Below are positions 1 to 64,000 of a stretch of DNA of 64,000 nt, in pieces (the first letter of the stretch is position 1; every line of letters starts with the position of its first letter). Both the position numbers and the translations under genes were made by a program. Source of the stretch: Candidatus Gastranaerophilales bacterium. GTDB taxonomy: Bacteria; Cyanobacteriota; Vampirovibrionia; Gastranaerophilales; Gastranaerophilaceae. The stretch lies in assembly GCA_944324395.1 (NCBI GenBank), contig CALUWC010000003.1, positions 1 through 64,000 on the forward strand. The letters are read 5' to 3'. Under the pieces are notes generated by a model, which saw nothing but the letters and a program-made list of their open reading frames with translations, was not told the origin of the DNA and made no database searches.

Positions 1-1089
1 AACTATATTGAATTTGAAACATCAGATAAAAATTTATTAGAAACATTCAGAAAAACAATAAATCGTTTCTATCATTCTAATAATACACATTTTAGGTGCC
101 CTGATTTTGAAAATGACTTAATTGGAGTTAAACTCCTAAAATCAGGCGATAAAGGTGGTTTATATATTGCAGGACAACGTTTTGAATATGATAACGATTT
201 TGATGGACTGAATGATATTGTTGTATTCATAAAAGAAAAACCTCCGGTTGATATTCTTGATCCTTCAAGAGATCGTACTTCACTAAATAGTAATCAGCTT
301 GAAAAGATTGCAGAATGGCTTGCCAGAGAATCTCGTATGCCACAAGAAGATAAAGCTAAACTACTAAAAGCCCTTGAACCATACTGGGATAAAAAAAGTT
401 TTTCTGATGATAGTCCTGTTGATGCCTTTTTGACAAGATTTCTTCTGTATGCAGGCGGAGATTTCAAAGGTGATTTACATATAAAATTCCCGTCAAATTA
501 TGTTGCATATTCTCAATCCAGCAATGATGTAGTCAGAGAATTAAGAAAGAATGGCTACAGAGTATGTAAAGACTATTTTTCAAAACTAGGGATGCAGACA
601 ATTCACGATTTGATGGGTGATGCTAGAACTCACGAAATTGTTATACCTGATGCAAATCAAACCAAGAAAATCTTGATTCTCAAAGAAGCTCTGAACAGTT
701 TGTCTGATTCCTTGAAAGGAAAACATTTTGATCCGGAAGAACTGGATGCTAAAATTTATCTGTTCAGTAATAAAGGTAATAAAGATAAAAAATTATATTC
801 AGATACTATGGCAGAAGCTATTATAGATAGAGGAACTTCAAAAGGCTTCTGGATAGATAGAGATTTTTTGGACAGTAATAATTTAAGTGAAGTATTGGAA
901 ACAGCATTGCACGAATTGTCACATAAAGCAGGCGGTGATGAAACAGCTGAATTTTCATACAAGCTTACAGATGTAAACAGTGATGCAATAGGTCAAATTC
1001 TAACTGATATCCAAACAAGAAATAAACTGCAGGCTCTAAACAGATTGTGGGATGAAATCAGTACAAATACGGTTGCAATCGCTGCATAA
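1..1089 (+). CDS. C-terminal part of an unknown protein with an HExxH motif (5' end outside window)
   Basis: The reading frame is open from the first base of the window, so the N-terminus lies upstream; 362 residues are visible. Near the C-terminus there is an HELSH motif (about bases 910-925), preceded by a hydrophobic helix-like stretch and followed by GGDETAEFSYKL. This resembles the zinc-binding helix of zincin metallopeptidases, with a downstream glutamate as a possible third ligand. The gene ends in a strong terminator. I do not recognise the family. The visible N-terminal part has no clear motif. The metallopeptidase reading rests on one short motif and is an inference. Confidence 0.7.
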   Translation, partial: NYIEFETSDKNLLETFRKTINRFYHSNNTHFRCPDFENDLIGVKLLKSGDKGGLYIAGQRFEYDNDFDGLNDIVVFIKEKPPVDILDPSRDRTSLNSNQLEKIAEWLARESRMPQEDKAKLLKALEPYWDKKSFSDDSPVDAFLTRFLLYAGGDFKGDLHIKFPSNYVAYSQSSNDVVRELRKNGYRVCKDYFSKLGMQTIHDLMGDARTHEIVIPDANQTKKILILKEALNSLSDSLKGKHFDPEELDAKIYLFSNKGNKDKKLYSDTMAEAIIDRGTSKGFWIDRDFLDSNNLSEVLETALHELSHKAGGDETAEFSYKLTDVNSDAIGQILTDIQTRNKLQALNRLWDEISTNTVAIAA

Positions 1090-1105
1090 TGGAATGTAAA
1101 ATCTT

Positions 1106-1139
1106 GCGGGGCGGATTAGTAAATCCGCTCCGCATTTTT
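1106..1139 (+). terminator. Rho-independent terminator after the HExxH gene
   Basis: A 12-bp GC-rich stem (1106-1117 with 1122-1133, one G-T pair) with a 4-base loop is followed by a short run of T. It lies 17 bases after the stop codon. Confidence 0.85.
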
Positions 1140-1163
1140 GATTATATATAAAACTTTTTTGTT

Positions 1164-1288
1164 GTAGGTTGGGCTTACAGCCCAACAATAAAATTGGACA
1201 TTAATTGGACTTTTTAGTAAGTTGGGGTAGAAACCCCAACCTACTTCCGACGGCTATTATTTAGTGTTGTTGGGCAAGTATGTCCAAC
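1164..1288. repeat. Cluster of three REP-like hairpins
   Basis: Three short inverted repeats are built on the same core. They are GTTGGGCT/AGCCCAAC (1168-1186), GTTGGGGT/ACCCCAAC (1221-1240) and GTTGGGCA/TGTCCAAC (1269-1288, one mismatch). The first and second are also mirror images of each other over 10 bases: GTAGGTTGGG at 1164 pairs with CCCAACCTAC ending at 1244. Two opposed REP-like units of this kind form a REPIN-like element. The rest of the 1140-1350 gap holds no gene. Confidence 0.65.
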
Positions 1289-1350
1289 CGACGTTTTATT
1301 CTTTACAACAAACTGGATAAAAAAGTACATTAAAATACATACAAAACATT

Positions 1351-1386
1351 AAAAAGTCAGAGTATGTTTTCAATCTCTGACTTTTG
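1351..1386 (-). terminator. Terminator downstream of tRNA-Pro
   Basis: The inverted repeat AAAAAGTCAGAG / CTCTGACTTTT spans 1351-1385 around a 12-base loop. Read on the minus strand it follows the tRNA-Pro 3' end by about 8 bases and ends in a T run. Confidence 0.75.
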
Positions 1387-1393
1387 TTTTAAA

Positions 1394-1470
1394 TGGTCGG
1401 AACGACAGGATTTGAACCTGCGACCTCTACCACCCCAAGGTAGCACGCTACCAAGCTGCGCCACGTCCCG
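1394..1470 (-). tRNA. tRNA-Pro (anticodon GGG), CCA encoded
   Basis: A complete 77-nt cloverleaf can be drawn. The acceptor CGGGACG pairs with CGTTCCG (one G-U), followed by A and an encoded CCA. The anticodon stem CTACC/GGTAG carries the loop TTGGGGT, giving anticodon GGG. The T-loop motif GGTTCAAATCC is present. Open frames read across it are artefacts. Confidence 0.95.
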
Positions 1471-1488
1471 ATTTATATTTAAAATTAC

Positions 1489-1515
1489 AAAAGACCGGAA
1501 TAATCCCGGCCTTTT
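1489..1515 (-). terminator. Hairpin between tRNA-Gln and tRNA-Pro
   Basis: A 10-bp inverted repeat with one mismatch (1489-1498 with 1506-1515) reads on the minus strand as a GGCCGG...CCGGTC stem followed by TTTT. It could terminate part of the transcription between the two tRNAs or mark a processing point. Confidence 0.6.
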
Positions 1516-1521
1516 ATATAA

Positions 1522-1597
1522 TGGCTGGGGCGGAAGGATTCGAACCTCCGGGATGGCTGGACCAAAACCAGCTGCCTTACCACTTGGCGACGCCCCA
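1522..1597 (-). tRNA. tRNA-Gln (anticodon TTG), CCA encoded
   Basis: A 76-nt cloverleaf. The acceptor TGGGGCG pairs perfectly with CGCCCCA, then discriminator G and an encoded CCA. The anticodon stem GCTGG/CCAGC has loop TTTTGGT, giving anticodon TTG. The T-arm GGTTCGAATCC is canonical. Confidence 0.95.
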
Positions 1598-1619
1598 TTA
1601 TTGTTTTGTCACATTTATT

Positions 1620-1647
1620 ATTCTACTTGATAAAAATTTATTGTCAA
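1620..1647 (-). promoter_or_regulatory. Promoter of the tRNA-Gln/tRNA-Pro unit
   Basis: On the minus strand TTGACA (1647-1642) is followed after 16 bases by TAGAAT (1625-1620). This lies 22 bases before the mature 5' end of tRNA-Gln. It is a good sigma-70 type match in both boxes. Confidence 0.7.
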
Positions 1648-1716
1648 TAATTATTATATCTGCTTTTAATCAGCAAAAATTTTTATTTTTTGATTTAATA
1701 TATTTGTGAGGTGAAT

Positions 1717-2205
1717 ATGCAAGTATCTAAAATTTTTCAAAATGCAGTAAAAAATGGCGGACAAATTCTTGAAAACGGTTCTGTTTACACCTGCCAAAAG
1801 TCAAAGTATTATCCAAACCGCTATATACAAAAAGTTATTGAACCTGCAGGAAATTATACAATACAAATAAGCGAAAACGGAAATGTTATTAAAAGAATTT
1901 CAAAATACTTTTTGAATGGTACATCCACATTAACAGACAGCTGGGATTTTGTGAAAAGACAGGGGATACATTTGAGCAGTGTTATTCTCAATGAAGGTAA
2001 ATCTATTATGAGCAGGACCTTTGATAAGACAGGCGAACTCAGTATTAAACAGGACGGGGTTATTTATCTGCACCACTTCGGCAAAGCTGATACATACATT
2101 ACGGATGTAAAAACTCTGAACGGAATAACATCAACCCCAAAACCGTTTAGCCAATTCGGGTGGTTAAATAATGAATTTTACAAACATTTTAACAAACAGG
2201 GTTAA
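1717..2205 (+). CDS. Hypothetical protein (162 aa)
   Basis: An ATG at 1717 is preceded by GAGGTG at a short distance; a GTG two codons earlier is the alternative start. The product is a soluble, basic, beta-rich-looking protein with no signal peptide or membrane segment. A short glycine/asparagine alternation (e.g. SENGNVIKRISKYF) looks like strand-turn-strand repeats. The last 17 bases overlap the end of the convergent Nif3-like gene. I do not recognise the family; neighbours give no hint. Confidence 0.75.
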   Translation: MQVSKIFQNAVKNGGQILENGSVYTCQKSKYYPNRYIQKVIEPAGNYTIQISENGNVIKRISKYFLNGTSTLTDSWDFVKRQGIHLSSVILNEGKSIMSRTFDKTGELSIKQDGVIYLHHFGKADTYITDVKTLNGITSTPKPFSQFGWLNNEFYKHFNKQG

Positions 2206-2887
2206 ACGGAGATTGTTCTTTTGCAAAAATAATTTCAACATTGTTACCTATTAATTGTTTTAATGCAGGCAAAATCAGAATTTCAGATTCAAAATGTCCG
2301 ATATCGTATAAAACAATTTCGCTATCAAGTGCTGTATGAAACTTTAAATCTCCAGTTACAAGACAATCCGCTTCAAGTGTTTGAGCTTCTGAAATAAATT
2401 CTGACCCGCTGCCTGCACAAAATGCTATTTTGGTGAGTGTATTTACCTGTTTGTTATTTACAATACGTGCTGACGGAAAAATCTTTGAGATTTTTTTTGA
2501 AAATTCTTCTACGGATATCCCGTTTTTAAACTCAACAAAACGCAAAAAATCATGTTCAGCCGGAATTTTGTATTTATCAAGTTCTAAAACTTTAATAATA
2601 GTATCAGTAGTTCCTCCGTTTGCTTTATCAAGATTTGTATGTGCAGAATAAATATTTATGTCAGCCCAGTTAATCGGAACATAAAACAACGGGTGATGCG
2701 AAACTATCATATTGCAATTCATTTGCCTTGCCTGATTTACAACATCATCAGTTACAGTCAGACAAATCATAATCTTTGAAACTTCTTCCGGGGGACAATT
2801 TACTCCCCAGCCTGAAGCATCCCAATCTTCAGCTGTTTCAAGCGGTGCAAAATTTTCTATTCGTTTTGTAATTTCATATTTATTCAT
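2189..2887 (-). CDS. Nif3-like dinuclear metal centre protein
   Basis: The product has the hallmark Nif3/YbgI signatures: SHHPLFY around residue 63, HTNLDKANGG around residue 83, and a C-terminal half ending in a short histidine region (GHFESE). Members bind two metal ions and are often labelled GTP cyclohydrolase I type 2, although their cellular role is poorly defined. At 232 residues it is the short form, without the inserted PII-like domain of longer homologues. It is the third gene of the gmk-coaBC operon. Its ATG overlaps the coaBC stop by 8 bases (ATGAATAA), which suggests translational coupling. Confidence 0.88.
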   Translation of the reverse strand: MNKYEITKRIENFAPLETAEDWDASGWGVNCPPEEVSKIMICLTVTDDVVNQARQMNCNMIVSHHPLFYVPINWADINIYSAHTNLDKANGGTTDTIIKVLELDKYKIPAEHDFLRFVEFKNGISVEEFSKKISKIFPSARIVNNKQVNTLTKIAFCAGSGSEFISEAQTLEADCLVTGDLKFHTALDSEIVLYDIGHFESEILILPALKQLIGNNVEIIFAKEQSPFNPVC

Positions 2888-4055
2888 TTAGATATTCCAG
2901 AATTTTTCTTGCGATAACTCTTTTGGAAGCTTTTTCAAGTTTTTTAATATTACCTGATTTATCCAAAATAGTAACCTCGTTATCATCTGATGAAAAACCT
3001 ATATCAGAACGGGAAATATCATTAGCAACAAGATAATCGCAGCCCTTTTTTGAAATTTTTTCTTTAGCATTTTCCAATAAATTTTCGCTTTCTGCACAAA
3101 ATCCGACAACAATTTGATGAGATTTTTTTTCGCATAAACTTTTTAAAATATCAGGATTTTTAACAAGCTCAAGAGTTAAATTTTCGGAATCAGTTTTTTT
3201 AATTTTTTGTTCTGAATAATTTTTCACTCTATAGTCTGCAACCGCAGCAGCCATAATTACATAATCTGCAGTATCAAATTCTGAATTCAGAGCATCTTGC
3301 ATATCTATTGCCGATTTGACTTTTATAATTTTATATGGAGCATCAAAATCTTTTGTCGTAATAAGAGTCACCTCTGCACCCATATCTCGTGCGGAATTTG
3401 CAATTGAAAAACCCATTTTACCCGATGAATAATTTGAAATATATCTTACAGGATCTATATCTTCTACAGTTCCGCCTGATGTTACAACAACTTTTTTACC
3501 TTTTAATTTATCAGAATAATTTAGAGCTTCAACAACAGAATTATATATTTTATCAACTGAACACAGTCTGCCTTTACCGGTATATCCGCAGGCTAAGAAG
3601 CCGCTTTCTGGTTCAAGTATTTCAGCACCCCTGGATTTTAAAACTCTTATATTCTCTTTTATGGCAGGATTATTCCACATATTACAATTCATTGCCGGAG
3701 CAATAATCATTTTTTTTGAAAACGCACAGGCAATTGAAGTTAAAAGATTATCAGCAATCCCGTTTGAAATTTTTGATATGGTATTAGCCGTAGCGGGAGC
3801 AATGAGCATAATATCAGCTTCATCAGCCAGAGAGATATGTTCGGGTTTCCATTCTTTAATGTCAAATTCTTCTACATAAATTTCATTTTGACTAAGGTTC
3901 TGCAGTGTTAATTTTGTCACAAAATTCAATGCGTTAGGTGTTGCAGTAACTTTAACATTTGCTCCATTTTTTTTGAACCTGCGGATTAAATCGCAAATTT
4001 TATATGCTGCAATTCCGCCCGTTATACCTATTAAAATATTTTTACCATTAAGCAT
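2880..4055 (-). CDS. coaBC: Bifunctional phosphopantothenoylcysteine decarboxylase / phosphopantothenate-cysteine ligase
   Basis: The N-terminal half is the flavin-dependent CoaC decarboxylase (start MLNGKNILIGITGGIAAYK; active-site His in the EHISLADEADIMLIAPATANT region; PAMNCNMW substrate-clamp motif). The C-terminal half is the CoaB ligase (VVTSGGTVEDIDPVRYI, then AAVADY). Together they make 4'-phosphopantetheine from phosphopantothenate and cysteine in CoA synthesis. The start at 4055 was chosen because it overlaps the gmk stop by 8 bases (ATGCTTAA) and matches the family N-terminus; an in-frame upstream extension into gmk is unlikely to be used. Length of 391 residues is typical. Confidence 0.95.
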   Translation of the reverse strand: MLNGKNILIGITGGIAAYKICDLIRRFKKNGANVKVTATPNALNFVTKLTLQNLSQNEIYVEEFDIKEWKPEHISLADEADIMLIAPATANTISKISNGIADNLLTSIACAFSKKMIIAPAMNCNMWNNPAIKENIRVLKSRGAEILEPESGFLACGYTGKGRLCSVDKIYNSVVEALNYSDKLKGKKVVVTSGGTVEDIDPVRYISNYSSGKMGFSIANSARDMGAEVTLITTKDFDAPYKIIKVKSAIDMQDALNSEFDTADYVIMAAAVADYRVKNYSEQKIKKTDSENLTLELVKNPDILKSLCEKKSHQIVVGFCAESENLLENAKEKISKKGCDYLVANDISRSDIGFSSDDNEVTILDKSGNIKKLEKASKRVIARKILEYLNE

Positions 4056-4623
4056 TTTGAGACAATTCCTTTTTGGTAATATCTTCAATCTCACAAACCG
4101 CACGATTTATATCATCATTAACAACAATATAATCATACTGCTTTGAACGCTCAAGTTCTGTTTTTGCAGCCTCAAGACGCTTTTGAATTGTTGCTTCATC
4201 TTCCGTATGACGACCTCTTAATCGTTTTTCCAGTTCATTAACTCCGACTCCTGGAGGAGCGATAAATATTAAAACAGCTTCAGGCATTTTCTTTTTAACC
4301 TGCAAAGCTCCTTGAGTCTCAATTTCCAGAATGATATTCATTCCTTCTTCAAATTTTTGTTTGATAAATTTCTTTTTAGTTCCGTAAAAATTTCCGGCAA
4401 ACTGTGCGTATTCTAAAAATTTATCCTTTGCAATACAGTCTTCAAATTCTTCTTTTGTTAAAAAGAAATAATTAACACCGTCAACTTCTCCGGGACGCGG
4501 ATTTCTTGTTGTACAAGAAATTGAAAGCATAAAATCATCAGAGTTTCGTTTCATAAACTCATTTAAAACGGTGCCTTTACCTACACCTGAACAGCCTGAG
4601 ATTACAAACAATTTCTTATCCAT
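4048..4623 (-). CDS. gmk: Guanylate kinase
   Basis: Converts GMP to GDP with ATP. The P-loop GCSGVGKGT is at residues 9-17, and the GMP-binding segment SCTTRNPRPGEVDGVNYFF follows. The lid region contains RLRGRHTEDEATIQKRL. Length 191 is normal. It heads an overlapped operon with coaBC and the Nif3-like gene; the rpoZ gene that often sits between gmk and coaBC in other bacteria is absent. There is no ribosome binding site before the ATG. Instead a TATAAT lies six bases upstream, so the mRNA is probably leaderless. Confidence 0.96.
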   Translation of the reverse strand: MDKKLFVISGCSGVGKGTVLNEFMKRNSDDFMLSISCTTRNPRPGEVDGVNYFFLTKEEFEDCIAKDKFLEYAQFAGNFYGTKKKFIKQKFEEGMNIILEIETQGALQVKKKMPEAVLIFIAPPGVGVNELEKRLRGRHTEDEATIQKRLEAAKTELERSKQYDYIVVNDDINRAVCEIEDITKKELSQNA

Positions 4624-4629
4624 AGATTG

Positions 4630-4635
4630 ATTATA
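4630..4635 (-). promoter_or_regulatory. -10 element of gmk, six bases before the ATG
   Basis: The minus strand reads TATAAT-CAATCT-ATG. With the usual 6-7 base gap from -10 to start site, transcription would begin at or next to the A of the start codon. No good -35 box is seen at 16-18 bases. Confidence 0.6.
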
Positions 4636-4790
4636 CTATGAAGATAAAAAAAATAAATTCAAATTTATTAAAAATTAAATCGTTTTTACATTGAATTTTT
4701 CTTTATTTGAAAGGTTGTATATTAAATATGTTCAAGAATAATTAATTTTTCCTTAATTTTCTTAATTTTTTCTAAAATCCGTTATATAAA

Positions 4791-4796
4791 TATAAT
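4791..4796 (+). promoter_or_regulatory. Candidate groES -10 element with upstream TTAATTTT repeats
   Basis: TATAAT at 4791 lies 37 bases before the groES ATG, which has a clear AAGGAGAGG ribosome site. Upstream, three TTAATTTT units start at 4742, 4753 and 4762, roughly one helical turn apart. No CIRCE inverted repeat (TTAGCACTC-N9-GAGTGCTAA) is present in this 210-base gap, which also contains the gmk promoter. Confidence 0.45.
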
Positions 4797-4833
4797 GTAA
4801 ATATAAAATTTATATTGAAAAGGAGAGGAAATT

Positions 4834-5118
4834 ATGATTAAACCATTAGGTGACAGAATTGTTATTAAAGTTATTGAAGAAACCGAACAAACTTCAGGCG
4901 GAATTTTTATCCCTGACAGTGCTAAAGAAAAACCTCAAAGAGGGGAAGTTGTAGCTGTAGGTTTAGGCAAAATGAATGACAAAGGCGAAAGAGAACCTAT
5001 GGATGTTAAAGCCGGTGACATTATCCTTTATGCTAAATATGCAGGTACAGATGTTAAAGTTGACGGAGCTGAATATAAAATTCTTTCCATAAAAGATGCA
5101 TTAGCAATTATTGAATAG
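4834..5118 (+). CDS. groES: Co-chaperonin GroES (Cpn10)
   Basis: A 94-residue protein starting [16 protein letters not shown], with the mobile-loop segment [20 protein letters not shown] (residues about 18-37) that contacts GroEL. The roof/body motif [14 protein letters not shown] follows. It forms the heptameric lid of the GroEL folding chamber. The ribosome site AAGGAGAGG is 6-7 bases before the ATG. It is followed after 98 bases by groEL; the gap contains a possible imperfect hairpin (CCTCCGAA with TTCGGCGG). Confidence 0.98.
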
Positions 5119-5159
5119 GGGAAATATACTAACCTCCGAATATATCAGCAGCAAAATAA

Positions 5160-6866
<1,707 letters not shown>

Positions 6867-6900
6867 TTGAATAATTTCATTCAACATTAATATATTAAGA

Positions 6901-6932
6901 AAACGGCCGGAATAACCATTCCGGCCGTTTTT
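6901..6932. terminator. Bidirectional terminator between groEL and the GT8 gene
   Basis: A perfect 13-bp stem (6901-6913 with 6918-6930) around a 4-base loop has A and T runs on both sides. It serves the convergent groEL and glycosyltransferase genes. Confidence 0.9.
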
Positions 6933-6947
6933 ACTAAACAAAACAAA

Positions 6948-8039
6948 TTATATTTTACCTCTTAGAGTCTGTCTATAATCTTTTATTCTAAGTTTTAATC
7001 TATCTTTTTTCTGAGTATAATGTTCTTTTGCTTTACCAAATGTAATCATTTTTAAGACTTTACATTTTAAATAATTTAAATAAATCTTTTGACGCTGAAT
7101 AACATTTTTGATAATGCCCCTAACATCTTTGATAGTTTCGCTTTTACAATTATTATAAATAATTTCTTCATAAAACGGAGTTTGTCTTGCGTATTTCCAA
7201 AATAAATCAGAATATTCTAACCAGGGTTGTTTCCAGGGTCTACAAGCCCCTGTATAATGTATTATTTTTGGATTCTTCCACGCTTCCTTATATTCATTAT
7301 AGGTCGCTTCTGGCATTCTATCTTTTGCATCAGTATAATAATGCAAACAGTTCCACATTAAATTGTAGTTATATGGTAAATATTTCACATGCCCGTCACA
7401 AACTTTATTTAATACATCCTGATCTTGAAAAACAGGATTTTTTAGTTGTGCCAAAGTAGATATACAATTATCAAAAAATGATATTTTCTGTAACTCTTTT
7501 ATATTAAATACGATAATCCCTGCATTAAAATAATTTTCTCTTTTTATATTTAAAATACTTTCTCTATATTTTTCGCCTACATAATTCTGCATTTGTTGGG
7601 AAATATCCTGAATAGCAGCTATATAATTCTTTCCCAGTTCAACATTATATAATTCTGCAATATCGCAATTAAATATCACATCCCCATCTAAATATAAAAC
7701 TTTTTCATAATTTGAAAATATTTCAGAGATAAAAAATCTGTAATACACTGCATCTGAATAATTCCAGTGAGTATACCACACATCTGAATATTTATTCATG
7801 TATTCTGTCATATCTAGAAATCGAATAGAAATATTTTTTTGTGCTAATGAAGCTAAACGAGATATGTTATGTTCATTGAGTTTTGAATATAATATATTAA
7901 TATCATAATTATTATTCTCATCTGCATTTGATATCAGTGACGACATTGCAACATACAAATACGGGACAAAATTATCATCTGTTGCAAATCCTATTGGTAT
8001 ATAGTTTTTATCAAAAATTGGTTTTATACTATTTATCAT
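6948..8039 (-). CDS. Glycosyltransferase family 8 protein
   Basis: Starts with the GT8 pattern IPIGFATDDNFVPYLYVAM, then YLDGDVIFNCDIAELY carrying the metal-binding DxD (DGD) at about residue 119, and HYTGACRPWKQPW near residue 266. GT8 enzymes move glucose or galactose from UDP-sugars onto lipopolysaccharide or other surface glycans. The start at 8039 (ATG) was chosen because AGAGGA lies 8 bases upstream; a TTG two codons earlier is weaker. The start overlaps the licD stop by 11 bases, so the two are cotranscribed. The C-terminal ~60 residues are strongly basic and may touch the membrane. The acceptor is not predictable. Confidence 0.9.
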   Translation of the reverse strand: MINSIKPIFDKNYIPIGFATDDNFVPYLYVAMSSLISNADENNNYDINILYSKLNEHNISRLASLAQKNISIRFLDMTEYMNKYSDVWYTHWNYSDAVYYRFFISEIFSNYEKVLYLDGDVIFNCDIAELYNVELGKNYIAAIQDISQQMQNYVGEKYRESILNIKRENYFNAGIIVFNIKELQKISFFDNCISTLAQLKNPVFQDQDVLNKVCDGHVKYLPYNYNLMWNCLHYYTDAKDRMPEATYNEYKEAWKNPKIIHYTGACRPWKQPWLEYSDLFWKYARQTPFYEEIIYNNCKSETIKDVRGIIKNVIQRQKIYLNYLKCKVLKMITFGKAKEHYTQKKDRLKLRIKDYRQTLRGKI

Positions 8040-9003
8040 TTTCAATTTCCTCTAATTTTATAATTTCTTCCGAGCCAAATTTTTTGTAATCAGAATGACA
8101 TCTTAATCTTTCGGGCATTGCCATATAATCTCGGTATATCAAATGTAGTACTTTATTAGTCTGATTTGGGCATGGAAACATTCTTCCGCAAAATTCAATT
8201 TCAGAAAGAGGAAATATTTCATCCCAATCAAAAAACCATGATTCAAAATGCCAGTGATAATATTCCCCGCCTAATAAAATCATAGGTTTTGAAGTATTAT
8301 CTTTCTGATAATTATCAAAAATAATCTTTTTAGTGAGTTCACGGTAATAGTTATGATGAGCAGCTACACCATTTTCCGGATTGAAAGTTTTTCTTTTTTC
8401 TTTGCTGTGAAGTTCTTTAAGTTTATTAGTTAATGCAACTTTTTCTTCGTAAGGCATATTTTCTTTATAGTAAAAATCACAAGGGAAAATATCTACAAAC
8501 AAAGAATTTCTATTCCTGTTATCATATACTTTTAAGAGATTAAAAATACCTTCGGGGTGAGAATATAGTTCGGCTGTATAATGAGGATTGGTTGTTGATT
8601 TTTTAAAGATTTCAATAAAACGGTCATAATCTTTTCTAATCATTACAACATCGATATCGTCATCCCAAGGAATGTAACCTTTATGGCGAACTGCACCAAG
8701 TAAAGAACCAAAACTCAGCCAGTATGTAAGATTATTCTCTTTACAGACTCTGTCAACTTCTGCCAAAATTCTGGCATTTATATTTTGAATAGAAGCAAGA
8801 ACCCCGACAGCAGGTTTTAATTTTGTAATATCTGTTGAATATACAGTCAAAGCTTTTAGGGTTGCTACATCTTTTTGTATTTCTTTTAGCATTTGTTCTG
8901 TTTTATACCCTTTTCTTTTCATTCTTATTTTTATGCCCAGAATTATAAGAAGTTTATGCGGGCCTTCGTTAGTCAGCGTAAAAATCTTTTGCCAAATATT
9001 CAT
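8029..9003 (-). CDS. LicD-family protein (phosphocholine/phosphosugar transferase-like)
   Basis: The central signature GSLLGAVRHKGYIPWDDDID (about residues 102-121) is the nucleotidyltransferase-type core of LicD proteins. These attach phosphocholine or related phosphodiester groups to surface glycans. Length 324. The N-terminal ~30 residues contain a motif HKLLIILGIKIRMKRKG that also occurs, in variant form, inside the neighbouring GT2-KpsC fusion. AAGGAGAG precedes the ATG. No licA/licC choline genes are in the window, so whether choline is the real substrate is open. Confidence 0.88.
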   Translation of the reverse strand: MNIWQKIFTLTNEGPHKLLIILGIKIRMKRKGYKTEQMLKEIQKDVATLKALTVYSTDITKLKPAVGVLASIQNINARILAEVDRVCKENNLTYWLSFGSLLGAVRHKGYIPWDDDIDVVMIRKDYDRFIEIFKKSTTNPHYTAELYSHPEGIFNLLKVYDNRNRNSLFVDIFPCDFYYKENMPYEEKVALTNKLKELHSKEKRKTFNPENGVAAHHNYYRELTKKIIFDNYQKDNTSKPMILLGGEYYHWHFESWFFDWDEIFPLSEIEFCGRMFPCPNQTNKVLHLIYRDYMAMPERLRCHSDYKKFGSEEIIKLEEIENDK

Positions 9004-9131
9004 TAAACTCTCCTTAATATGATTTAAACATGTCTGTCAAAAAACAGTCAAATTAATAATCAAAAACTTACCTTAATTCCAAAAATAATTTATGTATTGC
9101 CTATATACATCTCATAAATCAAAATAATTGT

Positions 9132-9148
9132 CAAGTCTACAAGACTTG
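9132..9148. repeat. Perfect inverted repeat upstream of licD
   Basis: CAAGTCT-ACA-AGACTTG, 7-bp arms and a 3-base loop, lies about 130 bases before the licD start. It could be an operator or a small hairpin. The remaining 9004-9131 stretch holds the presumed licD promoter, but no clear boxes. Confidence 0.4.
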
Positions 9149-9158
9149 TATATTCAAG

Positions 9159-9186
9159 AAAAAAGGCTGAAGTCAAAACTTCAGCC
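9159..9186 (-). terminator. Terminator after the GT2-KpsC fusion gene
   Basis: On the minus strand GGCTGAAGT-TTTG-ACTTCAGCC, a perfect 9-bp stem, is followed by six T. It lies 47 bases after the stop. Confidence 0.88.
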
Positions 9187-9232
9187 GTCTATTTTTAGAA
9201 TTAAGAAATTTAGGGGTAAATGAAAAGATATA

Positions 9233-11488
9233 TTATTTGCAATTAACGAAAGATTTTAAATCTTTACGTATTTCATATTTTGTAAAATATTCATCTCTGA
9301 GTTCTAATAAATAATCCATAGCTTCCTCTATCTCACAACGGGATTGAGTTTTAGGATTTACATAATATGAATACATGATATATGCTATATAAAATACTTC
9401 TTCCAACAATCTTGAATTGGTTCGCCTGCTGCATTTTTGCCTATCTTTAGTTAGCCCCCAGCCGGCATAAAAAGGCATACCAAATACATGTGTTTCTTTT
9501 CCGCACATCAATGCTTCAAATCCAAGCTGGGTAGAACAAACATAAACTTTGTCGCAATATTTTATTAAAGATATCGGATTAATTGCATCTGTCATAAGAT
9601 AAATATTGCCATGAGCTTTTAGCTGAGAATAGTAGCCTTTCTTGCGACCTTTAGCTGCAATTATATCTGGATGAGTTTTGACAATAATATCAGCATCCGG
9701 ATTTTCTAAAATTGCAGCATCAAGCATATTTTCAAAAGTTTTGTCATTCGCCATTCCTTTTAAGATAGACATATCATTGTAAGATTGATCTACAACAAGA
9801 ATTTTTTTAACACCTTTTCGACCGATTTCAGGTTCATAAATCGGTTGTGAATTATATTTAGTCAGATGATTTGAAACAATTTTATTTATACATTTTCTCG
9901 CCCTTAACAGCTGCTCATTAGTCAAAACAAGATTTTTATCATTGAGCATTTGCTCCAATCTGCTTGGACGTGTCGCATCAAAATAAGATGTTAAATCATC
10001 AAAAGTGAAAGATATTCCTTTTTGATATTTGGGAAGAGCTTGTTTATCTGCAAATGTATTTATACTTCTTAAAAAAGAATCTCCGACATATATAACAGGC
10101 TTATTAACATTTAATGCATGATTTATGATTTTAACAGCTTCAGGGATAGGTCTGATTTCCCAGCAAAAATACATATCTTCCAGATTTTCAAATCTATTAT
10201 CGGAACAATCAAAAGTAAAAGGCTCCTGATTAATTAAAATATTTAAATAATTATGATTTTTATCAACGTGCAAATACTCCGGAGGATGTTTGACTGAATT
10301 TAAAATATTTTCAACTATAAAAGGTTTATCAATAAATTTTTCTATCTGTCTATCCTGGAATATATTAAATAACGCAGTATTATAAGATTGAGAAACAATT
10401 TTAGATTTTTTCTTATTCCGAATCTTTAATTTGATAAATAAAAATTTGTATACCTTATGAGATTCAATTCTTGTAACTGATAAAACAGGGATTCTAAATA
10501 TATAATATTTTGTTTTAAAAGCATTCTTTTTTTTCTTAGTGTATAAATTTGTTTTTAAATAATACAAATAAGGATGATATTTAATCCATTTGTAAAAAGA
10601 TCTGGCATTAAGATCATCATTATCATGCATATTCTTAAACAATCTATGAGTTTCAAGGATAAACTTAAGGTGTCCTTTAGTAAGCCTGCGATTATAATTA
10701 TAATCGCAGGCTTGACAGCATTTGCTGTCAAGACTGGAAATTAAACCATCATTAAAATCGTGCTCCTTGATAAAGTCATATAGCAAACGATATTCATTTA
10801 ATGTCACAAATGCCATTTTATTTCCTTGATTAACAGAGGAATTTGAATTATTCACTCTATAGTAATAGAAGGCATCTTCTGTAATTGCTATTTTATATGC
10901 AAATAACCAAGATTTAATATTAAACCCAACATCCTGAAAAGCTGCTCCCGGGGTAGTTGAAAATTTAATTTTATTATTTTTAATAAATTCTGTTTTATAA
11001 ATTGCAGACCAGATACATGGATGGTTTTTACAAGCAAATTCAGGAATTTCAATATTTTTATAAACAGAACTAGAAACTGTATTAACAAACTTGTTTTCTT
11101 TCTTAATTCCGTTTTCATCAAGTATATAATAGTTAGACTTAACTACCTGAACATTATGTAATAGAGAAAGATTATAAAGAGTTTCATACATATTTAAACT
11201 AATATAATCATCAGGTTCTACAATTCCGATATATTCTCCTTGGGCATGTTCAATTCCCAAATTCATAGAACTTCCGTATCCTGAATTTGTTTTATCAATA
11301 AGTTTTATTCGGTTATCTTTTTTTGCATACTCTTGCAATATTGATAAAGAATTATCAGTTGACCCGTCATTGATACAAATAATTTCTATATCTTTTAGTG
11401 TTTGATTTACTACAGATTCCATACACTGAACAAGGTATTTTTCAACATTGTAAACAGGGATAATAACAGACACTTTTGGCTGTGACAT
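9233..11488 (-). CDS. GT2 glycosyltransferase fused to a KpsC-like capsule (beta-Kdo transferase-type) domain
   Basis: The N-terminal ~230 residues are a GT-A family 2 transferase: VSVIIPVYNVEKYL, CINDGSTDNS, and EPDDYI as the DxD. A middle basic linker (about residues 320-370) carries HKVYKFLFIKLKIRNKKK. The C-terminal half (about 480-740) matches KpsC-type capsule enzymes: VVDQSYND near 570, IIVKTHPD near 600, STQLGFEAL, and FGMPFYAGWGLTKDRQK near 674. KpsC adds the beta-linked Kdo that joins capsule to its lipid anchor. The fusion therefore predicts one protein making both a sugar bond and a Kdo-type linkage. It is 751 residues, with its own promoter region shared with a divergent regulator. 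Assigning the exact acceptor is not possible. Confidence 0.85.
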   Translation of the reverse strand: MSQPKVSVIIPVYNVEKYLVQCMESVVNQTLKDIEIICINDGSTDNSLSILQEYAKKDNRIKLIDKTNSGYGSSMNLGIEHAQGEYIGIVEPDDYISLNMYETLYNLSLLHNVQVVKSNYYILDENGIKKENKFVNTVSSSVYKNIEIPEFACKNHPCIWSAIYKTEFIKNNKIKFSTTPGAAFQDVGFNIKSWLFAYKIAITEDAFYYYRVNNSNSSVNQGNKMAFVTLNEYRLLYDFIKEHDFNDGLISSLDSKCCQACDYNYNRRLTKGHLKFILETHRLFKNMHDNDDLNARSFYKWIKYHPYLYYLKTNLYTKKKKNAFKTKYYIFRIPVLSVTRIESHKVYKFLFIKLKIRNKKKSKIVSQSYNTALFNIFQDRQIEKFIDKPFIVENILNSVKHPPEYLHVDKNHNYLNILINQEPFTFDCSDNRFENLEDMYFCWEIRPIPEAVKIINHALNVNKPVIYVGDSFLRSINTFADKQALPKYQKGISFTFDDLTSYFDATRPSRLEQMLNDKNLVLTNEQLLRARKCINKIVSNHLTKYNSQPIYEPEIGRKGVKKILVVDQSYNDMSILKGMANDKTFENMLDAAILENPDADIIVKTHPDIIAAKGRKKGYYSQLKAHGNIYLMTDAINPISLIKYCDKVYVCSTQLGFEALMCGKETHVFGMPFYAGWGLTKDRQKCSRRTNSRLLEEVFYIAYIMYSYYVNPKTQSRCEIEEAMDYLLELRDEYFTKYEIRKDLKSFVNCK

Positions 11489-11517
11489 AAATTTTTCTCC
11501 TTAATTCCAACTATAAA

Positions 11518-11590
11518 CTTGACAAATAATATCAAATTCTTGCTACAATTCATGTCATGAAATATCATAATTGTCAAGAATTTATTGTCA
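11518..11590. promoter_or_regulatory. Candidate operator in the divergent GT2-KpsC / XRE promoter
   Basis: CTTGACAA (11518-11525) is mirrored by TTGTCAAG (11571-11578), and a further TTGTCA lies at 11585. The three TTGACA-type boxes could be -35 elements on both strands or regulator half sites. On the plus strand TTGACA at 11519 is followed after 19 bases by TACAAT. Confidence 0.4.
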
Positions 11591-11641
11591 TCTAATCACA
11601 TTATGACTAATCTGCTTAATAGGTAAGATTAAGGGTAGATT

Positions 11642-11971
11642 ATGGATGAAAAGCAATTAAAAAAGTTATTCGGACAACGTGTTAAAACACTCAGGAAAAG
11701 TCAAAACCTGACTCAGGAGCAATTGGCTGAACTTATCTGGATGGATCCTCAGCATCTTTGCAAAATGGAAAACGGCAGCCATTTTCCGACTCTTAAAAAT
11801 ATTATCAGACTCGCTGATGTCCTTAATATTGATATTAAAGACTTGTTTTCTTATGACAACATTGAAGAAAATATTGTTCTGGATAAAATTAAAATTGAAT
11901 TGAATAAATTAAACAGAAAAGAATTAAACTTTCTGCTCAAAACTATTCTGTCACTTCAAGAATTACGCTGA
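11642..11971 (+). CDS. XRE-family transcriptional regulator
   Basis: A 109-residue protein with an N-terminal helix-turn-helix (residues about 10-65: LRKSQNLTQEQLAELIWM, then QHLCKMENGSHFPTLKNIIRLADVLN). The C-terminal ~40 residues form a charged helix probably used for dimerisation (LNKLNRKELNFLLKTIL). It is divergent from the GT2-KpsC gene, with a shared 150-base intergenic region holding inverted TTGACA boxes. It is a candidate regulator of itself and of the glycan genes. It ends 1 base before the convergent EF-hand gene. Confidence 0.9.
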   Translation: MDEKQLKKLFGQRVKTLRKSQNLTQEQLAELIWMDPQHLCKMENGSHFPTLKNIIRLADVLNIDIKDLFSYDNIEENIVLDKIKIELNKLNRKELNFLLKTILSLQELR

Positions 11972-11972
11972 T

Positions 11973-13268
11973 TTACTGCTGTGAAAGTTCATCTTGTGAA
12001 ATTGTACCATCATTATTTGCATCCAACTCTTCAAATGATTTATCAACAGGCATTTCGAAGCCTAATTCTTTAGCCGATTGTTTCATATCTTCAAATTCAG
12101 ATTTATCAATAGTTCCATTTCCGTCTAAATCTGCTATCTCCATTACCTCTTCAGGCGATGACACAGACATATTAACGTCAATTTTGCCTTTCTCAGAATC
12201 TCCTTCCATATTTATTCCGTATAGTTTACCTATTTTATCAGTTAAATCCTTTATGACGGAAGGAGCATTCTCTTTTAGTTCTTCATTAGATAACAAGCCA
12301 TTCTTATCTTTACCGTCTATAGATTGAAAACTTGCATCTATCAGAGCTTCTATATCACTTTTAAATTCGCCTTCGGTATCTATACCCGCAGCATCCAGCA
12401 ATCCTGTTATATAAGCTTTGTATTCATCTGAATTTAACGATTTATCACCATTTTGATCAGCTTCCTTCATCATTCTTTCTACATCTTCAGAATCAGAAGT
12501 ATTCTTTGCCTCCTTAGCTATTTCCTCATTCGATTTTAATAATGATAATTCCGTACTATTCAAAGTTTTACCTTTAGCATCTTTGATTATCGGAGTATCT
12601 CCGACCAGTTCTGCCGTATATCCTTCCGGCAATTCAAAGCCTTTGCCGAAAGCTTTTTCCAGTGCAGCATTTAATTTCTCTTGATTAACATAATTATTAC
12701 CTTTTTGTTTGGATAATTGTGCTCCTATTTTATATTTGCCGTTAGAATCTTTTATAACTGAATAGGTGCTTGTTGTTCCGTCATTATTTCGAACCGTTGC
12801 AACATAAGACGGCGTGCCGTCAACAGTTCCTTGTGATACATCACTAATCGAAGCTCCTGACGGCAGCCCGGAAGTATCTATATCGGAAGCTTTTGGAGCC
12901 GTATCCGTTTGAATAGTCCTGCTATTGGAATTACTAACAGTAGCAGTATTTGAAGGAGTTGAAGAATTTGATACAGAACTAGTTGGTACATATGTATTTT
13001 GAACCTGCGATACATTGGATGATTTACCAATTCCCAGTGCTCGAAGTAGATAAGGTACACCTTTGCTTATACCTAAGCCAATCAATCCTCCTATAACTTG
13101 GTTTTTAGAAGGTCCGTAATTGATTTTTATATTGGTTGTTTCAGTTCCTTGAGGAATATGTGCCGCTGCCTTTGATGCAGCCCTTGCTTCATAGCGGGCT
13201 GCAACATTTCTTCGTCCGGTGTGTACAGACGGTTCATATCTATTGCCAAAATTGTTGAATGTAACCAT
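11973..13268 (-). CDS. EF-hand calcium-binding protein
   Basis: The C-terminal half (residues about 260-431) holds four EF-hand loops: DQNGDKSLNSDE, a degenerate DGKDKNGLLSNEE, DLDGNGTIDKSE and DANNDGTISQDE. The acidic positions 1, 3, 5 and 12 are kept in three. The N-terminal region is basic/alanine-rich, then has a hydrophobic glycine-rich segment around residues 60-85 (QVIGGLIGLGISKGVPYLL) and a serine/threonine-rich linker. A small middle domain contains PSYVATVRNNDGTTSTYSV. The role is unknown; calcium binding is inferred from the loops. The N-terminus MVTFNNFG may be a variant of the short motif seen on other small proteins here. Confidence 0.85.
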   Translation of the reverse strand: MVTFNNFGNRYEPSVHTGRRNVAARYEARAASKAAAHIPQGTETTNIKINYGPSKNQVIGGLIGLGISKGVPYLLRALGIGKSSNVSQVQNTYVPTSSVSNSSTPSNTATVSNSNSRTIQTDTAPKASDIDTSGLPSGASISDVSQGTVDGTPSYVATVRNNDGTTSTYSVIKDSNGKYKIGAQLSKQKGNNYVNQEKLNAALEKAFGKGFELPEGYTAELVGDTPIIKDAKGKTLNSTELSLLKSNEEIAKEAKNTSDSEDVERMMKEADQNGDKSLNSDEYKAYITGLLDAAGIDTEGEFKSDIEALIDASFQSIDGKDKNGLLSNEELKENAPSVIKDLTDKIGKLYGINMEGDSEKGKIDVNMSVSSPEEVMEIADLDGNGTIDKSEFEDMKQSAKELGFEMPVDKSFEELDANNDGTISQDELSQQ

Positions 13269-13351
13269 ATTAACAGTATCTCTTCTTATACGTCATATAT
13301 ATAAAAATTTTTCAGGTACTGTTATTTCACTATTTTGGAATTTCGTTACAG

Positions 13352-14005
13352 TTAGTTACAATTATCTAATTTTTCTTTTAGAATTTCAACTTCAGCTTTC
13401 AATTTATTAATATCACATCTTACAGGGTCAGGAATTCTGTTATGCATAAGATTGCCCTGTTTATCAATTACGGCTCTATGAACAACCCTGCCGGGAACAC
13501 CTACAACTGTTGAATGCTCCGGAACATCTTCTATTACAACAGATCCCGCACCGATTCTGACATTATCTCCAATAGTTATATTCCCGAGAACCTTAGCTCC
13601 TGCACCGACAATAACATTATTTCCTAAAGTCGGGTGCCGTTTTCCATGTTCTTTCCCTGTTCCGCCGAGTGTTACCTGCTGGTATATCAATACATCATCT
13701 CCGACAATGGTTGTTGCTCCGATTACAACACCTTCTCCATGGTCAATAAAAAACCTTCTGCCGATTCTTGCCCCGGGATGAATTTCTATGCCGGTTATAA
13801 TCCTTGTTAAATATGATATAATACGCGGAACTAAAGGTATGTGCCATTTGTACAATCTGTGAGCAAATCTGTATGCTATCAGTGCATGAAGTCCCGGATA
13901 ACATAAAATCACTTCTAACAAATTTGTGGCAGCAGGATCGTTGTCATAAATGACTTTTATATCCTCTTTTACCTTTGTAATTCCTCTTTTTATAACCTTG
14001 AACAT
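13352..14005 (-). CDS. cysE: Serine O-acetyltransferase
   Basis: Makes O-acetylserine from serine and acetyl-CoA, the first step of cysteine synthesis. The 217-residue protein is the short (EpsC-like) form. An N-terminal helical segment contains NLLEVILCYPGLHALIAYR. The left-handed beta-helix follows, with GIEIHPGARIG, FIDHGEGVVIGATTIVGD (active-site His) and GGTGKEHGKRHPTLG. The end VVGVPGRVV is typical. It lies 18 bases after tyrS and is probably cotranscribed with it. Confidence 0.95.
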   Translation of the reverse strand: MFKVIKRGITKVKEDIKVIYDNDPAATNLLEVILCYPGLHALIAYRFAHRLYKWHIPLVPRIISYLTRIITGIEIHPGARIGRRFFIDHGEGVVIGATTIVGDDVLIYQQVTLGGTGKEHGKRHPTLGNNVIVGAGAKVLGNITIGDNVRIGAGSVVIEDVPEHSTVVGVPGRVVHRAVIDKQGNLMHNRIPDPVRCDINKLKAEVEILKEKLDNCN

Positions 14006-14023
14006 GATTTGAACAACCTGTTA

Positions 14024-15247
14024 TTATTTTATCAATTTAGCAAATTTACGTTTTCCTGCTTGTAAAATTATACTGTCTTGAACTGTTACAGAATAAGACA
14101 TATCGGAGATTTTTTCACCGTCTAATTTTACACCGCCGCCCTGGATAAGACGTTTTGCTTCTCCTCTGCTTGAAGCAAATCCAAGTTCAGTTAATAAATC
14201 AAGAATATTCTTGCCTGCTTCGATTTTAACTTCCTGTATATCTTCAGGAATACCCTTGTTTGATACAACATTGATAAATTCTTCCTGAGCCTTGTCTGCT
14301 CCGTCTTTTCCATGGTATTCTTCAGTAATTTGATGAGCCAATTGCATTTTTATATTTCTCGGATTGACAGAACCGTCTGCAATCTGCCTGTCATAAGTTT
14401 CCAATTCTTCTTTTGTTGCATCCGTCAGCAGGCTGAAATATCGTGTTATCATATTGTCAGGAATACTCATCAATTTACCGAACATATCTTTTGCACTGTC
14501 GGTTAAAGATATACAATGTTCGGGATAAGTTTTGGACATTTTTACTACTCCGTCCGTACCTTCTAACAATGGTAACAAGACAACTAACTGAGGATATTTT
14601 TTGCCATACGCAGTTTGAATATCACGTCCTAGCAAAGTATTAAATCTTTGATCCGTACCGCCTAATTCTATATCGGCATCAATTGCCACAGAATCGTATG
14701 CCTGCATTAAAGGATAGAAAAATTCGACAATTGAAATAGGTTTACCCTCAGCATATCTTTTGGCAAAATCATCTCTTGTCATCATTTGAGCAACTGTAAC
14801 CTGTGCTGATAATTTTAATAATTCCGTAAAACTCATTTTGTGCAGCCAATCAGCATTATTAACAACCTCAGCATCTTTGACATCTAAAACTTTAGACATC
14901 TGGTCAAAGTATGTTTTGGCATTTTCTTCTACCTGTTCTTTAGATAATGCCGGTCTTGTTTCGGTTTTTCCTGAAGGATCTCCGACCATTGCAGTTGCAC
15001 CGCCGACAAGCAGGACAATTTTATGTCCCAGAGCTTGAAATTCTTTTAATTTACGCATTACAACAGTATGACCCAAATGTAAATCCGGTCTTGTCGGATC
15101 CATACCCAATTTTATCCTTAACGGGGTATTTGTATCTGCTGAATGCTGTAATTTTGCGGCTAATTCTTCTACTCCGCCCGGTAAAACTTCTGCATTTCTT
15201 GCTATATGTTGTGCCTGTTTTATAAATTCTTCTCTAATTTCTGTCAT
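14024..15247 (-). CDS. tyrS: Tyrosyl-tRNA synthetase
   Basis: Class I synthetase that charges tRNA-Tyr. The HIGH signature is HLGHT near residue 57 and the KMSKS signature is KMSKT near residue 238. The GGTDQRFN tyrosine-site motif lies between them. A C-terminal S4 RNA-binding domain (about 345-407) contains GEAKRLIQGGGVKLDGEKI. Length 407 matches the TyrZ-like subgroup. An AGGAGAG ribosome site and a TATAAT are upstream; the gene leads cysE. Confidence 0.96.
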   Translation of the reverse strand: MTEIREEFIKQAQHIARNAEVLPGGVEELAAKLQHSADTNTPLRIKLGMDPTRPDLHLGHTVVMRKLKEFQALGHKIVLLVGGATAMVGDPSGKTETRPALSKEQVEENAKTYFDQMSKVLDVKDAEVVNNADWLHKMSFTELLKLSAQVTVAQMMTRDDFAKRYAEGKPISIVEFFYPLMQAYDSVAIDADIELGGTDQRFNTLLGRDIQTAYGKKYPQLVVLLPLLEGTDGVVKMSKTYPEHCISLTDSAKDMFGKLMSIPDNMITRYFSLLTDATKEELETYDRQIADGSVNPRNIKMQLAHQITEEYHGKDGADKAQEEFINVVSNKGIPEDIQEVKIEAGKNILDLLTELGFASSRGEAKRLIQGGGVKLDGEKISDMSYSVTVQDSIILQAGKRKFAKLIK

Positions 15248-15271
15248 ATTTTCTCTCCTATTATTATTAAA

Positions 15272-15277
15272 ATTATA
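15272..15277 (-). promoter_or_regulatory. Extended -10 element of tyrS
   Basis: The minus strand reads TGATATAAT about 25 bases before the tyrS ATG, followed by an AGGAGAG ribosome site. A plus-strand TATAAT at 15322 may serve the divergent 15351 gene. Confidence 0.45.
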
Positions 15278-15350
15278 TCAAAAAAATAAACTCTGCCCGC
15301 AAAAAATATTTTCACGTGTTTTATAATTTTTCAAGGAGATAACTAAATTT

Positions 15351-15914
15351 ATGGATAAAGTAAATTTTACAGGTATAAGGAATATCGGTGCATATATGAA
15401 ACCTTTGCCGTATGCAATGCCTAATACCACAAAAACATACTTAATAGCTCAGTTGACCGACGATTTTGACGGAAAAGATCTAAGTGAATTTAAAGAAGCT
15501 GCAAAAAAATGTGAACAAATTACAGGCAAATGTGTATTCCCGGACGATAACAGATTTATACATATTATGACAAATGTTGTAAATAATGGTAAAGATATTC
15601 CGGCCTTAGCCGTAAATCATATTATAATTCCTGCAAGAAGAGAAACTCTGGCAGTGTTCAGTTTTATTGCTAAGTTAACAAGAAAAATTGCAAAAATGCC
15701 TGATGAAAAGTTTAAAATCTGTAAAGATTTCAAATTCGGGCCGGATGGCGACAGCTTTATATTTCCTGCCGGCAGGGTAAGCAATTTTAACCCTGAAAAT
15801 CCTGAAAAAACGAGAGAGTTTCTTGAGGAAATCTATTCTCCGGAATCTGACAGACAGGTTGCAAGGATGATAAATAGACATATCCAGATGGAAATGGAAG
15901 ATTATTTAAAATAA
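15351..15914 (+). CDS. Hypothetical protein with N-terminal VNFTGI motif (187 aa)
   Basis: CAAGGAGAT precedes the ATG. The product is soluble, about 187 residues, mixed alpha/beta, with no membrane segment or recognised domain. Its N-terminus MDKVNFTGIRNIGAY carries the short motif shared with several other small proteins in the window. The middle segment has ALAVNHIIIPARRETLAVF. It is divergent from tyrS and ends at a 36-bp perfect palindrome terminator. Function unknown. Confidence 0.75.
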   Translation: MDKVNFTGIRNIGAYMKPLPYAMPNTTKTYLIAQLTDDFDGKDLSEFKEAAKKCEQITGKCVFPDDNRFIHIMTNVVNNGKDIPALAVNHIIIPARRETLAVFSFIAKLTRKIAKMPDEKFKICKDFKFGPDGDSFIFPAGRVSNFNPENPEKTREFLEEIYSPESDRQVARMINRHIQMEMEDYLK

Positions 15915-15923
15915 GTTAAAAAT

Positions 15924-15959
15924 AAAGTGCCGGATATTTTATAAAATATCCGGCACTTT
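15924..15959. terminator. Bidirectional terminator, perfect 36-bp palindrome
   Basis: The two 18-base halves are perfect reverse complements, with a core of AGTGCCGGATATTTTA, and A/T runs lie at both ends. It closes the 15351 gene and the convergent phage-like pair. Confidence 0.9.
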
Positions 15960-15977
15960 ATTATAAAATATTTAATT

Positions 15978-16352
15978 TTAAATTTGATTTTCTAATGCAT
16001 CAAGTTCCGTTCTCAAATCTATGACCAGAGAATTGTAATATTCAAGCCATGTTTCACCTGTTTGATTGTCTTTGATTTCGGATTCACATACTGCTCTTAT
16101 TCTTTTTTCATCTAATGCATTGAGTTCGTTATGAATTTCTTCAATTCGCTTTTCAATAGCCGCATTTTGTTTTTCTTTGTTATACTGAGGATTTTCAACG
16201 ATTGACCCGTTGGAATAGATATATCTGTATCGTTCAGCCAGATAATTGTTATAAATTTCATCACTGACTTCAATATTTAATACTCCGTCATCAAGCTGTT
16301 CAAGTTCTCCTGCTCCGTTTAATATTCCATTTTCAACAAATATATATTTCAT
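15978..16352 (-). CDS. Phage tail-associated-like protein (124 aa)
   Basis: A small acidic protein. An N-terminal beta region (KYIFVENGILNGAG) is followed by a long coiled-coil-like helix with EKRIEEIHNELNALDEKRIR. The end TGETWLEYYNSLVIDLRTEL resembles the C-termini of phage tail-fibre assembly or baseplate-adjacent proteins. It lies 2 bases after the tail-fibre-like gene, so they form one unit. The assignment is by resemblance and genomic pairing only. Confidence 0.55.
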   Translation of the reverse strand: MKYIFVENGILNGAGELEQLDDGVLNIEVSDEIYNNYLAERYRYIYSNGSIVENPQYNKEKQNAAIEKRIEEIHNELNALDEKRIRAVCESEIKDNQTGETWLEYYNSLVIDLRTELDALENQI

Positions 16353-16354
16353 AT

Positions 16355-16987
16355 TTATTTTACCCTCCTGTAAGCATGTAATTTCAAAGTATAAGTACTT
16401 GTATCATTAGCACTTGCTGTATTGTACACATAAATTTTTCTTCCTGAAGAAGTTAAAAGAGTTGCAATTCCTGCGGAAAAAGCATATCCGTCAGCTCTGG
16501 ATGCCCTGCAAATAGGCATGTTGGTAGATAAATAATCTGTCTTAAGATATAAGAAAAAGCAAGAATGAGAGCCGGTATCAGAAGTTGCAGCTAATGATAC
16601 TAAAATCTCATATTTATTTGTCTTGTCAGGCAGATAACTTGAAAGTGAAAAAGATTGAGTTGTGCTTTTGCTAATCCCTTTATCACTTGCGATAGTAACT
16701 TGTTTAACTGTCCAGGAACCGTCAAGTGCTGAGGTATTTGCCTTAGCATCAAATAATTTTTTACCGGTTGCACTAATATTTGATAAATCTAAATCCAAAC
16801 ATTCTGCTTTAGCTTCTTCTATCTTTTCATTAACTTCTTCAAGTCCGGAAGTAATAGTGCTGTTGGAGTCATCAATTCTTGTATTTGTATCTTCAATCTT
16901 AGATAAAACATCAATGAAGTTTGCATTAACTTCATCGGCTTTAGCTTTTGTTCCGGGAACAAAAGAATATGGAACACCGTATGTCAT
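16355..16987 (-). CDS. Phage tail fibre-like structural protein (210 aa)
   Basis: The N-terminus contains FVPGTKAKADEVNANF, a phrase typical of phage/prophage tail-fibre and minor structural proteins. A coiled-coil helix follows (about 25-65). The C-terminal ~130 residues are a beta-rich, Ser/Thr-rich head that looks like a receptor-binding or jelly-roll domain. It has its own promoter and no other phage genes around it. It could be a domesticated remnant or a moron-type cassette. Confidence 0.6.
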   Translation of the reverse strand: MTYGVPYSFVPGTKAKADEVNANFIDVLSKIEDTNTRIDDSNSTITSGLEEVNEKIEEAKAECLDLDLSNISATGKKLFDAKANTSALDGSWTVKQVTIASDKGISKSTTQSFSLSSYLPDKTNKYEILVSLAATSDTGSHSCFFLYLKTDYLSTNMPICRASRADGYAFSAGIATLLTSSGRKIYVYNTASANDTSTYTLKLHAYRRVK

Positions 16988-17051
16988 AAAATATCCTTTC
17001 TGACATATTTAACGGCTCAATTAGGGCTGGGAAAACTCAATTAACGGGTTT

Positions 17052-17081
17052 ATTATACCATATAAACAGTCATTCCGTCAA
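17052..17081 (-). promoter_or_regulatory. Promoter of the phage tail-like pair
   Basis: On the minus strand TTGACG (17081-17076) is followed after 18 bases by TATAAT (17057-17052), 65 bases before the ATG. An AAAGGATAT ribosome site precedes the start. Confidence 0.65.
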
Positions 17082-17086
17082 GCAAC

Positions 17087-17125
17087 ACAAAAGGAAACCG
17101 TTTTTTATTAACTGTTTCCTTTTGT
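17087..17125 (-). terminator. Terminator after the 148-aa membrane protein gene
   Basis: ACAAAAGGAAAC (17087-17098) and GTTTCCTTTTGT (17114-17125) form a perfect 12-bp stem just after the 17158 gene end. It also insulates it from the following promoter. Confidence 0.8.
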
Positions 17126-17157
17126 ATATTTGAATATATATTGGCTGGTTATCTCAT

Positions 17158-17604
17158 TTATGCAAAATAGCTGGCATTAGTACCATTTGCATCAGGTGCT
17201 TTAGGAGCTTTTTTACCTTTGAATAGTTTTGCAATTGGTTCATATGTGTATTTACCGATAAAATTACCGGTAACAGCAACATAGTGACCTACTGTTTTCA
17301 TAAATCCCGGTTTTGCTTTTAATTCTTCTTTTGATAATTCTTTTATAGCTTTCGGGAATACTTTAGGTAATGCAACTAATACTGCTGCCAATGCAGCTAA
17401 GCCGATGATTGTACCTGCAACTTTTTTACCTGTGCTTGATTTTTTTTCAGCTTTGCCTGCATCATTATTTACAGATGCAGGAGAAGCAGCATTATTGCTT
17501 GCATTAGCTTCTGTTTTTGGTTTTGAAAATGCACCTTCACGTTCTAAAATATTTGCCGGACCATCTCCAAAACGGACGCTAGAAATAGGATTGACTGCTA
17601 ACAT
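17158..17604 (-). CDS. Small membrane protein with N-terminal ISSVRFG motif (148 aa)
   Basis: The N-terminus MLAVNPISSVRFGDG carries the short motif seen on other small proteins here. A disordered Ala/Asn/Lys-rich region follows, then one membrane segment at about residues 65-85 (VAGTIIGLAALAAVLVALP), and a lysine-rich C-terminus. No known domain. GGAGG precedes the ATG. It is divergent from the large TonB-like gene. Confidence 0.75.
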   Translation of the reverse strand: MLAVNPISSVRFGDGPANILEREGAFSKPKTEANASNNAASPASVNNDAGKAEKKSSTGKKVAGTIIGLAALAAVLVALPKVFPKAIKELSKEELKAKPGFMKTVGHYVAVTGNFIGKYTYEPIAKLFKGKKAPKAPDANGTNASYFA

Positions 17605-17774
17605 GAGAAAACCTCCTTACACACATTTTTCATTACACAACATATAAAACTCCTGATAGAATAATTTTGACTCATTAATCAAAATTTGCAAATATTTGTT
17701 ACAAAAGTTTACATATTTTTTGGAATATTTTCAATTGCTGTGTCATCTATATAGTTGTGGGAGGAAAATTTAAA

Positions 17775-20700
17775 ATGGCAAAAAAACAGGAAGCATTAAT
17801 TTATATAGAAAAGGATAATATTACAGAAGCAGAGTTTATGTCAAAAAGCTTTGTAAATAGAGGCATAAAAAATAGAGCTTATATAAATGCACTGGGTGCG
17901 GAACTTGTAATGAAATACCTTGTATCTGAAGGGTTTAACATTGAAGAGCTGCATAATATTCATTCTATTTCAAAAGTTCTTGAAAAAATTGATATCGCTG
18001 ATGTTTTGCTTCCTAATATCCATATTGATGTTCGTGTTGTTTTTGACGACAATCAGATTTTTATACCGAAAAGCCATTTTGATTTAGAAATCGTTCCGGA
18101 TATTTATCTTGTATTAAAGCTTGATGAAGAATTTGACCATGCCGAATTTTTAGGATATTTTAAACCGGAACAGATAAATAAAAAAGATGCCAATAAGGAT
18201 TATTATTTTATTGCCAAATCAAAACTTTCTTCGCCTGAAACCTTATCAAAATTTATAAAAGATTATCCCGGCAAAGTCTCAAGAAATCTTTCTGAAGAGG
18301 ACATGCTAAGAGGCAGAGAGTTGTCTGTCACACTTGCAGATCATAATATTACTGATGATGAGTTTAGAGAATTTCTTGAATTGCTTTTATTAAATGACAG
18401 TTTAAGAGAAAGTGTTTTGGAGTTTGATAATTTTGAAACTCTTGCATATAATGTAGCTTCAGGCTTGGGAAAATCACAGAGTATTGAACTTATTACCCCT
18501 GCTGTAGAAACACCTGCAGGAGAATCTTCTGATTCTGAAAACAGTACCGGTGAAGAATTATTGAACAATGAAGAAATTACATTAGCAGAACCTGAATTGG
18601 GTGAAGATGATATTTTATTAGATGAATCTTTCTTTGATGATGATGAAACGGAAAGTGACGAAAACAATAATCAATCTGACACAGATGAAGAAGAACAACA
18701 GCAGCCGGAAACTGATTCGGAAGATGTATCCGACAATTTAGAAAATATAGAAACAGATATTGAAGAAGATACATTGATTGAAGAAGAATCTATAGATTTG
18801 GGCGATGATTTGCTTGATGAAAATTTAACAGTTTCCGACGATATTGAAACGTCAACAGTGGAAGAAGATATTCAGACTGATATAGATACTTCAATAGAAG
18901 AATCTTCGCTTCCAATATTAGATGAAGAATCTGTAGATTTAGGAGAGGATTTACTTGATAACGATTTAACGGTTTCTGATGATATTGAAACGTCAACAGT
19001 AGAAGAAGATATTCAGACTGATATAGATACTTCAATAGAAGAATCTTCACTTCCAATATTAGATGAAGAATCTGTAGATTTAGGAGAGGATTTACTTGAT
19101 AACGATTTAACGGTTTCTGATGATATTGAAACGTCAACTATGGAAGAAGATATTCAAATTGATATGGATGCTTCTTTAGAAGAAACACCTTTGACTAATC
19201 TTGAAGAAGAAACTCTCAATTTTGGAGAAGATTTAGGGGAAGAAGAGATTCAGGAAATAGACTCTTTGCAAGAAGAAACTGATAATGAACCGTCTGAACC
19301 TGCGGAGGCCGGATCTGGTGTAAATCTGGCCGAATCGATTACGAATGCACTTAAAGATTCTTTAACCGGCACAGCTGCAGCAGCTGCCGGAGCTGTGAAG
19401 GCAGAAACGGGTAGTATTGCTGCCGGAGAAAAAGCATCGAATGAAGCTATGAAATTGGCTTCTGTAGCTGGAGATCTGGTAAATGATATAGTTAATAAAA
19501 ATATAGAACAGCAGCAAAAAAATCTTGATAAAATAGATTATGCAAAATCTACAACTGATGCAACAGCTGTTCCGGAACATATTTCTGCTCTTGCTCACGA
19601 TTTGGCGGCAGCCAAGCTTGAAATTAATCTTGAAGCTGAAGAATCAGGACAATTTGATTCTCCAAAAGATTTATCCGATCTGAAACCAATAGAAAATCAA
19701 CACGAAGAAGTTGAATTCCAGCAGGAAACGATTGAACTGGGAAATATGGAAACCGTTCAAACAGAAGAATTTACTGAAGATACCGGAAGTATAGTCAACC
19801 TTGATAATCTTAAGAATATTGATTCTCCTACAAAGCCTGTTGATAATCTTGATGAGATGCTCAAAGAGCCTGATGTTGAAAAAATGGATTTGCCAAATCT
19901 TTCTTCTTTTGAAATAAACGAAGATGGAACATCATCATTTGATAACTTTGTAACTGATATAAACTACAATAATGAAGAAGATCATCTTGTTGATTTGAAC
20001 ATGCCGTCAAATGAATTTAAAATTGATGATGATAATGATGGATTGGATTTTTCAATAAATACAGAAGATGATGCTGATTTATCAGTTGACAAGTCTATTT
20101 TAGGAATTTCTGATACAATTATCGACCAATCTCAGAAAGTTGAAGAATATGACAATCCTGATTTTAGCAATACTTTATCTGAATCAGATCTGGCATTAGA
20201 TACAGATTTTGATACAACAATGCCTGCTCAGGATATTCAGTCTGATAGCAATTTGAATATTGTTGACGAACAATTACCGGAAAGTAATTTGAATAATTCA
20301 ACTCCTGAATACAGTGATGTTGATGATTTTTCTGAACTGTTATCTGATGATAACGGCTTATCAGATGGATTCATGCAAAATAATGCAGATGAGTCAGCTC
20401 TGCAGTCTGAAGAAGATACCATGCCGGAGAATCCTTCTGTTATTCCTGCAGAAGAAGATAATCAGTCTGAGCAGGAGCAGGATTGGCTGAATGATACAAA
20501 TTATGACAATCTTCAGGATATTGAAATCGAACAGCAGGAATCTCCTTCTGCAGGAAGTGAAATTTCTGATGAAGAACTAATTACAGAACCTGACGCTGCT
20601 CCTGCAAAGGCATTTGCAGTAATCGAGAATTCTACTGTTATAAGTGACAGAACATTTAATGTCGGAGAAATTCATATTGATATAAACAATCCGCAAGCTT

Positions 20701-21509
20701 CTCAATTTAACGGTGCGGAAAATGAATCATTAGAAGATTTGTATGATCCTAATTCTAAAGTTCCCGGCGGTTCTTTGCTACAACAGCCTGGAAGACTTGG
20801 TTCATCTTCCGGTGCTCCAAGTGCAGGATTGGGTATCGGTCTTAAGCTTATCGGCGGATTAGTAGTGCTGGCTATTGTTTGTGCAATAGGTTTTGGTGCT
20901 GCGAAATTATTTAAAGCTCCAACCGAAGAGGCTCCGCAGCCGATTACTGATGATATAACACCTGCAAGTTCTGATAACGGAGTTGCAGAATCTAATACCT
21001 TGAATGTTAATCCTGATAACGTAGTTAAAATGGATAACAATACAAATGCACTTGCCTCAACCAATACTGCTCCTGCAGCAAAAACTAAGCCGGCAGCAAG
21101 TGCAAAGACTCAGCAGCAGACATCTTCTCTTACACCTGTTCAGAAGAAATCTATGGCTGCAACTACATTTATTGAAGTAAGAAAGTTAAGCTGGGAAGTT
21201 CCTGATTATGTATCATACAATTCTCAGTTCAAACAATACTTCCAGGCTGCTGGAAAGAGTTTGAAATTGTCTTTAACCAGCGACTTGCTGCTGGCTACTG
21301 ATTATGCTTATTCTAATGAGATAAGAGTAAGCGTAACTTTTGACAAAGACGGAACTTTTAAAACTGCTCAAATAGTTACATCAAGCGGCTCAACTCAAAT
21401 AGATAATATTGTGTTACAAACTGTTAACCAAACTTTAAAAGTCCTTAAAGCCCCTCATAGTGTGGGTAATGACGAAAGCACAACGGCAATACTTAAAATT
21501 TATCTGTAA
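17775..21509 (+). CDS. Giant acidic membrane protein with a TonB-like C-terminal domain (1244 aa)
   Basis: Start ATG 17775 follows GGAGG by 10 bases. Residues 1-230 form a well-packed alpha/beta domain of unknown family (MAKKQEALIYIEKDN...). Residues about 230-1000 are very acidic, Asp/Glu/Ser-rich and probably disordered, with a 47-residue unit repeated three times (336-476) and an alanine-rich helix around 535-570. One membrane segment lies at about 1018-1045 (LKLIGGLVVLAIVCAIGFG). After a Pro/Ala/Thr linker, the last ~100 residues resemble the TonB C-terminal fold (NEIRVSVTFDKDGTFKTAQI...IDNIVLQTVNQTL). The order puts the N-terminal domain and acidic arm on one side of the membrane and the TonB-like end on the other. 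It is followed after 38 bases by a sigma-like gene. Confidence 0.8.
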   Translation: MAKKQEALIYIEKDNITEAEFMSKSFVNRGIKNRAYINALGAELVMKYLVSEGFNIEELHNIHSISKVLEKIDIADVLLPNIHIDVRVVFDDNQIFIPKSHFDLEIVPDIYLVLKLDEEFDHAEFLGYFKPEQINKKDANKDYYFIAKSKLSSPETLSKFIKDYPGKVSRNLSEEDMLRGRELSVTLADHNITDDEFREFLELLLLNDSLRESVLEFDNFETLAYNVASGLGKSQSIELITPAVETPAGESSDSENSTGEELLNNEEITLAEPELGEDDILLDESFFDDDETESDENNNQSDTDEEEQQQPETDSEDVSDNLENIETDIEEDTLIEEESIDLGDDLLDENLTVSDDIETSTVEEDIQTDIDTSIEESSLPILDEESVDLGEDLLDNDLTVSDDIETSTVEEDIQTDIDTSIEESSLPILDEESVDLGEDLLDNDLTVSDDIETSTMEEDIQIDMDASLEETPLTNLEEETLNFGEDLGEEEIQEIDSLQEETDNEPSEPAEAGSGVNLAESITNALKDSLTGTAAAAAGAVKAETGSIAAGEKASNEAMKLASVAGDLVNDIVNKNIEQQQKNLDKIDYAKSTTDATAVPEHISALAHDLAAAKLEINLEAEESGQFDSPKDLSDLKPIENQHEEVEFQQETIELGNMETVQTEEFTEDTGSIVNLDNLKNIDSPTKPVDNLDEMLKEPDVEKMDLPNLSSFEINEDGTSSFDNFVTDINYNNEEDHLVDLNMPSNEFKIDDDNDGLDFSINTEDDADLSVDKSILGISDTIIDQSQKVEEYDNPDFSNTLSESDLALDTDFDTTMPAQDIQSDSNLNIVDEQLPESNLNNSTPEYSDVDDFSELLSDDNGLSDGFMQNNADESALQSEEDTMPENPSVIPAEEDNQSEQEQDWLNDTNYDNLQDIEIEQQESPSAGSEISDEELITEPDAAPAKAFAVIENSTVISDRTFNVGEIHIDINNPQASQFNGAENESLEDLYDPNSKVPGGSLLQQPGRLGSSSGAPSAGLGIGLKLIGGLVVLAIVCAIGFGAAKLFKAPTEEAPQPITDDITPASSDNGVAESNTLNVNPDNVVKMDNNTNALASTNTAPAAKTKPAASAKTQQQTSSLTPVQKKSMAATTFIEVRKLSWEVPDYVSYNSQFKQYFQAAGKSLKLSLTSDLLLATDYAYSNEIRVSVTFDKDGTFKTAQIVTSSGSTQIDNIVLQTVNQTLKVLKAPHSVGNDESTTAILKIYL
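18780..19202 (+). repeat. Three tandem 141-bp units inside the TonB-like gene
   Basis: Units start at 18780, 18921 and 19062, each encoding 47 residues with the core DLTVSDDIETSTVEED. Copies 1 and 2 and the first half of copy 3 are nearly identical at the DNA level; the end of copy 3 diverges. The exact period keeps the reading frame. Confidence 0.9.
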
Positions 21510-21547
21510 ATATGATATAATACCGGTAAAGTAGAGGAAGCTAGATT

Positions 21548-22108
21548 GTGGAATTAACACAAGACAAGATTGATTTAATCAGTAGAATAATCAAAAATGA
21601 TCGTAAATACCCTAATAACGAGGACTTATACGACGATTTTTTCAATGAAACCTGCAAACGCTCGGTTAATATTCTCAATGCAATCGAAACTGAATCTACG
21701 TTGGAAGCATATCTCAAACGTATTGTAACAACATCTATTATAAATGTTCTAAAAGATTCAGGAAGGTTAAGAAGGACAAGAGCCGGTTATATGTCGACCA
21801 AAGAAGTCGCTCTTAGTCCTGCAGACTCTACTGATTATTCTCAGATCGAAATCAATTATGCTAATATTAAAATTCCTGAAAATCCTGAAGAAATAGTTAT
21901 CCAAAAAGAAATCCTGGAATTTGTAGCTGATACAATACGAAAAATAGACGAAGATAACCCGGATAAAGACTATTTACATATTTATACTTTGCGTTATGAT
22001 AAAGGCATGACACAGAAAGAAATTTCTGAAGAACTTGGTATCTCTCAATCTGAAATCTCAAAAAGATTATATAAATTGATGGATAAAGTCAGAGATGTTA
22101 TTGAATAA
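21548..22108 (+). CDS. Sigma-70-like RNA polymerase sigma factor (186 aa)
   Basis: A GTG start has AGAGGAAG 10 bases upstream. The N-terminal half resembles sigma region 2 (LEAYLKRIVTTSIINVLKDS, residues about 58-77). The C-terminal half has a clear region 4 helix-turn-helix: HIYTLRYDKGMTQKEISEEL, then GISQSEISKRLYKLMDKV. Region 3 is absent, as in ECF-type factors. There is no obvious anti-sigma gene next to it. It sits between a TonB-like membrane protein and a signalling-type ATPase, so it may be the transcription output of that locus. Confidence 0.82.
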   Translation: MELTQDKIDLISRIIKNDRKYPNNEDLYDDFFNETCKRSVNILNAIETESTLEAYLKRIVTTSIINVLKDSGRLRRTRAGYMSTKEVALSPADSTDYSQIEINYANIKIPENPEEIVIQKEILEFVADTIRKIDEDNPDKDYLHIYTLRYDKGMTQKEISEELGISQSEISKRLYKLMDKVRDVIE

Positions 22109-22121
22109 CTAATTCTAAACT

Positions 22122-25100
22122 ATGAAATGTCCGGTTTGTAAAAAAAATATTTCAGATACGGCATTAAAATGCCCATATTGCAAAACTCGTACAGGTTTAT
22201 TATGCTCTCATTGCAATACAATTAATCCTGTCGGAAACCTCGTTTGCCAAAAATGCGGACAAGAATTGTTAAAAATTTGCCCGCACTGTCACAGCGTAAA
22301 CTTTCCGATTGCTGCAAAGTGCAGAAAATGCGGTTCTCCGTTAGGGAAAAAAAATGTAAAACAAAACCAGAATAATGATAAAGATAAGAAGAATAATAAA
22401 ACAATTAAACTTGAATTTAATCCGAAATATTCTTCTCAAAATCAGGCATTTGAAATGTTATCTGACGGGCTACGTTCAAAAGATACTAAAATATTTTCAA
22501 TAACAGGTGAAAAAGGTATCGGCAAAAGTAATCTGTTAAAACAGGTTATTAAAAATCTCGAACCGGACAGACTGGAGTGGTGTATCGGAAAATGTACTCC
22601 ATTAACACAAGTTACCCCGGGCGGAGTTATTCAGGATATGCTTTTGAATTTGTTCAAGCTTCCGAATTTTTATCTTAACAATGAGGAGTTGAAAAATGAT
22701 GCACTCCAATTTTTCAGCAATGAATTCAGATTTCTTGGAGCAGCTGATGTTGCTGATTTTCTAAACTTTCTGTATAACTCAAAAGATGGGAATTATGAAG
22801 ATATAATTATAAATAAAAAACATACGTACGATATTTTAAATAAAATTTTTGATGCATTCTGCCGCACAGGAAGATTTGTATTTGTAGTTGATAATTTTGA
22901 TTTTATTGACGGGTTTTCCATTGAATTTTTAACCAATTTCATGAGCCGGGAGAACAATTGGAGAAATTTGAAATTTATTGCAATATACAATGAGCCGAAA
23001 CCTATCAGCAGTTTCTTCGGATTTGAATCAAAAGAGATGAAGGCTTATTTGGATATTAATCTTACTGCAGTTCCAACAAAAGAATTAGAACAGCAGCTCC
23101 AATTAACAGGAGATGCTGGCACTTACGTTTCAAACAGAGAAAAAGAAGTCATTTTTGAAAAATGTAAAGGTAATCCGGCATTTGTTGAGCAGGCTGTAAG
23201 TTATTGTTTTGATTGCCAGATATCTGATAAAGCATTTTTAATGCCTAATAATTTTTCAGGTTTAATAAAAGAACGTTTGGAAACTTTGAAAAAAATAAAT
23301 AAAGATGCCCATAAAATGCTTTGTGGTGCTGCAATATTAGGCGACAAATTAAATCTTGCACTTTTGAAAGAAATTTTCGGTTATAAAAACAAAGAATTTA
23401 ATGACATTATGTCTTATCTTGTTAAAGCTAAATTTGTAAGACCATATAATGAAGTTTTTTATGAGTTTAATAATTTACTTTTATGGGAAACAGTATTAAA
23501 GAATATCCAGCAAGATATATCTTTTGAAGATCTTAACGTAAAAATAGGGAAAGCTATCAGCGTATTTAATTTAAATACAAATGCTACAATGGCAATGATT
23601 GCACATAATTTGAAAGAAAATCGTATGGCATTTGATATCTGGACCAAGACTACCAGACTGGCTGCTTATATAGGCGATATCAATCTTTATGTAATTGCAC
23701 AGAAACAGTGTTTGGCTTTATTGAATGAGTTTAATGAAAACGAAACATTAAATATACGATTTAATATAAGTGAACGTCTTGGAAAATTATTAACAGAATA
23801 CGACCCGGAAGAAGCGATTGAATATCTGCCCGATGCAATTCAAAATGCGAGAGCAAGTAATAATGAAACCAAAGAAATAGAATTACTCGGTTACTTAGCT
23901 CAATGCTGCCAAAAAACGGAAAATTATTTTGGTAATATTGAATGTGCAGATAATGTATTAAAAAAATTAACAGCAGGCGATGAACTTGAAGCAGCTCTTA
24001 TCAAAGCTTCAAAGTTATCGGCACTGATAAATATAGGTAATAGCGGAGAGGTTATAAATCTTATTGATAATGAAATCATGCCTGTATTGAATACGAATTT
24101 ATCAAAGCCGAGATTAGATAAAACAATACCATTAGGATTTGTTTATGATACTTGGCTCAGGGTTTATTTATATCTTGGCATGGCCTTGGCTCTTCAGGGC
24201 AATGACAGATCATTTGAAATTCTTGCTGCCCTTTTTGAAATATTGGAAAAAAATAAAATTGATGATGAAGGTTTAATATGTAAAGCTAAGCTTACTTTGG
24301 CTTATGCAAACACAATGAAAGGGAATTTTAAAACTTCACAGGAAGTTTTATCAGATATAGCAAATATTGTTGGAGCCGAATATTTATTAAATCCTGCAAA
24401 TTTGAATTCAGCCAGGGCAGATATAATAAATTATTATAATATAATAAATATTTTGAATAATTTCTTTAGAAAAGATTTTAATAATATTAAAGAATCTCTG
24501 TTCAATGCTGCAAAATTTGCAAGTGACACAAGCAACGAGTTTTTGAAAAATATTTTCAGAACTTTTCTGGGTAAATACTTTTATGATACAAAACAAGCAA
24601 AACATGCCATAGAAGTTTATAATGAGCAAATTACATATTTTGCAAATAATAAAATGGCACTTGGAGCATTATTAACGTGGTATTTTATATCAGAAGCAAC
24701 AATGGTAACGGAGGATCCGAAAAACGCTATAGATATTGCACTTCAGACACTTGATATTGCTCAAAATCCCAGAATTAATAATTCATTTTTTATAGTTTTA
24801 CTTAAAATTCTTTTAGCAAAAGCATATATGGAAATATCAGATTATGAAACTGCAAAAATCAATCTGGAATCAGGTATGGTTCTGGCTAAAAAATACAGTA
24901 TGAACGATTTATTATCTAAAATATATTTGCTATATGGCAAATATTATCAGGATTTGGGTTCTATAAATTCTCAAAATCAACAGGAATACCTGAAAGGTTC
25001 AGCCAAAATGTATGACAATGCTATGAACATTGTTTTACAAGATACTTGTAATCCTTATATGAGAGACAGAATAGAACAACAAAAAAATCTTCTGCTTTCT

Positions 25101-25130
25101 TATTGCGAAATACATAATTTAAATCTTTAA
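22122..25130 (+). CDS. Zinc-ribbon, AAA/STAND-type ATPase with TPR-like C-terminus (1002 aa)
   Basis: The first 75 residues hold repeated Cys pairs of zinc ribbons (CPVCKKN, CPYCKTR, CSHCNTI, CQKCGQE, CPHCHSV, CRKCGSP). After a Lys/Asn linker comes a P-loop ATPase domain: Walker A GEKGIGKS near 130 and a Walker B-like FVFVVDNFDFIDG near 255. The rest (about 430-1000) is all-helical with TPR-like repeats (e.g. AKAYMEISDYETAKINLESG). This plan matches STAND-type regulatory ATPases and large signalling proteins. It is 13 bases after the sigma-like gene, so they are cotranscribed. Ligand and target are unknown. Confidence 0.82.
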   Translation: MKCPVCKKNISDTALKCPYCKTRTGLLCSHCNTINPVGNLVCQKCGQELLKICPHCHSVNFPIAAKCRKCGSPLGKKNVKQNQNNDKDKKNNKTIKLEFNPKYSSQNQAFEMLSDGLRSKDTKIFSITGEKGIGKSNLLKQVIKNLEPDRLEWCIGKCTPLTQVTPGGVIQDMLLNLFKLPNFYLNNEELKNDALQFFSNEFRFLGAADVADFLNFLYNSKDGNYEDIIINKKHTYDILNKIFDAFCRTGRFVFVVDNFDFIDGFSIEFLTNFMSRENNWRNLKFIAIYNEPKPISSFFGFESKEMKAYLDINLTAVPTKELEQQLQLTGDAGTYVSNREKEVIFEKCKGNPAFVEQAVSYCFDCQISDKAFLMPNNFSGLIKERLETLKKINKDAHKMLCGAAILGDKLNLALLKEIFGYKNKEFNDIMSYLVKAKFVRPYNEVFYEFNNLLLWETVLKNIQQDISFEDLNVKIGKAISVFNLNTNATMAMIAHNLKENRMAFDIWTKTTRLAAYIGDINLYVIAQKQCLALLNEFNENETLNIRFNISERLGKLLTEYDPEEAIEYLPDAIQNARASNNETKEIELLGYLAQCCQKTENYFGNIECADNVLKKLTAGDELEAALIKASKLSALINIGNSGEVINLIDNEIMPVLNTNLSKPRLDKTIPLGFVYDTWLRVYLYLGMALALQGNDRSFEILAALFEILEKNKIDDEGLICKAKLTLAYANTMKGNFKTSQEVLSDIANIVGAEYLLNPANLNSARADIINYYNIINILNNFFRKDFNNIKESLFNAAKFASDTSNEFLKNIFRTFLGKYFYDTKQAKHAIEVYNEQITYFANNKMALGALLTWYFISEATMVTEDPKNAIDIALQTLDIAQNPRINNSFFIVLLKILLAKAYMEISDYETAKINLESGMVLAKKYSMNDLLSKIYLLYGKYYQDLGSINSQNQQEYLKGSAKMYDNAMNIVLQDTCNPYMRDRIEQQKNLLLSYCEIHNLNL

Positions 25131-25257
25131 TAATACTATGAAATATTATTATAATATATCTTTATAATTCTTTATAAGTATTCAATTTTGTAACGAAAAA
25201 ATATATAATCTTTACAAGAAAACATGTTTATTCTAAAAATAAGTTATAAATAAGGAA

Positions 25258-25905
25258 ATGAAATTGCTAAATAATTTTGAAAGTTTTGATAATTCAGAAA
25301 CTGCAACCAAAAAGGATATTGTTATCCAGGAGAGAGTAGAGCTTGTTTCATCTCACATGTACAAGCAGTTTTTGGATTACCAGCATTCAACGGTAAATAC
25401 TAACGATATTTTTTCAAGAATGATTGACTGTCTTGAATTGGTGACAAATAACCTGAAACAGTCATTTTCATCACGTGGTGTTACGACTCAGAATATTTAT
25501 GTTGATGCTGATGCTTTAAAATCAACTGCCGTTGTCAATATTTTATGGCATAAAATGAGTTTTACAACCAGATGCAATTTTCAGCCGCAAGCGTTGTACA
25601 GAGAGGATGGCAGACATATTTTTTCAAACAGAATTATGGCAATAAGAGGCAATTATCACGATATAATTAAAGAAGCTAAGGATAGAGAAGATGAAATGGT
25701 AAAGCTTTTGGAAAATGAAATTGCTTCTCTTTATGTTCCGCCTGATCAAAACCAGAAATGTATATTTAAAATAAAACATACAGGTCAGGAGTTCACACTG
25801 AATCAAACAGATGCCCCGAGAGAATTTGTTCTGAAGGTTGTAGAAACAGTATGCGGCGGTGGTTTGTATCATCAGGACGGATCAGTTAAAACATTTATCG
25901 TATAA
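25258..25905 (+). CDS. Hypothetical protein (215 aa)
   Basis: The ATG at 25258 has AAGGA only one base away; a TTG at 25264 would have better spacing, so the true start may be two codons downstream. The protein is soluble and mixed alpha/beta, with a helical N-terminal half and the C-terminal segment CIFKIKHTGQEFTLNQTDAP. No known domain. It follows the ATPase by 127 AT-rich bases and may belong to the same locus. Confidence 0.72.
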   Translation: MKLLNNFESFDNSETATKKDIVIQERVELVSSHMYKQFLDYQHSTVNTNDIFSRMIDCLELVTNNLKQSFSSRGVTTQNIYVDADALKSTAVVNILWHKMSFTTRCNFQPQALYREDGRHIFSNRIMAIRGNYHDIIKEAKDREDEMVKLLENEIASLYVPPDQNQKCIFKIKHTGQEFTLNQTDAPREFVLKVVETVCGGGLYHQDGSVKTFIV

Positions 25906-25970
25906 ATAGTAAACAATTGACTAAATGTAAAAAATAGCTATTATTATATAATAAGGTTGTTAGGTTAGAT

Positions 25971-26228
25971 ATGAGATTAGTAGAAAAATTAAAAGAATAC
26001 GAAAATCAGTATTTGTTTATAAGATGGGCGACCGGCGGAGAATATGGCAAATTGATGTATGCCGGCGATGATTTTATAGAATTTAATATTATTGATGTTG
26101 AAACAATGAGCTATAGAGAAACTATGCTGATTTATGCTCCGTTAATTCTTGAAGTATCAATAGGCGGAGCTGATATAGCAAGGATTGTTGCTGAAGTATC
26201 TTCCCAGATGACCATGCACGAAAATTAG
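25971..26228 (+). CDS. Small conserved-looking protein, possible Sm-like fold (85 aa)
   Basis: The compact 85-residue product reads as a short N-terminal helix (LVEKLKEYENQ) followed by strands FIRWATGGEYGKLMYAGDDF, IEFNIIDV and PLILEVSIGGADIARIV. The helix, the glycine-rich strand pair and the D-D-F-I-E-F phrase recall the Sm1 motif of Hfq/Lsm proteins. This is a pattern-level guess. AGGTTAGAT precedes the ATG. It follows the TonB-like/sigma/ATPase locus. Confidence 0.65.
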   Translation: MRLVEKLKEYENQYLFIRWATGGEYGKLMYAGDDFIEFNIIDVETMSYRETMLIYAPLILEVSIGGADIARIVAEVSSQMTMHEN

Positions 26229-26357
26229 GCAAAAAAAAAGTCACACTTCTGCGACTTGAACAATAATCTTGGGAGGAGATTTTGGGATAGTTTGTACATG
26301 CATGATAAGACATACATGTCAAATTAGTTACATTAATAATACAAATTTTAACAAAAA

Positions 26358-26386
26358 TTTACAAAAAACTTTTTTTATAATATAAT
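26358..26386 (+). promoter_or_regulatory. Promoter of aroQ, six bases before the ATG
   Basis: TTTACA (26358) and TATAAT (26381) have a 17-base spacer, and the ATG follows six bases after the -10. There is no ribosome binding site. The 26229-26357 stretch holds a weak hairpin (AAGTC/GACTT) and no gene. Confidence 0.75.
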
Positions 26387-26392
26387 ATCAAT

Positions 26393-26848
26393 ATGGAAAA
26401 AGACTTAAATATACTTATTATAAATGGTCCTAATCTGAATATGCTGGGTGTGAGAGAGCCGGAACAATACGGTTCCAAATCATACAAAGATTTGGAAATG
26501 GAGCTTTATGAATACTCTTTTGAGCTTGGAATAAATATTGAAATTTTTCAGAGTAATTTTGAGGGTGAAATTATTGAAAAAATACAATATGCACTTGGTA
26601 ATTTTGACGGAATTATTCTTAATGCCGGAGCATATACTCACACAAGTGTAGCAATACGTGATGCTTTAACTTCAGTAAAAATTCCGACGGTTGAAATTCA
26701 TATTTCAAACATATACAAAAGAGAAGAATTCCGTCACAACTCAATGTTTGCAGATGTTTGTGTGGGGCAGATAACAGGTTTTAAAACCGATAGCTATAAA
26801 CTGGGGTTACAAGGACTGGTTAATTTCTTAACCAGTGCAAATGACTAA
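26393..26848 (+). CDS. aroQ: 3-dehydroquinate dehydratase, type II
   Basis: Third step of the shikimate pathway. The signature IINGPNLNMLGVREPEQYGS at the N-terminus includes the catalytic Tyr. NAGAYTHTSVAIRDAL and VEIHISNIYKREEFRHNS supply the substrate-binding residues and the catalytic His. Length 151 is typical of the dodecameric enzyme. The promoter -10 lies six bases before the ATG, so the mRNA is probably leaderless. Next gene is convergent. Confidence 0.97.
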   Translation: MEKDLNILIINGPNLNMLGVREPEQYGSKSYKDLEMELYEYSFELGINIEIFQSNFEGEIIEKIQYALGNFDGIILNAGAYTHTSVAIRDALTSVKIPTVEIHISNIYKREEFRHNSMFADVCVGQITGFKTDSYKLGLQGLVNFLTSAND

Positions 26849-26871
26849 TAATAATTCTTCTTTAAAATGAA

Positions 26872-27201
26872 TTATTTTGAGATTTTAAATTCATTTCTGT
26901 ATGCATCAAGCAATTGTGTTGCTTCTTCATAGGAATGAGTTTCTTGATATTTGTCAAAGACCATATTCAATTGAGCAACCTGAATAGGATTTTTCAACAA
27001 AATATTCATATCGTCTTCAATGGAATCTGTAGAAACTTGAGATTTACCTAAAGATGCAGCAGGCATATTAGTCAAATCTTTAATTTCTTTTGACTCTTGA
27101 GTGACAGGGGTTTCCGGAGTTGTTGCAGGAGTATCTGCTGCCGGTTTTTGGATACCTGTAAAGTTTAAACTGTTGATATTTTTGTTACCTATTTCTCTCA
27201 T
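26872..27201 (-). CDS. Small protein with N-terminal INSLNFTGI motif (109 aa)
   Basis: The N-terminus MREIGNKNINSLNFTGI carries the clearest copy of the shared motif. A disordered Pro/Thr region follows (about 20-45), then a helical C-terminus with NPIQVAQLNMVFDKYQETHS. No known domain or membrane segment. AAGGTG precedes the ATG. Function unknown. Confidence 0.75.
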   Translation of the reverse strand: MREIGNKNINSLNFTGIQKPAADTPATTPETPVTQESKEIKDLTNMPAASLGKSQVSTDSIEDDMNILLKNPIQVAQLNMVFDKYQETHSYEEATQLLDAYRNEFKISK

Positions 27202-27377
27202 AGTATCACCTTACTTTCAGAAATTGTATTCTCTAGTATCTTCATGTCAGTTTCTGTATAGAAAACACCTAAATAATATTTTTTGCTACTTTTTGCATAA
27301 AAAAATTACAAAAATTTACATGTAATTATTCAATAGTTTTTCATGTTATTATGTATTATATACTATATAAAGGTTTT

Positions 27378-28505
27378 ATGCAAATTATGAACGTGGCTAA
27401 ATTAATTAAAGATTTATGGTGGACATTAACCGCATACAAGACAATCAACGATTTGCCTGATTCTTTAATCTTCGTAGATTCAGACGGCTTTATAACAAAA
27501 TTTAATGCAAAGGCTCATGAAGTTTTCGGTTTACAAAATGACGAAATTGTTCCAAAAAGATTTAATGACATAATTGATAATGGCATGAAATTTGTTAAAG
27601 CTTCTTTAGATGCTTCAAAACCTATTCTTGCAATGGCAAAAATTCCAGGAAGAGAGTTCTACGTTGAACTTAATGCTTCTAAAAAAGGACTGGGATATTG
27701 CATAAGTCTTAGAGATATGACGAAGCTTACAAATGAGCTTATCAATGAGGATAAAACTATAAGATTTAATAATGAAAAAAATGCAATGCTCGCAAAACTT
27801 GAAGGTGATATAAAATCTCCTATTACTTCTATCAGCGGATTTTCTAAAGGTTTGTTAGACGGGCTCGGCGGCGAGTTAACGGAAAAACAGACAAAATACG
27901 TCAAAATTATTAATTCAAATGCGGATGAATTATATCAGTTTATGGATAAACTTATAGAATTTTCAAAAGCAGAATCTTCAATATATGAAGAAAATTACAA
28001 TACCTTTGATATCGTAGAGTTGTTTAAATCAATAAGTCGAGATTTTGAAAATGTAATTTCACAAAAAGAGATTTCCTTTGATTTTGATTACTACAGTCTT
28101 GAAAAACGTAATGTTTATACTGATATGAATGCTGTTAAAACGATTTACAGAAATATTCTGGAGGTAGTTTTGTCAATGACTGAATCAGGATTTATTTCAG
28201 TACGTTTAACTCATCCTGATGAGATGACCTGTATAAAATACAAGCTTGATATTACAGCAGAAAAACAAAAATCATATATGCAATTGACAATCAGTGCATC
28301 TGATTCAGGTATAGCAGAAGATGATATGAAATACTTGTGTGAACCTTATGCACAGCTGGAAAAAGGTAAAAAGAATTTCTTGAGAGCTTTGAAGCTTGGT
28401 ACTGCAAGTATTTTAACAAAAAGAGCAAACGGTCTTATCAGTATAAAATCCGAAATAATGAAGGGAACAAAATACTGTATAGTACTTCCTATAGAAAAGG
28501 AATAA
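27378..28505 (+). CDS. Degenerate histidine kinase-like protein (PAS + HisKA-like + ATPase-like)
   Basis: The start at 27378 has AAAGG four bases before ATG; earlier ATGs lack this. An N-terminal PAS-like domain contains [20 protein letters not shown] HisKA-like dimerisation region contains [20 protein letters not shown], where the phospho-acceptor His of the usual HELRTP motif is replaced by Gly. The ATPase-like domain keeps a fragment of the G1 box (SDSGIAEDD) but lacks a recognisable GLGL G2 box. It is therefore probably a pseudokinase. It ends 1 base before an ABC ATPase gene, so the two are translated together. Confidence 0.8.
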
Positions 28506-28506
28506 A

Positions 28507-29502
28507 ATGAGCAGCGTAATTCTTAAAAATGTTCGTAAAACATACGATAATAATAAAACTGTAATTAACAACGTCAATCTTGAAATCAAAGATAAAGAAT
28601 TTGTTGTTCTTGTCGGAGCTTCCGGCTGCGGAAAATCGACACTGCTGCGAATGATTGCGGGGCTTGAGGATATCTCTGATGGAGAAATTTATATTGACGG
28701 GAAAAAAGTAAATAATATTCCGCCTAAAGACAGAGATATAGCTTTTGTATTCCAAAGTTATGCACTTTATCCGCATATGACAGTTCGAGAAAATATTGCA
28801 TTCGGACTTAAAATGAGAAAAGTTGATAAAGCTGTAATCTCTCAGAAGGTACAAGAAGCCGCAGAAATTCTTAATCTTGGTGAATATTTAGACCGTAAGC
28901 CAAGACAGTTATCAGGCGGGCAAAGGCAGCGAGTTGCACTTGGAAGGGCAATTGTAAGAAATCCGAAGGTTTTCTTAATGGACGAACCATTGTCTAACCT
29001 TGACGCAAAATTAAGAGTCCAAATGCGTTCTGAAATAAAAAAATTACATGAAAAATTGCAGACAACTTTTATATATGTAACCCACGATCAAACAGAAGCA
29101 CTCACAATGGGGGATAGAATTGTTGTTTTAAATAACGGAGATATTCAGCAGGCAGGGAGTCCCGAAGATATTTACAATAATCCGCAAAATACTTTTGTTG
29201 CAGGGTTTATCGGTTCTCCACAGATGAATTTTATTGAAGGAAAAGATATAGGTCTTGATGAAAATATTCTCTATGGTATACGTCCAGAAAAAATGACAAA
29301 ATCAGATGGTGATATAAAATTGACTGTAAATGTTGAGATTTCCGAAATGCTTGGCAGTGAAAAGATTATTTATTTTAGTGTAGGCAAACAAAAATGCTCA
29401 GCCAGAGTAGATTCTGATTTCAACATAGGCAAAACATTTGATTTATCTATATGCAGTTCTGATTTATACAAGTTTGATGCTAAGACAGGCTTACGTATTT
29501 AA
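28507..29502 (+). CDS. ABC transporter ATP-binding protein, MalK/UgpC type
   Basis: Walker [11 protein letters not shown]-loop [14 protein letters not shown], signature [14 protein letters not shown], Walker [15 protein letters not shown] and H-loop [10 protein letters not shown] are all intact. A C-terminal regulatory TOBE-like region contains YGIRPEKM. This is the sugar-importer (CUT1) type of ATPase. No permease or binding protein is next to it, so it probably energises importers encoded elsewhere. It lies 1 base after the degenerate kinase gene. Confidence 0.92.
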
Positions 29503-29509
29503 TTGTAAG

Positions 29510-29677
29510 CTAATAATACCGTCTGTCATTTTTAGGAGCTTCTACCCATATAACGGTTACTTCCGGCTGCTTGTAAAACGGATTATACCAGTGGCTTTCT
29601 TCGGTAAAATCTGCTATTGCATCATAATATGAAATCTTTTGTGAAAGTATTTTTGTGTATTTTAATAAATCAGTCAT
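29510..29677 (-). CDS. Short hypothetical protein (55 aa)
   Basis: A TTAGGAA ribosome site lies 6 bases before the ATG at 29677. The product contains DLLKYTKILSQKISYYDAIA and ends VEAPKNDRRYY. It is convergent with the ABC ATPase gene and 7 bases away. No family recognised; the clear ribosome site and sensible composition are the only support. Confidence 0.5.
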   Translation of the reverse strand: MTDLLKYTKILSQKISYYDAIADFTEESHWYNPFYKQPEVTVIWVEAPKNDRRYY

Positions 29678-29849
29678 AAATTTCCTAACTATCATAATAA
29701 TTTTATTTTCCAGTATTTTTTTGAACAAATAATCCCCAAAAAGTCTTGAGTTAAAATTTTATATTATCTAAAAAGGCTACTGCCTAATACAATTGAAATT
29801 TACGATAATACATATTATCTTAAACCGTAGAAACAAGAGGAGAAAATAA

Positions 29850-30428
29850 ATGAGTACAAATTTTAAAGGTTCAAAAACTGAACAAAATCTGCTGAACGCA
29901 TTTGCAGGAGAATCACAGGCCAGAAATAAGTATACATATTATTCAAAAATAGCAAAAAAAGAAGGTTATGAGCAAATTGCCGCAATCTTTGAAGAAACCG
30001 CAGAAAACGAAATGGAACATGCAAAATTATTTTTTAAACATATTGGAAACAATCCGCTTGGACATGTTGACAGTTTTTATCCTTTTGAAATAGGTACAAC
30101 TGAAGAAAATCTTAATAGTGCAATTTCAGGTGAAACAGAAGAATATGATGTTTTATACAAAGAAGCGGAAGGAGTTGCCTTAGAAGAAGGCTTTGATGCT
30201 GTTGCCGATACATTTAAACATGTCAGAACAGCTGAACAGCACCATGCACAACGATATAAACTGCTGTTAGAGCAACTGCAGAATGGAACAACTTTTGCCA
30301 AAGATACCGAAGTAACTTGGATATGCAGAAAATGCGGATATATTTATACCGGCAAATCAGCACCGAAAATTTGTCCGAACTGTCATCACCCGCAAGGTTA
30401 TTTCCAGGTCTTATGTGAAAAATACTAA
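29850..30428 (+). CDS. rbr: Rubrerythrin
   Basis: A non-haem iron peroxidase that reduces hydrogen peroxide in anaerobes. The N-terminal ferritin-like domain has the di-iron ligands in NAFAGESQARNKY, ETAENEMEHAKLFF and RTAEQHHAQRY. The C-terminal rubredoxin domain has CRKCGYIYTG and CPNCHHPQGYF. Length 192 is typical. An AGAGGAG ribosome site precedes the ATG. It has its own upstream region and is consistent with an anaerobic host. Confidence 0.97.
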   Translation: MSTNFKGSKTEQNLLNAFAGESQARNKYTYYSKIAKKEGYEQIAAIFEETAENEMEHAKLFFKHIGNNPLGHVDSFYPFEIGTTEENLNSAISGETEEYDVLYKEAEGVALEEGFDAVADTFKHVRTAEQHHAQRYKLLLEQLQNGTTFAKDTEVTWICRKCGYIYTGKSAPKICPNCHHPQGYFQVLCEKY

Positions 30429-30485
30429 CAATGAATGAGATTATTATTGTACTTATCGGACATATTATAATATAATAAGTATAAT

Positions 30486-33400
30486 ATGAAGAGAAAGTGG
30501 AAAATTATAACTACATTTGGAATTATTGCCGTAACCTGCGGAGTTTACGTCTGGGGAATTCCGGCAATTATAAATATTAAATCTCATACAAACTTCATTG
30601 AAAAAACAATTCTAGAAAATTCCGGATATAAAGTTGATATTGGCAATCCGGAACTTTCTATGGGAATGTTTCCGTCTGTGTGGATTAAAAGTGACAATAT
30701 TTCTCTTATTAATGATGACAACTCAAAAGCTTTATCTATAGATAATCCCAAAGTTAAAATAAAACTTCTTCCGCTGCTATTTAGAAAGATTGAAATTGCA
30801 CAATTTTCAGCAGAAAAAGAAGAAGCATATTTTACATTTACAAAAGATTCCAAATTGTTACTCGGGCAATATCCGATACAATCTTCAAACAACTCTCAAT
30901 TTACGCTGTCTAAAATGACAATGAATCTCGGGGATTACAGCATATATTTGAATGATTTAAAGAGTAAACAGCAAATAGCACTTCTTGGAGATTATTTTAC
31001 TCTTGGAAAATATGTTCATAACAAGCATCTGAAATTTGCTACAAAAGGTAAACTAAAAGTCGGACAAAAATCTTCTGACATATTCACTGATATTGAAATA
31101 AATCTGCCAATAAACAGATTATCGGAAGACAAGCTTAAAATTATTGCTAATATTGAAAGTTTTGATATCGCTTCTGTTTCTGAATACGTAAAATTTCTAA
31201 CAAAAAACAAAATCAAGTCTACAAAGGGTATTGTAAATATTATTGCAGATACAAAGCCCGATAAATTCGGACATAAAAATATTTCAATAAAACTACTTAC
31301 CAATAATCTTGAAATATCAGGAAAAGATAAAGCTTCTTCAATAATATATAAAAAGCCGTTTGCTGCAAATATTAACTTCACTACTGTAGAAAACGGGTTT
31401 TATTTCAAAGATACAACCATAGATTCCGAAAATATACACGCTAAAGTTAACGGAAAGCTATTTAATCTCGGAAAGAAAATTCCTAAATATAATTTAACTG
31501 CAGAAGTACATAAAACAAGGCTTGAAGATGTAGTTGCAATTTTGCCAGGAAGTGAAACCCTTCTTCCTGATTTTAATTTATATAAATTGAAAAAATATGT
31601 ATTTTATGGCAACGGAGAAGGAAAAATAACCTTTCAGGGACAAGGTATCAGACCTAACGTTACGGGAGAAGTTAAGATGTGGGATGCATATCTTATACAT
31701 CCGATTAAGGGTTCACCTGCAAATGCGACAATTGATTTAAAATTCATAGGCAAAAAAATGCTTCTTGATGTATTTGTTCCGACAAGTGAAGGTCAAAGTG
31801 TTGATGTAAACGGAATGGTTCTTATTGACGGTACAAAGTACTCCGAATTGAATATAAAAAGTACAAATGCTGTGCTTCTTGAGCCTGCTCAGGAAATATT
31901 AAATCCTTTGCACGAAATTTTAAAATTCCAGCTCGGACCGGTTCCCATAATGAAAGTGGCTGGAGTAGGGAATATTGACCTTCGTTCTGCAGGTAAAAAA
32001 ATTGATCCGCATATCTGGGGAAAAATTAATTTTAAAAATGTTACCGCATCATTTAATGAAATTCATAATCTTGAATTACATAACGGCTCGGGTGAAGTAG
32101 TATTTAATAACACTCAAACAACTTTCAGAAGTTATAGTGCAGAGATAAACGGCCGTCCTGTTGAAATTAAAGGTGATTGTTCTGTTCTCGGGAAACTAAA
32201 TGTATATGTAACAAGCAAAGGGCAAAATATTCCAAAAATGATAAAGGTTATAAATTCTTCCCCTTTACTTGCTGATATACAAAAAGTTGTAAAACCTTTT
32301 ACTCAGCCTGAAGGGACGGCAGACCTGTTTTTATACATCTATGGAACTGCACGAAATGCTGAAGAAATCGTTTTTAATAAAGATTTATTTTCAAAAGGTA
32401 CAATAACCCTTCATAATGCAAAAACAGTTATGCAGGATACATATCTTCCTTTTACTAAAGTTAATGGAGTGGTAAATTTTGACCAGTATAATTCGGATTA
32501 TGACATTACTGGCTATGTAAGGAATTCAAAATTACATGTAAAAGGTACGGGTACAAATTCTGAAATTGACTTGAAAGCACATTCTGATAAATTTGCAATT
32601 AATGATATTTCTGATTTGCTGCATCCGGATTTAAATATCCCGTACAAAAAAGAGGCCGGAAATTTAAATGTTTCATTTGATGCTTCATACAAGGGCCCTG
32701 CTGATGCTGATAATATTGATTATAATAAAATTATAGCAGACGGTAAATTCCTGCAAAATATGAACACTTCAAATCCTATAAAACTATCAGGCGGGAATTT
32801 TACAATCAAAAACGGAATATTTAAAACTTCAAAGCTTAGAGGACTATTTAATGGTAATCCTTATACGCTAACGCTTAGTGCTAAAGATATTTATAAAGAA
32901 ATCCCTACTCTTACAAATACAACATTTAATTTCAAAAACTTTGATATTAGTGCAATTAATAATATAAAAAAACAAATACAAATGCCTGAAAATCTGGAAA
33001 CACAGGTAAACAATATTGACAACCTGAATGGAATTATTGATATAAGCGGTTCCATTCGTAATAATAATATTAATGCTGATACAAATATTGATAATATAAG
33101 TTTTATGTATACTCCTCTCGGAACAACAGTAAAAATTTCTAACGGTGATGTTTACATAAGAAATAACAAATTGTATCTAGATAAAATAAATTCAAGGGTA
33201 AGTTCAATGCCGGTGTTTGTAGATGGAACAATTTCAAATTTTTATAAGAACCCAAATCTTAATCTGTCTATCAGCACAAAATTGACGCAATCATTTTTTG
33301 ACAGATTTTACAATTCAAAATTTGTATATCCGGTTAAAACTAAAGGTGATATAAACTTTTATACCAGATTGAAAGGGCCGATTAATGCTGTATCATCTAA

Positions 33401-34982
33401 ATCAACACTTAATTTAGGTGAAAATGCTTCAATATATTATATGGGTGCAACTCTTGCAGGAGCCCCGACAGGAGCAATGAATTCTGAAGGAATAACAACA
33501 AATCCTGTGTCTGTAATTGCAGATGCAACGCTCTATCCTGATAAAATAAAATTAAACAGTCTAAATTACAATCAGACAATAACTTCACAAAACAAGAAAA
33601 AATCTGTTCAAAATCAGGTTCATGCTTCAGGTGAAATTGCACTGCTTAAAAATAATATAATTGCATTTAAAAATTTAAAAATTAAAACTGAAAACCCTAC
33701 AAATGCGAGAATTTTTAATGTATTGTTCAAAAAACCAACTATAAAGCAGGGAGTATTTACATCAGATCTGAATATTAACGGAACATCAGCCGCTCCGTAC
33801 ATACTTGGAACATTAAATGTAAAAAGTATTGATATTCCGCTTCTTGATGCAACTATAAGAGATATCAATATTGATTGCAAAAAAGATTTTATAAAACTGA
33901 ATTCAAAAGGTAATGTTTTGACAAGTGATATACTTGTAGATGCTAAAATTGTTAACAAACCGTCATTCCCTGTGGAAGTTGAAGATGTCAAAGTTATGAT
34001 GGATACCCTGGATTTAAATATCATAACAAACAGATTAAATGATTTCGATGCTGAAAATACAAGAAATAATCAGCTGAAAATAAATCCGATACCTGAACTT
34101 GAACCAGATGTGCTTATTATAAAAAATGCTCGGATAAATGCTGATAATATACTTATAAAGAAGGCAAAAGCAACAGATTTTCAATCTCATATAACACTTG
34201 GAGCGGATCAGATTTTAAATATTGATAATTACAATTTTAATATTGCAAACGGTACTGTAAATGGCAAAATTAGCTACAATTGTAAAAATTATAAAAGCTT
34301 TGGAGAAATGCATATAAATAATGCAGATGCTCAGATTATATCAGAAAACTTTTTTGATATGCCGGGGCAAATGTTTGGTACCGTTACCGGTGATATGAGA
34401 GTTTCATGTACAGGATTATCAAGCGTAGATTGTATAAATACACTTTCTGGAGACGGTTCTTTTAAAGTTACTGACGGTAGAATGCCTAAACTCGGTTCTT
34501 TAGAATATTTGTTAAAGGCAGGAAATCTTATTACAGGCGGAATTACCGGAGTTTCAATCAATGGAATTATTGATCTTATTACGCCGCTGAAAACAGGTAA
34601 TTTTAAAAGTATAAGCGGAACTGTTCATGTCAAAAACGGTATAGCTGACGGAATCAATGTATATTCAAGCGGACAAGACTTGAATATGTATATGACAGGA
34701 AGTTACAATCTTTCGACTCTAATTGCAGATATGGAAGTGTATGGAAGTTTATCCAAAAACTTTTCAACAATACTCGGGAAAATTGCAAACTCTTCTTTGA
34801 ATACACTTTTTAATACAATTCCCGGAGTTAAAATAAATGAAATTAATCCAAAATCAACAAGTAATATAAATAAAATTCCTAATTTTGATAAAACAAAGAC
34901 CCTGCGAGTGTTTAAAGCAGATATATATGGTGACATTAATGGAAGTAATTATGTAAAAAGTTTTCGCTGGATAAAAGATTAA
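30486..34982 (+). CDS. AsmA-like envelope protein (1498 aa)
   Basis: A membrane anchor at residues about 6-28 (WKIITTFGIIAVTCGVYVWG) is followed by the AsmA N-terminal pattern (YKVDIGNPELSMGMFPSVWI; SIDNPKVKIKLLPLL). The remainder is a long run of beta-strand repeats. The C-terminal AsmA-type segment contains LSGDGSFKVTDGRMPKLGSL and NGIADGINVYSSGQDLNMYM. Large AsmA/TamB/YhdP proteins form hydrophobic grooves that bridge inner and outer membranes for lipid transport. TATAAT lies directly before the ATG, with another 9 bases away, and no ribosome site is seen. The gene is 4 bases from the convergent chrA. Confidence 0.88.
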   Translation: MKRKWKIITTFGIIAVTCGVYVWGIPAIINIKSHTNFIEKTILENSGYKVDIGNPELSMGMFPSVWIKSDNISLINDDNSKALSIDNPKVKIKLLPLLFRKIEIAQFSAEKEEAYFTFTKDSKLLLGQYPIQSSNNSQFTLSKMTMNLGDYSIYLNDLKSKQQIALLGDYFTLGKYVHNKHLKFATKGKLKVGQKSSDIFTDIEINLPINRLSEDKLKIIANIESFDIASVSEYVKFLTKNKIKSTKGIVNIIADTKPDKFGHKNISIKLLTNNLEISGKDKASSIIYKKPFAANINFTTVENGFYFKDTTIDSENIHAKVNGKLFNLGKKIPKYNLTAEVHKTRLEDVVAILPGSETLLPDFNLYKLKKYVFYGNGEGKITFQGQGIRPNVTGEVKMWDAYLIHPIKGSPANATIDLKFIGKKMLLDVFVPTSEGQSVDVNGMVLIDGTKYSELNIKSTNAVLLEPAQEILNPLHEILKFQLGPVPIMKVAGVGNIDLRSAGKKIDPHIWGKINFKNVTASFNEIHNLELHNGSGEVVFNNTQTTFRSYSAEINGRPVEIKGDCSVLGKLNVYVTSKGQNIPKMIKVINSSPLLADIQKVVKPFTQPEGTADLFLYIYGTARNAEEIVFNKDLFSKGTITLHNAKTVMQDTYLPFTKVNGVVNFDQYNSDYDITGYVRNSKLHVKGTGTNSEIDLKAHSDKFAINDISDLLHPDLNIPYKKEAGNLNVSFDASYKGPADADNIDYNKIIADGKFLQNMNTSNPIKLSGGNFTIKNGIFKTSKLRGLFNGNPYTLTLSAKDIYKEIPTLTNTTFNFKNFDISAINNIKKQIQMPENLETQVNNIDNLNGIIDISGSIRNNNINADTNIDNISFMYTPLGTTVKISNGDVYIRNNKLYLDKINSRVSSMPVFVDGTISNFYKNPNLNLSISTKLTQSFFDRFYNSKFVYPVKTKGDINFYTRLKGPINAVSSKSTLNLGENASIYYMGATLAGAPTGAMNSEGITTNPVSVIADATLYPDKIKLNSLNYNQTITSQNKKKSVQNQVHASGEIALLKNNIIAFKNLKIKTENPTNARIFNVLFKKPTIKQGVFTSDLNINGTSAAPYILGTLNVKSIDIPLLDATIRDINIDCKKDFIKLNSKGNVLTSDILVDAKIVNKPSFPVEVEDVKVMMDTLDLNIITNRLNDFDAENTRNNQLKINPIPELEPDVLIIKNARINADNILIKKAKATDFQSHITLGADQILNIDNYNFNIANGTVNGKISYNCKNYKSFGEMHINNADAQIISENFFDMPGQMFGTVTGDMRVSCTGLSSVDCINTLSGDGSFKVTDGRMPKLGSLEYLLKAGNLITGGITGVSINGIIDLITPLKTGNFKSISGTVHVKNGIADGINVYSSGQDLNMYMTGSYNLSTLIADMEVYGSLSKNFSTILGKIANSSLNTLFNTIPGVKINEINPKSTSNINKIPNFDKTKTLRVFKADIYGDINGSNYVKSFRWIKD

Positions 34983-34985
34983 AAA

Positions 34986-35525
34986 CTAAACCCCTATCCA
35001 GTTAAAATAACCTAAAGCCAGACCGGCCGCAGCCGAAACACTAAGAATTACCAGCGGATCCTGTTTTTTTATAAGACTGACAACTATAAAAAATAACAGA
35101 AGTAAAGTTCCGAGCAAATGAAGGTTTGAAGTAAAAATCAATCTTATACCGACAGCAGATAACAATGCACAGCCTGCAGGTTTAATTCCTCTTACTGCAC
35201 CTTTTACGCATCTGTTTGTTTTAAATTTATCAAGGACATTATAAACAATCGTCACAATAATAAAAGACGGAAGAATAATTGCAGTTGTAGCAACTAAAGA
35301 GCCGGGTATTCCGGAAGTTGCAAAACCGGCAAAAGTTGCAACATTAACTCCTACAGGTCCAGGAGTAATCGAAGATATTGCAAGCATATCCGTTAATTGT
35401 TTAGTTGTATACCAGTGGTAATTTTCAGATATCGCATACAAAAACGGTAATGTTGCATAACCGCCTCCAAATGAGAATATTCCTACGTGGAAAAACTGTA
35501 AAAATAATTGCAAAAACAATTTCAT
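34986..35525 (-). CDS. Chromate transporter-family half protein, second gene (179 aa)
   Basis: One CHR domain: FFHVGIFSFGGGYATLPFLY near the N-terminus, then AISSITPGPVGVNVATFAGF. It has five to six predicted membrane segments. Single-domain CHR proteins are encoded in pairs and work as opposite-orientation partners for chromate or sulfate-like anion export. It overlaps the first chr gene by 4 bases (ATGA). Confidence 0.92.
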   Translation of the reverse strand: MKLFLQLFLQFFHVGIFSFGGGYATLPFLYAISENYHWYTTKQLTDMLAISSITPGPVGVNVATFAGFATSGIPGSLVATTAIILPSFIIVTIVYNVLDKFKTNRCVKGAVRGIKPAGCALLSAVGIRLIFTSNLHLLGTLLLLFFIVVSLIKKQDPLVILSVSAAAGLALGYFNWIGV

Positions 35526-36103
35526 TTACTTTTATCCTCCGTATTTTCAAATTTAAAATTATTTCTCTTATCTTCAATTTTTTGGAATATAATACCTGAA
35601 ATCAAAGCCATAATAATTATTAAAGCTAACGGAACTTTACTCGTTAGAGCAAGCACTACACATACCAAATACACAATAAGTGAAAATTTATCTTTAACTG
35701 AAGCACTCCACATTTCTTTTACTGCCATAAAAAGAAGAGTAATAACTCCGATACCTACACCCCAGAAAATATTCTGTATAGAAGGTTTTGTAACCAATTC
35801 GCTCAAAATACTTGCAAGAAGTACAATTGCCAAAAATGCAGGTAATATCATTCCGACAGTTGCAGCTATAGCACCTTTTAGTCCAAGAAGTTTTTTCCCG
35901 GTAAAAATTGCAACATTTGCAGCAATAATTCCAGGCAGCGATGCTCCTAAAGCATAATATTCACATAGCTCTTCAGAAGATATCCAGTGCTTTTTATCAA
36001 CCAGTTCACTGGTTAATAATGGTAAAATTACATACCCGCCGCCCAATAATAAAGTTCCGACTTTAAAAAATGTTTTAAATATTGAATAAACATTCTTTTC
36101 CAT
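35522..36103 (-). CDS. Chromate transporter-family half protein, first gene (193 aa)
   Basis: A single CHR domain: FKVGTLLLGGGYVILPLLTS and YALGASLPGIIAANVAIFTG, with about six membrane segments. The start at 36103 was chosen because an earlier in-frame ATG falls within the promoter. The -10-like TATACA lies exactly six bases before the ATG, and no ribosome site is present. It is paired with the overlapping second half. Confidence 0.92.
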   Translation of the reverse strand: MEKNVYSIFKTFFKVGTLLLGGGYVILPLLTSELVDKKHWISSEELCEYYALGASLPGIIAANVAIFTGKKLLGLKGAIAATVGMILPAFLAIVLLASILSELVTKPSIQNIFWGVGIGVITLLFMAVKEMWSASVKDKFSLIVYLVCVVLALTSKVPLALIIIMALISGIIFQKIEDKRNNFKFENTEDKSK

Positions 36104-36109
36104 AATTTT

Positions 36110-36115
36110 TGTATA
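36110..36115 (-). promoter_or_regulatory. -10 element of the first chr gene, six bases before the ATG
   Basis: The minus strand reads TGTGC-TATACA-AAAATT-ATG. The TGTGCTATA block is the same as in the mutS2 promoter. It points to a leaderless mRNA. Confidence 0.55.
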
Positions 36116-36260
36116 GCACAAAATTTGTAATGCGTAAATAAATAAAATGTTACAATATTTTAAAAATTTATGCTTGAACGCAATTTTGTATAAAAAAAAT
36201 ACTTTATATATATGGTTAAAGGTTAAGGTTAGGTTATTATTTTTGAAAGGGGTTAGTTAT

Positions 36261-36947
36261 ATGGTATCTCAAGTAGGTTTAAATACAGGATTTAACAATT
36301 ATTCAACAAGTTCAAATCCCGTAATTACAAATACAATAGGTTCAAATAACAGTATATTTAATGTTCCGCAAAATAATTATTCGGATGATATTATGATGCA
36401 AAATTTTGATGCGATGCTCAACTCAGCATTAACATCTCAGGCTCAGCAGAGCGGGCTGAATTCACTTCAACAGCCGGCAGTAAATCAAGATTACAACCAG
36501 TTATTATATGCAAACAATAATGCACAGTCATTTACATCAAATCAAAATAATATGTTGGCACAAAATTATCAAACAGATTCTCAACAACAGCCGGTTGATG
36601 TAAGTTCTCTTAACGGACATTTGACCCAGAGAGATAAAAATGTTGCATATACAGAAAATAACAATGTGTATCATCAATCAAATACAGCTAAAAAAGCCGG
36701 TGCATTTTTAGGTTTCTTAGCTCCAATGGGCGGGAAAATCGTAAAACTTTTCCAGGGTGGAAAGTTCAAAGATTTATTCAAGTTTAAACAGCTTGCGATA
36801 GCATGTCCGGCATTAGCTCTTGCAGGTTTGGCAGTCGGTTCATTGGTTGACGGCTATATTAACAGTAAAAGAGCAAAAGAAGCTGATATGAATGCTATGC
36901 AAAAATATCAACAAGCATTAACTCAAAATCAACAATATATCGCATAA
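36261..36947 (+). CDS. Gln/Asn-rich protein with a C-terminal hydrophobic hairpin (228 aa)
   Basis: AAAGGGG lies about 10 bases before the ATG at 36261. The N-terminal two thirds are Gln/Asn/Ser-rich and low complexity. Then a region with AKKAGAFLGFLAPMGGKIVK and a hydrophobic segment (IACPALALAGLAVGSLVDGY) near residues 185-210 suggest membrane association. No known domain. Tandem GGTTA boxes lie just upstream (36214-36236). Confidence 0.72.
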   Translation: MVSQVGLNTGFNNYSTSSNPVITNTIGSNNSIFNVPQNNYSDDIMMQNFDAMLNSALTSQAQQSGLNSLQQPAVNQDYNQLLYANNNAQSFTSNQNNMLAQNYQTDSQQQPVDVSSLNGHLTQRDKNVAYTENNNVYHQSNTAKKAGAFLGFLAPMGGKIVKLFQGGKFKDLFKFKQLAIACPALALAGLAVGSLVDGYINSKRAKEADMNAMQKYQQALTQNQQYIA

Positions 36948-36972
36948 CATATAATCAAAATACCCCCGTAAC

Positions 36973-37001
36973 AGACGGAATGAAAAATTTTCCGTCTTTT
37001 T
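36973..37001 (+). terminator. Terminator after the Gln/Asn-rich gene
   Basis: AGACGGAA (36973-36980) pairs with TTCCGTCT (36990-36997), followed by TTTTATTTT. It is 25 bases after the stop. Confidence 0.8.
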
Positions 37002-37078
37002 ATTTTGTTAATTAGTTGAAATTATCAAAAAAAAGTTGTATAAAAAAGAAAATGATATTAACAGACAAGGAAGATTTT

Positions 37079-38434
37079 ATGAACGAATATTTAAACCGAG
37101 TATTAAAACAAACAGAACAGAATAATTTAAATGAACCTGAATATCTTCAGGCAGTGAAAGAGGTTCTTACATCAATAGAGCCTGTAATAGAACAGCACAA
37201 AGAAATATATGAAAAAACAGCATTGCTTGAAAGAATGGTTGAGCCTGAAAGAATTATAACCTTTAGAGTTCCATGGGTAGATGATAACGGTCAGGTACAG
37301 GTAAACAGAGGTTACAGAGTTCAATTCAGCTCACTTATCGGACCTTATAAGGGCGGATTAAGATTTCACCCGAGTGTAAATCAGAGTATCATGAAATTTC
37401 TTGGCTTTGAACAGATTTTCAAAAATGCACTAACGGGATTGCCGATAGGCGGAGCTAAAGGCGGAAGTAATTTTGACCCTAAAGGCAAATCAGATAATGA
37501 AATTATGAGATTTTGCCAGAGTTTTATGACAGAATTATACCGTCATATTGGTGCTGATGTGGATGTTCCTGCAGGAGATATCGGTGTCGGAGGAAGAGAA
37601 ATAGGTTATCTTTTCGGGCAGTATAAGAGAATTCGAAATGCATACGAAGGCGGAGTTCTAACTGGTAAAGATATCTGCTATGGAGGTTCTTTAGCTAGAA
37701 AAGAAGCTACAGGCTACGGTTTGATATTTTTTATGAGAGAAATGTTAAAAGCACATAATGATTCACTTGACGGTAAAACGGTTATAATTTCAGGTTCCGG
37801 TAATGTTGCAATTTATGCAGCAGAAAAAGCTGCTGAAGCAGGTGCTAAAGTTGTTACAATGAGTGATTCTAACGGTTGTATTTATGCTCCTGACGGAATT
37901 GATTTAGACCTTGTAAAACAAATTAAAGAAGTTGAAAGAGGAAGAATTAAAGAGTATTTAAAAGTTCATCCCGAAGCTCAATATATCGAAGCTGTCAAAG
38001 GTGAAGATTCTCCTGTTTGGACAATTAAGGCTGATATTGCTCTTCCTTGTGCTACACAAAATGAAATCTCGCTAAATTCTGCCAAAATTCTTGTTAAAAA
38101 CGGTGTCAAAGCAGTTGGAGAAGGTGCTAATATGCCTTGTACAATAGATGCAACAAACTACTTTTTAGAAAATAATATTCTTGTAGCTCCGGCGAAAGCT
38201 GCCAATGCCGGCGGAGTTGCGACTTCAGCAATTGAAATGTCGCAAAATAGTATGAGATTTTATTATACCTTTGACGAAGTTGAAGAAAAGCTTGATAGAA
38301 TTATGGTGAATATTTTTAATGCCTGCAAACAAGCTGCAGATGAATACAACCACAGCGGAAACTACGTGATGGGAGCAAACATTGCATCATTCAAAAAGCT
38401 TGCAGATGCGATGAGTGCTCAGGGCATTGTTTAG
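37079..38434 (+). CDS. gdhA: Glutamate dehydrogenase (NADP-type hexameric)
   Basis: Interconverts 2-oxoglutarate plus ammonia and glutamate. The substrate site is in GPYKGGLRFHPSVNQSIMKF and LPIGGAKGGSNFDPKG (catalytic Lys). The dinucleotide-binding domain has IISGSGNVAIYAAEKAAEAG. The start at 37079 has AAGGAAG upstream and matches the family N-terminus. Length 451 is typical of the ~450-residue enzymes. It is single-gene, ending at a bidirectional terminator. Confidence 0.97.
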   Translation: MNEYLNRVLKQTEQNNLNEPEYLQAVKEVLTSIEPVIEQHKEIYEKTALLERMVEPERIITFRVPWVDDNGQVQVNRGYRVQFSSLIGPYKGGLRFHPSVNQSIMKFLGFEQIFKNALTGLPIGGAKGGSNFDPKGKSDNEIMRFCQSFMTELYRHIGADVDVPAGDIGVGGREIGYLFGQYKRIRNAYEGGVLTGKDICYGGSLARKEATGYGLIFFMREMLKAHNDSLDGKTVIISGSGNVAIYAAEKAAEAGAKVVTMSDSNGCIYAPDGIDLDLVKQIKEVERGRIKEYLKVHPEAQYIEAVKGEDSPVWTIKADIALPCATQNEISLNSAKILVKNGVKAVGEGANMPCTIDATNYFLENNILVAPAKAANAGGVATSAIEMSQNSMRFYYTFDEVEEKLDRIMVNIFNACKQAADEYNHSGNYVMGANIASFKKLADAMSAQGIV

Positions 38435-38454
38435 TTAGCAAATAAACTAACAGT

Positions 38455-38492
38455 AAAAAAGGCGGGGATTTGAAAATTAGTTCCTCGCCTTT
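38455..38492. terminator. Bidirectional terminator between gdhA and the adhesin
   Basis: AAAAAGGCGGGGA pairs with TCCTCGCCTTTTT across a 12-base loop with one G-T. T runs exist on both strands. Confidence 0.85.
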
Positions 38493-38513
38493 TTTAATTC
38501 TATGCCTTATATA

Positions 38514-41500
38514 TTATAAAGATTTAATTACTTTTCTTTGAGCCGGACCTTGAACTTTTTGATTGTCGTATTTATGTTCTTTGCCTAAAGCCCATCTAAA
38601 TCCTGCGGTCAGGACAATACCGGTTCTGCCGCCGTTTCTAATCATAGTTTGGAAGAATGCAGTGAATCTTTCCCCCCATGTTTTTTGAACACCAACTCCG
38701 TATTCAACATACGGTTTTGTTGACAATTGCGGTAATCTTACATCTTGAGCAATTACATCTGTTTTGTCCATAATGCTCCAAACCATATTTACACCCAAGT
38801 ATGGCTGCCAGCCGTTTTTCAGGTTAGCGATAAATTTAACACCCGGAGCAATTGTAATTGCATGTAACGGATCAGAATCAATTCTGACACCTGCTGCGTT
38901 TGTATAATCAAACGTATTAGCAAATGTATAACCTAAGAACAATGAAGGCTGAACGATAAATTTACCGTCTTTCATTTCCCAGTTATATCCTGTTTTGGAA
39001 GCAACACCTGCTGTAAGCATTGCAAAATGATCTGTTCCGTATTGAGTGAACGCATCACCAGCACTGGCACCTGCAGAAACTGTCAAACCGGTGAAGAAGT
39101 TCCCCTTGTACAATGTACCGGTTACACCTAAAGCTCCGCCTTGCTGGTTCATACTTACACCGTTAAATGACATATGAGAACCGTTGTAGCCGACGAATGT
39201 TGACAGAACACCTTTAAATCCATGTCCTATATCAACCAGATTAGAATCTCCGCCGTACATAGCTCCGTACGCTACATTTGAAACTCCAAGCCCGCCTCTT
39301 AAATTAACCTGTTCAAATGTCGTATACGGTTGAATCCACATAGCATTTGAAGTTTCAGGAAGATTGCTTCTTCTATATGCAGGGATATCATTTATTGCAT
39401 ACCGGTTAGAATTTTCTGCTGTTAATCTCATCATATAAGGATATTTTGTATATCTATCCATATGGTAGAAACCGGCATTTAAAGTCTGTAATTGAGTTAA
39501 ATAACCACCCAATTGAGTTGCAACAGGGGATGCCATAACAGCAGGGTTAACTGAACCAATATCAGGAGTTGAACCGCCTTGTCTTGCAAACAACAAGTTA
39601 CCATTATTATACGATACATCATACTTTTGAATTGGTCCCATAACAGTTGTTACACCTTGATCAAGAGCAACATGATTTGCTAAATCTCCATATGCAACTT
39701 GAACTGAAGTATTATTAAGCAAAGCATCACTTACCACATTCAAGCTATCCTGATCAAGGATTAAATTACCATTGCCATATACCCTGCCTGCACCGACCTT
39801 ATCCGCAATTTCATTTTTCAAATCAATATCAATATCCAAATCTACATCACCTAATAAGGTCAAACTGTCAAAGTATAGATTTTCAATACTTGCAGGACTT
39901 GGATCTGTTGAATAGCTACCATTACCAAGGTCAACTACAGATGTATTTTGTAAATTAATACCTGTTCCTGCAGCAAATTGAGCATCTGAAAGATTTCCTA
40001 ATGTTGCGCCTGCTGCCATTGCAAAAACACCTTCATTTACATTCAAGCTGCCGTTAAAATTATTATTTCCCCGGAATACCAATGCTCCTGATCCGTTTTT
40101 ATCAACAGTACCTGTACCGTTAATTTTAGATAATGAAGCATTGTTATCAGCATTAACAACCAATGTACCGTTTTGATTTATATTAGTTGTACCTGAAATA
40201 TATTTTGTATTATCTGAATTAAATATTACACTTCCGCTATTGATATTAGCAGTACCTGTGAAGTTAGAGTTATCACCGGTCAGAGTCATATCATTTGAAC
40301 CGTTTTTATTTAAAGTACCGCTTCCGCTGAAGGAACCTGTTGTAATATCACTACGGTTATTGGTAATAGTAACAGTATTACCACTGCCAATATTTGTATT
40401 ACCTAAAATGTATGTATCACTTGAGGAAGATTGAGTATAATTCATATCCCCATCCGCTATATTTAAATTACCGGTAAAGTCGTCGTTTTTACCTGACAAA
40501 TTTAAATCATTATTCCCTGATTTATTAACAGTACCGTTACCTGCAAGGCCGCTTGAAACTGAAACATCTTTATTAGCGGCAACAATATTAACAACTGTAT
40601 CTTCACCTGCTGCATAAATATCGTTTTTACCGTTTGCATCTCTGTTACCTGAAAAATCAGTATCAATAATTGTCATATCATCAGCGGTATAAATTGCACC
40701 ACCAAGACCGTTTGAAGTATTATTTGTTAATTCAGAATTGTTGATAATGAAAGATTCTGAATTTGTATTATTAATAACTCCGCCGTTTCCGCCTGAAGAA
40801 CTTGATGTAATATTTACATTATCTAAATTAACTGTAGAGCTTCCGTTATTTGCAATAACAACAGAGCCGCCATTATCAGAATGAGCATCCTGTATTGTCA
40901 AATCTTTAACCGTTAAAGCTGTATCATCCTGAGTAACTTCAAAGAATGACTTTGTATTATTACCGGAAATTACAGTATTTCCGTTAGCCTCGCCTTTTAC
41001 AATAAATGAACCTGATGCGGTTGTTCCTAAGCTTTTACCTATAGTATACGGATCAGGATCATCTGCATGGAATTGGAAACCTCTGTCACCACTCTGATTA
41101 TTCATTGCCTTTAATGAATTTTCATTAGTTGCTTTGATTGCGGTAAGAATAATATCCTGTCCGCCTTGAGCAATAGTTACGCGATATTCATAAGCGGAAG
41201 TTGCCCAAAAATCTAAACTATCATCATTATCTAATGTTAAATTACCGCCAAGAACATTAATATTATAGCTTTCTCCAAGACCGTTATCTGTTTTTTGATC
41301 ATTTAAGTTAATATCTTTCAGTTCCAATTCCAAAGCTCCGCCATTACCTCCCTTTGAAACTAATTTATCAGAGGTTCGAGTTGGTAGAGTCAAATCAACA
41401 TCAATTTTGATTTTGGAATCTGAAGTTGTTAAGTTGTCAAAAGTTGTAGTATGTGTACCGTTTTCAGTTAAGTCAATAACAGAATTCGTAATTGTATAAT

Positions 41501-44500
41501 TTCCGTTATATGTATAATCACTATCGGCAAGTTTAATTGTTGAACTGTCAAATGATACTTGATTTCCTGTATAATTTGCAAGATCACCTTCTAAAGTATA
41601 AGTACCTCCAGTTTGGGAATTGAAATTAATCTGAGCATTGCTTGCACCGTTACCAAAACCTACAACGGAATTTGGCCCAACTGTAAGATTGCTGTTAATA
41701 GCTGCTGTATAATCAAGAATTGCAGAATTATTAGCAATCATATTAAAATCAAATGCGTTTGTAGAATCACCAATAATATTCAAGGTTCCCTGATTAGCAT
41801 TAGCAGTAAATGAAGTTTCTACAGCATTATCATTGGCATCAAATGTTAATACAGCATCTCCACCTTTATTTAAAACACCTGAACCTGAAACGTTTGCTAA
41901 AGTATCTTCAATACCGTCAGCAACATTGTAATTTAATTTTGCACCTGAATTTATGTCTGTTTTGCCTGCGATATAAGATGTATTATTATCCTTTGTAAAT
42001 GTAACATTACCGCTGTTGATATTTAATGCACCTTCAAAACCACGATTGTCACCGCTTAAAGTAAGAGTACCCTCACCGTTTTTTATAACAGAACCGCTGC
42101 CTAAATCTCTTCCTTCTTCATCAATATATGCCGTCAGATTTGAAACATTTACACTGTCAGAAGTTGAATTACTAATATATAACTCAGCATCTTGAGCGAT
42201 TGCATAAGAATCTGCATTGATAAATTCATTGTCATTACCTGAGGTATAATAAGATAATCTGCCCTCACCTATCATTACAGAACCTGTGAATTGAGAATTA
42301 TTACCAACAAGGTTAAGATTTCCTCCGCCAAGTTTTGATAAAGTACCTTCGCCGGATATTGCGGTTAGGTTATCATCACTATCTGTGCCAACAGAATATT
42401 CTAATGTACCGCCATGTTCAATAACGGTATTTCCGCTTACATAATCGCCGTTGCCTGAGGTATATGCTAATGTACCGTTTTCAATAGTTGTTTTACCTGT
42501 AAAATTATTAGTACCTACAAGTTGAATTTTACCATCACCTGTTTTAACAAAGTATGCATCCTCGTCGCCTGTGATATTACCTATTGTTTGACCTGTAATG
42601 TCAGCATTTTCTGAATCCTTTGCAGCAACATCAGCAACTAAAGAAGCCTCAGATGCAATAGTTGTTGCTCCGCTGAAATATTTATTATCATTAGAATCAG
42701 CTTTATATGTCAAAGTTCCGGCATTAATTTTTGCTGAGCCTTTAAAATCGGAGTTATCTCCTGATAATACAAGTTCTCCGCCGCCTGATTTTTGAACTAT
42801 GGAACCTTCAACACCTGAGATATTTGAAGCTGTTTGTTTTGATGTATCACTTGAAGAATCTCTGCTTATATCAAATATCAAAGAAGTTCCTTCTGCAGTT
42901 AATTCTGTAGAACCTCCGAGATATTTATCAGTAGTTGAATCTGCAAGATAATATAAAGTACCGCTGTTGATTTGGGTTATACCGCCAAATCCGGAGTTAT
43001 CTCCGGCCAAATTCAACTGACCTGCTCCGTTTTTGAGAACAGTACCTGAGCCATTTTTACCTGCTGCCACATTTTGCAGAGTTTGAGTAACCACATTCTC
43101 AGAGTTGTCAATTGTCATATCTAAAACAGCATTTTTATTAACTTTAACTCCGCCTGTTACGAAGGTATCATCAGTACTGTCCGCTGTATAAGCTAATTTT
43201 CCCGCAGTAACATCAAGGGTACCGTTAAAACCTGAATTTGAGCCGTTCAAATTCAAAGTTCCGACTCCTGATTTTGCGAATGTTGTACCTTCTTCACCAG
43301 CAATACCGCTATTTATAAGACTTTCATTCTCTTTAGTAGTTACAAAATCAACATTTGCTGTTCCTGCAAGATAGATATCGTTTTGTTGTCCGTTTTTGTG
43401 TGTGTTGAGAACAGTTTCTCCGCTAACAGCATCTAAACCGAAAATTGAATCTTCAATCGTCATATCAGCAGATGTATAAATTGCACCGCCAAGTCCACCT
43501 GACTTGTTACCTGAAACGATTGCATATTTAATAGTCATACCTTCAGAAGTATTATAGATAGCACCTCCGTTTGCAGATGCCATGTTGCCTGAAATTACGG
43601 AAGTATCAATTGTAAATTCATTACTTTTAATATTTGCAATTACACCGCCATTTCCTGCCCGAACTTCATTGTTAACGAAATCAACATTTGTTAATTTAAC
43701 CGTTGCGTTTTGATTCTTTGCATAAATTGCAGAACCGTCCTGGATACCGCTTTTTTCATCAGCATACCTTTTTGCATCCTGTACGGATACATTAGACATT
43801 TCAAGATTGGTAGCATTAACAAGCTCAAACATAGAACCGTTAGTTTGTCCGTTAGGTGTAAAGTTACTGATATCGATTTCATAGCCGTCCTCGATTGTTC
43901 CATCCGGATTTTTAATTTGAATTTCTTTTGGAGCTGCAATTGATTCTCCTTTATACGTCCAGTTCCCCTTTTCATCTTTCTTCAGACTATCATCGTCTTT
44001 CAAAAGCTGCAGCGGTTTTAATTGACCTGACAGGATACTCTTTTCTTCATCTACCAGAGCTCCGACAACAGTGAAATTACCTTTGGCTGTTGTATCTAAA
44101 TCTCTATATATATTATAATTATTTTTATCTTTCTCATTATTGATTACAATAAAACTGAAGCCTCTGTTACCCTGATACTGGTTTAAATCTCTCAACGTAT
44201 CCGTACTTGAAACACCTTGCGGTTCAATTTCAATACTATCAGCTTCACGATTAGTTTGTGCTGATTTAACCCCGTATTCGTAAATATTAGTTGCCCAGCT
44301 CAATATTTCAGCATTATTCGTTTCTGCAACCTTCAAATTATTGTTTCCTTTGAATACTAGAATTTGCCCTTTGGATAAAGAACCGTCGCTTTCTGTGCGG
44401 AATATTCCGTTATCATCAGTTATAAACAATTTTGTTATATCTACAATTCCGCTGCCTGAATTTGCCGTAATCGTATCAGCATAAGGTCTAATATTATTCT

Positions 44501-47500
44501 TTTCATCTAAAACAAGATTAACATCAAGTCCCAGTCCTGAATGTGAACCGTCTTCAGCGTTATTAAAATTCAGTTCATTAAATATATAATTATCACCTGC
44601 AATTCTGTTAGACAAATCTAAAACAGAATTGTTAAAGGTATAGTTATTACTTGTAAAGTCGTATTCTTTAGCTCCTTCATCATGGCCTGTTATTGCAGTC
44701 CCTGGTAAAGACTCATACAAAGTTACATTTGAAGAATTGAATATGATGTTATCTTTTATTATATCTGTTCTGTTAGTCAGTGCATTTGTATGTAATATAT
44801 AATTTGCACTGCTAAATATAATATTATTTGCAGCAGTACCCTTTGAGGTTAACCAGTCTGTGTCAATATTATGGGTGGTTGATAACCCGTTACCGCTTAT
44901 AGAAAGCGTACCGCCGTTGAGTAAATCAACATTTGCAAAGTCTTTGTCAAAATATGTTCCGTTAGTATCGGTATATTCAAAAGTTGATGGGGAATCAGCA
45001 CCGTCATTTGCACCATTAACAGTAACGTGAGCATTTGCACCAAAGAATGAATTGTCGGCTGTTTTTTCAAAACTTACCGTACCGTTAAAAATGCTTAAAT
45101 TTCCGACAAATTCGCTATTGTCGTTAGCTCCGGTTAATGAAACCTTGCCCGTTCCGTCTTTGATAATAGTACCTGAGCCTGTTGTTGCACCTGCTAATCG
45201 TGAAGATATAGTTATATCATTTGTATTATTGATAATAAATGAACTATTGTCAGCTACAACAATATTACCGCTATTAATATTATGGTTATTCAAATTAACA
45301 ATAGTTCCTGAAGCAATGTTCAGTCCTACACTATCCAGAGCATAAGAATCATTACTATCACCGTTGATTGTCAATTCACCTGAATTTACATTAACGGTAG
45401 ATTTAGAAACAAGGTTGTCAAATATTACATTTCCTCTGGTATTAACAGCACCGCCCTGACCGGTAATGACATCAGCTACCGTCAAACTATGATTTGCTGC
45501 AGATGTTAAATTCAAGCTGCCGTTATTTGTAATAACAGAGTCTGTTGTATTTGAATTTTGCAATGTATAATCAGAATTTGATGTAATCGTAAGTTGGCCG
45601 CCCTGAGCATTATAGATATAATTTGCTGAATTATCGCTAAACACAGCATCTGTAACAGTTGCTGAACCGAGGTTATAAATTGCAGAACCGTTATCAGCTT
45701 CGTTATTAGTAAATGTAACATTGTCAAGAGTCAGGTTTTTGCTGTTTGTGTCGTTATAAACAGCACCGCCTAAGGTGGCACTGTTAGTATTAAATATCAC
45801 ATTATTAATATAAACAGTTCCTCCGTTTGCATAAATAGCCCCGCCGTTAACTGCCTTATTAGATGTTAATGTTGAACTTGCTAATGTCATTTCTCCGCCT
45901 GAAACAGATAATGCTCCGCCGTTTGAATTTGCTGCAGAGTTATTTTGCAAAGTTGAATTTGTTATATTAACTATAGAATTTGCATTTGTTTGATTAACAA
46001 CTGCTCCGCCTTTATCTGATGCGGCATTTTGAATAGTAATATCTTTGATATTCAAAGTCGTATTATTCACAACTTCAAACATTGATAATCCGGTAGTTTC
46101 ACCTTCTTTTTCATAACCGATAATAGTATCATCTCTATCTTGAGTACGTCCGTTAATATTCAAAGTGCCTTCACGAGTAGTATCAAGAGCCTGACTGATA
46201 TAATAATCTGTGCTGCTGCCAACAAGGTGGAAAGTTCTTTCACCATCTATAGTATGATTCAAATTATATAAAGTTTTAGCATCAGTATAATCTGTTGCGG
46301 TAAGTGTAAGTTTGTTACCTTCAGTTACTGTAACTGTATATTCATAAAGATTGGTTGTTAATGTATCTGTGAAATCAGTATTAGCGAAAGTCAAACCGCT
46401 CAATACATCATAAGTTTTTTCAGACCATGCACCTCTATCTGAATTCAAATTGAATACGTTGATGCTGTTCTCTGTCAATGCAACCTGAGCATTGCCTGAC
46501 TTTGCGGTGAGTTTATCAAATCCGTCAGTGAAATCAAAATCAAGTATAATATTATTAGTGCCTGTTGTTGTAAGATTTGCAATCGTTGTTGTTGTAATAT
46601 TTTCGTTTGCAAGGCTCAAGGTTGAATTATCAAGTGTGTAATTTCCGTTCAATATAACATTATTTTCACCGTTGCCGATATTTACTGAAGCAGTGTTGAA
46701 TGAAGTTGTGTTGCTTGCGGCATTGGCTAAATCAGAAGAAATATTATATGTTCCGTTCGTAAAGTTAATTCTGCCGTTTGAACTGTTATTATCAAACTTA
46801 AATGCAGATTGCCTATTGATATTATAGATATCATCTGTACTTGCTGAGTAGTTCAAAGTTGAACCGCCCGCAACATTAGAACTAAAAGCAAATGAGCCGT
46901 CAGAATTTTCTGCCTGCTCATCAGCATTAACTGTTAAAGTTCCTCCGTTAACATCTGCTGTTCCGGTAAAATTATCCATATTAACGGTTAAATTACCTGT
47001 ACCCTGCTTATCCAAAGTTCCGATACCTGACAAAGATGATATTTTTTCATCCCCACTCATATTTGTTGAATAAATCAGTTTAGAGTCTTTATTAGCAATA
47101 TTTACCCTGCCTGCAACAAATGAATTTGAATCGGATTTTGTGAATCCTAAATTTCCGCCGGAAATAAGAGTTTCACCTGTGAAACTTGAGTTATTGACTC
47201 CATCTGATACCGTAACTAATGAATCTTTTACTCCGGATATTTCTAATGTTGCACCATCAGAGCCTATTAAATTATTATTCAATGCAAATGCCTTCTTATC
47301 TTCAGTAGACTGATTAGCAACACCAAATGTGGCATTGTCAGCTATGGTAATAGAATTATAGAGCATTTTATCACTACTATCAGTGGCAGTATCGTCAGTA
47401 TTAGCTACAAATAGCAATTTCCCGCCATTAACAAATGTAGCAACATTATTATCACGTCCGGAACCCGCATACCAATCTCCGGTGATTTGTAATGTACCTT

Positions 47501-49256
47501 CACCATTTTTAACTAAATGACCGCCAAAAGATTCAAATTTACTGCCATCTATTGTACCTGTTGTAACATCCTTTGCCACATCAAATATTAATTCAGTGCC
47601 GGCGTTGACACTATTTGTAGAATTAAAAAATTTGTCAGTGTCAGAATTCATATCGACAGTTACGGAACCTTCATTGAGGTTAAACTGCCCGTTAAACCCC
47701 GAATTATCACCTGATATAGTCAACATGCCTGCGGCTGATTTAGTAAGATTTCCTTCGCCTGAAATATTGGAAAGAGTTTCGGCATTAACATTTTGAAAAT
47801 CCAGCGTTGCATCTTGAGAAATCTGATTTGATGTTGCGTTGATATAACCGCCTTCCTTATAACTCAAAGTTCCTTCTTCAACTTTTACTCCGCCTGTAAA
47901 ATCTGAATTATCACCGGTCAGGTTCAATATTCCGGCACCGGTTTTAACAAAAATTCCTGAATTGTCGGCAGAATTAATTTTTTCATTAGCCAAATTTAAA
48001 TTATAATTGTTGTTATTTGTTGTATCAAATGCGACTTCACCTTTTTCAGTAAGGGTAGTAGTTCCGTTTATAACAGAATTGTCAAAAGTTCCGCTATAAG
48101 TCAGTCTGCTTCCTTCACCTTTTACTGTTGCATTGCCTGAAAATCTTGAGTTATTACCTTCTAAAAGTAATTTTCCTTTGTCTGAAACTTGAATTGAAGA
48201 ATTAGAATTAGCGGAAGCTAAACCGCCTGAGATAGTATCGTTAGTTGAAGAGTCGCTGCCTTTGACTAAAAGATTGCTGTTGTTTGCAAGGTAGATATCA
48301 TTATTGCCATTTTGATCGGTGTTGTCGCTGAAAGAGTTTCCGCCTGCTAATGTTATATCAGAAGTTGTATAAATCCCACCGCCTAAGACATCACCATCTC
48401 GAGAAGATACACTATTACCGCTTATTGTTGTTCCCGTAAGGGTCAGAGTTCCTGAATTATAAATAGCTCCGCCTAGTGCATCACCGGAGTATTGAGAACT
48501 ACTGGCTGTACTAGATGCTTCATTACCACTTATTTCTGCATTAGTTATATTCATTGTACCGGCATTATATATAGCACCGCCAAGAGCTTGTCCTGCAATA
48601 TCGTCCCACCCAATACTAACGGCTGTAGAAACTGAATTATCATTGAAAGAACCGCCAGCTATATCAATAGAACCTTCATTCGCAACCGCACCGCCATGCC
48701 CTTGCACAACCGCACCGGATTCACCCATTCCATAAACAGAATTTTCAACATATGAAACTCCATTAAGATGAACAGAAGAACCACTCATAACATATAACCC
48801 AGCCCCGGATAAAGTATTATCCCGCCAGAGACTTGAGGTTTCATTCTTTGCGAAATTATTAAAATTCAGATTTTGGATAGTAATTGAAGCACCATTGGAT
48901 AGTTGATAACCGTAATTAGAGGACTTGCCTGAGATAGTATAGATTGTTCCTTCATTGCCTCTGATAGTCAAATCTGTAATGCCGGAAATTGAAGGCAAAT
49001 CATCACCTATTGTTATATTATTTGCAACATTTAAAATATTCCTGTTTTGATAATAATTTGTATTAAAAATACTCCCTTCAATTTGAGGCTGCCATAGGCT
49101 AGGTTGGTCTGCATTGTCAATCGTATATTCTTCTGCCAGTGCCGAGTTCGCCGCAAATGCAACACTTCCTACAATTATTGCACAGGTAAGTGCAAATTTT
49201 ACTGCTTCTTTTCTATAAACGGGAACTCTTCTCATCTGTCCAACCCTTTCAATCAT
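38514..49256 (-). CDS. Giant autotransporter-type adhesin (3580 aa)
   Basis: A signal peptide with an extended basic start ends around residue 42 (CAIIVGSVAFAANSALA). The passenger is a long beta-helix made of PMP-type GGAIYN repeats and autotransporter-strand repeats (SGDNSGFNG-like, dozens of copies). It is organised in four large modules starting near residues 60, 1005, 1694 and 2722. The three later ones begin with YEY-V...G-x-R-x-F. The C-terminal ~270 residues (from about 3304, MWIQPYTTFEQVNLRGG) form the outer-membrane beta-barrel, ending TAGFRWALGK plus a hydrophilic tail. It would be displayed on the cell surface for adhesion. The ATG at 49256 has TAGGA; an ATG 7 codons later has AAAGGG and is equally possible. 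Confidence 0.92.
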   Translation of the reverse strand: MIERVGQMRRVPVYRKEAVKFALTCAIIVGSVAFAANSALAEEYTIDNADQPSLWQPQIEGSIFNTNYYQNRNILNVANNITIGDDLPSISGITDLTIRGNEGTIYTISGKSSNYGYQLSNGASITIQNLNFNNFAKNETSSLWRDNTLSGAGLYVMSGSSVHLNGVSYVENSVYGMGESGAVVQGHGGAVANEGSIDIAGGSFNDNSVSTAVSIGWDDIAGQALGGAIYNAGTMNITNAEISGNEASSTASSSQYSGDALGGAIYNSGTLTLTGTTISGNSVSSRDGDVLGGGIYTTSDITLAGGNSFSDNTDQNGNNDIYLANNSNLLVKGSDSSTNDTISGGLASANSNSSIQVSDKGKLLLEGNNSRFSGNATVKGEGSRLTYSGTFDNSVINGTTTLTEKGEVAFDTTNNNNYNLNLANEKINSADNSGIFVKTGAGILNLTGDNSDFTGGVKVEEGTLSYKEGGYINATSNQISQDATLDFQNVNAETLSNISGEGNLTKSAAGMLTISGDNSGFNGQFNLNEGSVTVDMNSDTDKFFNSTNSVNAGTELIFDVAKDVTTGTIDGSKFESFGGHLVKNGEGTLQITGDWYAGSGRDNNVATFVNGGKLLFVANTDDTATDSSDKMLYNSITIADNATFGVANQSTEDKKAFALNNNLIGSDGATLEISGVKDSLVTVSDGVNNSSFTGETLISGGNLGFTKSDSNSFVAGRVNIANKDSKLIYSTNMSGDEKISSLSGIGTLDKQGTGNLTVNMDNFTGTADVNGGTLTVNADEQAENSDGSFAFSSNVAGGSTLNYSASTDDIYNINRQSAFKFDNNSSNGRINFTNGTYNISSDLANAASNTTSFNTASVNIGNGENNVILNGNYTLDNSTLSLANENITTTTIANLTTTGTNNIILDFDFTDGFDKLTAKSGNAQVALTENSINVFNLNSDRGAWSEKTYDVLSGLTFANTDFTDTLTTNLYEYTVTVTEGNKLTLTATDYTDAKTLYNLNHTIDGERTFHLVGSSTDYYISQALDTTREGTLNINGRTQDRDDTIIGYEKEGETTGLSMFEVVNNTTLNIKDITIQNAASDKGGAVVNQTNANSIVNITNSTLQNNSAANSNGGALSVSGGEMTLASSTLTSNKAVNGGAIYANGGTVYINNVIFNTNSATLGGAVYNDTNSKNLTLDNVTFTNNEADNGSAIYNLGSATVTDAVFSDNSANYIYNAQGGQLTITSNSDYTLQNSNTTDSVITNNGSLNLTSAANHSLTVADVITGQGGAVNTRGNVIFDNLVSKSTVNVNSGELTINGDSNDSYALDSVGLNIASGTIVNLNNHNINSGNIVVADNSSFIINNTNDITISSRLAGATTGSGTIIKDGTGKVSLTGANDNSEFVGNLSIFNGTVSFEKTADNSFFGANAHVTVNGANDGADSPSTFEYTDTNGTYFDKDFANVDLLNGGTLSISGNGLSTTHNIDTDWLTSKGTAANNIIFSSANYILHTNALTNRTDIIKDNIIFNSSNVTLYESLPGTAITGHDEGAKEYDFTSNNYTFNNSVLDLSNRIAGDNYIFNELNFNNAEDGSHSGLGLDVNLVLDEKNNIRPYADTITANSGSGIVDITKLFITDDNGIFRTESDGSLSKGQILVFKGNNNLKVAETNNAEILSWATNIYEYGVKSAQTNREADSIEIEPQGVSSTDTLRDLNQYQGNRGFSFIVINNEKDKNNYNIYRDLDTTAKGNFTVVGALVDEEKSILSGQLKPLQLLKDDDSLKKDEKGNWTYKGESIAAPKEIQIKNPDGTIEDGYEIDISNFTPNGQTNGSMFELVNATNLEMSNVSVQDAKRYADEKSGIQDGSAIYAKNQNATVKLTNVDFVNNEVRAGNGGVIANIKSNEFTIDTSVISGNMASANGGAIYNTSEGMTIKYAIVSGNKSGGLGGAIYTSADMTIEDSIFGLDAVSGETVLNTHKNGQQNDIYLAGTANVDFVTTKENESLINSGIAGEEGTTFAKSGVGTLNLNGSNSGFNGTLDVTAGKLAYTADSTDDTFVTGGVKVNKNAVLDMTIDNSENVVTQTLQNVAAGKNGSGTVLKNGAGQLNLAGDNSGFGGITQINSGTLYYLADSTTDKYLGGSTELTAEGTSLIFDISRDSSSDTSKQTASNISGVEGSIVQKSGGGELVLSGDNSDFKGSAKINAGTLTYKADSNDNKYFSGATTIASEASLVADVAAKDSENADITGQTIGNITGDEDAYFVKTGDGKIQLVGTNNFTGKTTIENGTLAYTSGNGDYVSGNTVIEHGGTLEYSVGTDSDDNLTAISGEGTLSKLGGGNLNLVGNNSQFTGSVMIGEGRLSYYTSGNDNEFINADSYAIAQDAELYISNSTSDSVNVSNLTAYIDEEGRDLGSGSVIKNGEGTLTLSGDNRGFEGALNINSGNVTFTKDNNTSYIAGKTDINSGAKLNYNVADGIEDTLANVSGSGVLNKGGDAVLTFDANDNAVETSFTANANQGTLNIIGDSTNAFDFNMIANNSAILDYTAAINSNLTVGPNSVVGFGNGASNAQINFNSQTGGTYTLEGDLANYTGNQVSFDSSTIKLADSDYTYNGNYTITNSVIDLTENGTHTTTFDNLTTSDSKIKIDVDLTLPTRTSDKLVSKGGNGGALELELKDINLNDQKTDNGLGESYNINVLGGNLTLDNDDSLDFWATSAYEYRVTIAQGGQDIILTAIKATNENSLKAMNNQSGDRGFQFHADDPDPYTIGKSLGTTASGSFIVKGEANGNTVISGNNTKSFFEVTQDDTALTVKDLTIQDAHSDNGGSVVIANNGSSTVNLDNVNITSSSSGGNGGVINNTNSESFIINNSELTNNTSNGLGGAIYTADDMTIIDTDFSGNRDANGKNDIYAAGEDTVVNIVAANKDVSVSSGLAGNGTVNKSGNNDLNLSGKNDDFTGNLNIADGDMNYTQSSSSDTYILGNTNIGSGNTVTITNNRSDITTGSFSGSGTLNKNGSNDMTLTGDNSNFTGTANINSGSVIFNSDNTKYISGTTNINQNGTLVVNADNNASLSKINGTGTVDKNGSGALVFRGNNNFNGSLNVNEGVFAMAAGATLGNLSDAQFAAGTGINLQNTSVVDLGNGSYSTDPSPASIENLYFDSLTLLGDVDLDIDIDLKNEIADKVGAGRVYGNGNLILDQDSLNVVSDALLNNTSVQVAYGDLANHVALDQGVTTVMGPIQKYDVSYNNGNLLFARQGGSTPDIGSVNPAVMASPVATQLGGYLTQLQTLNAGFYHMDRYTKYPYMMRLTAENSNRYAINDIPAYRRSNLPETSNAMWIQPYTTFEQVNLRGGLGVSNVAYGAMYGGDSNLVDIGHGFKGVLSTFVGYNGSHMSFNGVSMNQQGGALGVTGTLYKGNFFTGLTVSAGASAGDAFTQYGTDHFAMLTAGVASKTGYNWEMKDGKFIVQPSLFLGYTFANTFDYTNAAGVRIDSDPLHAITIAPGVKFIANLKNGWQPYLGVNMVWSIMDKTDVIAQDVRLPQLSTKPYVEYGVGVQKTWGERFTAFFQTMIRNGGRTGIVLTAGFRWALGKEHKYDNQKVQGPAQRKVIKSL

Positions 49257-49735
49257 ATTTTCCTAATCAAATAATTATAGAAAAATTTTATCATAAAAGA
49301 TTAATTATAGTCAATAATGATTTTAAAAAGCATTACGAGGTATCTGTGCCAGCAAATCAATGCTATAAGTGTGTTTTGGCGGTTGAGTTTTTGTAATTAT
49401 TGCGTATGTTGTAATTAAAAATAGTCCTTTTAACTAATAAATTTCGGGTATTATTTTAATTTTTATTTGAAGATTTATTCATATCACCCCACCCATCCGG
49501 GGAGGGGTTCTTGCCGGACGGGTATTATGTTACTAACAGTAACACTTTTCTCCTCAATATTTCAGCTCTATATTGTACTCTCCTCATCCAGGTAAGAGAT
49601 GTACAATCACCCCGCTCCTGCCTTTACCCGTTTCTTAATCTACCCGTCCAAATATAATATATTGACAAGTAGATAAATCTATGCAAAGATATATCCATGT
49701 AAAGAACATGCTATAGTAAATGGGTAGGAGTAATA
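49257..49735. other. Intergenic region with a GC-rich hairpin block
   Basis: No gene is visible in this 479-base gap. It contains a 10-bp hairpin with one mismatch (ACCCATCCGG at 49491, CCGGACGGGT ending 49523) and a perfect GTTACT-AAC-AGTAAC inverted repeat (49529-49543). A C-rich stretch up to about 49650 follows, much richer in GC than the rest of the window. The last 60 bases are the marR promoter. It could be a remnant of a repeat element or a small RNA. Confidence 0.5.
49696..49717 (+). promoter_or_regulatory. marR promoter with overlapping palindrome
   Basis: The extended -10 TGCTATAGT (TATAGT at 49712) is directly preceded by CATGT-AAAGA-ACATG (49696-49710), a likely MarR operator. 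A second palindrome TAGAT-AA-ATCTA lies at 49670-49681. A TAGGAG ribosome site precedes the ATG at 49736. Confidence 0.6.
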
Positions 49736-50197
49736 ATGAAAGATAGATATTATATTGATAGTTTAGCTTATGAAATAGAATTAACAGCAAGAGTATGTCA
49801 TGAAAATGCAAAGAAGTTTTTGGAATCCATTACTGATGAACTTTCAATTGAAGAATTTACTGTTTTAGATACTATTATTGCAATTCCAAATCTTTCGCAG
49901 GCTGATCTTGCAAGAATTATATTAAAAGGTAAGGCTCATACAGGGAGGTTTTTAATGGCTCTGGAAGATAAAGGTTTTATAGAAAGACATGTTGAAGAAC
50001 GTGACGGGAAACTGATAAAAGTGTCTGTTGTAACATCAACAGGGCTTGATTTGTATCATAAAATTATAGATAAAATGAAACCTTCTATAAAAGAATTTGA
50101 AGCTGTTATGTCAGAAGATGAAGTTAAAAAAATAATTGAAAATTTAAAAAATTTCAGAAATTCAATGGAAAAGGTCAGCAAAATAGTATTCGAGTAA
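49736..50197 (+). CDS. MarR-family transcriptional regulator
   Basis: A 153-residue winged-helix protein. The helices IPNLSQADLARIILKGKAHT and GRFLMALEDKGFIERHVEER form the DNA-binding unit, with a wing in RDGKLIKVSVV. N- and C-terminal helices give the dimer interface. It lies 7 bases before a DHA2 drug exporter and so probably represses it and itself, responding to a phenolic or drug ligand. Confidence 0.92.
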   Translation: MKDRYYIDSLAYEIELTARVCHENAKKFLESITDELSIEEFTVLDTIIAIPNLSQADLARIILKGKAHTGRFLMALEDKGFIERHVEERDGKLIKVSVVTSTGLDLYHKIIDKMKPSIKEFEAVMSEDEVKKIIENLKNFRNSMEKVSKIVFE

Positions 50198-50204
50198 ACA
50201 AAAG

Positions 50205-51773
50205 ATGAGTGAAGAAGTTATAAAACAAGAAACAATTTCTCCGGAGAACTGGAAACCGAGCAAAAATCCCTGGTTAATTTCTGCTCCGTTAATGCTTGCC
50301 GTTGCGATGTATGCTCTTGATGAAACTATATCTAACGTAGCATTACCGTATATGGCAGGTTCATTCTCCTGCAGTCATAATGAGTCAACGTGGGTTTTGA
50401 CATTTTATTTAATTGCCAGCGGTATTATTATTCCTGCTGTTGATTTTTTCTGTAAATTGTTCGGCAGAAAAAATTTCTTTCTTATGAGTGTAATATTGTT
50501 TACTCTATCATCATTTTTATGCGGGGTGTCTAACTCTTTAATTATGATGGTTTTTGCAAGATTTTTGCAGGGTATAGGCGGAGGTGCGATATTGCCTTTA
50601 TGTCAGGCAATTATGATGGAGAGTTTTCCAAAAGAGCAGCGGCCTCAGGCTATGGCATTATTCGGCTTAGGTGTTGTATTCGCTCCGATTATCGGGCCTG
50701 CATTAGGCGGCTGGATTACCGAAAATTGGTCATGGCCGTATATCTATTATATAAACATACCTATAGGTTTTATTGTTCTTGCTATGGCTAAAGAATTTTT
50801 GGAAGAACCTCCGTATGCCAAAAGACAAAAAGGTGTTAAGCTGGATGCTATAGGTTTTTCTTTTCTTGCAATATGGTTAGTTTGTCTGCAAATCGTATTA
50901 GATAAAGGTAATGATGCTGATTGGTTCGGTTCTGCGTGGGTTTGCTGGTTGACTGGAATTTCCTGTGTTGCAGGGGTAATATTTGTTATATCCCAGCTGA
51001 CAAGAAAAAATACACTTGTAGATTTGTCAATTATGAAAGACAGGAACTTTTTCTTTGGAACATTTATTCAGGTAATATTGATGGGTGTTATGATGGCATC
51101 AAGTGCAATCTTGCCTTCAATGCTGCAAAGTATGATGGGGTATACTTCATTTTTAAGCGGTATTTCAATGGTGCCGAGAGGTGCCGGCTGTCTGGTTGCT
51201 ACTATATTCAGTGCAATATTTATCACTAAAATCGGGGAGCGAAAAATGGTGTTTCTCGGATTATTGATTTTAGGTGCGGGCGGTCTTGCGTTTGGAGAGA
51301 TTAACCTTCAGATTTCGCTTGTAAATATTGCAATTCCAAATTTCCTGTTTGGTCTTGGGATGGTTATGGCTATGGTTCCGCTTGTTGAATTGTCCTGCAG
51401 AACTCTTAGAAATGACCAGTTAACAAATGCCAGCGGAGTTCAGAATTTGTTGAAAAATGTCGGGGCCGCTATAGGTACTTCTCTTGTTACAACTTTAATT
51501 TCAAGATTGAGTCAGGTTCACCAGTATATGATGGTAGGAAAATTGTCAGAGTTAAATAATGCATTTATTGAAAGAGTTCAGGCTTATACCGGAACTTTCT
51601 CCGGAATGACGGATTTTGCTTCTGCTATGTATTCCGCTAAAGGATTTTTATATAATCAACTGATTCAGCAGGCTACTTTGTGGGCATACATTGATACATT
51701 CAGAATTTTTGCGATTGCGTGTATTGTAATTTCGCCTCTGGTAATTCTGATGAAACGAAAGAATTATTCATAA
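50205..51773 (+). CDS. DHA2-family (EmrB/QacA-like) MFS drug exporter
   Basis: Drug:proton antiporter with about 14 membrane segments. Motif D1-like ALDETISNVALPYMA near the N-terminus, GRKNFFLMSVILFTLSSFLC, and motif C GLGVVFAPIIGPALGGWIT are all visible. Length 522 is normal. It follows marR by 7 bases. The EmrA-type adaptor that normally partners EmrB across the periplasm is not adjacent, so it may act alone or with an adaptor encoded elsewhere. Confidence 0.93.
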   Translation: MSEEVIKQETISPENWKPSKNPWLISAPLMLAVAMYALDETISNVALPYMAGSFSCSHNESTWVLTFYLIASGIIIPAVDFFCKLFGRKNFFLMSVILFTLSSFLCGVSNSLIMMVFARFLQGIGGGAILPLCQAIMMESFPKEQRPQAMALFGLGVVFAPIIGPALGGWITENWSWPYIYYINIPIGFIVLAMAKEFLEEPPYAKRQKGVKLDAIGFSFLAIWLVCLQIVLDKGNDADWFGSAWVCWLTGISCVAGVIFVISQLTRKNTLVDLSIMKDRNFFFGTFIQVILMGVMMASSAILPSMLQSMMGYTSFLSGISMVPRGAGCLVATIFSAIFITKIGERKMVFLGLLILGAGGLAFGEINLQISLVNIAIPNFLFGLGMVMAMVPLVELSCRTLRNDQLTNASGVQNLLKNVGAAIGTSLVTTLISRLSQVHQYMMVGKLSELNNAFIERVQAYTGTFSGMTDFASAMYSAKGFLYNQLIQQATLWAYIDTFRIFAIACIVISPLVILMKRKNYS

Positions 51774-51810
51774 ATTTTCTAGTTATTTAAATTCCCAATT
51801 TATGTTACTT

Positions 51811-51843
51811 GCGGGGTGTCGTGCAACTCTCCCCGCTTTTTTT
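51811..51843 (+). terminator. Terminator after the MFS exporter
   Basis: GCGGGG (51811-51816) and CCCCGC (51831-51836) form the stem, followed by seven T. It overlaps the end of the convergent gene by 2 bases. Confidence 0.8.
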
Positions 51844-52675
51844 AATTAAAATAATTTAAAATTTTATATGCATATCCTCTGTCGTTTAACGGAAGTGCAA
51901 TTGTATTGTTAAGATAACGATGTTCTGCAAATATTTGCGGAATATCCTGCCAAAGTCTGAGCAGAATGAATTTGCCGGCCAGTATCTTTTTTAAACTTTC
52001 ATTATCAGGACTTAGAGGATAACAGTAAGGGATATCGTCCGGCGACGGTTTTATTTTTATGATATTGGATTTATTAAATATTTCATTGTATTTTTCAAAA
52101 AGATTCAGCCTTTGTTTTTTATCGTCTTCAAAGTCTATGGAATTGAGAACTTTTTCTGAGTATGGCGATATGCGTTTTATAGTTATTTCTTTGTTTAGCA
52201 GAAGTTCATTTTTTATAAATTGTTCAAGATTTTTGTGGAACAGTACCGGTGTATAATCTGTAGAATCCTGTTCAAATTTTTGTTGGAGAATTTTTTCGCA
52301 ATATAAATATGCACCGTTTGGAACGTTGAAAAATTTTCTCAATGAATTAAAACTTGCAAGTCCGAGAGGTTTTGTATAAAAACTCTGACTGTTATCTATA
52401 ATAAGATTTTTATAATTCAAAGAAAGATATTCACAATTTTTGCTGCAGAGTCCAAAGTAGTTTACATAAAGAATAAAATCCTCGTGCCGGAATTTTTGAA
52501 CCGGCATAAAATTTTTATCTATATGATAAAATTTTACTTTGCATTTTTCTTCTCTTGCTGCCAGCCATACGACAGGGCAAATATAATACGGGATAAATAT
52601 TTCTTTTATCCCGTAAGCTCTTATTATGTATTTTAAACAATTCCTTGCAAGATTTAACTTTATAAGGTTTGTCAT
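51842..52675 (-). CDS. DegT/aminotransferase-fold protein of unknown role (277 aa)
   Basis: The pattern of the PLP-dependent DegT/DnrJ fold can be followed: IFIPYYICPVVWLAAREEKC, then DFILYVNYFGLCSKN, NLIIDNSQSFYTKPLGLAS and SLRKFFNVPNGAYLYC. The last segment carries a Lys where the cofactor lysine sits in family members. It is shorter than typical aminotransferases (~370) and the C-terminal small domain is reduced. Activity is uncertain. It follows the M20 peptidase gene by 16 bases. Confidence 0.65.
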   Translation of the reverse strand: MTNLIKLNLARNCLKYIIRAYGIKEIFIPYYICPVVWLAAREEKCKVKFYHIDKNFMPVQKFRHEDFILYVNYFGLCSKNCEYLSLNYKNLIIDNSQSFYTKPLGLASFNSLRKFFNVPNGAYLYCEKILQQKFEQDSTDYTPVLFHKNLEQFIKNELLLNKEITIKRISPYSEKVLNSIDFEDDKKQRLNLFEKYNEIFNKSNIIKIKPSPDDIPYCYPLSPDNESLKKILAGKFILLRLWQDIPQIFAEHRYLNNTIALPLNDRGYAYKILNYFN

Positions 52676-52691
52676 ATATTTAACTCAGAAT

Positions 52692-53855
52692 TTATTTATT
52701 GAAAGATTCAAATAATTCTTTCAACAGTTCCTGACCTTTAATCATTGTTTTGTAATCAACGTATTCTCTATCAGAATGCATGTTGCATACGGTAGCCAAT
52801 CCTATAAGATATGGTGAGAATTTTTCTCCGTTTGCATTCGTTCTGTTGGCATAAATATGGGTTTCTGCACCGGCATGGAATGATGAAATTTCAGGGATTA
52901 AACCAACTTTTTTTGCCACAGTTTCAAATAAAATCGGAATATATTCATCTTCATTTTTTTCAAACATAGGCATTTTTTCTTTGAATACAATTTCAGCAGA
53001 AGCTATTTCTTGATATTCTTTATTGAAATTATCAACAGAATCTTTCATCATTTGAATAAGTTCATTTTCTTTATCTTTTCTTGAGCTTCTGATTGAGTAT
53101 GTCGCTTTGCCTTCAGTATTTATAACATTGGTGACTTCAAGATTTCCGGCTAAAATCCCGCCTATGTTGCAGGATGTTATGACCTGTCCGTTTTCAGAAT
53201 AGAAAACACCCTGAGGCATTTCTGAAACTAAGTCGGCAATAAGTTTTGCGGCATTTTCTCTTTGCGGATCGCCTATATCATTTCCGGAATGTCCGCCTTT
53301 AGGTGCTGTTACTTTTAATTCAACAAGTACGTAACTAGCTCCGGAAATCAGGCATTGTCCCAGTGCATCACTATCCAGTACAAGAGCGTATTTTGATTTT
53401 ATTTTTGAAAAATCTGTATTTTTAATTCCTGTCATATCGGCTTCTTCATCTCTGGTAAAGTGAACTTCAAGACCGCCATGCTTTAAATCTGTTCTTTTGT
53501 TAAGTTCTTTTGCAAAATACAATGCGTTAGCAACTCCGGCTTTGTCATCAGCTCCGAGAGTTCTGCCTTTTGCTTTTATTAAATCCCCGTCTAAATATGG
53601 CATAACCGGTGAATCATCTCCGATAACATCTAAATGGGAAGAAAGCAAAAGAGGTTCTTTTGATAAATCCGTAGCAGGAATTGTGATGTAGATGTTTTTG
53701 TAATCATCTGTTTCACACGTAAGATTGTTCTCCCTGCAATAATTACAAATCCAATCAATAACTTTTTCTTCTTTTTTTGATGGTGAAGGTATTTCTGCAA
53801 GATTGCAAAATAAATTTACTAGTTCATTTTCATTTCTTAATTCTGATAAATCCAT
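52692..53855 (-). CDS. M20-family metallopeptidase (PepT-like)
   Basis: Zinc di/tripeptidase. Metal ligands and catalytic residues are visible in LLSSHLDV, GADDKAGVANAL and VHFTRDEEADMTGI, with the dimer/lid domain in between (GGHSGNDIGDP). A final His lies in SFHAGAETHIYA. Length 387 fits PepT-like aminopeptidases. GGAGT precedes the ATG. It is downstream of mutS2 on the same strand. Confidence 0.9.
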   Translation of the reverse strand: MDLSELRNENELVNLFCNLAEIPSPSKKEEKVIDWICNYCRENNLTCETDDYKNIYITIPATDLSKEPLLLSSHLDVIGDDSPVMPYLDGDLIKAKGRTLGADDKAGVANALYFAKELNKRTDLKHGGLEVHFTRDEEADMTGIKNTDFSKIKSKYALVLDSDALGQCLISGASYVLVELKVTAPKGGHSGNDIGDPQRENAAKLIADLVSEMPQGVFYSENGQVITSCNIGGILAGNLEVTNVINTEGKATYSIRSSRKDKENELIQMMKDSVDNFNKEYQEIASAEIVFKEKMPMFEKNEDEYIPILFETVAKKVGLIPEISSFHAGAETHIYANRTNANGEKFSPYLIGLATVCNMHSDREYVDYKTMIKGQELLKELFESFNK

Positions 53856-53924
53856 AACTTACTCCAAATTTTTTTGTATATTTATATATATAATATCACA
53901 TTATTTATTTATATCAATTATATT

Positions 53925-56294
53925 TTAATTGATATCTACAACACTCACTCCATCGCCGCCTTCAGCATTTTCGCCGGGTCTGAATTTTGCGACATAAGGA
54001 GATGTTTTCAGAAAATCTCTGACGACTTGCTTTAAAACTCCGGTACCATGCCCGTGAATTATGTATACCGGAGATAAGTTTGCAAGACTGGCTTTATCAA
54101 GGTATGCTTCCAGTTCATCTAAGGCTTCTTCCGCTCTGTATCCTCTTAAATCTAATGTGGAGGACATTTCTAACCGTCTTAATTCAAATTTTTTCAAAGA
54201 TTTTCCAGGAATTTTTATCTTTGTCGGTTCTTTATAGTTTTCGTCAATTACGGCTAATTCATCTTTCTTGACATTCATTTTAATACTGCCCATATCAACA
54301 GTTAATTTGCCGTTCCTGTCAGGAAGAGTCAGAATAGATACTTTTTGGTGCAGATTTTTGAGCATAACGACATCTCCTTCTGCCGCTTTATTCCAATCGA
54401 TTTCAAGATATTTTTGCTTATCTGTAACTTTATCCAACTCTCCTCTAAAGTCGTTTTCAAGTTTTGCAAGTCTTGAATAGGCACGACGTGCGATTTTTTC
54501 GGATTTTTCTTTTCTCAATTCGTCCAGTATTTCTTTGATTTCTCCTCTGGCTTCCATTATTTCCGTATCAAATTTATCTTTAATATTTTTGATTGTTTTT
54601 TTCTTATCTTTTTTAACTTTGTTAAGATTTTCTTCATATTCTTTTTTTATAGAAAGAGAAGTTTCTTTAAGTTCTTGAGCTTCTTCAAGATTTTTTGACA
54701 ATTCCTGATGAGTTTCTTGTAATTTTTCAACAACTGCAACAGTAGGGTCTTTCTGGGTAATGAGAATATTTTTTACTTTTTCGACTATATCTTTATCCAG
54801 TCCGAGATTAGAAGCGATTGATATAGCATTGCTCAAACCCGGAATTCCAATGAGCAGTTTGTATGTTGGTTTGAGTGTTTCGGTGTTAAATTCAACGGAG
54901 GCATTTTTGAAATATTTATTTGTATATTCAAGAGCTTTTAATTCTCCGTAGTGAGTTGTGATAACAGAGGTTACTTCTTTTTGTTTTAATTTTTCCAGAA
55001 TACCTTGAGCAAGGACAGCTCCCTCAACAGGGTCAGTTCCTGCACAGATTTCATCTAGTAAAACAAACGTATTTTTATCACTTTGTTTTAATATTTCAAT
55101 AATATTTGTCATATGAGATGAAAATGTGGAAAGGCTCTGCAAAATACTTTGAGAATCTCCAATATCTGCAAATACATTTTTAAAAGGATATAGTTTTGCA
55201 TAAGAGCAGGGGAGAAACATTCCGGCTTTTGCCATCAGGATAAATAACCCTATTGTTTTGAGTGTGACAGTTTTTCCGCCGGTGTTAGAACCTGTGATTA
55301 TCATTGATTTGTAATCTTTTCCGATTTCAAAATTATTTGAAACAACATTTTCGCTGACTTTCATAAGCAGCGGGTGTTTCATATTTTCAAAATAAATATA
55401 TTTTTCTTCTGATAATTCAGGTTCTGAGGCATGAAGTTTTACTGCATATCTTGCTTTTGCAAAGTGAAAATCAATTTCCGCCATAATTTTTTCGGACAAT
55501 TCAAGTTCCGGGATATGGTTTTTAGTCATATCTGTTAGATCTACAAGTATTTTTATACATTCTGAATGGATTTTTGATTTTAATTCTCGAATTTTGTTAT
55601 TGAGCGGAACTAGTTGAGCCGGTTCTATATAGAATGTTTTTGCAGAAGCTGATACATCATGGACAATTCCCGGTACTTTGTTTTTGTTGGATGCCATTAC
55701 CTGAAAAACTATTCGGTCATCTCTTTGAGTGTAGATATTATCCTGCAGATATTTTGAAAAATTCGGATTGTTTAAAAGTGAATTTATTTGATCTCTGATA
55801 TTTTGTTCTGTGTCACGCAGAGAAGAATACAGCCCCTTTAGTTCAGGAGTTGCATTTTGTTTTATATTTAAACTTTCATCAAATGTATTAAAAATTCTGT
55901 CTTCAAGTTCTTTTTCAGATATAAGATTTGCAGCGGCCTGTTTTAATAAGCTGCCATCATCTGAATTTTCAATGATAAATCTTTTCAGAAGCCTTGAAGA
56001 ACGCATTGTTTTTGCAATATCGTTCAATTCTTCTTCTGATAAATAAGTGACAGCTAAATTATTTTTGATTTTTTGAATTTCAGCAATAAATTCTGTCGGG
56101 GTATCTTTTGCAAAATCAAGAATTTTTTTTGCTTCTCTTGTCAGATTGATTTGATGCTGAATTTTCTCAGGCTCATTATATGCAGCAGCACAAAGACATA
56201 GAGTTTTGCTCTGCTTAAATTTAGCAAACTTTGAAAGTTCTTCTTTAACTTTATCAAATTCTAGAGTCGTATAACTTTTTGATGTGATATCCAT
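53925..56294 (-). CDS. mutS2: MutS2 / Smr-domain DNA or ribosome-associated ATPase
   Basis: N-terminal MutS-type core domain (YTTLEFDKVKEELSKF start), ATPase with Walker A ITGSNTGGKTVTLKTIGLF and Walker B FVLLDEICAGTDPVEG. A long coiled coil (about residues 510-630) follows. The C-terminal Smr nuclease-type domain has LDLRGYRAEEALDELEAYL and HGHGTGVLK. MutS2 proteins limit recombination or rescue collided ribosomes. Length 789 is normal. The start at 56294 lies six bases after TATAGT and has no ribosome site; an upstream in-frame ATG falls inside the promoter. Confidence 0.95.
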   Translation of the reverse strand: MDITSKSYTTLEFDKVKEELSKFAKFKQSKTLCLCAAAYNEPEKIQHQINLTREAKKILDFAKDTPTEFIAEIQKIKNNLAVTYLSEEELNDIAKTMRSSRLLKRFIIENSDDGSLLKQAAANLISEKELEDRIFNTFDESLNIKQNATPELKGLYSSLRDTEQNIRDQINSLLNNPNFSKYLQDNIYTQRDDRIVFQVMASNKNKVPGIVHDVSASAKTFYIEPAQLVPLNNKIRELKSKIHSECIKILVDLTDMTKNHIPELELSEKIMAEIDFHFAKARYAVKLHASEPELSEEKYIYFENMKHPLLMKVSENVVSNNFEIGKDYKSMIITGSNTGGKTVTLKTIGLFILMAKAGMFLPCSYAKLYPFKNVFADIGDSQSILQSLSTFSSHMTNIIEILKQSDKNTFVLLDEICAGTDPVEGAVLAQGILEKLKQKEVTSVITTHYGELKALEYTNKYFKNASVEFNTETLKPTYKLLIGIPGLSNAISIASNLGLDKDIVEKVKNILITQKDPTVAVVEKLQETHQELSKNLEEAQELKETSLSIKKEYEENLNKVKKDKKKTIKNIKDKFDTEIMEARGEIKEILDELRKEKSEKIARRAYSRLAKLENDFRGELDKVTDKQKYLEIDWNKAAEGDVVMLKNLHQKVSILTLPDRNGKLTVDMGSIKMNVKKDELAVIDENYKEPTKIKIPGKSLKKFELRRLEMSSTLDLRGYRAEEALDELEAYLDKASLANLSPVYIIHGHGTGVLKQVVRDFLKTSPYVAKFRPGENAEGGDGVSVVDIN

Positions 56295-56300
56295 AAATTT

Positions 56301-56306
56301 ACTATA
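56301..56306 (-). promoter_or_regulatory. Extended -10 of mutS2, six bases before the ATG
   Basis: The minus strand reads TGTGC-TATAGT-AAATTT-ATG. TGCTATAGT is identical to the marR -10 region. The mRNA is probably leaderless. Confidence 0.65.
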
Positions 56307-56343
56307 GCACAAAAGGTTAAAGTAATTTTATGTAATGTAAAAT

Positions 56344-56378
56344 AAAAACCTGCCGAATAAAAACTCCGGCAGGTTTTT
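56344..56378 (-). terminator. Terminator of the nuclease-toxin-like gene
   Basis: AAAAACCTGCCG (56344-56355) and CGGCAGGTTTTT (56367-56378) form a perfect 12-bp stem just after the gene end at 56384. Confidence 0.9.
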
Positions 56379-56383
56379 ATTTT

Positions 56384-57652
56384 TTATTTTGAACGATAAT
56401 AACCTCTTACTTTTGTTCCATCCTTTCTGTAATAAGAATTTACATATATTATATCGTCTCCAAATCTGTTGGCATATTCTAAATCTGTGGTTGCAGGAAG
56501 TCCAATAGTATTTATTTGAGCATTAATTTGAGATTCTAATTCCGAAAATTCATTAGTTGTCATTGATTCCACATCTTCTCTGGTGTATATTCGATTTTCT
56601 CCGGAAATTGGATTTGTGTAATTTTTATAGTTTTGCGGGCTTTGAGAAATCATACCATGTTTTAGTTGTTCCATAATTATAGGCTCATATTTTGTAAATT
56701 CTTCAGTTGTCATATTTTCAATATCCTGAGTAGTAAATATATGATCGGGTGAATAATACTTTTCATTTGGTAGAAATACTTGTTTTTCTATTCCTATTTT
56801 AAATACTGGTGATTGTGTATTTGATTGTGTTTCTATATTTGCTGGATTTATAAGATTATTTATAGCCGCAGTTCCTAGAATGGGTATTTGTGGATTAATC
56901 TTTTGAGCCGGGTTGTTTTTTTGTAAATATTCGTTTATATTAATATTGGCTAGAAGTTCTGGGATAGATGGCGCAGAAAAGCAACCATTCTTGGAAGAAA
57001 TGTCAGCAGGTGGTGTCCAGTCTCTCTGACGCTTACTAGCTTTTTTACCTAAAGGGTGAGCAGTTATTAACCAATTTCTGTTTATTCCTGATTTATTATT
57101 TGCAATTGCTAGTTTTTGATTAGAGCTAATTATATTTTGTGTATTAGGGTTTCTGGAAGATGTTATTGTTACATTACCATTTCTTATGGTATTTGGTATA
57201 TCGTTAATAAATTTTTCTAGATCAAAGTTTTTTTGATTTTGTCTTCGTTCTATAATATGTTGTAGTCCACTTTTTGAATTACCCCAAGGAATATCAAAGT
57301 TCCCTATACCTGTTTTATTATATACATTTGGAACAAAACCTTGCTTTTCTTCTAATAATGTTGTTAAAGCTTTTTGTGGGTTTCCACTTGCTTTTCGGAA
57401 TGGTATTCCCCAATGTTTACGTAATAAGTTTATTGTGTTAATTTCATTTATTTTAAGATCTTGTAGTATTTTACCAGTTATCCCTCCTATAGCTGCACCT
57501 GTACCAAATCCTAAAATACCATCGGCAGCAGCAGTTAATATGGGATTCTTCTCATCAGAAATTCCTTTTCCAAGTCCGTATATTGCACTGCCTGCACTTC
57601 CTGTTATTGCATTGGATCCGATATCTTGTGCTTTTTTGTAGCATATAGTCAA
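56384..57652 (-). CDS. Orphan toxin-like protein with a barnase/EndoU/colicin-type (PBECR-like) nuclease domain (422 aa)
   Basis: A glycine-rich, membrane-active-looking N-terminus (about 10-65) resembles pre-toxin segments. A central domain (about 115-215) has IPWGNSKSGLQHIIERR...TIRNGNVTITSSRNPN...WLITAHPLGKKASKRQRDW. This order of a His/Arg motif, strands and basic tail matches phage-encoded barnase-EndoU-colicinE5-type RNases (PBECR/DUF3519-like). Two related segments follow: FTTQDIENMTTEEFTKYEPI and YTREDVESMTTNEFSELESQ. The end YYRKDGTKVRGYYRSK is typical of such proteins. The only start is a TTG without a ribosome site, and an in-frame stop lies 7 codons upstream. No immunity gene is adjacent. 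Confidence 0.6.
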   Translation of the reverse strand: MTICYKKAQDIGSNAITGSAGSAIYGLGKGISDEKNPILTAAADGILGFGTGAAIGGITGKILQDLKINEINTINLLRKHWGIPFRKASGNPQKALTTLLEEKQGFVPNVYNKTGIGNFDIPWGNSKSGLQHIIERRQNQKNFDLEKFINDIPNTIRNGNVTITSSRNPNTQNIISSNQKLAIANNKSGINRNWLITAHPLGKKASKRQRDWTPPADISSKNGCFSAPSIPELLANININEYLQKNNPAQKINPQIPILGTAAINNLINPANIETQSNTQSPVFKIGIEKQVFLPNEKYYSPDHIFTTQDIENMTTEEFTKYEPIIMEQLKHGMISQSPQNYKNYTNPISGENRIYTREDVESMTTNEFSELESQINAQINTIGLPATTDLEYANRFGDDIIYVNSYYRKDGTKVRGYYRSK

Positions 57653-57684
57653 GCGGTATTTAGTTATTCAGAATATTTTTACGG

Positions 57685-57690
57685 TATAAT
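57685..57690 (+). promoter_or_regulatory. -10 element of hemW, six bases before the ATG
   Basis: TATAAT-TGATTT-ATG, with no ribosome binding site. The 44-base gap to the divergent toxin-like gene holds this promoter only. Confidence 0.65.
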
Positions 57691-57696
57691 TGATTT

Positions 57697-58788
57697 ATGG
57701 TTAAGAGTGCTTATATTCATATTCCGTTTTGCAAATCAAAATGTCATTACTGTTCTTTTATTTCATATCCCTTGCTGGAGCGGAAAAAGGATTATTTAAA
57801 GGTTCTTGCAAAAGAAATTAATTGTTATTATGAAGGAGAAATTCTAAACACAATCTATTTGGGCGGCGGCACACCATCTATTCTTGAGGTATCTGAAATT
57901 AATAATATATTGAGGATTCTTAAATTTAACAGCAATACTGAAATTACTGTTGAAGTTAATCCTGATGATGGCAGTTATGATTATTTCCGCGGGTTGTATG
58001 ATCTTGGAGTAAACAGGATAAGTCTCGGGTGTCAAACATTTGATGACAGTATTTTGAAATTAATAAACCGAAGACACAACGCTGGTCAGGTAATTGATTC
58101 TGTTAAAACTGCTCAGGATGCAGGTTTTAAAAATATCAGTCTTGATTTTATATATGGACTTCCAAATCAAACTCCAGAGATGTTTTATGAGGATTTAAAA
58201 AAGGCTGAGATGCTTGGTATCCAGCATATATCTTTGTATGGTTTAAAGATTGAAGAGGGTTGTTATTTTTATGATAATATGCCGGGTAATCTTGGGGATG
58301 ATGATGTTCAGGCTGATATGTATTTAGGTGCAATAGATTTGTTAAAGGGGTTAAGTTTTAATCATTATGAAGTTAGTAATTTTTGCAGGAGAGGCTTTGA
58401 GTCAAAGCATAATTTGAATTACTGGCAGAATAATGAATATTACGGCTTTGGAGTTGCTGCCCATGGTTATAAGGATGGAATTCGTTATGCAAATAAGGAG
58501 GTTTTAGAAGATTACATTTCTGATTGCAAGACAAAAAAAGAATCTAGAATCCTCTCTTATCAAGAGAAACTGGAAGAAGCCATATTTTTAGGTTTTAGAA
58601 TCGTGAAAGGTCTGGATATTGCCAAGATTAATTCAGCATTCAATATTGATTTTGATAATAAATACAAATCAGTACTTAATAAATATATTCAATTAAATCT
58701 TATTAGTCGAACAAAAACAGGCTATGCACTAACTCCTCAAGGTATTCTTGTCAGCAATGTTATATTGGCTGATTTTCTTGAAGATTAG
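57697..58788 (+). CDS. hemW: Radical SAM HemW-like protein
   Basis: The N-terminal CxxxCxxC cluster motif is CKSKCHYC (residues about 12-19), followed by LGGGTPSIL, VEVNPDD and the RISLGCQTFDD/ISLDFIYGLP radical-SAM motifs. A C-terminal HemN-type tail contains NYWQNNEYYGFGVAAHGY. HemW proteins bind haem and act in its delivery, and are often misnamed oxygen-independent coproporphyrinogen oxidase. The missing fourth N-terminal Cys of true HemN (CxxxCxxCxC) supports HemW. Length 363. Its mRNA is probably leaderless. Confidence 0.92.
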   Translation: MVKSAYIHIPFCKSKCHYCSFISYPLLERKKDYLKVLAKEINCYYEGEILNTIYLGGGTPSILEVSEINNILRILKFNSNTEITVEVNPDDGSYDYFRGLYDLGVNRISLGCQTFDDSILKLINRRHNAGQVIDSVKTAQDAGFKNISLDFIYGLPNQTPEMFYEDLKKAEMLGIQHISLYGLKIEEGCYFYDNMPGNLGDDDVQADMYLGAIDLLKGLSFNHYEVSNFCRRGFESKHNLNYWQNNEYYGFGVAAHGYKDGIRYANKEVLEDYISDCKTKKESRILSYQEKLEEAIFLGFRIVKGLDIAKINSAFNIDFDNKYKSVLNKYIQLNLISRTKTGYALTPQGILVSNVILADFLED

Positions 58789-58789
58789 T

Positions 58790-59461
58790 CTACCAGCTTC
58801 CGGTTGAACCTTTACCTCCGGAGAAACCTCCGCCTCCGCCAAATTTTCCTTTTTTACCAATTCCTAAAATCCCTGCAATTATAACTAAAGGCCAGGCCCA
58901 GAAAGGAATTTTTTCCTGTTTCTTTTCAGTAGAAGGAGTTGTTCTTGCAGGTGTATTGGCGGTTGTTGTCAAAGTTGTGCCGTAAGATTGGGCAATAAGA
59001 GTTGCAGTTGAAGAAACTCCGCGATAAATTCCTTTTGAGTAATCGCCTTTTGAGAAATATGGCAGCATATCGCTGTGCATTATTGTATCTGCTTTATCGT
59101 TTGTTATTTCGCTTTCTAATCCCATACCTACTTCAATACGGGCTTTTCTTTCGTTTGGGGCAACAAGAATTACCACACCGTTGTTGCTTCCTTTTGCTCC
59201 GACTTTATATTTTCTGCCTATTTCGACCGCTGCATTTTCAATTGATTGTCCCTGCAGGGATGTTACAGTAACAACAGCAATATCGGCGGTTGTTTTTTTC
59301 TGCAGTTCGTCAATTATATTATTTATCTGCTCATAATCGCTTTCGGTTATTACTTTTGCGTTATCTGAAATAAACATTGATTTGAAATCTAAATTTTCGA
59401 CTGCTAAAGCCGGTACAATGGTTATAATAAGTGCAAATAAAATATAAATAAATTTTTTCAT
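58790..59461 (-). CDS. TPM-domain (YgcG-like) envelope protein (223 aa)
   Basis: Signal peptide at residues 1-19 (KKFIYILFALIITIVPALA), then a TPM domain (about 35-165) with ADIAVVTVTSLQGQSIENAA, NGVVILVAPNERKARIEVGM and MLPYFSKGDYSKGIYRGV. One membrane segment (WAWPLVIIAGILGIG) follows and the C-terminus is Gly/Ser-rich (GGGGGFSGGKGSTGSW). TPM proteins are periplasmic or lumenal; the photosynthetic one aids PSII repair, and others have phosphatase activity. The start at 59461 has AAGGA 8 bases upstream. It lies 16 bases after purB. Confidence 0.9.
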   Translation of the reverse strand: MKKFIYILFALIITIVPALAVENLDFKSMFISDNAKVITESDYEQINNIIDELQKKTTADIAVVTVTSLQGQSIENAAVEIGRKYKVGAKGSNNGVVILVAPNERKARIEVGMGLESEITNDKADTIMHSDMLPYFSKGDYSKGIYRGVSSTATLIAQSYGTTLTTTANTPARTTPSTEKKQEKIPFWAWPLVIIAGILGIGKKGKFGGGGGFSGGKGSTGSW

Positions 59462-59477
59462 AATGATTATCCTTCTG

Positions 59478-60767
59478 TTATAAAATTCTTGAATAAATTT
59501 TTCCGATATTTTGCAGAAAAGCTTGTTTGTCGAAAATTTTATCAATTTCTTCATTAGAAATCAAATTTGTAACATCCTGATCTTTTAGTAAATTTTCTTT
59601 AAAGTTTCCGTGATTTTGGAAAGCATCCAGTGCGTTACGCTGAACGATTGTGTAGGCATCTTCTCTTGATAGACCTTTTGCAACAAGTGATAATAATACT
59701 TTCTGAGAGAATACTATTCCTCCAAATTTATCGGTATTCTTCAGCATATTGTCTTTATGCACAACAATGTTTTCCATAATTCCGTTGAATCTGTTCAGCA
59801 TAAAATCAACCAGAGTAAGGCTGTCAGGGAAGATAATTCTTTCTGCCGAACTATGTGAAATATCCCTTTCATGCCAGAGCGGAATATTTTCAAGTGCAAC
59901 AATAGAATTGGCTCTGACAACTCTTGCAAGACCGCATAAATTTTCGCTTAAAACAGGATTTTTCTTGTGCGGCATTGCAGAAGATCCTTTCTGATGAGCT
60001 CCGAAACCTTCTTCCAGTTCTAAAACTTCTGTTCTTTGCAAATGTCTTATCTCTGTTGCGAATTGTTCGATTACACTTGCAATCAAAGCCAAAGATTGCA
60101 TAAAATATGCGTGATAATCTCTTGCAATGATTTGGGTTGAAATTCTTGCAGGTTTCAATCCTAAATTTTTACATGTGATTTCTTCAATTTCAGGAGAAAT
60201 ATTGCTGTAGGTTCCAACAGGTCCTGAAATTTGTCCTACTCGGATTTGTTCTAATGCATGAGTAAAATTGTCTTTTTGCCGCTCAAGAATATCTATCCAT
60301 GAGCATAATTTCACTCCGAATGTCATAATTTCAGCGTGAATTCCATGCGAACGACCAATGCAAATTGTGTCTTTATGTTGTTTTGCCAGATTTTTTAAAG
60401 TTTGAATTGTTTTATATAAATCCTTTTCTATAATTTTTCCGCTGTCTTGAATTTGCAAAGCAAAAGCTGTATCAATAACATCAGAACTTGTCATTCCGAC
60501 ATGAACATATCTGCCTAAATCCCCCAGACTTTCATTAATACATGTCAAAAATGCAATAACATCATGTCTTACTTCCCGTTCTATTTCATCTATTCTTTCA
60601 ACGGAAAATTTCGCTTTTTCTCTTATGGCTTTTGCAGCTTCTTTAGGAATTGTTCCGGTTTGTGCGTATGCATCGCAAACCGCAAGTTCAACTTTTAAAT
60701 AATAATCAAATTTGGAATTTAAGTCCCAAATTTTTGCCATTTCTTCTCTTGAATATCTGTCAATCAT
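59478..60767 (-). CDS. purB: Adenylosuccinate lyase
   Basis: Cleaves SAICAR and adenylosuccinate in purine synthesis. The fumarase-superfamily signature is GSSAMPHKKNP near residue 260. Catalytic-loop residues are in GRSHGIHAEIMTFGVKL and TSSDVIDTAFALQ. Length 429 is typical. The -10 TAGAAT is six bases before the ATG, with no ribosome site. It is followed after 16 bases by the TPM gene. Confidence 0.97.
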   Translation of the reverse strand: MIDRYSREEMAKIWDLNSKFDYYLKVELAVCDAYAQTGTIPKEAAKAIREKAKFSVERIDEIEREVRHDVIAFLTCINESLGDLGRYVHVGMTSSDVIDTAFALQIQDSGKIIEKDLYKTIQTLKNLAKQHKDTICIGRSHGIHAEIMTFGVKLCSWIDILERQKDNFTHALEQIRVGQISGPVGTYSNISPEIEEITCKNLGLKPARISTQIIARDYHAYFMQSLALIASVIEQFATEIRHLQRTEVLELEEGFGAHQKGSSAMPHKKNPVLSENLCGLARVVRANSIVALENIPLWHERDISHSSAERIIFPDSLTLVDFMLNRFNGIMENIVVHKDNMLKNTDKFGGIVFSQKVLLSLVAKGLSREDAYTIVQRNALDAFQNHGNFKENLLKDQDVTNLISNEEIDKIFDKQAFLQNIGKIYSRIL

Positions 60768-60773
60768 ATTTTT

Positions 60774-60779
60774 ATTCTA
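60774..60779 (-). promoter_or_regulatory. Extended -10 of purB, six bases before the ATG
   Basis: The minus strand reads TGA-TAGAAT-AAAAAT-ATG. It points to a leaderless mRNA. Confidence 0.6.
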
Positions 60780-60787
60780 TCATAAAA

Positions 60788-61351
60788 TTACTTATTTTTT
60801 ATAAAATCGGGAACTTTATTTTTAGCCATTTGCATTTGCATATACTGCTGCCTTAATTTTTCTTTTTCCTCAGAGGTTGCCTGTTTTGCTTTTTCGTTCA
60901 TTTGGGTATAGAGTTCTTTTTCTATATTGTTCCCTTTTATATAAACGTCCATTTCTTTTTTCTTTTTGAATGCGTTTACATTTCCGTTATAGTTTATGTT
61001 CGGAGCTTTGAAAATAGTATATAAAATTGCAAAACCTCCGATAAACAACCCGATAAGACCTGCTGCAGCACCAATTTCCATCATAAATTTTTTATTTTTA
61101 GAAACATTTTTATGTTGTTTTTCAACGATTTTTTCTGCCGTATCACTTAAATGTTCCACAACAAAGTCCCCGTCCATCAATTCAAACAATAACTTTGCAC
61201 CTAATCCCAATCCTGCAAGGAAAGTCATTTTTGTTAATATAGCTTTTTCTCCTGTTTTAGAAATTGGATTTTTTTTGTTATTATTTGATTTTGATGCCGG
61301 CTGGTTTGCAGAGAATGTGTAAAGGCTGTTTGAAACCGGACTGATTCGCAC
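60788..61351 (-). CDS. Two-TM protein with VNAF-KEMDV motif, paralogue A (187 aa)
   Basis: The N-terminus MRISPVSNSLYTFSANQ carries a variant of the shared short motif. Two hydrophobic segments lie near 40-60 and 90-115 (IGAAAGLIGLFIGGFAILYT). The segment NGNVNAFKKKKEMDV follows the second one and matches the neighbouring gene. The C-terminus is a charged helix rich in Lys, Glu and Gln. It lies 2 bases after paralogue B. Function unknown. Confidence 0.75.
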   Translation of the reverse strand: MRISPVSNSLYTFSANQPASKSNNNKKNPISKTGEKAILTKMTFLAGLGLGAKLLFELMDGDFVVEHLSDTAEKIVEKQHKNVSKNKKFMMEIGAAAGLIGLFIGGFAILYTIFKAPNINYNGNVNAFKKKKEMDVYIKGNNIEKELYTQMNEKAKQATSEEKEKLRQQYMQMQMAKNKVPDFIKNK

Positions 61352-61353
61352 AA

Positions 61354-61827
61354 TTAAACTCCTTTAATCATTACTCCCTGACCTTTGTTAGCCATTTGAA
61401 CAGTTGTGTAGTGGTTAATTTTTTGGTCTAAATCAACATCTTCATCCTTAACTTCATTATTAACTTCTTCAAGGATATTTGATTTTAGTTCTCTGTCTCG
61501 GCTGAAAACATCCATTTCTTTTTCTCTTGTGAATGCGTTAACTTTTGTATTGTAAAGTTTAGCAGGCAGAGTAAGAGCCATTGTTATAATTCCTATAGCT
61601 GCACCGATGCCGCTTAATTTTAAAGCTCTGTTTTTTGTTCCGCTTTTAATAAAACAGCTTCCTATTCCGGCTGCTGTTACTCCGGCAAGTGCACTTCCAC
61701 CTATTGAACCCCAGATAGCAAGACCTTTTTCGGTGTTTCTGTTGATAGGATTTTCGTAGCTGTTGTCTTTTTGAGCAAAAGAAGGTTGAAATGCAGGATA
61801 ACCGGAATTGATTGATAAAATTTTCAT
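61354..61827 (-). CDS. Two-TM protein with VNAF-KEMDV motif, paralogue B (157 aa)
   Basis: N-terminus MKILSINSGYPAFQPSFAQ again shows the I-N-S-x-x-x-F pattern. Two hydrophobic segments (IWGSIGGSALAGVTAAGIGS and LSGIGAAIGIITMALTLPA) precede NTKVNAFTREKEMDVF. The end is an acidic helix and a short basic tail. An AAGGAG lies upstream of the ATG at 61827. It is the first gene of a pair with paralogue A and ended by no clear terminator. Confidence 0.75.
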   Translation of the reverse strand: MKILSINSGYPAFQPSFAQKDNSYENPINRNTEKGLAIWGSIGGSALAGVTAAGIGSCFIKSGTKNRALKLSGIGAAIGIITMALTLPAKLYNTKVNAFTREKEMDVFSRDRELKSNILEEVNNEVKDEDVDLDQKINHYTTVQMANKGQGVMIKGV

Positions 61828-61922
61828 AATAATATACACTCCTTACAAATTAATATACTCATTGTTCATATAATACCCGAAAAAATTATTTTTTGTCAGG
61901 TAGATTTAGAAATTTCAAATAT

Positions 61923-62141
61923 TTATAATTTGAAATTTAACAATTCAGAGATACTCAAGTTAAAAGCTTCGGCTATCTGGTAGAGGTTTGTATATCTAAT
62001 ATCAGCGTTACCGCGTTCAATTTCACTTATGGTACGTCTTGAAACTGTGGATTTTTCTTCAAGGGCTTCCTGGCTTAAACTTCTTTTTAGTCGTTCATAG
62101 CGAATTTTTTGTCCTAGCTGTAAAAGTCTGTCATCTTTCAT
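61923..62141 (-). CDS. XRE-family regulator (72 aa)
   Basis: A bare helix-turn-helix domain: LGQKIRYERLKRSLSQEALE, then STVSRRTISEIERGNADIRY and NLYQIAEAFNLSISELLNF. It is divergent from the prepilin-like gene, whose promoter contains an 18-bp palindrome. A weak TAGTAT lies six bases before the ATG and there is no ribosome site. It is a good candidate for repressing the prepilin gene and itself. Confidence 0.88.
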   Translation of the reverse strand: MKDDRLLQLGQKIRYERLKRSLSQEALEEKSTVSRRTISEIERGNADIRYTNLYQIAEAFNLSISELLNFKL

Positions 62142-62194
62142 AAATAAATACTAAATGATTGACAAATTTTATAAAATGATACATCATGTTTATA

Positions 62195-62212
62195 TGAACA
62201 TTATAATGTTCA
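62195..62212. promoter_or_regulatory. 18-bp palindrome overlapping the prepilin -10
   Basis: TGAACATTATAATGTTCA is a perfect palindrome; its centre contains TATAAT (62202-62207). It lies between two divergent genes, and binding by the adjacent XRE protein would block the -10 box. Confidence 0.65.
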
Positions 62213-62245
62213 AAAATGCATCAAAATTATCAGGAGTTTATATTT

Positions 62246-63328
62246 ATGAAAAGAGCATTTACATTGACGGAAGTCTTAATTGCCGTTGCTATAGTCGGTA
62301 TTATTGCCGCTCTTGTGTTACCAAAAGCTATAGAAAGTTACCAGATAAAAACTATGGAATATGGATTTAACAGAGAGGTTCAAACAATTGAAGATTCTCT
62401 TAACAGTCTTGCTGTTTCTGAGAATAAAGCTGACTTCTTTTCAACAATGATGTATTTGGATTCAGAACCTGAAAATTACGATAGTAGTTCAGGAATGTAT
62501 TTGAAAAAATATTTAAGAGCATCAAAAATGTGTAAAACTCCTGAGGATTGTTTTGCTGATAAATATTATGAATATGAAGCAGGGAAAAAAAGAACGGAAT
62601 ATAAACCTGATTACAAAGGTGCCTGTGCGGTTCTTAAAAACGGAATGAGTATCTGTTTAACCCCGCAAATAGCTAATAACTATATAGCCGGAGTTCTTGA
62701 TATGAACGGTAAAAAGGGACCTAATATTGCAGGCAGGGATTTAAGAGAGTTTGGAATAGAAGCAAAAACAAGATTAGGCCAAAATCAGGATACTGAAGGT
62801 GTAATAAAACTCGATTGGGAAAATTTGGTGGGGGACGAGGTGATTGAAGAAGACCCTCCTGAAACTGATCCTTGTGATACATCTCCGAACAGTTTAGCTT
62901 GTTGTAAAACTAAGTCCAGTCCTACACCAGTTTGCTGTACTTATAATGAATTCAAAAATCACCCGAATTGTAAAGAAGATGAATGTACAGTTACAGGTAA
63001 TGTCCGGGTAGTTCTTCGTGACCAAAATCACATTAGTTCAATAGCTTATCAGATGAATACATTAAAATATAACAATGGTAAGAGTGTGCCTACCAATCAA
63101 TTGAAACTCATTGTAAACGGTCAAACATATTCTTCTAATTATTGTCCGAGATTTACATGTAACGGGTCAATGCAGATGGGTAGGCTAATGCTAGGAAGTA
63201 CTACTCTTTCAAATTACACTGCTTTCTGTTTTAGAGGCGGATTCCCATATCTTGGTCCTTTTGGCGCGACGGAATCTCAGGCAAGTTGGACTTTCATTGT
63301 ATATAAAGTTAAAGTTCCTTGTAATTAA
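62246..63328 (+). CDS. Type IV prepilin-like protein with a Cys-rich C-terminal domain (360 aa)
   Basis: N-terminus MKRAFTLTEVLIAVAIVGII has the prepilin cleavage region and a 20-residue hydrophobic helix. The residue before the Phe is Ala rather than the usual Gly, and Glu5 is kept. The globular part is long for a major pilin and is Cys-rich in CDTSPNSLACCKTKSS and VCCTYNEFKNHPNCKEDEC. CAGGAG precedes the ATG at 62246. This fits a minor pilin or pseudopilin with a specialised tip domain. Its promoter carries a candidate XRE operator. Confidence 0.85.
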   Translation: MKRAFTLTEVLIAVAIVGIIAALVLPKAIESYQIKTMEYGFNREVQTIEDSLNSLAVSENKADFFSTMMYLDSEPENYDSSSGMYLKKYLRASKMCKTPEDCFADKYYEYEAGKKRTEYKPDYKGACAVLKNGMSICLTPQIANNYIAGVLDMNGKKGPNIAGRDLREFGIEAKTRLGQNQDTEGVIKLDWENLVGDEVIEEDPPETDPCDTSPNSLACCKTKSSPTPVCCTYNEFKNHPNCKEDECTVTGNVRVVLRDQNHISSIAYQMNTLKYNNGKSVPTNQLKLIVNGQTYSSNYCPRFTCNGSMQMGRLMLGSTTLSNYTAFCFRGGFPYLGPFGATESQASWTFIVYKVKVPCN

Positions 63329-63420
63329 GTTTTTGTTAAGTAGATTTATTTTTTTGAATAATACTACTAAAACTTACATTTGTTGAGCGGAAATGGCAAA
63401 TTAGCTTGGCAAAAAACGTA

Positions 63421-63507
63421 TTATTACTCGTAACAACATTTACCCTGCTTTATACGATTTTAGTAAAAAGCATTATTCTCGTAACAACATTTACCCCTGC
63501 TTTATAT
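63421..63507 (+). repeat. Pair of 35-bp direct repeats upstream of efp
   Basis: Copies at 63421-63455 and 63473-63507 share CTCGTAACAACATTTACCC and CTGCTTTATA, differing by one deletion and one insertion. A degenerate third copy lies around 63525-63555. The 63329-63626 gap shows no gene. Confidence 0.75.
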
Positions 63508-63626
63508 TATCCAGACAAGAAGAGATGTTACTTGTGATTATAATTTACCCCCACCATTTGAAAAAATAAATTTTTATGGTATTATTGAAGCACTAGAAGA
63601 AGATACTTTTTAATAAGGGGAAAAAT

Positions 63627-64000
63627 ATGATTTCAGTAAACGATTTTAAAACAGGCTTAACAGTTGAGTTAGATAATGGTTTATGGTCAGTTGTTGAGTT
63701 TTTACATGTTAAACCTGGTAAAGGTGCTGCATTCGTAAGATCAAAGTTAAAAAATGTTATTACTGGTCAGGTTGTTGAAAAAACATTCAGAGCCGGTGAA
63801 AAAGTTGCTAAGGCTACTTTGGACAGACGTGAAATGCAGTATTTATATAAAGAAGGTTCTGCATATGTTATGATGGATAACGAAACTTATGAACAATTGC
63901 ACGTTGAAGAAGCTCAAATCGGCAGCGGTGTAAAATATTTGAAAGAAAATATGAATGTTATGGTATTGCTTCACGAAGGCAGAATTATCGGTGTAGATAT
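63627..64000 (+). CDS. efp: Elongation factor P (3' end outside window)
   Basis: [20 protein letters not shown] and the loop [16 protein letters not shown] are EF-P hallmarks; the modified lysine would be in [13 protein letters not shown] aids the ribosome at polyproline stretches. 124 codons are visible, about two thirds of the protein. AAGGGG is 6 bases before the ATG. The two 35-bp repeats lie upstream. Confidence 0.95.

What the first reader, a model, noticed from the sequence alone, without database searches (positions are those of the whole stretch)
17775..26228. Candidate new membrane-to-transcription system: TonB-like arm, sigma factor and zinc-ribbon ATPase
Seen in order on one strand: a 1244-aa protein with an unknown N-terminal domain, a ~770-residue acidic arm, one membrane segment and a TonB-like C-terminus; a 186-aa sigma-70-like factor; a 1002-aa protein with zinc ribbons, P-loop ATPase and TPR-like repeats; then 215- and 85-aa unknowns. 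The sigma and ATPase genes are 13 bases apart. Inference: an envelope signal is passed through the TonB-like protein to the ATPase and to transcription by the sigma factor. No anti-sigma or partner exporter is present.
Basis: partly seen in the sequence, partly recalled or inferred. Interest (0 to 1): 0.72.

Follow-up and report, generated by a model that had tools for sequence, protein, structure and literature searches.

The report
Envelope-to-gene switch in gut bacteria
Nearly all sampled members of a family of gut bacteria related to cyanobacteria share a three-gene unit in which a long membrane protein, probably a brake on a gene-switching sigma factor, sits beside that sigma factor and a partner ATPase, which suggests how these little-studied cells could sense trouble at their surface.

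Summary
The genes are real and correctly placed. The window comes from Candidatus Gastranaerophilales. The TonB-like gene, sigma gene and zinc-ribbon ATPase gene stand together on one strand in 80 of 80 loci and in 73 of 85 family genomes; six more are cut at contig ends. The 215- and 85-aa genes are neighbours, not parts. The sigma passes NCBI's ECF superfamily cut-off. The 'unknown' N-terminus is Pfam DUF1822, a cyanobacterial domain often encoded beside ECF-like sigma genes, followed by a three-helix domain whose model matches anti-sigma domains best (RsiW, MucA; Z 6-7). Sequence methods do not confirm this. Upstream lies a strongly conserved ECF-like promoter (GGAAT-N15-GTCAT) behind an RpaB-box-like repeat; its exact form occurs essentially only at this operon, suggesting autoregulation. 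ATPase role, signal and wider regulon remain unknown. I call it a new variant of a known kind: an ECF sigma with a membrane anti-sigma of new architecture.

The parts
17647..17771 (+). conserved promoter block of the operon
   Evidence: found in 75/75 loci with usable upstream sequence; consensus TtgTTACAAAa.TTTACA..aa.ttTGGAATATTTTt.......GTGTcATCT
17698..17715 (+). HLR1-like direct repeat GTTACAAAAGTTTACATA, candidate site for an RpaB-type response regulator
   Evidence: TTACA-N5-TTACA in 70/75 loci, 23 nt before GGAAT in 68 of them; strict HLR1 consensus in 53/75; consensus from PMC11633204
17722..17747 (+). ECF-like core promoter: -35 GGAAT, 15-nt spacer, -10 GTCAT(C)
   Evidence: spacer 15 in 71/71 loci matched by the strict search; exact motif at this promoter in 44 of 56 genomes, one extra hit that lies in coding sequence, reversed-pattern control 0
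17775..21509 (+). DUF1822 / anti-sigma-like / acidic arm / TM / TonB_C membrane protein, proposed anti-sigma factor (1244 aa)
17802..18242 (+). DUF1822 N-terminal half (residues 10-156)
   Evidence: Pfam PF08852 37.8 bits, cut-off 25; 55/55 orthologs match
18294..18479 (+). anti-sigma-like three-helix domain (residues 174-235)
   Evidence: AF2 pLDDT 89; best VIA-align matches RsiW Z 6.8, MucA Z 6.6 and 6.1; Pfam and HHalign negative
18495..20813 (+). acidic, unconserved arm (residues 241-1013)
   Evidence: 29% D/E, 3% K/R over 241-1020; whole proteins range 810-1376 aa
20847..20903 (+). single membrane segment (residues 1025-1043)
   Evidence: hydropathy peak 2.55; one hydrophobic segment in 73 of 76 orthologs
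21165..21494 (+). TonB/TolA-type C-terminal domain (residues 1131-1240)
   Evidence: TonB_2 and TonB_C match in 29/29 orthologs; conserved island
21548..22108 (+). ECF-like sigma factor
   Evidence: TIGR02937 74.4 bits, cut-off 42.9; Sigma70_r4 above cut-off; invariant NEDL..DF.NE
22122..25130 (+). zinc-ribbon / P-loop ATPase / TPR-like protein (1002 aa); Walker A GEKGIGKS at 22506-22529
   Evidence: DZR above cut-off; AAA_16, KAP_NTPase and TPR_MalT matches; 85/85 family genomes, 0 of 109 other genomes of the phylum at E 1e-20

Best explanation
The three genes form one autoregulated ECF signalling operon. The 186-aa protein is the ECF sigma factor. The 1244-aa protein is its membrane-tethered anti-sigma factor: the cytoplasmic head (DUF1822 plus a three-helix anti-sigma-like domain) holds the sigma, a long disordered acidic arm and one membrane helix connect the head to the periplasm, and a TonB/TolA-type domain there contacts an envelope partner. 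A change at the envelope would loosen the head's grip by pulling, partner binding or proteolysis; the freed sigma then transcribes from GGAAT-N15-GTCAT, first of all its own operon. The zinc-ribbon ATPase with TPR-like repeats is an obligate cytoplasmic partner, most likely a STAND-like switch that helps to load or release the sigma or head. Shown: gene linkage, domain assignments for DUF1822, sigma and TonB_C, fold resemblance to anti-sigma domains, promoter conservation. Inferred: sigma binding, topology, release step, autoregulation, ATPase role.
For: (1) TonB-like, sigma and ATPase genes contiguous and co-oriented in 80/80 loci, with gaps of 2-51 and -11 to 20 nt; all three families retained even in five genomes of two genera where they are dispersed. 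(2) Sigma: TIGR02937 above cut-off, invariant region-2.2-like residues. (3) N-terminus is DUF1822 in 55/55 orthologs. In Cyanobacteria DUF1822 genes lie beside sigma genes: 11 of 20 upstream neighbours match TIGR02937, and the association with ECF sigma genes is noted in PMC8195603. (4) Residues 166-240 modelled alone (pLDDT 89): the top three VIA-align entries are anti-sigma domains RsiW and MucA (Z 6.8, 6.6, 6.1; rmsd 2.1-2.8 over 54-61 residues), a fourth, RslA, at rank 7; the same domains headed the matches to that region in the longer model. (5) No signal peptide seen by eye, one TM, C-terminal TonB domain: the N-in single-pass layout of RseA-type proteins. (6) Deeply conserved ECF-like promoter with fixed 15-nt spacer, exact motif unique to this operon in each genome. 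(7) In genera g14 and g15 the anti-sigma-like domain is not detected, the promoter motif is absent, and in g14 the sigma is degenerate.
Against: No sequence method recognises the anti-sigma domain: Pfam none, PDB profile search none, HHalign to RseA probability 0.9%, home-made profile alignment matched by 10 of 300 shuffles. Foldseek E-values are above 1, and Z 6-7 for a small helical bundle can be a common arrangement (the tool's own warning). The fourth helix that class I anti-sigma domains use to bind sigma region 2 was not identified; conservation ends at residue 229. In genera g11 and g19 the head is encoded apart from the arm-TM-TonB part, so covalent tethering is not obligatory. The promoter is GGAAT/GTCAT, not the classic GGAAC/CGT. 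No interaction or expression was measured.
Confidence: 0.62

Rival explanations
1. The DUF1822 core, not the three-helix segment, is what binds or regulates the sigma; the anti-sigma-like helices are a coincidental three-helix bundle. The protein still acts on the sigma, by a new interface.
For: DUF1822 is encoded beside sigma genes in Cyanobacteria although no copy of the three-helix domain was found there. The DUF1822 core is the best conserved part of the protein. Sequence methods do not support an anti-sigma domain.
Against: The fold matches single out anti-sigma domains above the other chains, and the helical segment is itself conserved, with D189 invariant.
Confidence: 0.2
2. One reading: the TonB-like protein passes an envelope signal to the ATPase, which activates the sigma; there is no anti-sigma, and the head is an ATPase-binding module.
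For: The ATPase is as universal as the other two genes (85/85 family genomes) and lies next to the sigma gene.
Against: The anti-sigma-like fold and the long-standing pairing of DUF1822 with sigma genes, without this ATPase, in Cyanobacteria point to the head acting on the sigma.
Confidence: 0.1
3. The large protein is an ordinary TonB/TolA energy transducer that happens to share an operon with a sigma factor.
For: TonB_2/TonB_C match in 29/29 orthologs; the genome has ExbB/ExbD-type proteins.
Against: A separate TonB-domain protein (419 aa) sits directly beside ExbB and two ExbD-like genes on contig C13. No TonB-dependent receptor barrel was found in the genome. TonB proteins carry no 1000-residue cytoplasmic part, and the head is the best conserved region.
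Confidence: 0.06

Closest known systems
RpoE-RseA (E. coli) and AlgU-MucA (P. aeruginosa): ECF sigma with membrane-bound class I anti-sigma
   Same: ECF-like sigma co-encoded with a single-pass membrane protein whose cytoplasmic part has an anti-sigma-like fold (closest solved folds: MucA and RsiW); likely autoregulated promoter.
   Different: The anti-sigma gene comes first; the head carries an extra DUF1822 domain; there is a 600-1100-residue acidic arm; the periplasmic part is a TonB/TolA-type domain; a zinc-ribbon ATPase is fixed in the operon; no detectable sequence similarity to RseA.
Cyanobacterial DUF1822 - ECF sigma - CHAT/caspase (EACC2) neighbourhoods (PMC8195603)
   Same: DUF1822 encoded next to an ECF-like sigma gene, often with a third signalling gene (CHAT in 10 and CHASE2 in 7 of 17 downstream neighbours).
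   Different: There the sigma gene precedes DUF1822, DUF1822 is a stand-alone protein of about 320-470 aa with its own C-terminal half, and the third protein is a CHAT/CHASE2 protein rather than a zinc-ribbon ATPase; no TonB domain.
PUMA3 / VreA-VreI-VreR (P. aeruginosa cell-surface signalling; PMC2729926)
   Same: An ECF sigma system with a protein that carries a TolA/TonB-type C-terminal domain and no outer-membrane barrel.
   Different: In PUMA3 the TolA/TonB-like domain is on a separate, mostly soluble periplasmic protein with an STN domain, and the anti-sigma VreR is another protein; here it is the far end of the proposed anti-sigma itself.
FecI-FecR cell-surface signalling
   Same: Envelope-to-sigma signalling with TonB machinery in the picture (general knowledge).
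   Different: No TonB-dependent receptor barrel found in this genome.

Membership tests
ECF (group IV) sigma factor | sigma2 and sigma4 only, short linker (<50 residues; PMC8103513) | tested here: met
   TIGR02937 74.4 bits over residues 21-183, cut-off 42.9; Sigma70_r4 above cut-off; the gap-rich linker lies at about residues 80-113
ECF (group IV) sigma factor | -35 with AAC and -10 with CGT (PMC8103513, early definition) | tested here: inconclusive
   conserved promoter GGAAT-N15-GTCAT, mostly TGTCAT: related to but not the classic boxes; use by this sigma not shown
[quoted passage not shown]
   adjacent gene in 80/80 loci; its anti-sigma nature rests on fold resemblance
ECF (group IV) sigma factor | positive autoregulation | not testable with these tools
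   exact motif lies upstream of the operon and almost nowhere else, but no expression data
class I anti-sigma factor (ASDI; PMC7406223) | N-terminal three-helix bundle | tested here: met
   helices 174-188, 194-206, 208-235; top VIA-align matches RsiW and MucA, Z 6-7. Fold level only
class I anti-sigma factor (ASDI; PMC7406223) | fourth helix, after a linker, that binds sigma2 | tested here: inconclusive
   helix 3 is long (28 residues) and no separate conserved helix follows residue 229
class I anti-sigma factor (ASDI; PMC7406223) | recognition by anti-sigma sequence profiles | tested here: not met
   no Pfam anti-sigma family; HHalign to RseA 0.9%. Hence not filed as a member; 'works like' only
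class I anti-sigma factor (ASDI; PMC7406223) | Hx3Cx2C zinc motif (about 56% of members, not obligatory) | tested here: not met
   no such motif in the sequences of the domain
DUF1822 (PF08852) | score above Pfam gathering cut-off | tested here: met
   37.8 bits, cut-off 25, profile positions 2-155 of 370; 55/55 orthologs at E <= 10
DUF1822 (PF08852) | full-length domain (370 positions) | tested here: not met
   only the N-terminal part of the profile matches; the three-helix domain replaces the cyanobacterial C-terminal part
TonB / TolA C-terminal domain | score above Pfam cut-off | tested here: met
   TonB_2 27.3 (cut-off 22), TonB_C 25.3 (cut-off 24.6) on the domain alone; 29/29 orthologs match
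TonB energy transducer | works with TonB-dependent receptors | tested here: not met
   no TonB-dependent receptor barrel match in the 99% complete genome, while three controls ring
STAND / AAA ATPase with zinc ribbons and TPR | P-loop NTPase core, zinc ribbon, TPR | tested here: inconclusive
   DZR 30.5 (cut-off 27.3) and KAP_NTPase 23.1 (cut-off 20) pass; AAA_16 31.1 (cut-off 32.6), nSTAND_NTPase5 and TPR models fall short; Walker A GEKGIGKS with G132, G134, K135 invariant
PD-(D/E)XK nuclease fold (DUF1822 core) | fold and catalytic D ... (D/E)XK | tested here: inconclusive
   Hjc-type matches at Z about 8 over residues 27-167, at the noise level for such models; no (D/E)XK seen by eye in the orthologs (IPK in its place) or in cyanobacterial DUF1822

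The most novel reading that the evidence does not exclude
DUF1822 marks a general sigma-regulator class across the Cyanobacteriota/Melainabacteria group: a sigma factor, a DUF1822 protein and a third signalling protein (CHAT/CHASE2 in photosynthetic Cyanobacteria, zinc-ribbon ATPase in Gastranaerophilales). In the gut lineage the DUF1822 protein has gained an anti-sigma domain, a giant acidic tether and a TonB-type periplasmic end and has become a covalent line from the envelope to the sigma factor, mechanically or proteolytically triggered.
Probability: 0.35. Interest if true: 0.78.

Novelty: new variant of a known kind. Interest (0 to 1): 0.6.

Why it matters
Gastranaerophilales are common but little-studied gut bacteria, sister to Cyanobacteria, and no paper in the searched library holds both 'Melainabacteria' and 'anti-sigma', or 'Gastranaerophilales' and 'sigma factor'. 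A signalling operon found in nearly every sampled genome of the family, with a predicted promoter, gives a direct way into their envelope biology. It also gives DUF1822, a domain of unknown function widespread in Cyanobacteria, a testable role as a sigma-factor regulator.

Tried and rejected
215-aa and 85-aa genes as parts: rejected, found behind the ATPase only in close relatives. Regulon search in the own genome: 18 further sites at up to 2 mismatches (reversed-pattern control 3), but nearly all lie inside ORFs, only L174 and L181 are intergenic; exact motif in 56 genomes: 45 hits, of which 44 at this operon and one in coding sequence. So no wider regulon was defined. HLR1 boxes genome-wide: not clearly enriched over control (67 against 48 at 1 mismatch). 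Nuclease reading of DUF1822: Z about 8 only and no (D/E)XK. Nucleotide-cyclase insert in the longer ATPase orthologs: no such domain. Sequence proof of the anti-sigma domain by Pfam, PDB profile and HHalign: all negative, home-made profile alignment weak.
Full report
OBSERVATION. The five ORFs are at the stated coordinates, on one strand. The genome is a 1.89-Mb, 99% complete assembly; orthologous loci are titled Candidatus Gastranaerophilales or Melainabacteria, with some generic or misassigned MAG names, an order of the Cyanobacteriota/Melainabacteria group. In 80 of 80 orthologous loci the DUF1822/TonB-like gene, the sigma gene and the ATPase gene stand in this order on one strand, with gaps of 2-51 and -11 to 20 nt. 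In a sample of 194 genomes of the phylum, 85 belong to the family. The ATPase is found in 85 of 85, the TonB-like head in 84 and the sigma in 82 at the thresholds used. I counted linkage by hand from those coordinates: 73 of 85 contiguous, 6 cut by contig ends, 5 (genera g17, g18) with the three genes dispersed but retained, and 1 with the ATPase only. Outside the family the ATPase is absent at E 1e-20 (0 of 109 genomes). The 215- and 85-aa genes, tyrS, cysE, aroQ and the kinase are neighbours only in closer relatives.

THE SIGMA. The 186-aa protein scores 74.4 bits against NCBI's ECF superfamily model (cut-off 42.9) and passes Pfam region 4. No structural model of the sigma was made.

THE LARGE PROTEIN. 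Conservation falls into islands: residues 4-174, 184-229 and 1131-1240; everything between 241 and about 1013 is an unconserved acidic arm, and whole proteins range from 810 to 1376 aa. The first island is Pfam DUF1822 (37.8 bits, cut-off 25; 55 of 55 orthologs), missed when the whole protein was scanned. The last is a TonB/TolA-type domain (29 of 29 orthologs). Between arm and TonB domain lies one hydrophobic segment (73 of 76 orthologs have exactly one).

AN ANTI-SIGMA-LIKE FOLD. An AlphaFold2 model of residues 1-245 is confident (pLDDT 88.8, pTM 0.83). VIA-align gave, for residues 174-245, RsiW (Z 6.9) and MucA (Z 5.9) as best matches. Residues 166-240 predicted alone (pLDDT 89.3) gave the same: the top three entries are RsiW (Z 6.8, 2.1 A over 61), MucA (Z 6.6, 2.3 A over 54) and MucA again (Z 6.1), with RslA at rank 7. 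Foldseek superposes a MucA chain at 1.0 A over 50 columns but with E above 1. These are anti-sigma proteins from Firmicutes, Proteobacteria and Actinobacteria. The limits are real: Z 6-7 for a small bundle can be a common arrangement, Pfam and the PDB profile search see nothing, HHalign to five RseA proteins gives 0.9% although in the expected register, and a home-made profile alignment is matched by 10 of 300 shuffles. I therefore say 'works like an anti-sigma factor' with confidence about 0.6 and do not file it as a member of the class I family.

THE CYANOBACTERIAL LINK. DUF1822 occurs in many Cyanobacteria. In 20 loci examined, 11 upstream neighbours match the ECF superfamily model and several of the rest look like divergent sigma factors by eye. 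Downstream, 10 of 17 neighbours carry CHAT and 7 CHASE2. PMC8195603 mentions this DUF1822/ECF pairing in passing. I found no copy of the three-helix domain there, so DUF1822 itself may matter for sigma control: the main rival.

THE PROMOTER. Upstream of the operon lies a block conserved in 75 of 75 usable loci (32 after removing near-copies): an HLR1-like repeat TTACA-N5-TTACA, then TGGAATATTTT-n-GTGTCATCT. In the 71 loci matched by a strict search the spacer between GGAAT and the -10 is always 15 nt. In 56 genomes the exact pattern occurs 45 times, 44 at this operon and once in coding sequence; the reversed control gives none. This resembles ECF promoters (AAC at -35, CGT at -10, autoregulation; PMC8103513) but is not identical. 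That the sigma uses it is an inference, helped by co-variation: genera g14 and g15 lack the motif and the anti-sigma-like domain, and g14 has degenerate sigmas.

HOW IT LIKELY WORKS. Sigma held at the inner face of the membrane by the DUF1822/anti-sigma-like head; the acidic arm and membrane helix lead to a periplasmic TonB-type domain that contacts an envelope partner; a change there releases the sigma, which amplifies its own operon. The genome has a separate TonB-domain protein beside ExbB and two ExbD-like genes and no TonB-dependent receptor barrel, so this TonB-type domain is more likely a sensor or anchor than a transport energiser. In genera g11 and g19 the head is a separate protein, so the head-to-membrane link can be non-covalent. 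The ATPase (zinc ribbons, P-loop, TPR-like) is a constant partner whose step is not known.

NOVELTY. ECF sigma plus membrane anti-sigma is a known kind. The combination of DUF1822, anti-sigma-like fold, giant acidic tether and TonB-type end, with a fixed ATPase gene, was not found in the papers searched; the nearest idea is VreA of PUMA3. Most subscription papers are outside that library.

Noticed in passing
Suggests that the RpaB-HLR1 circuit may survive in non-photosynthetic relatives.
   Followed up: partly
L138 8997-10817; also L128 9842-11269, L139 8897-10642: In genus g14 the sigma protein is 476-607 aa; in L138 an acidic insert of about 400 residues, like the arm of the TonB-like protein, separates region 2 from region 4.
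   Followed up: partly
L140 7094-9975, L141 6955-9877, L136 3723-7975: DUF1822/anti-sigma-like head and arm-TM-TonB part are two adjacent genes in genera g11 and g19, a gene fission (or two) inside the arm.
   Followed up: partly
L211 133-2948 (G000 contig C13): ExbB-like, two ExbD-like and a 419-aa TonB-domain protein in one cluster, in a genome without a detectable TonB-dependent receptor barrel.
   Followed up: partly
window 38514-49256 (-): 3580-aa ORF, the largest in the window; not examined.
   Followed up: no
window 15351-15914, 17158-17604, 26872-27201: Small proteins of otherwise different sequence with a short N-terminal motif (NFTGI or SVRFGD-like).
   Followed up: no
window 18790-19137 region (residues about 340-500 of the large protein): Near-perfect tandem repeats of about 48 residues (VDLGEDLLDNDLTVSDDIETSTVEEDIQTDIDTSIEESSLPILDEES) inside the acidic arm.
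   Followed up: no
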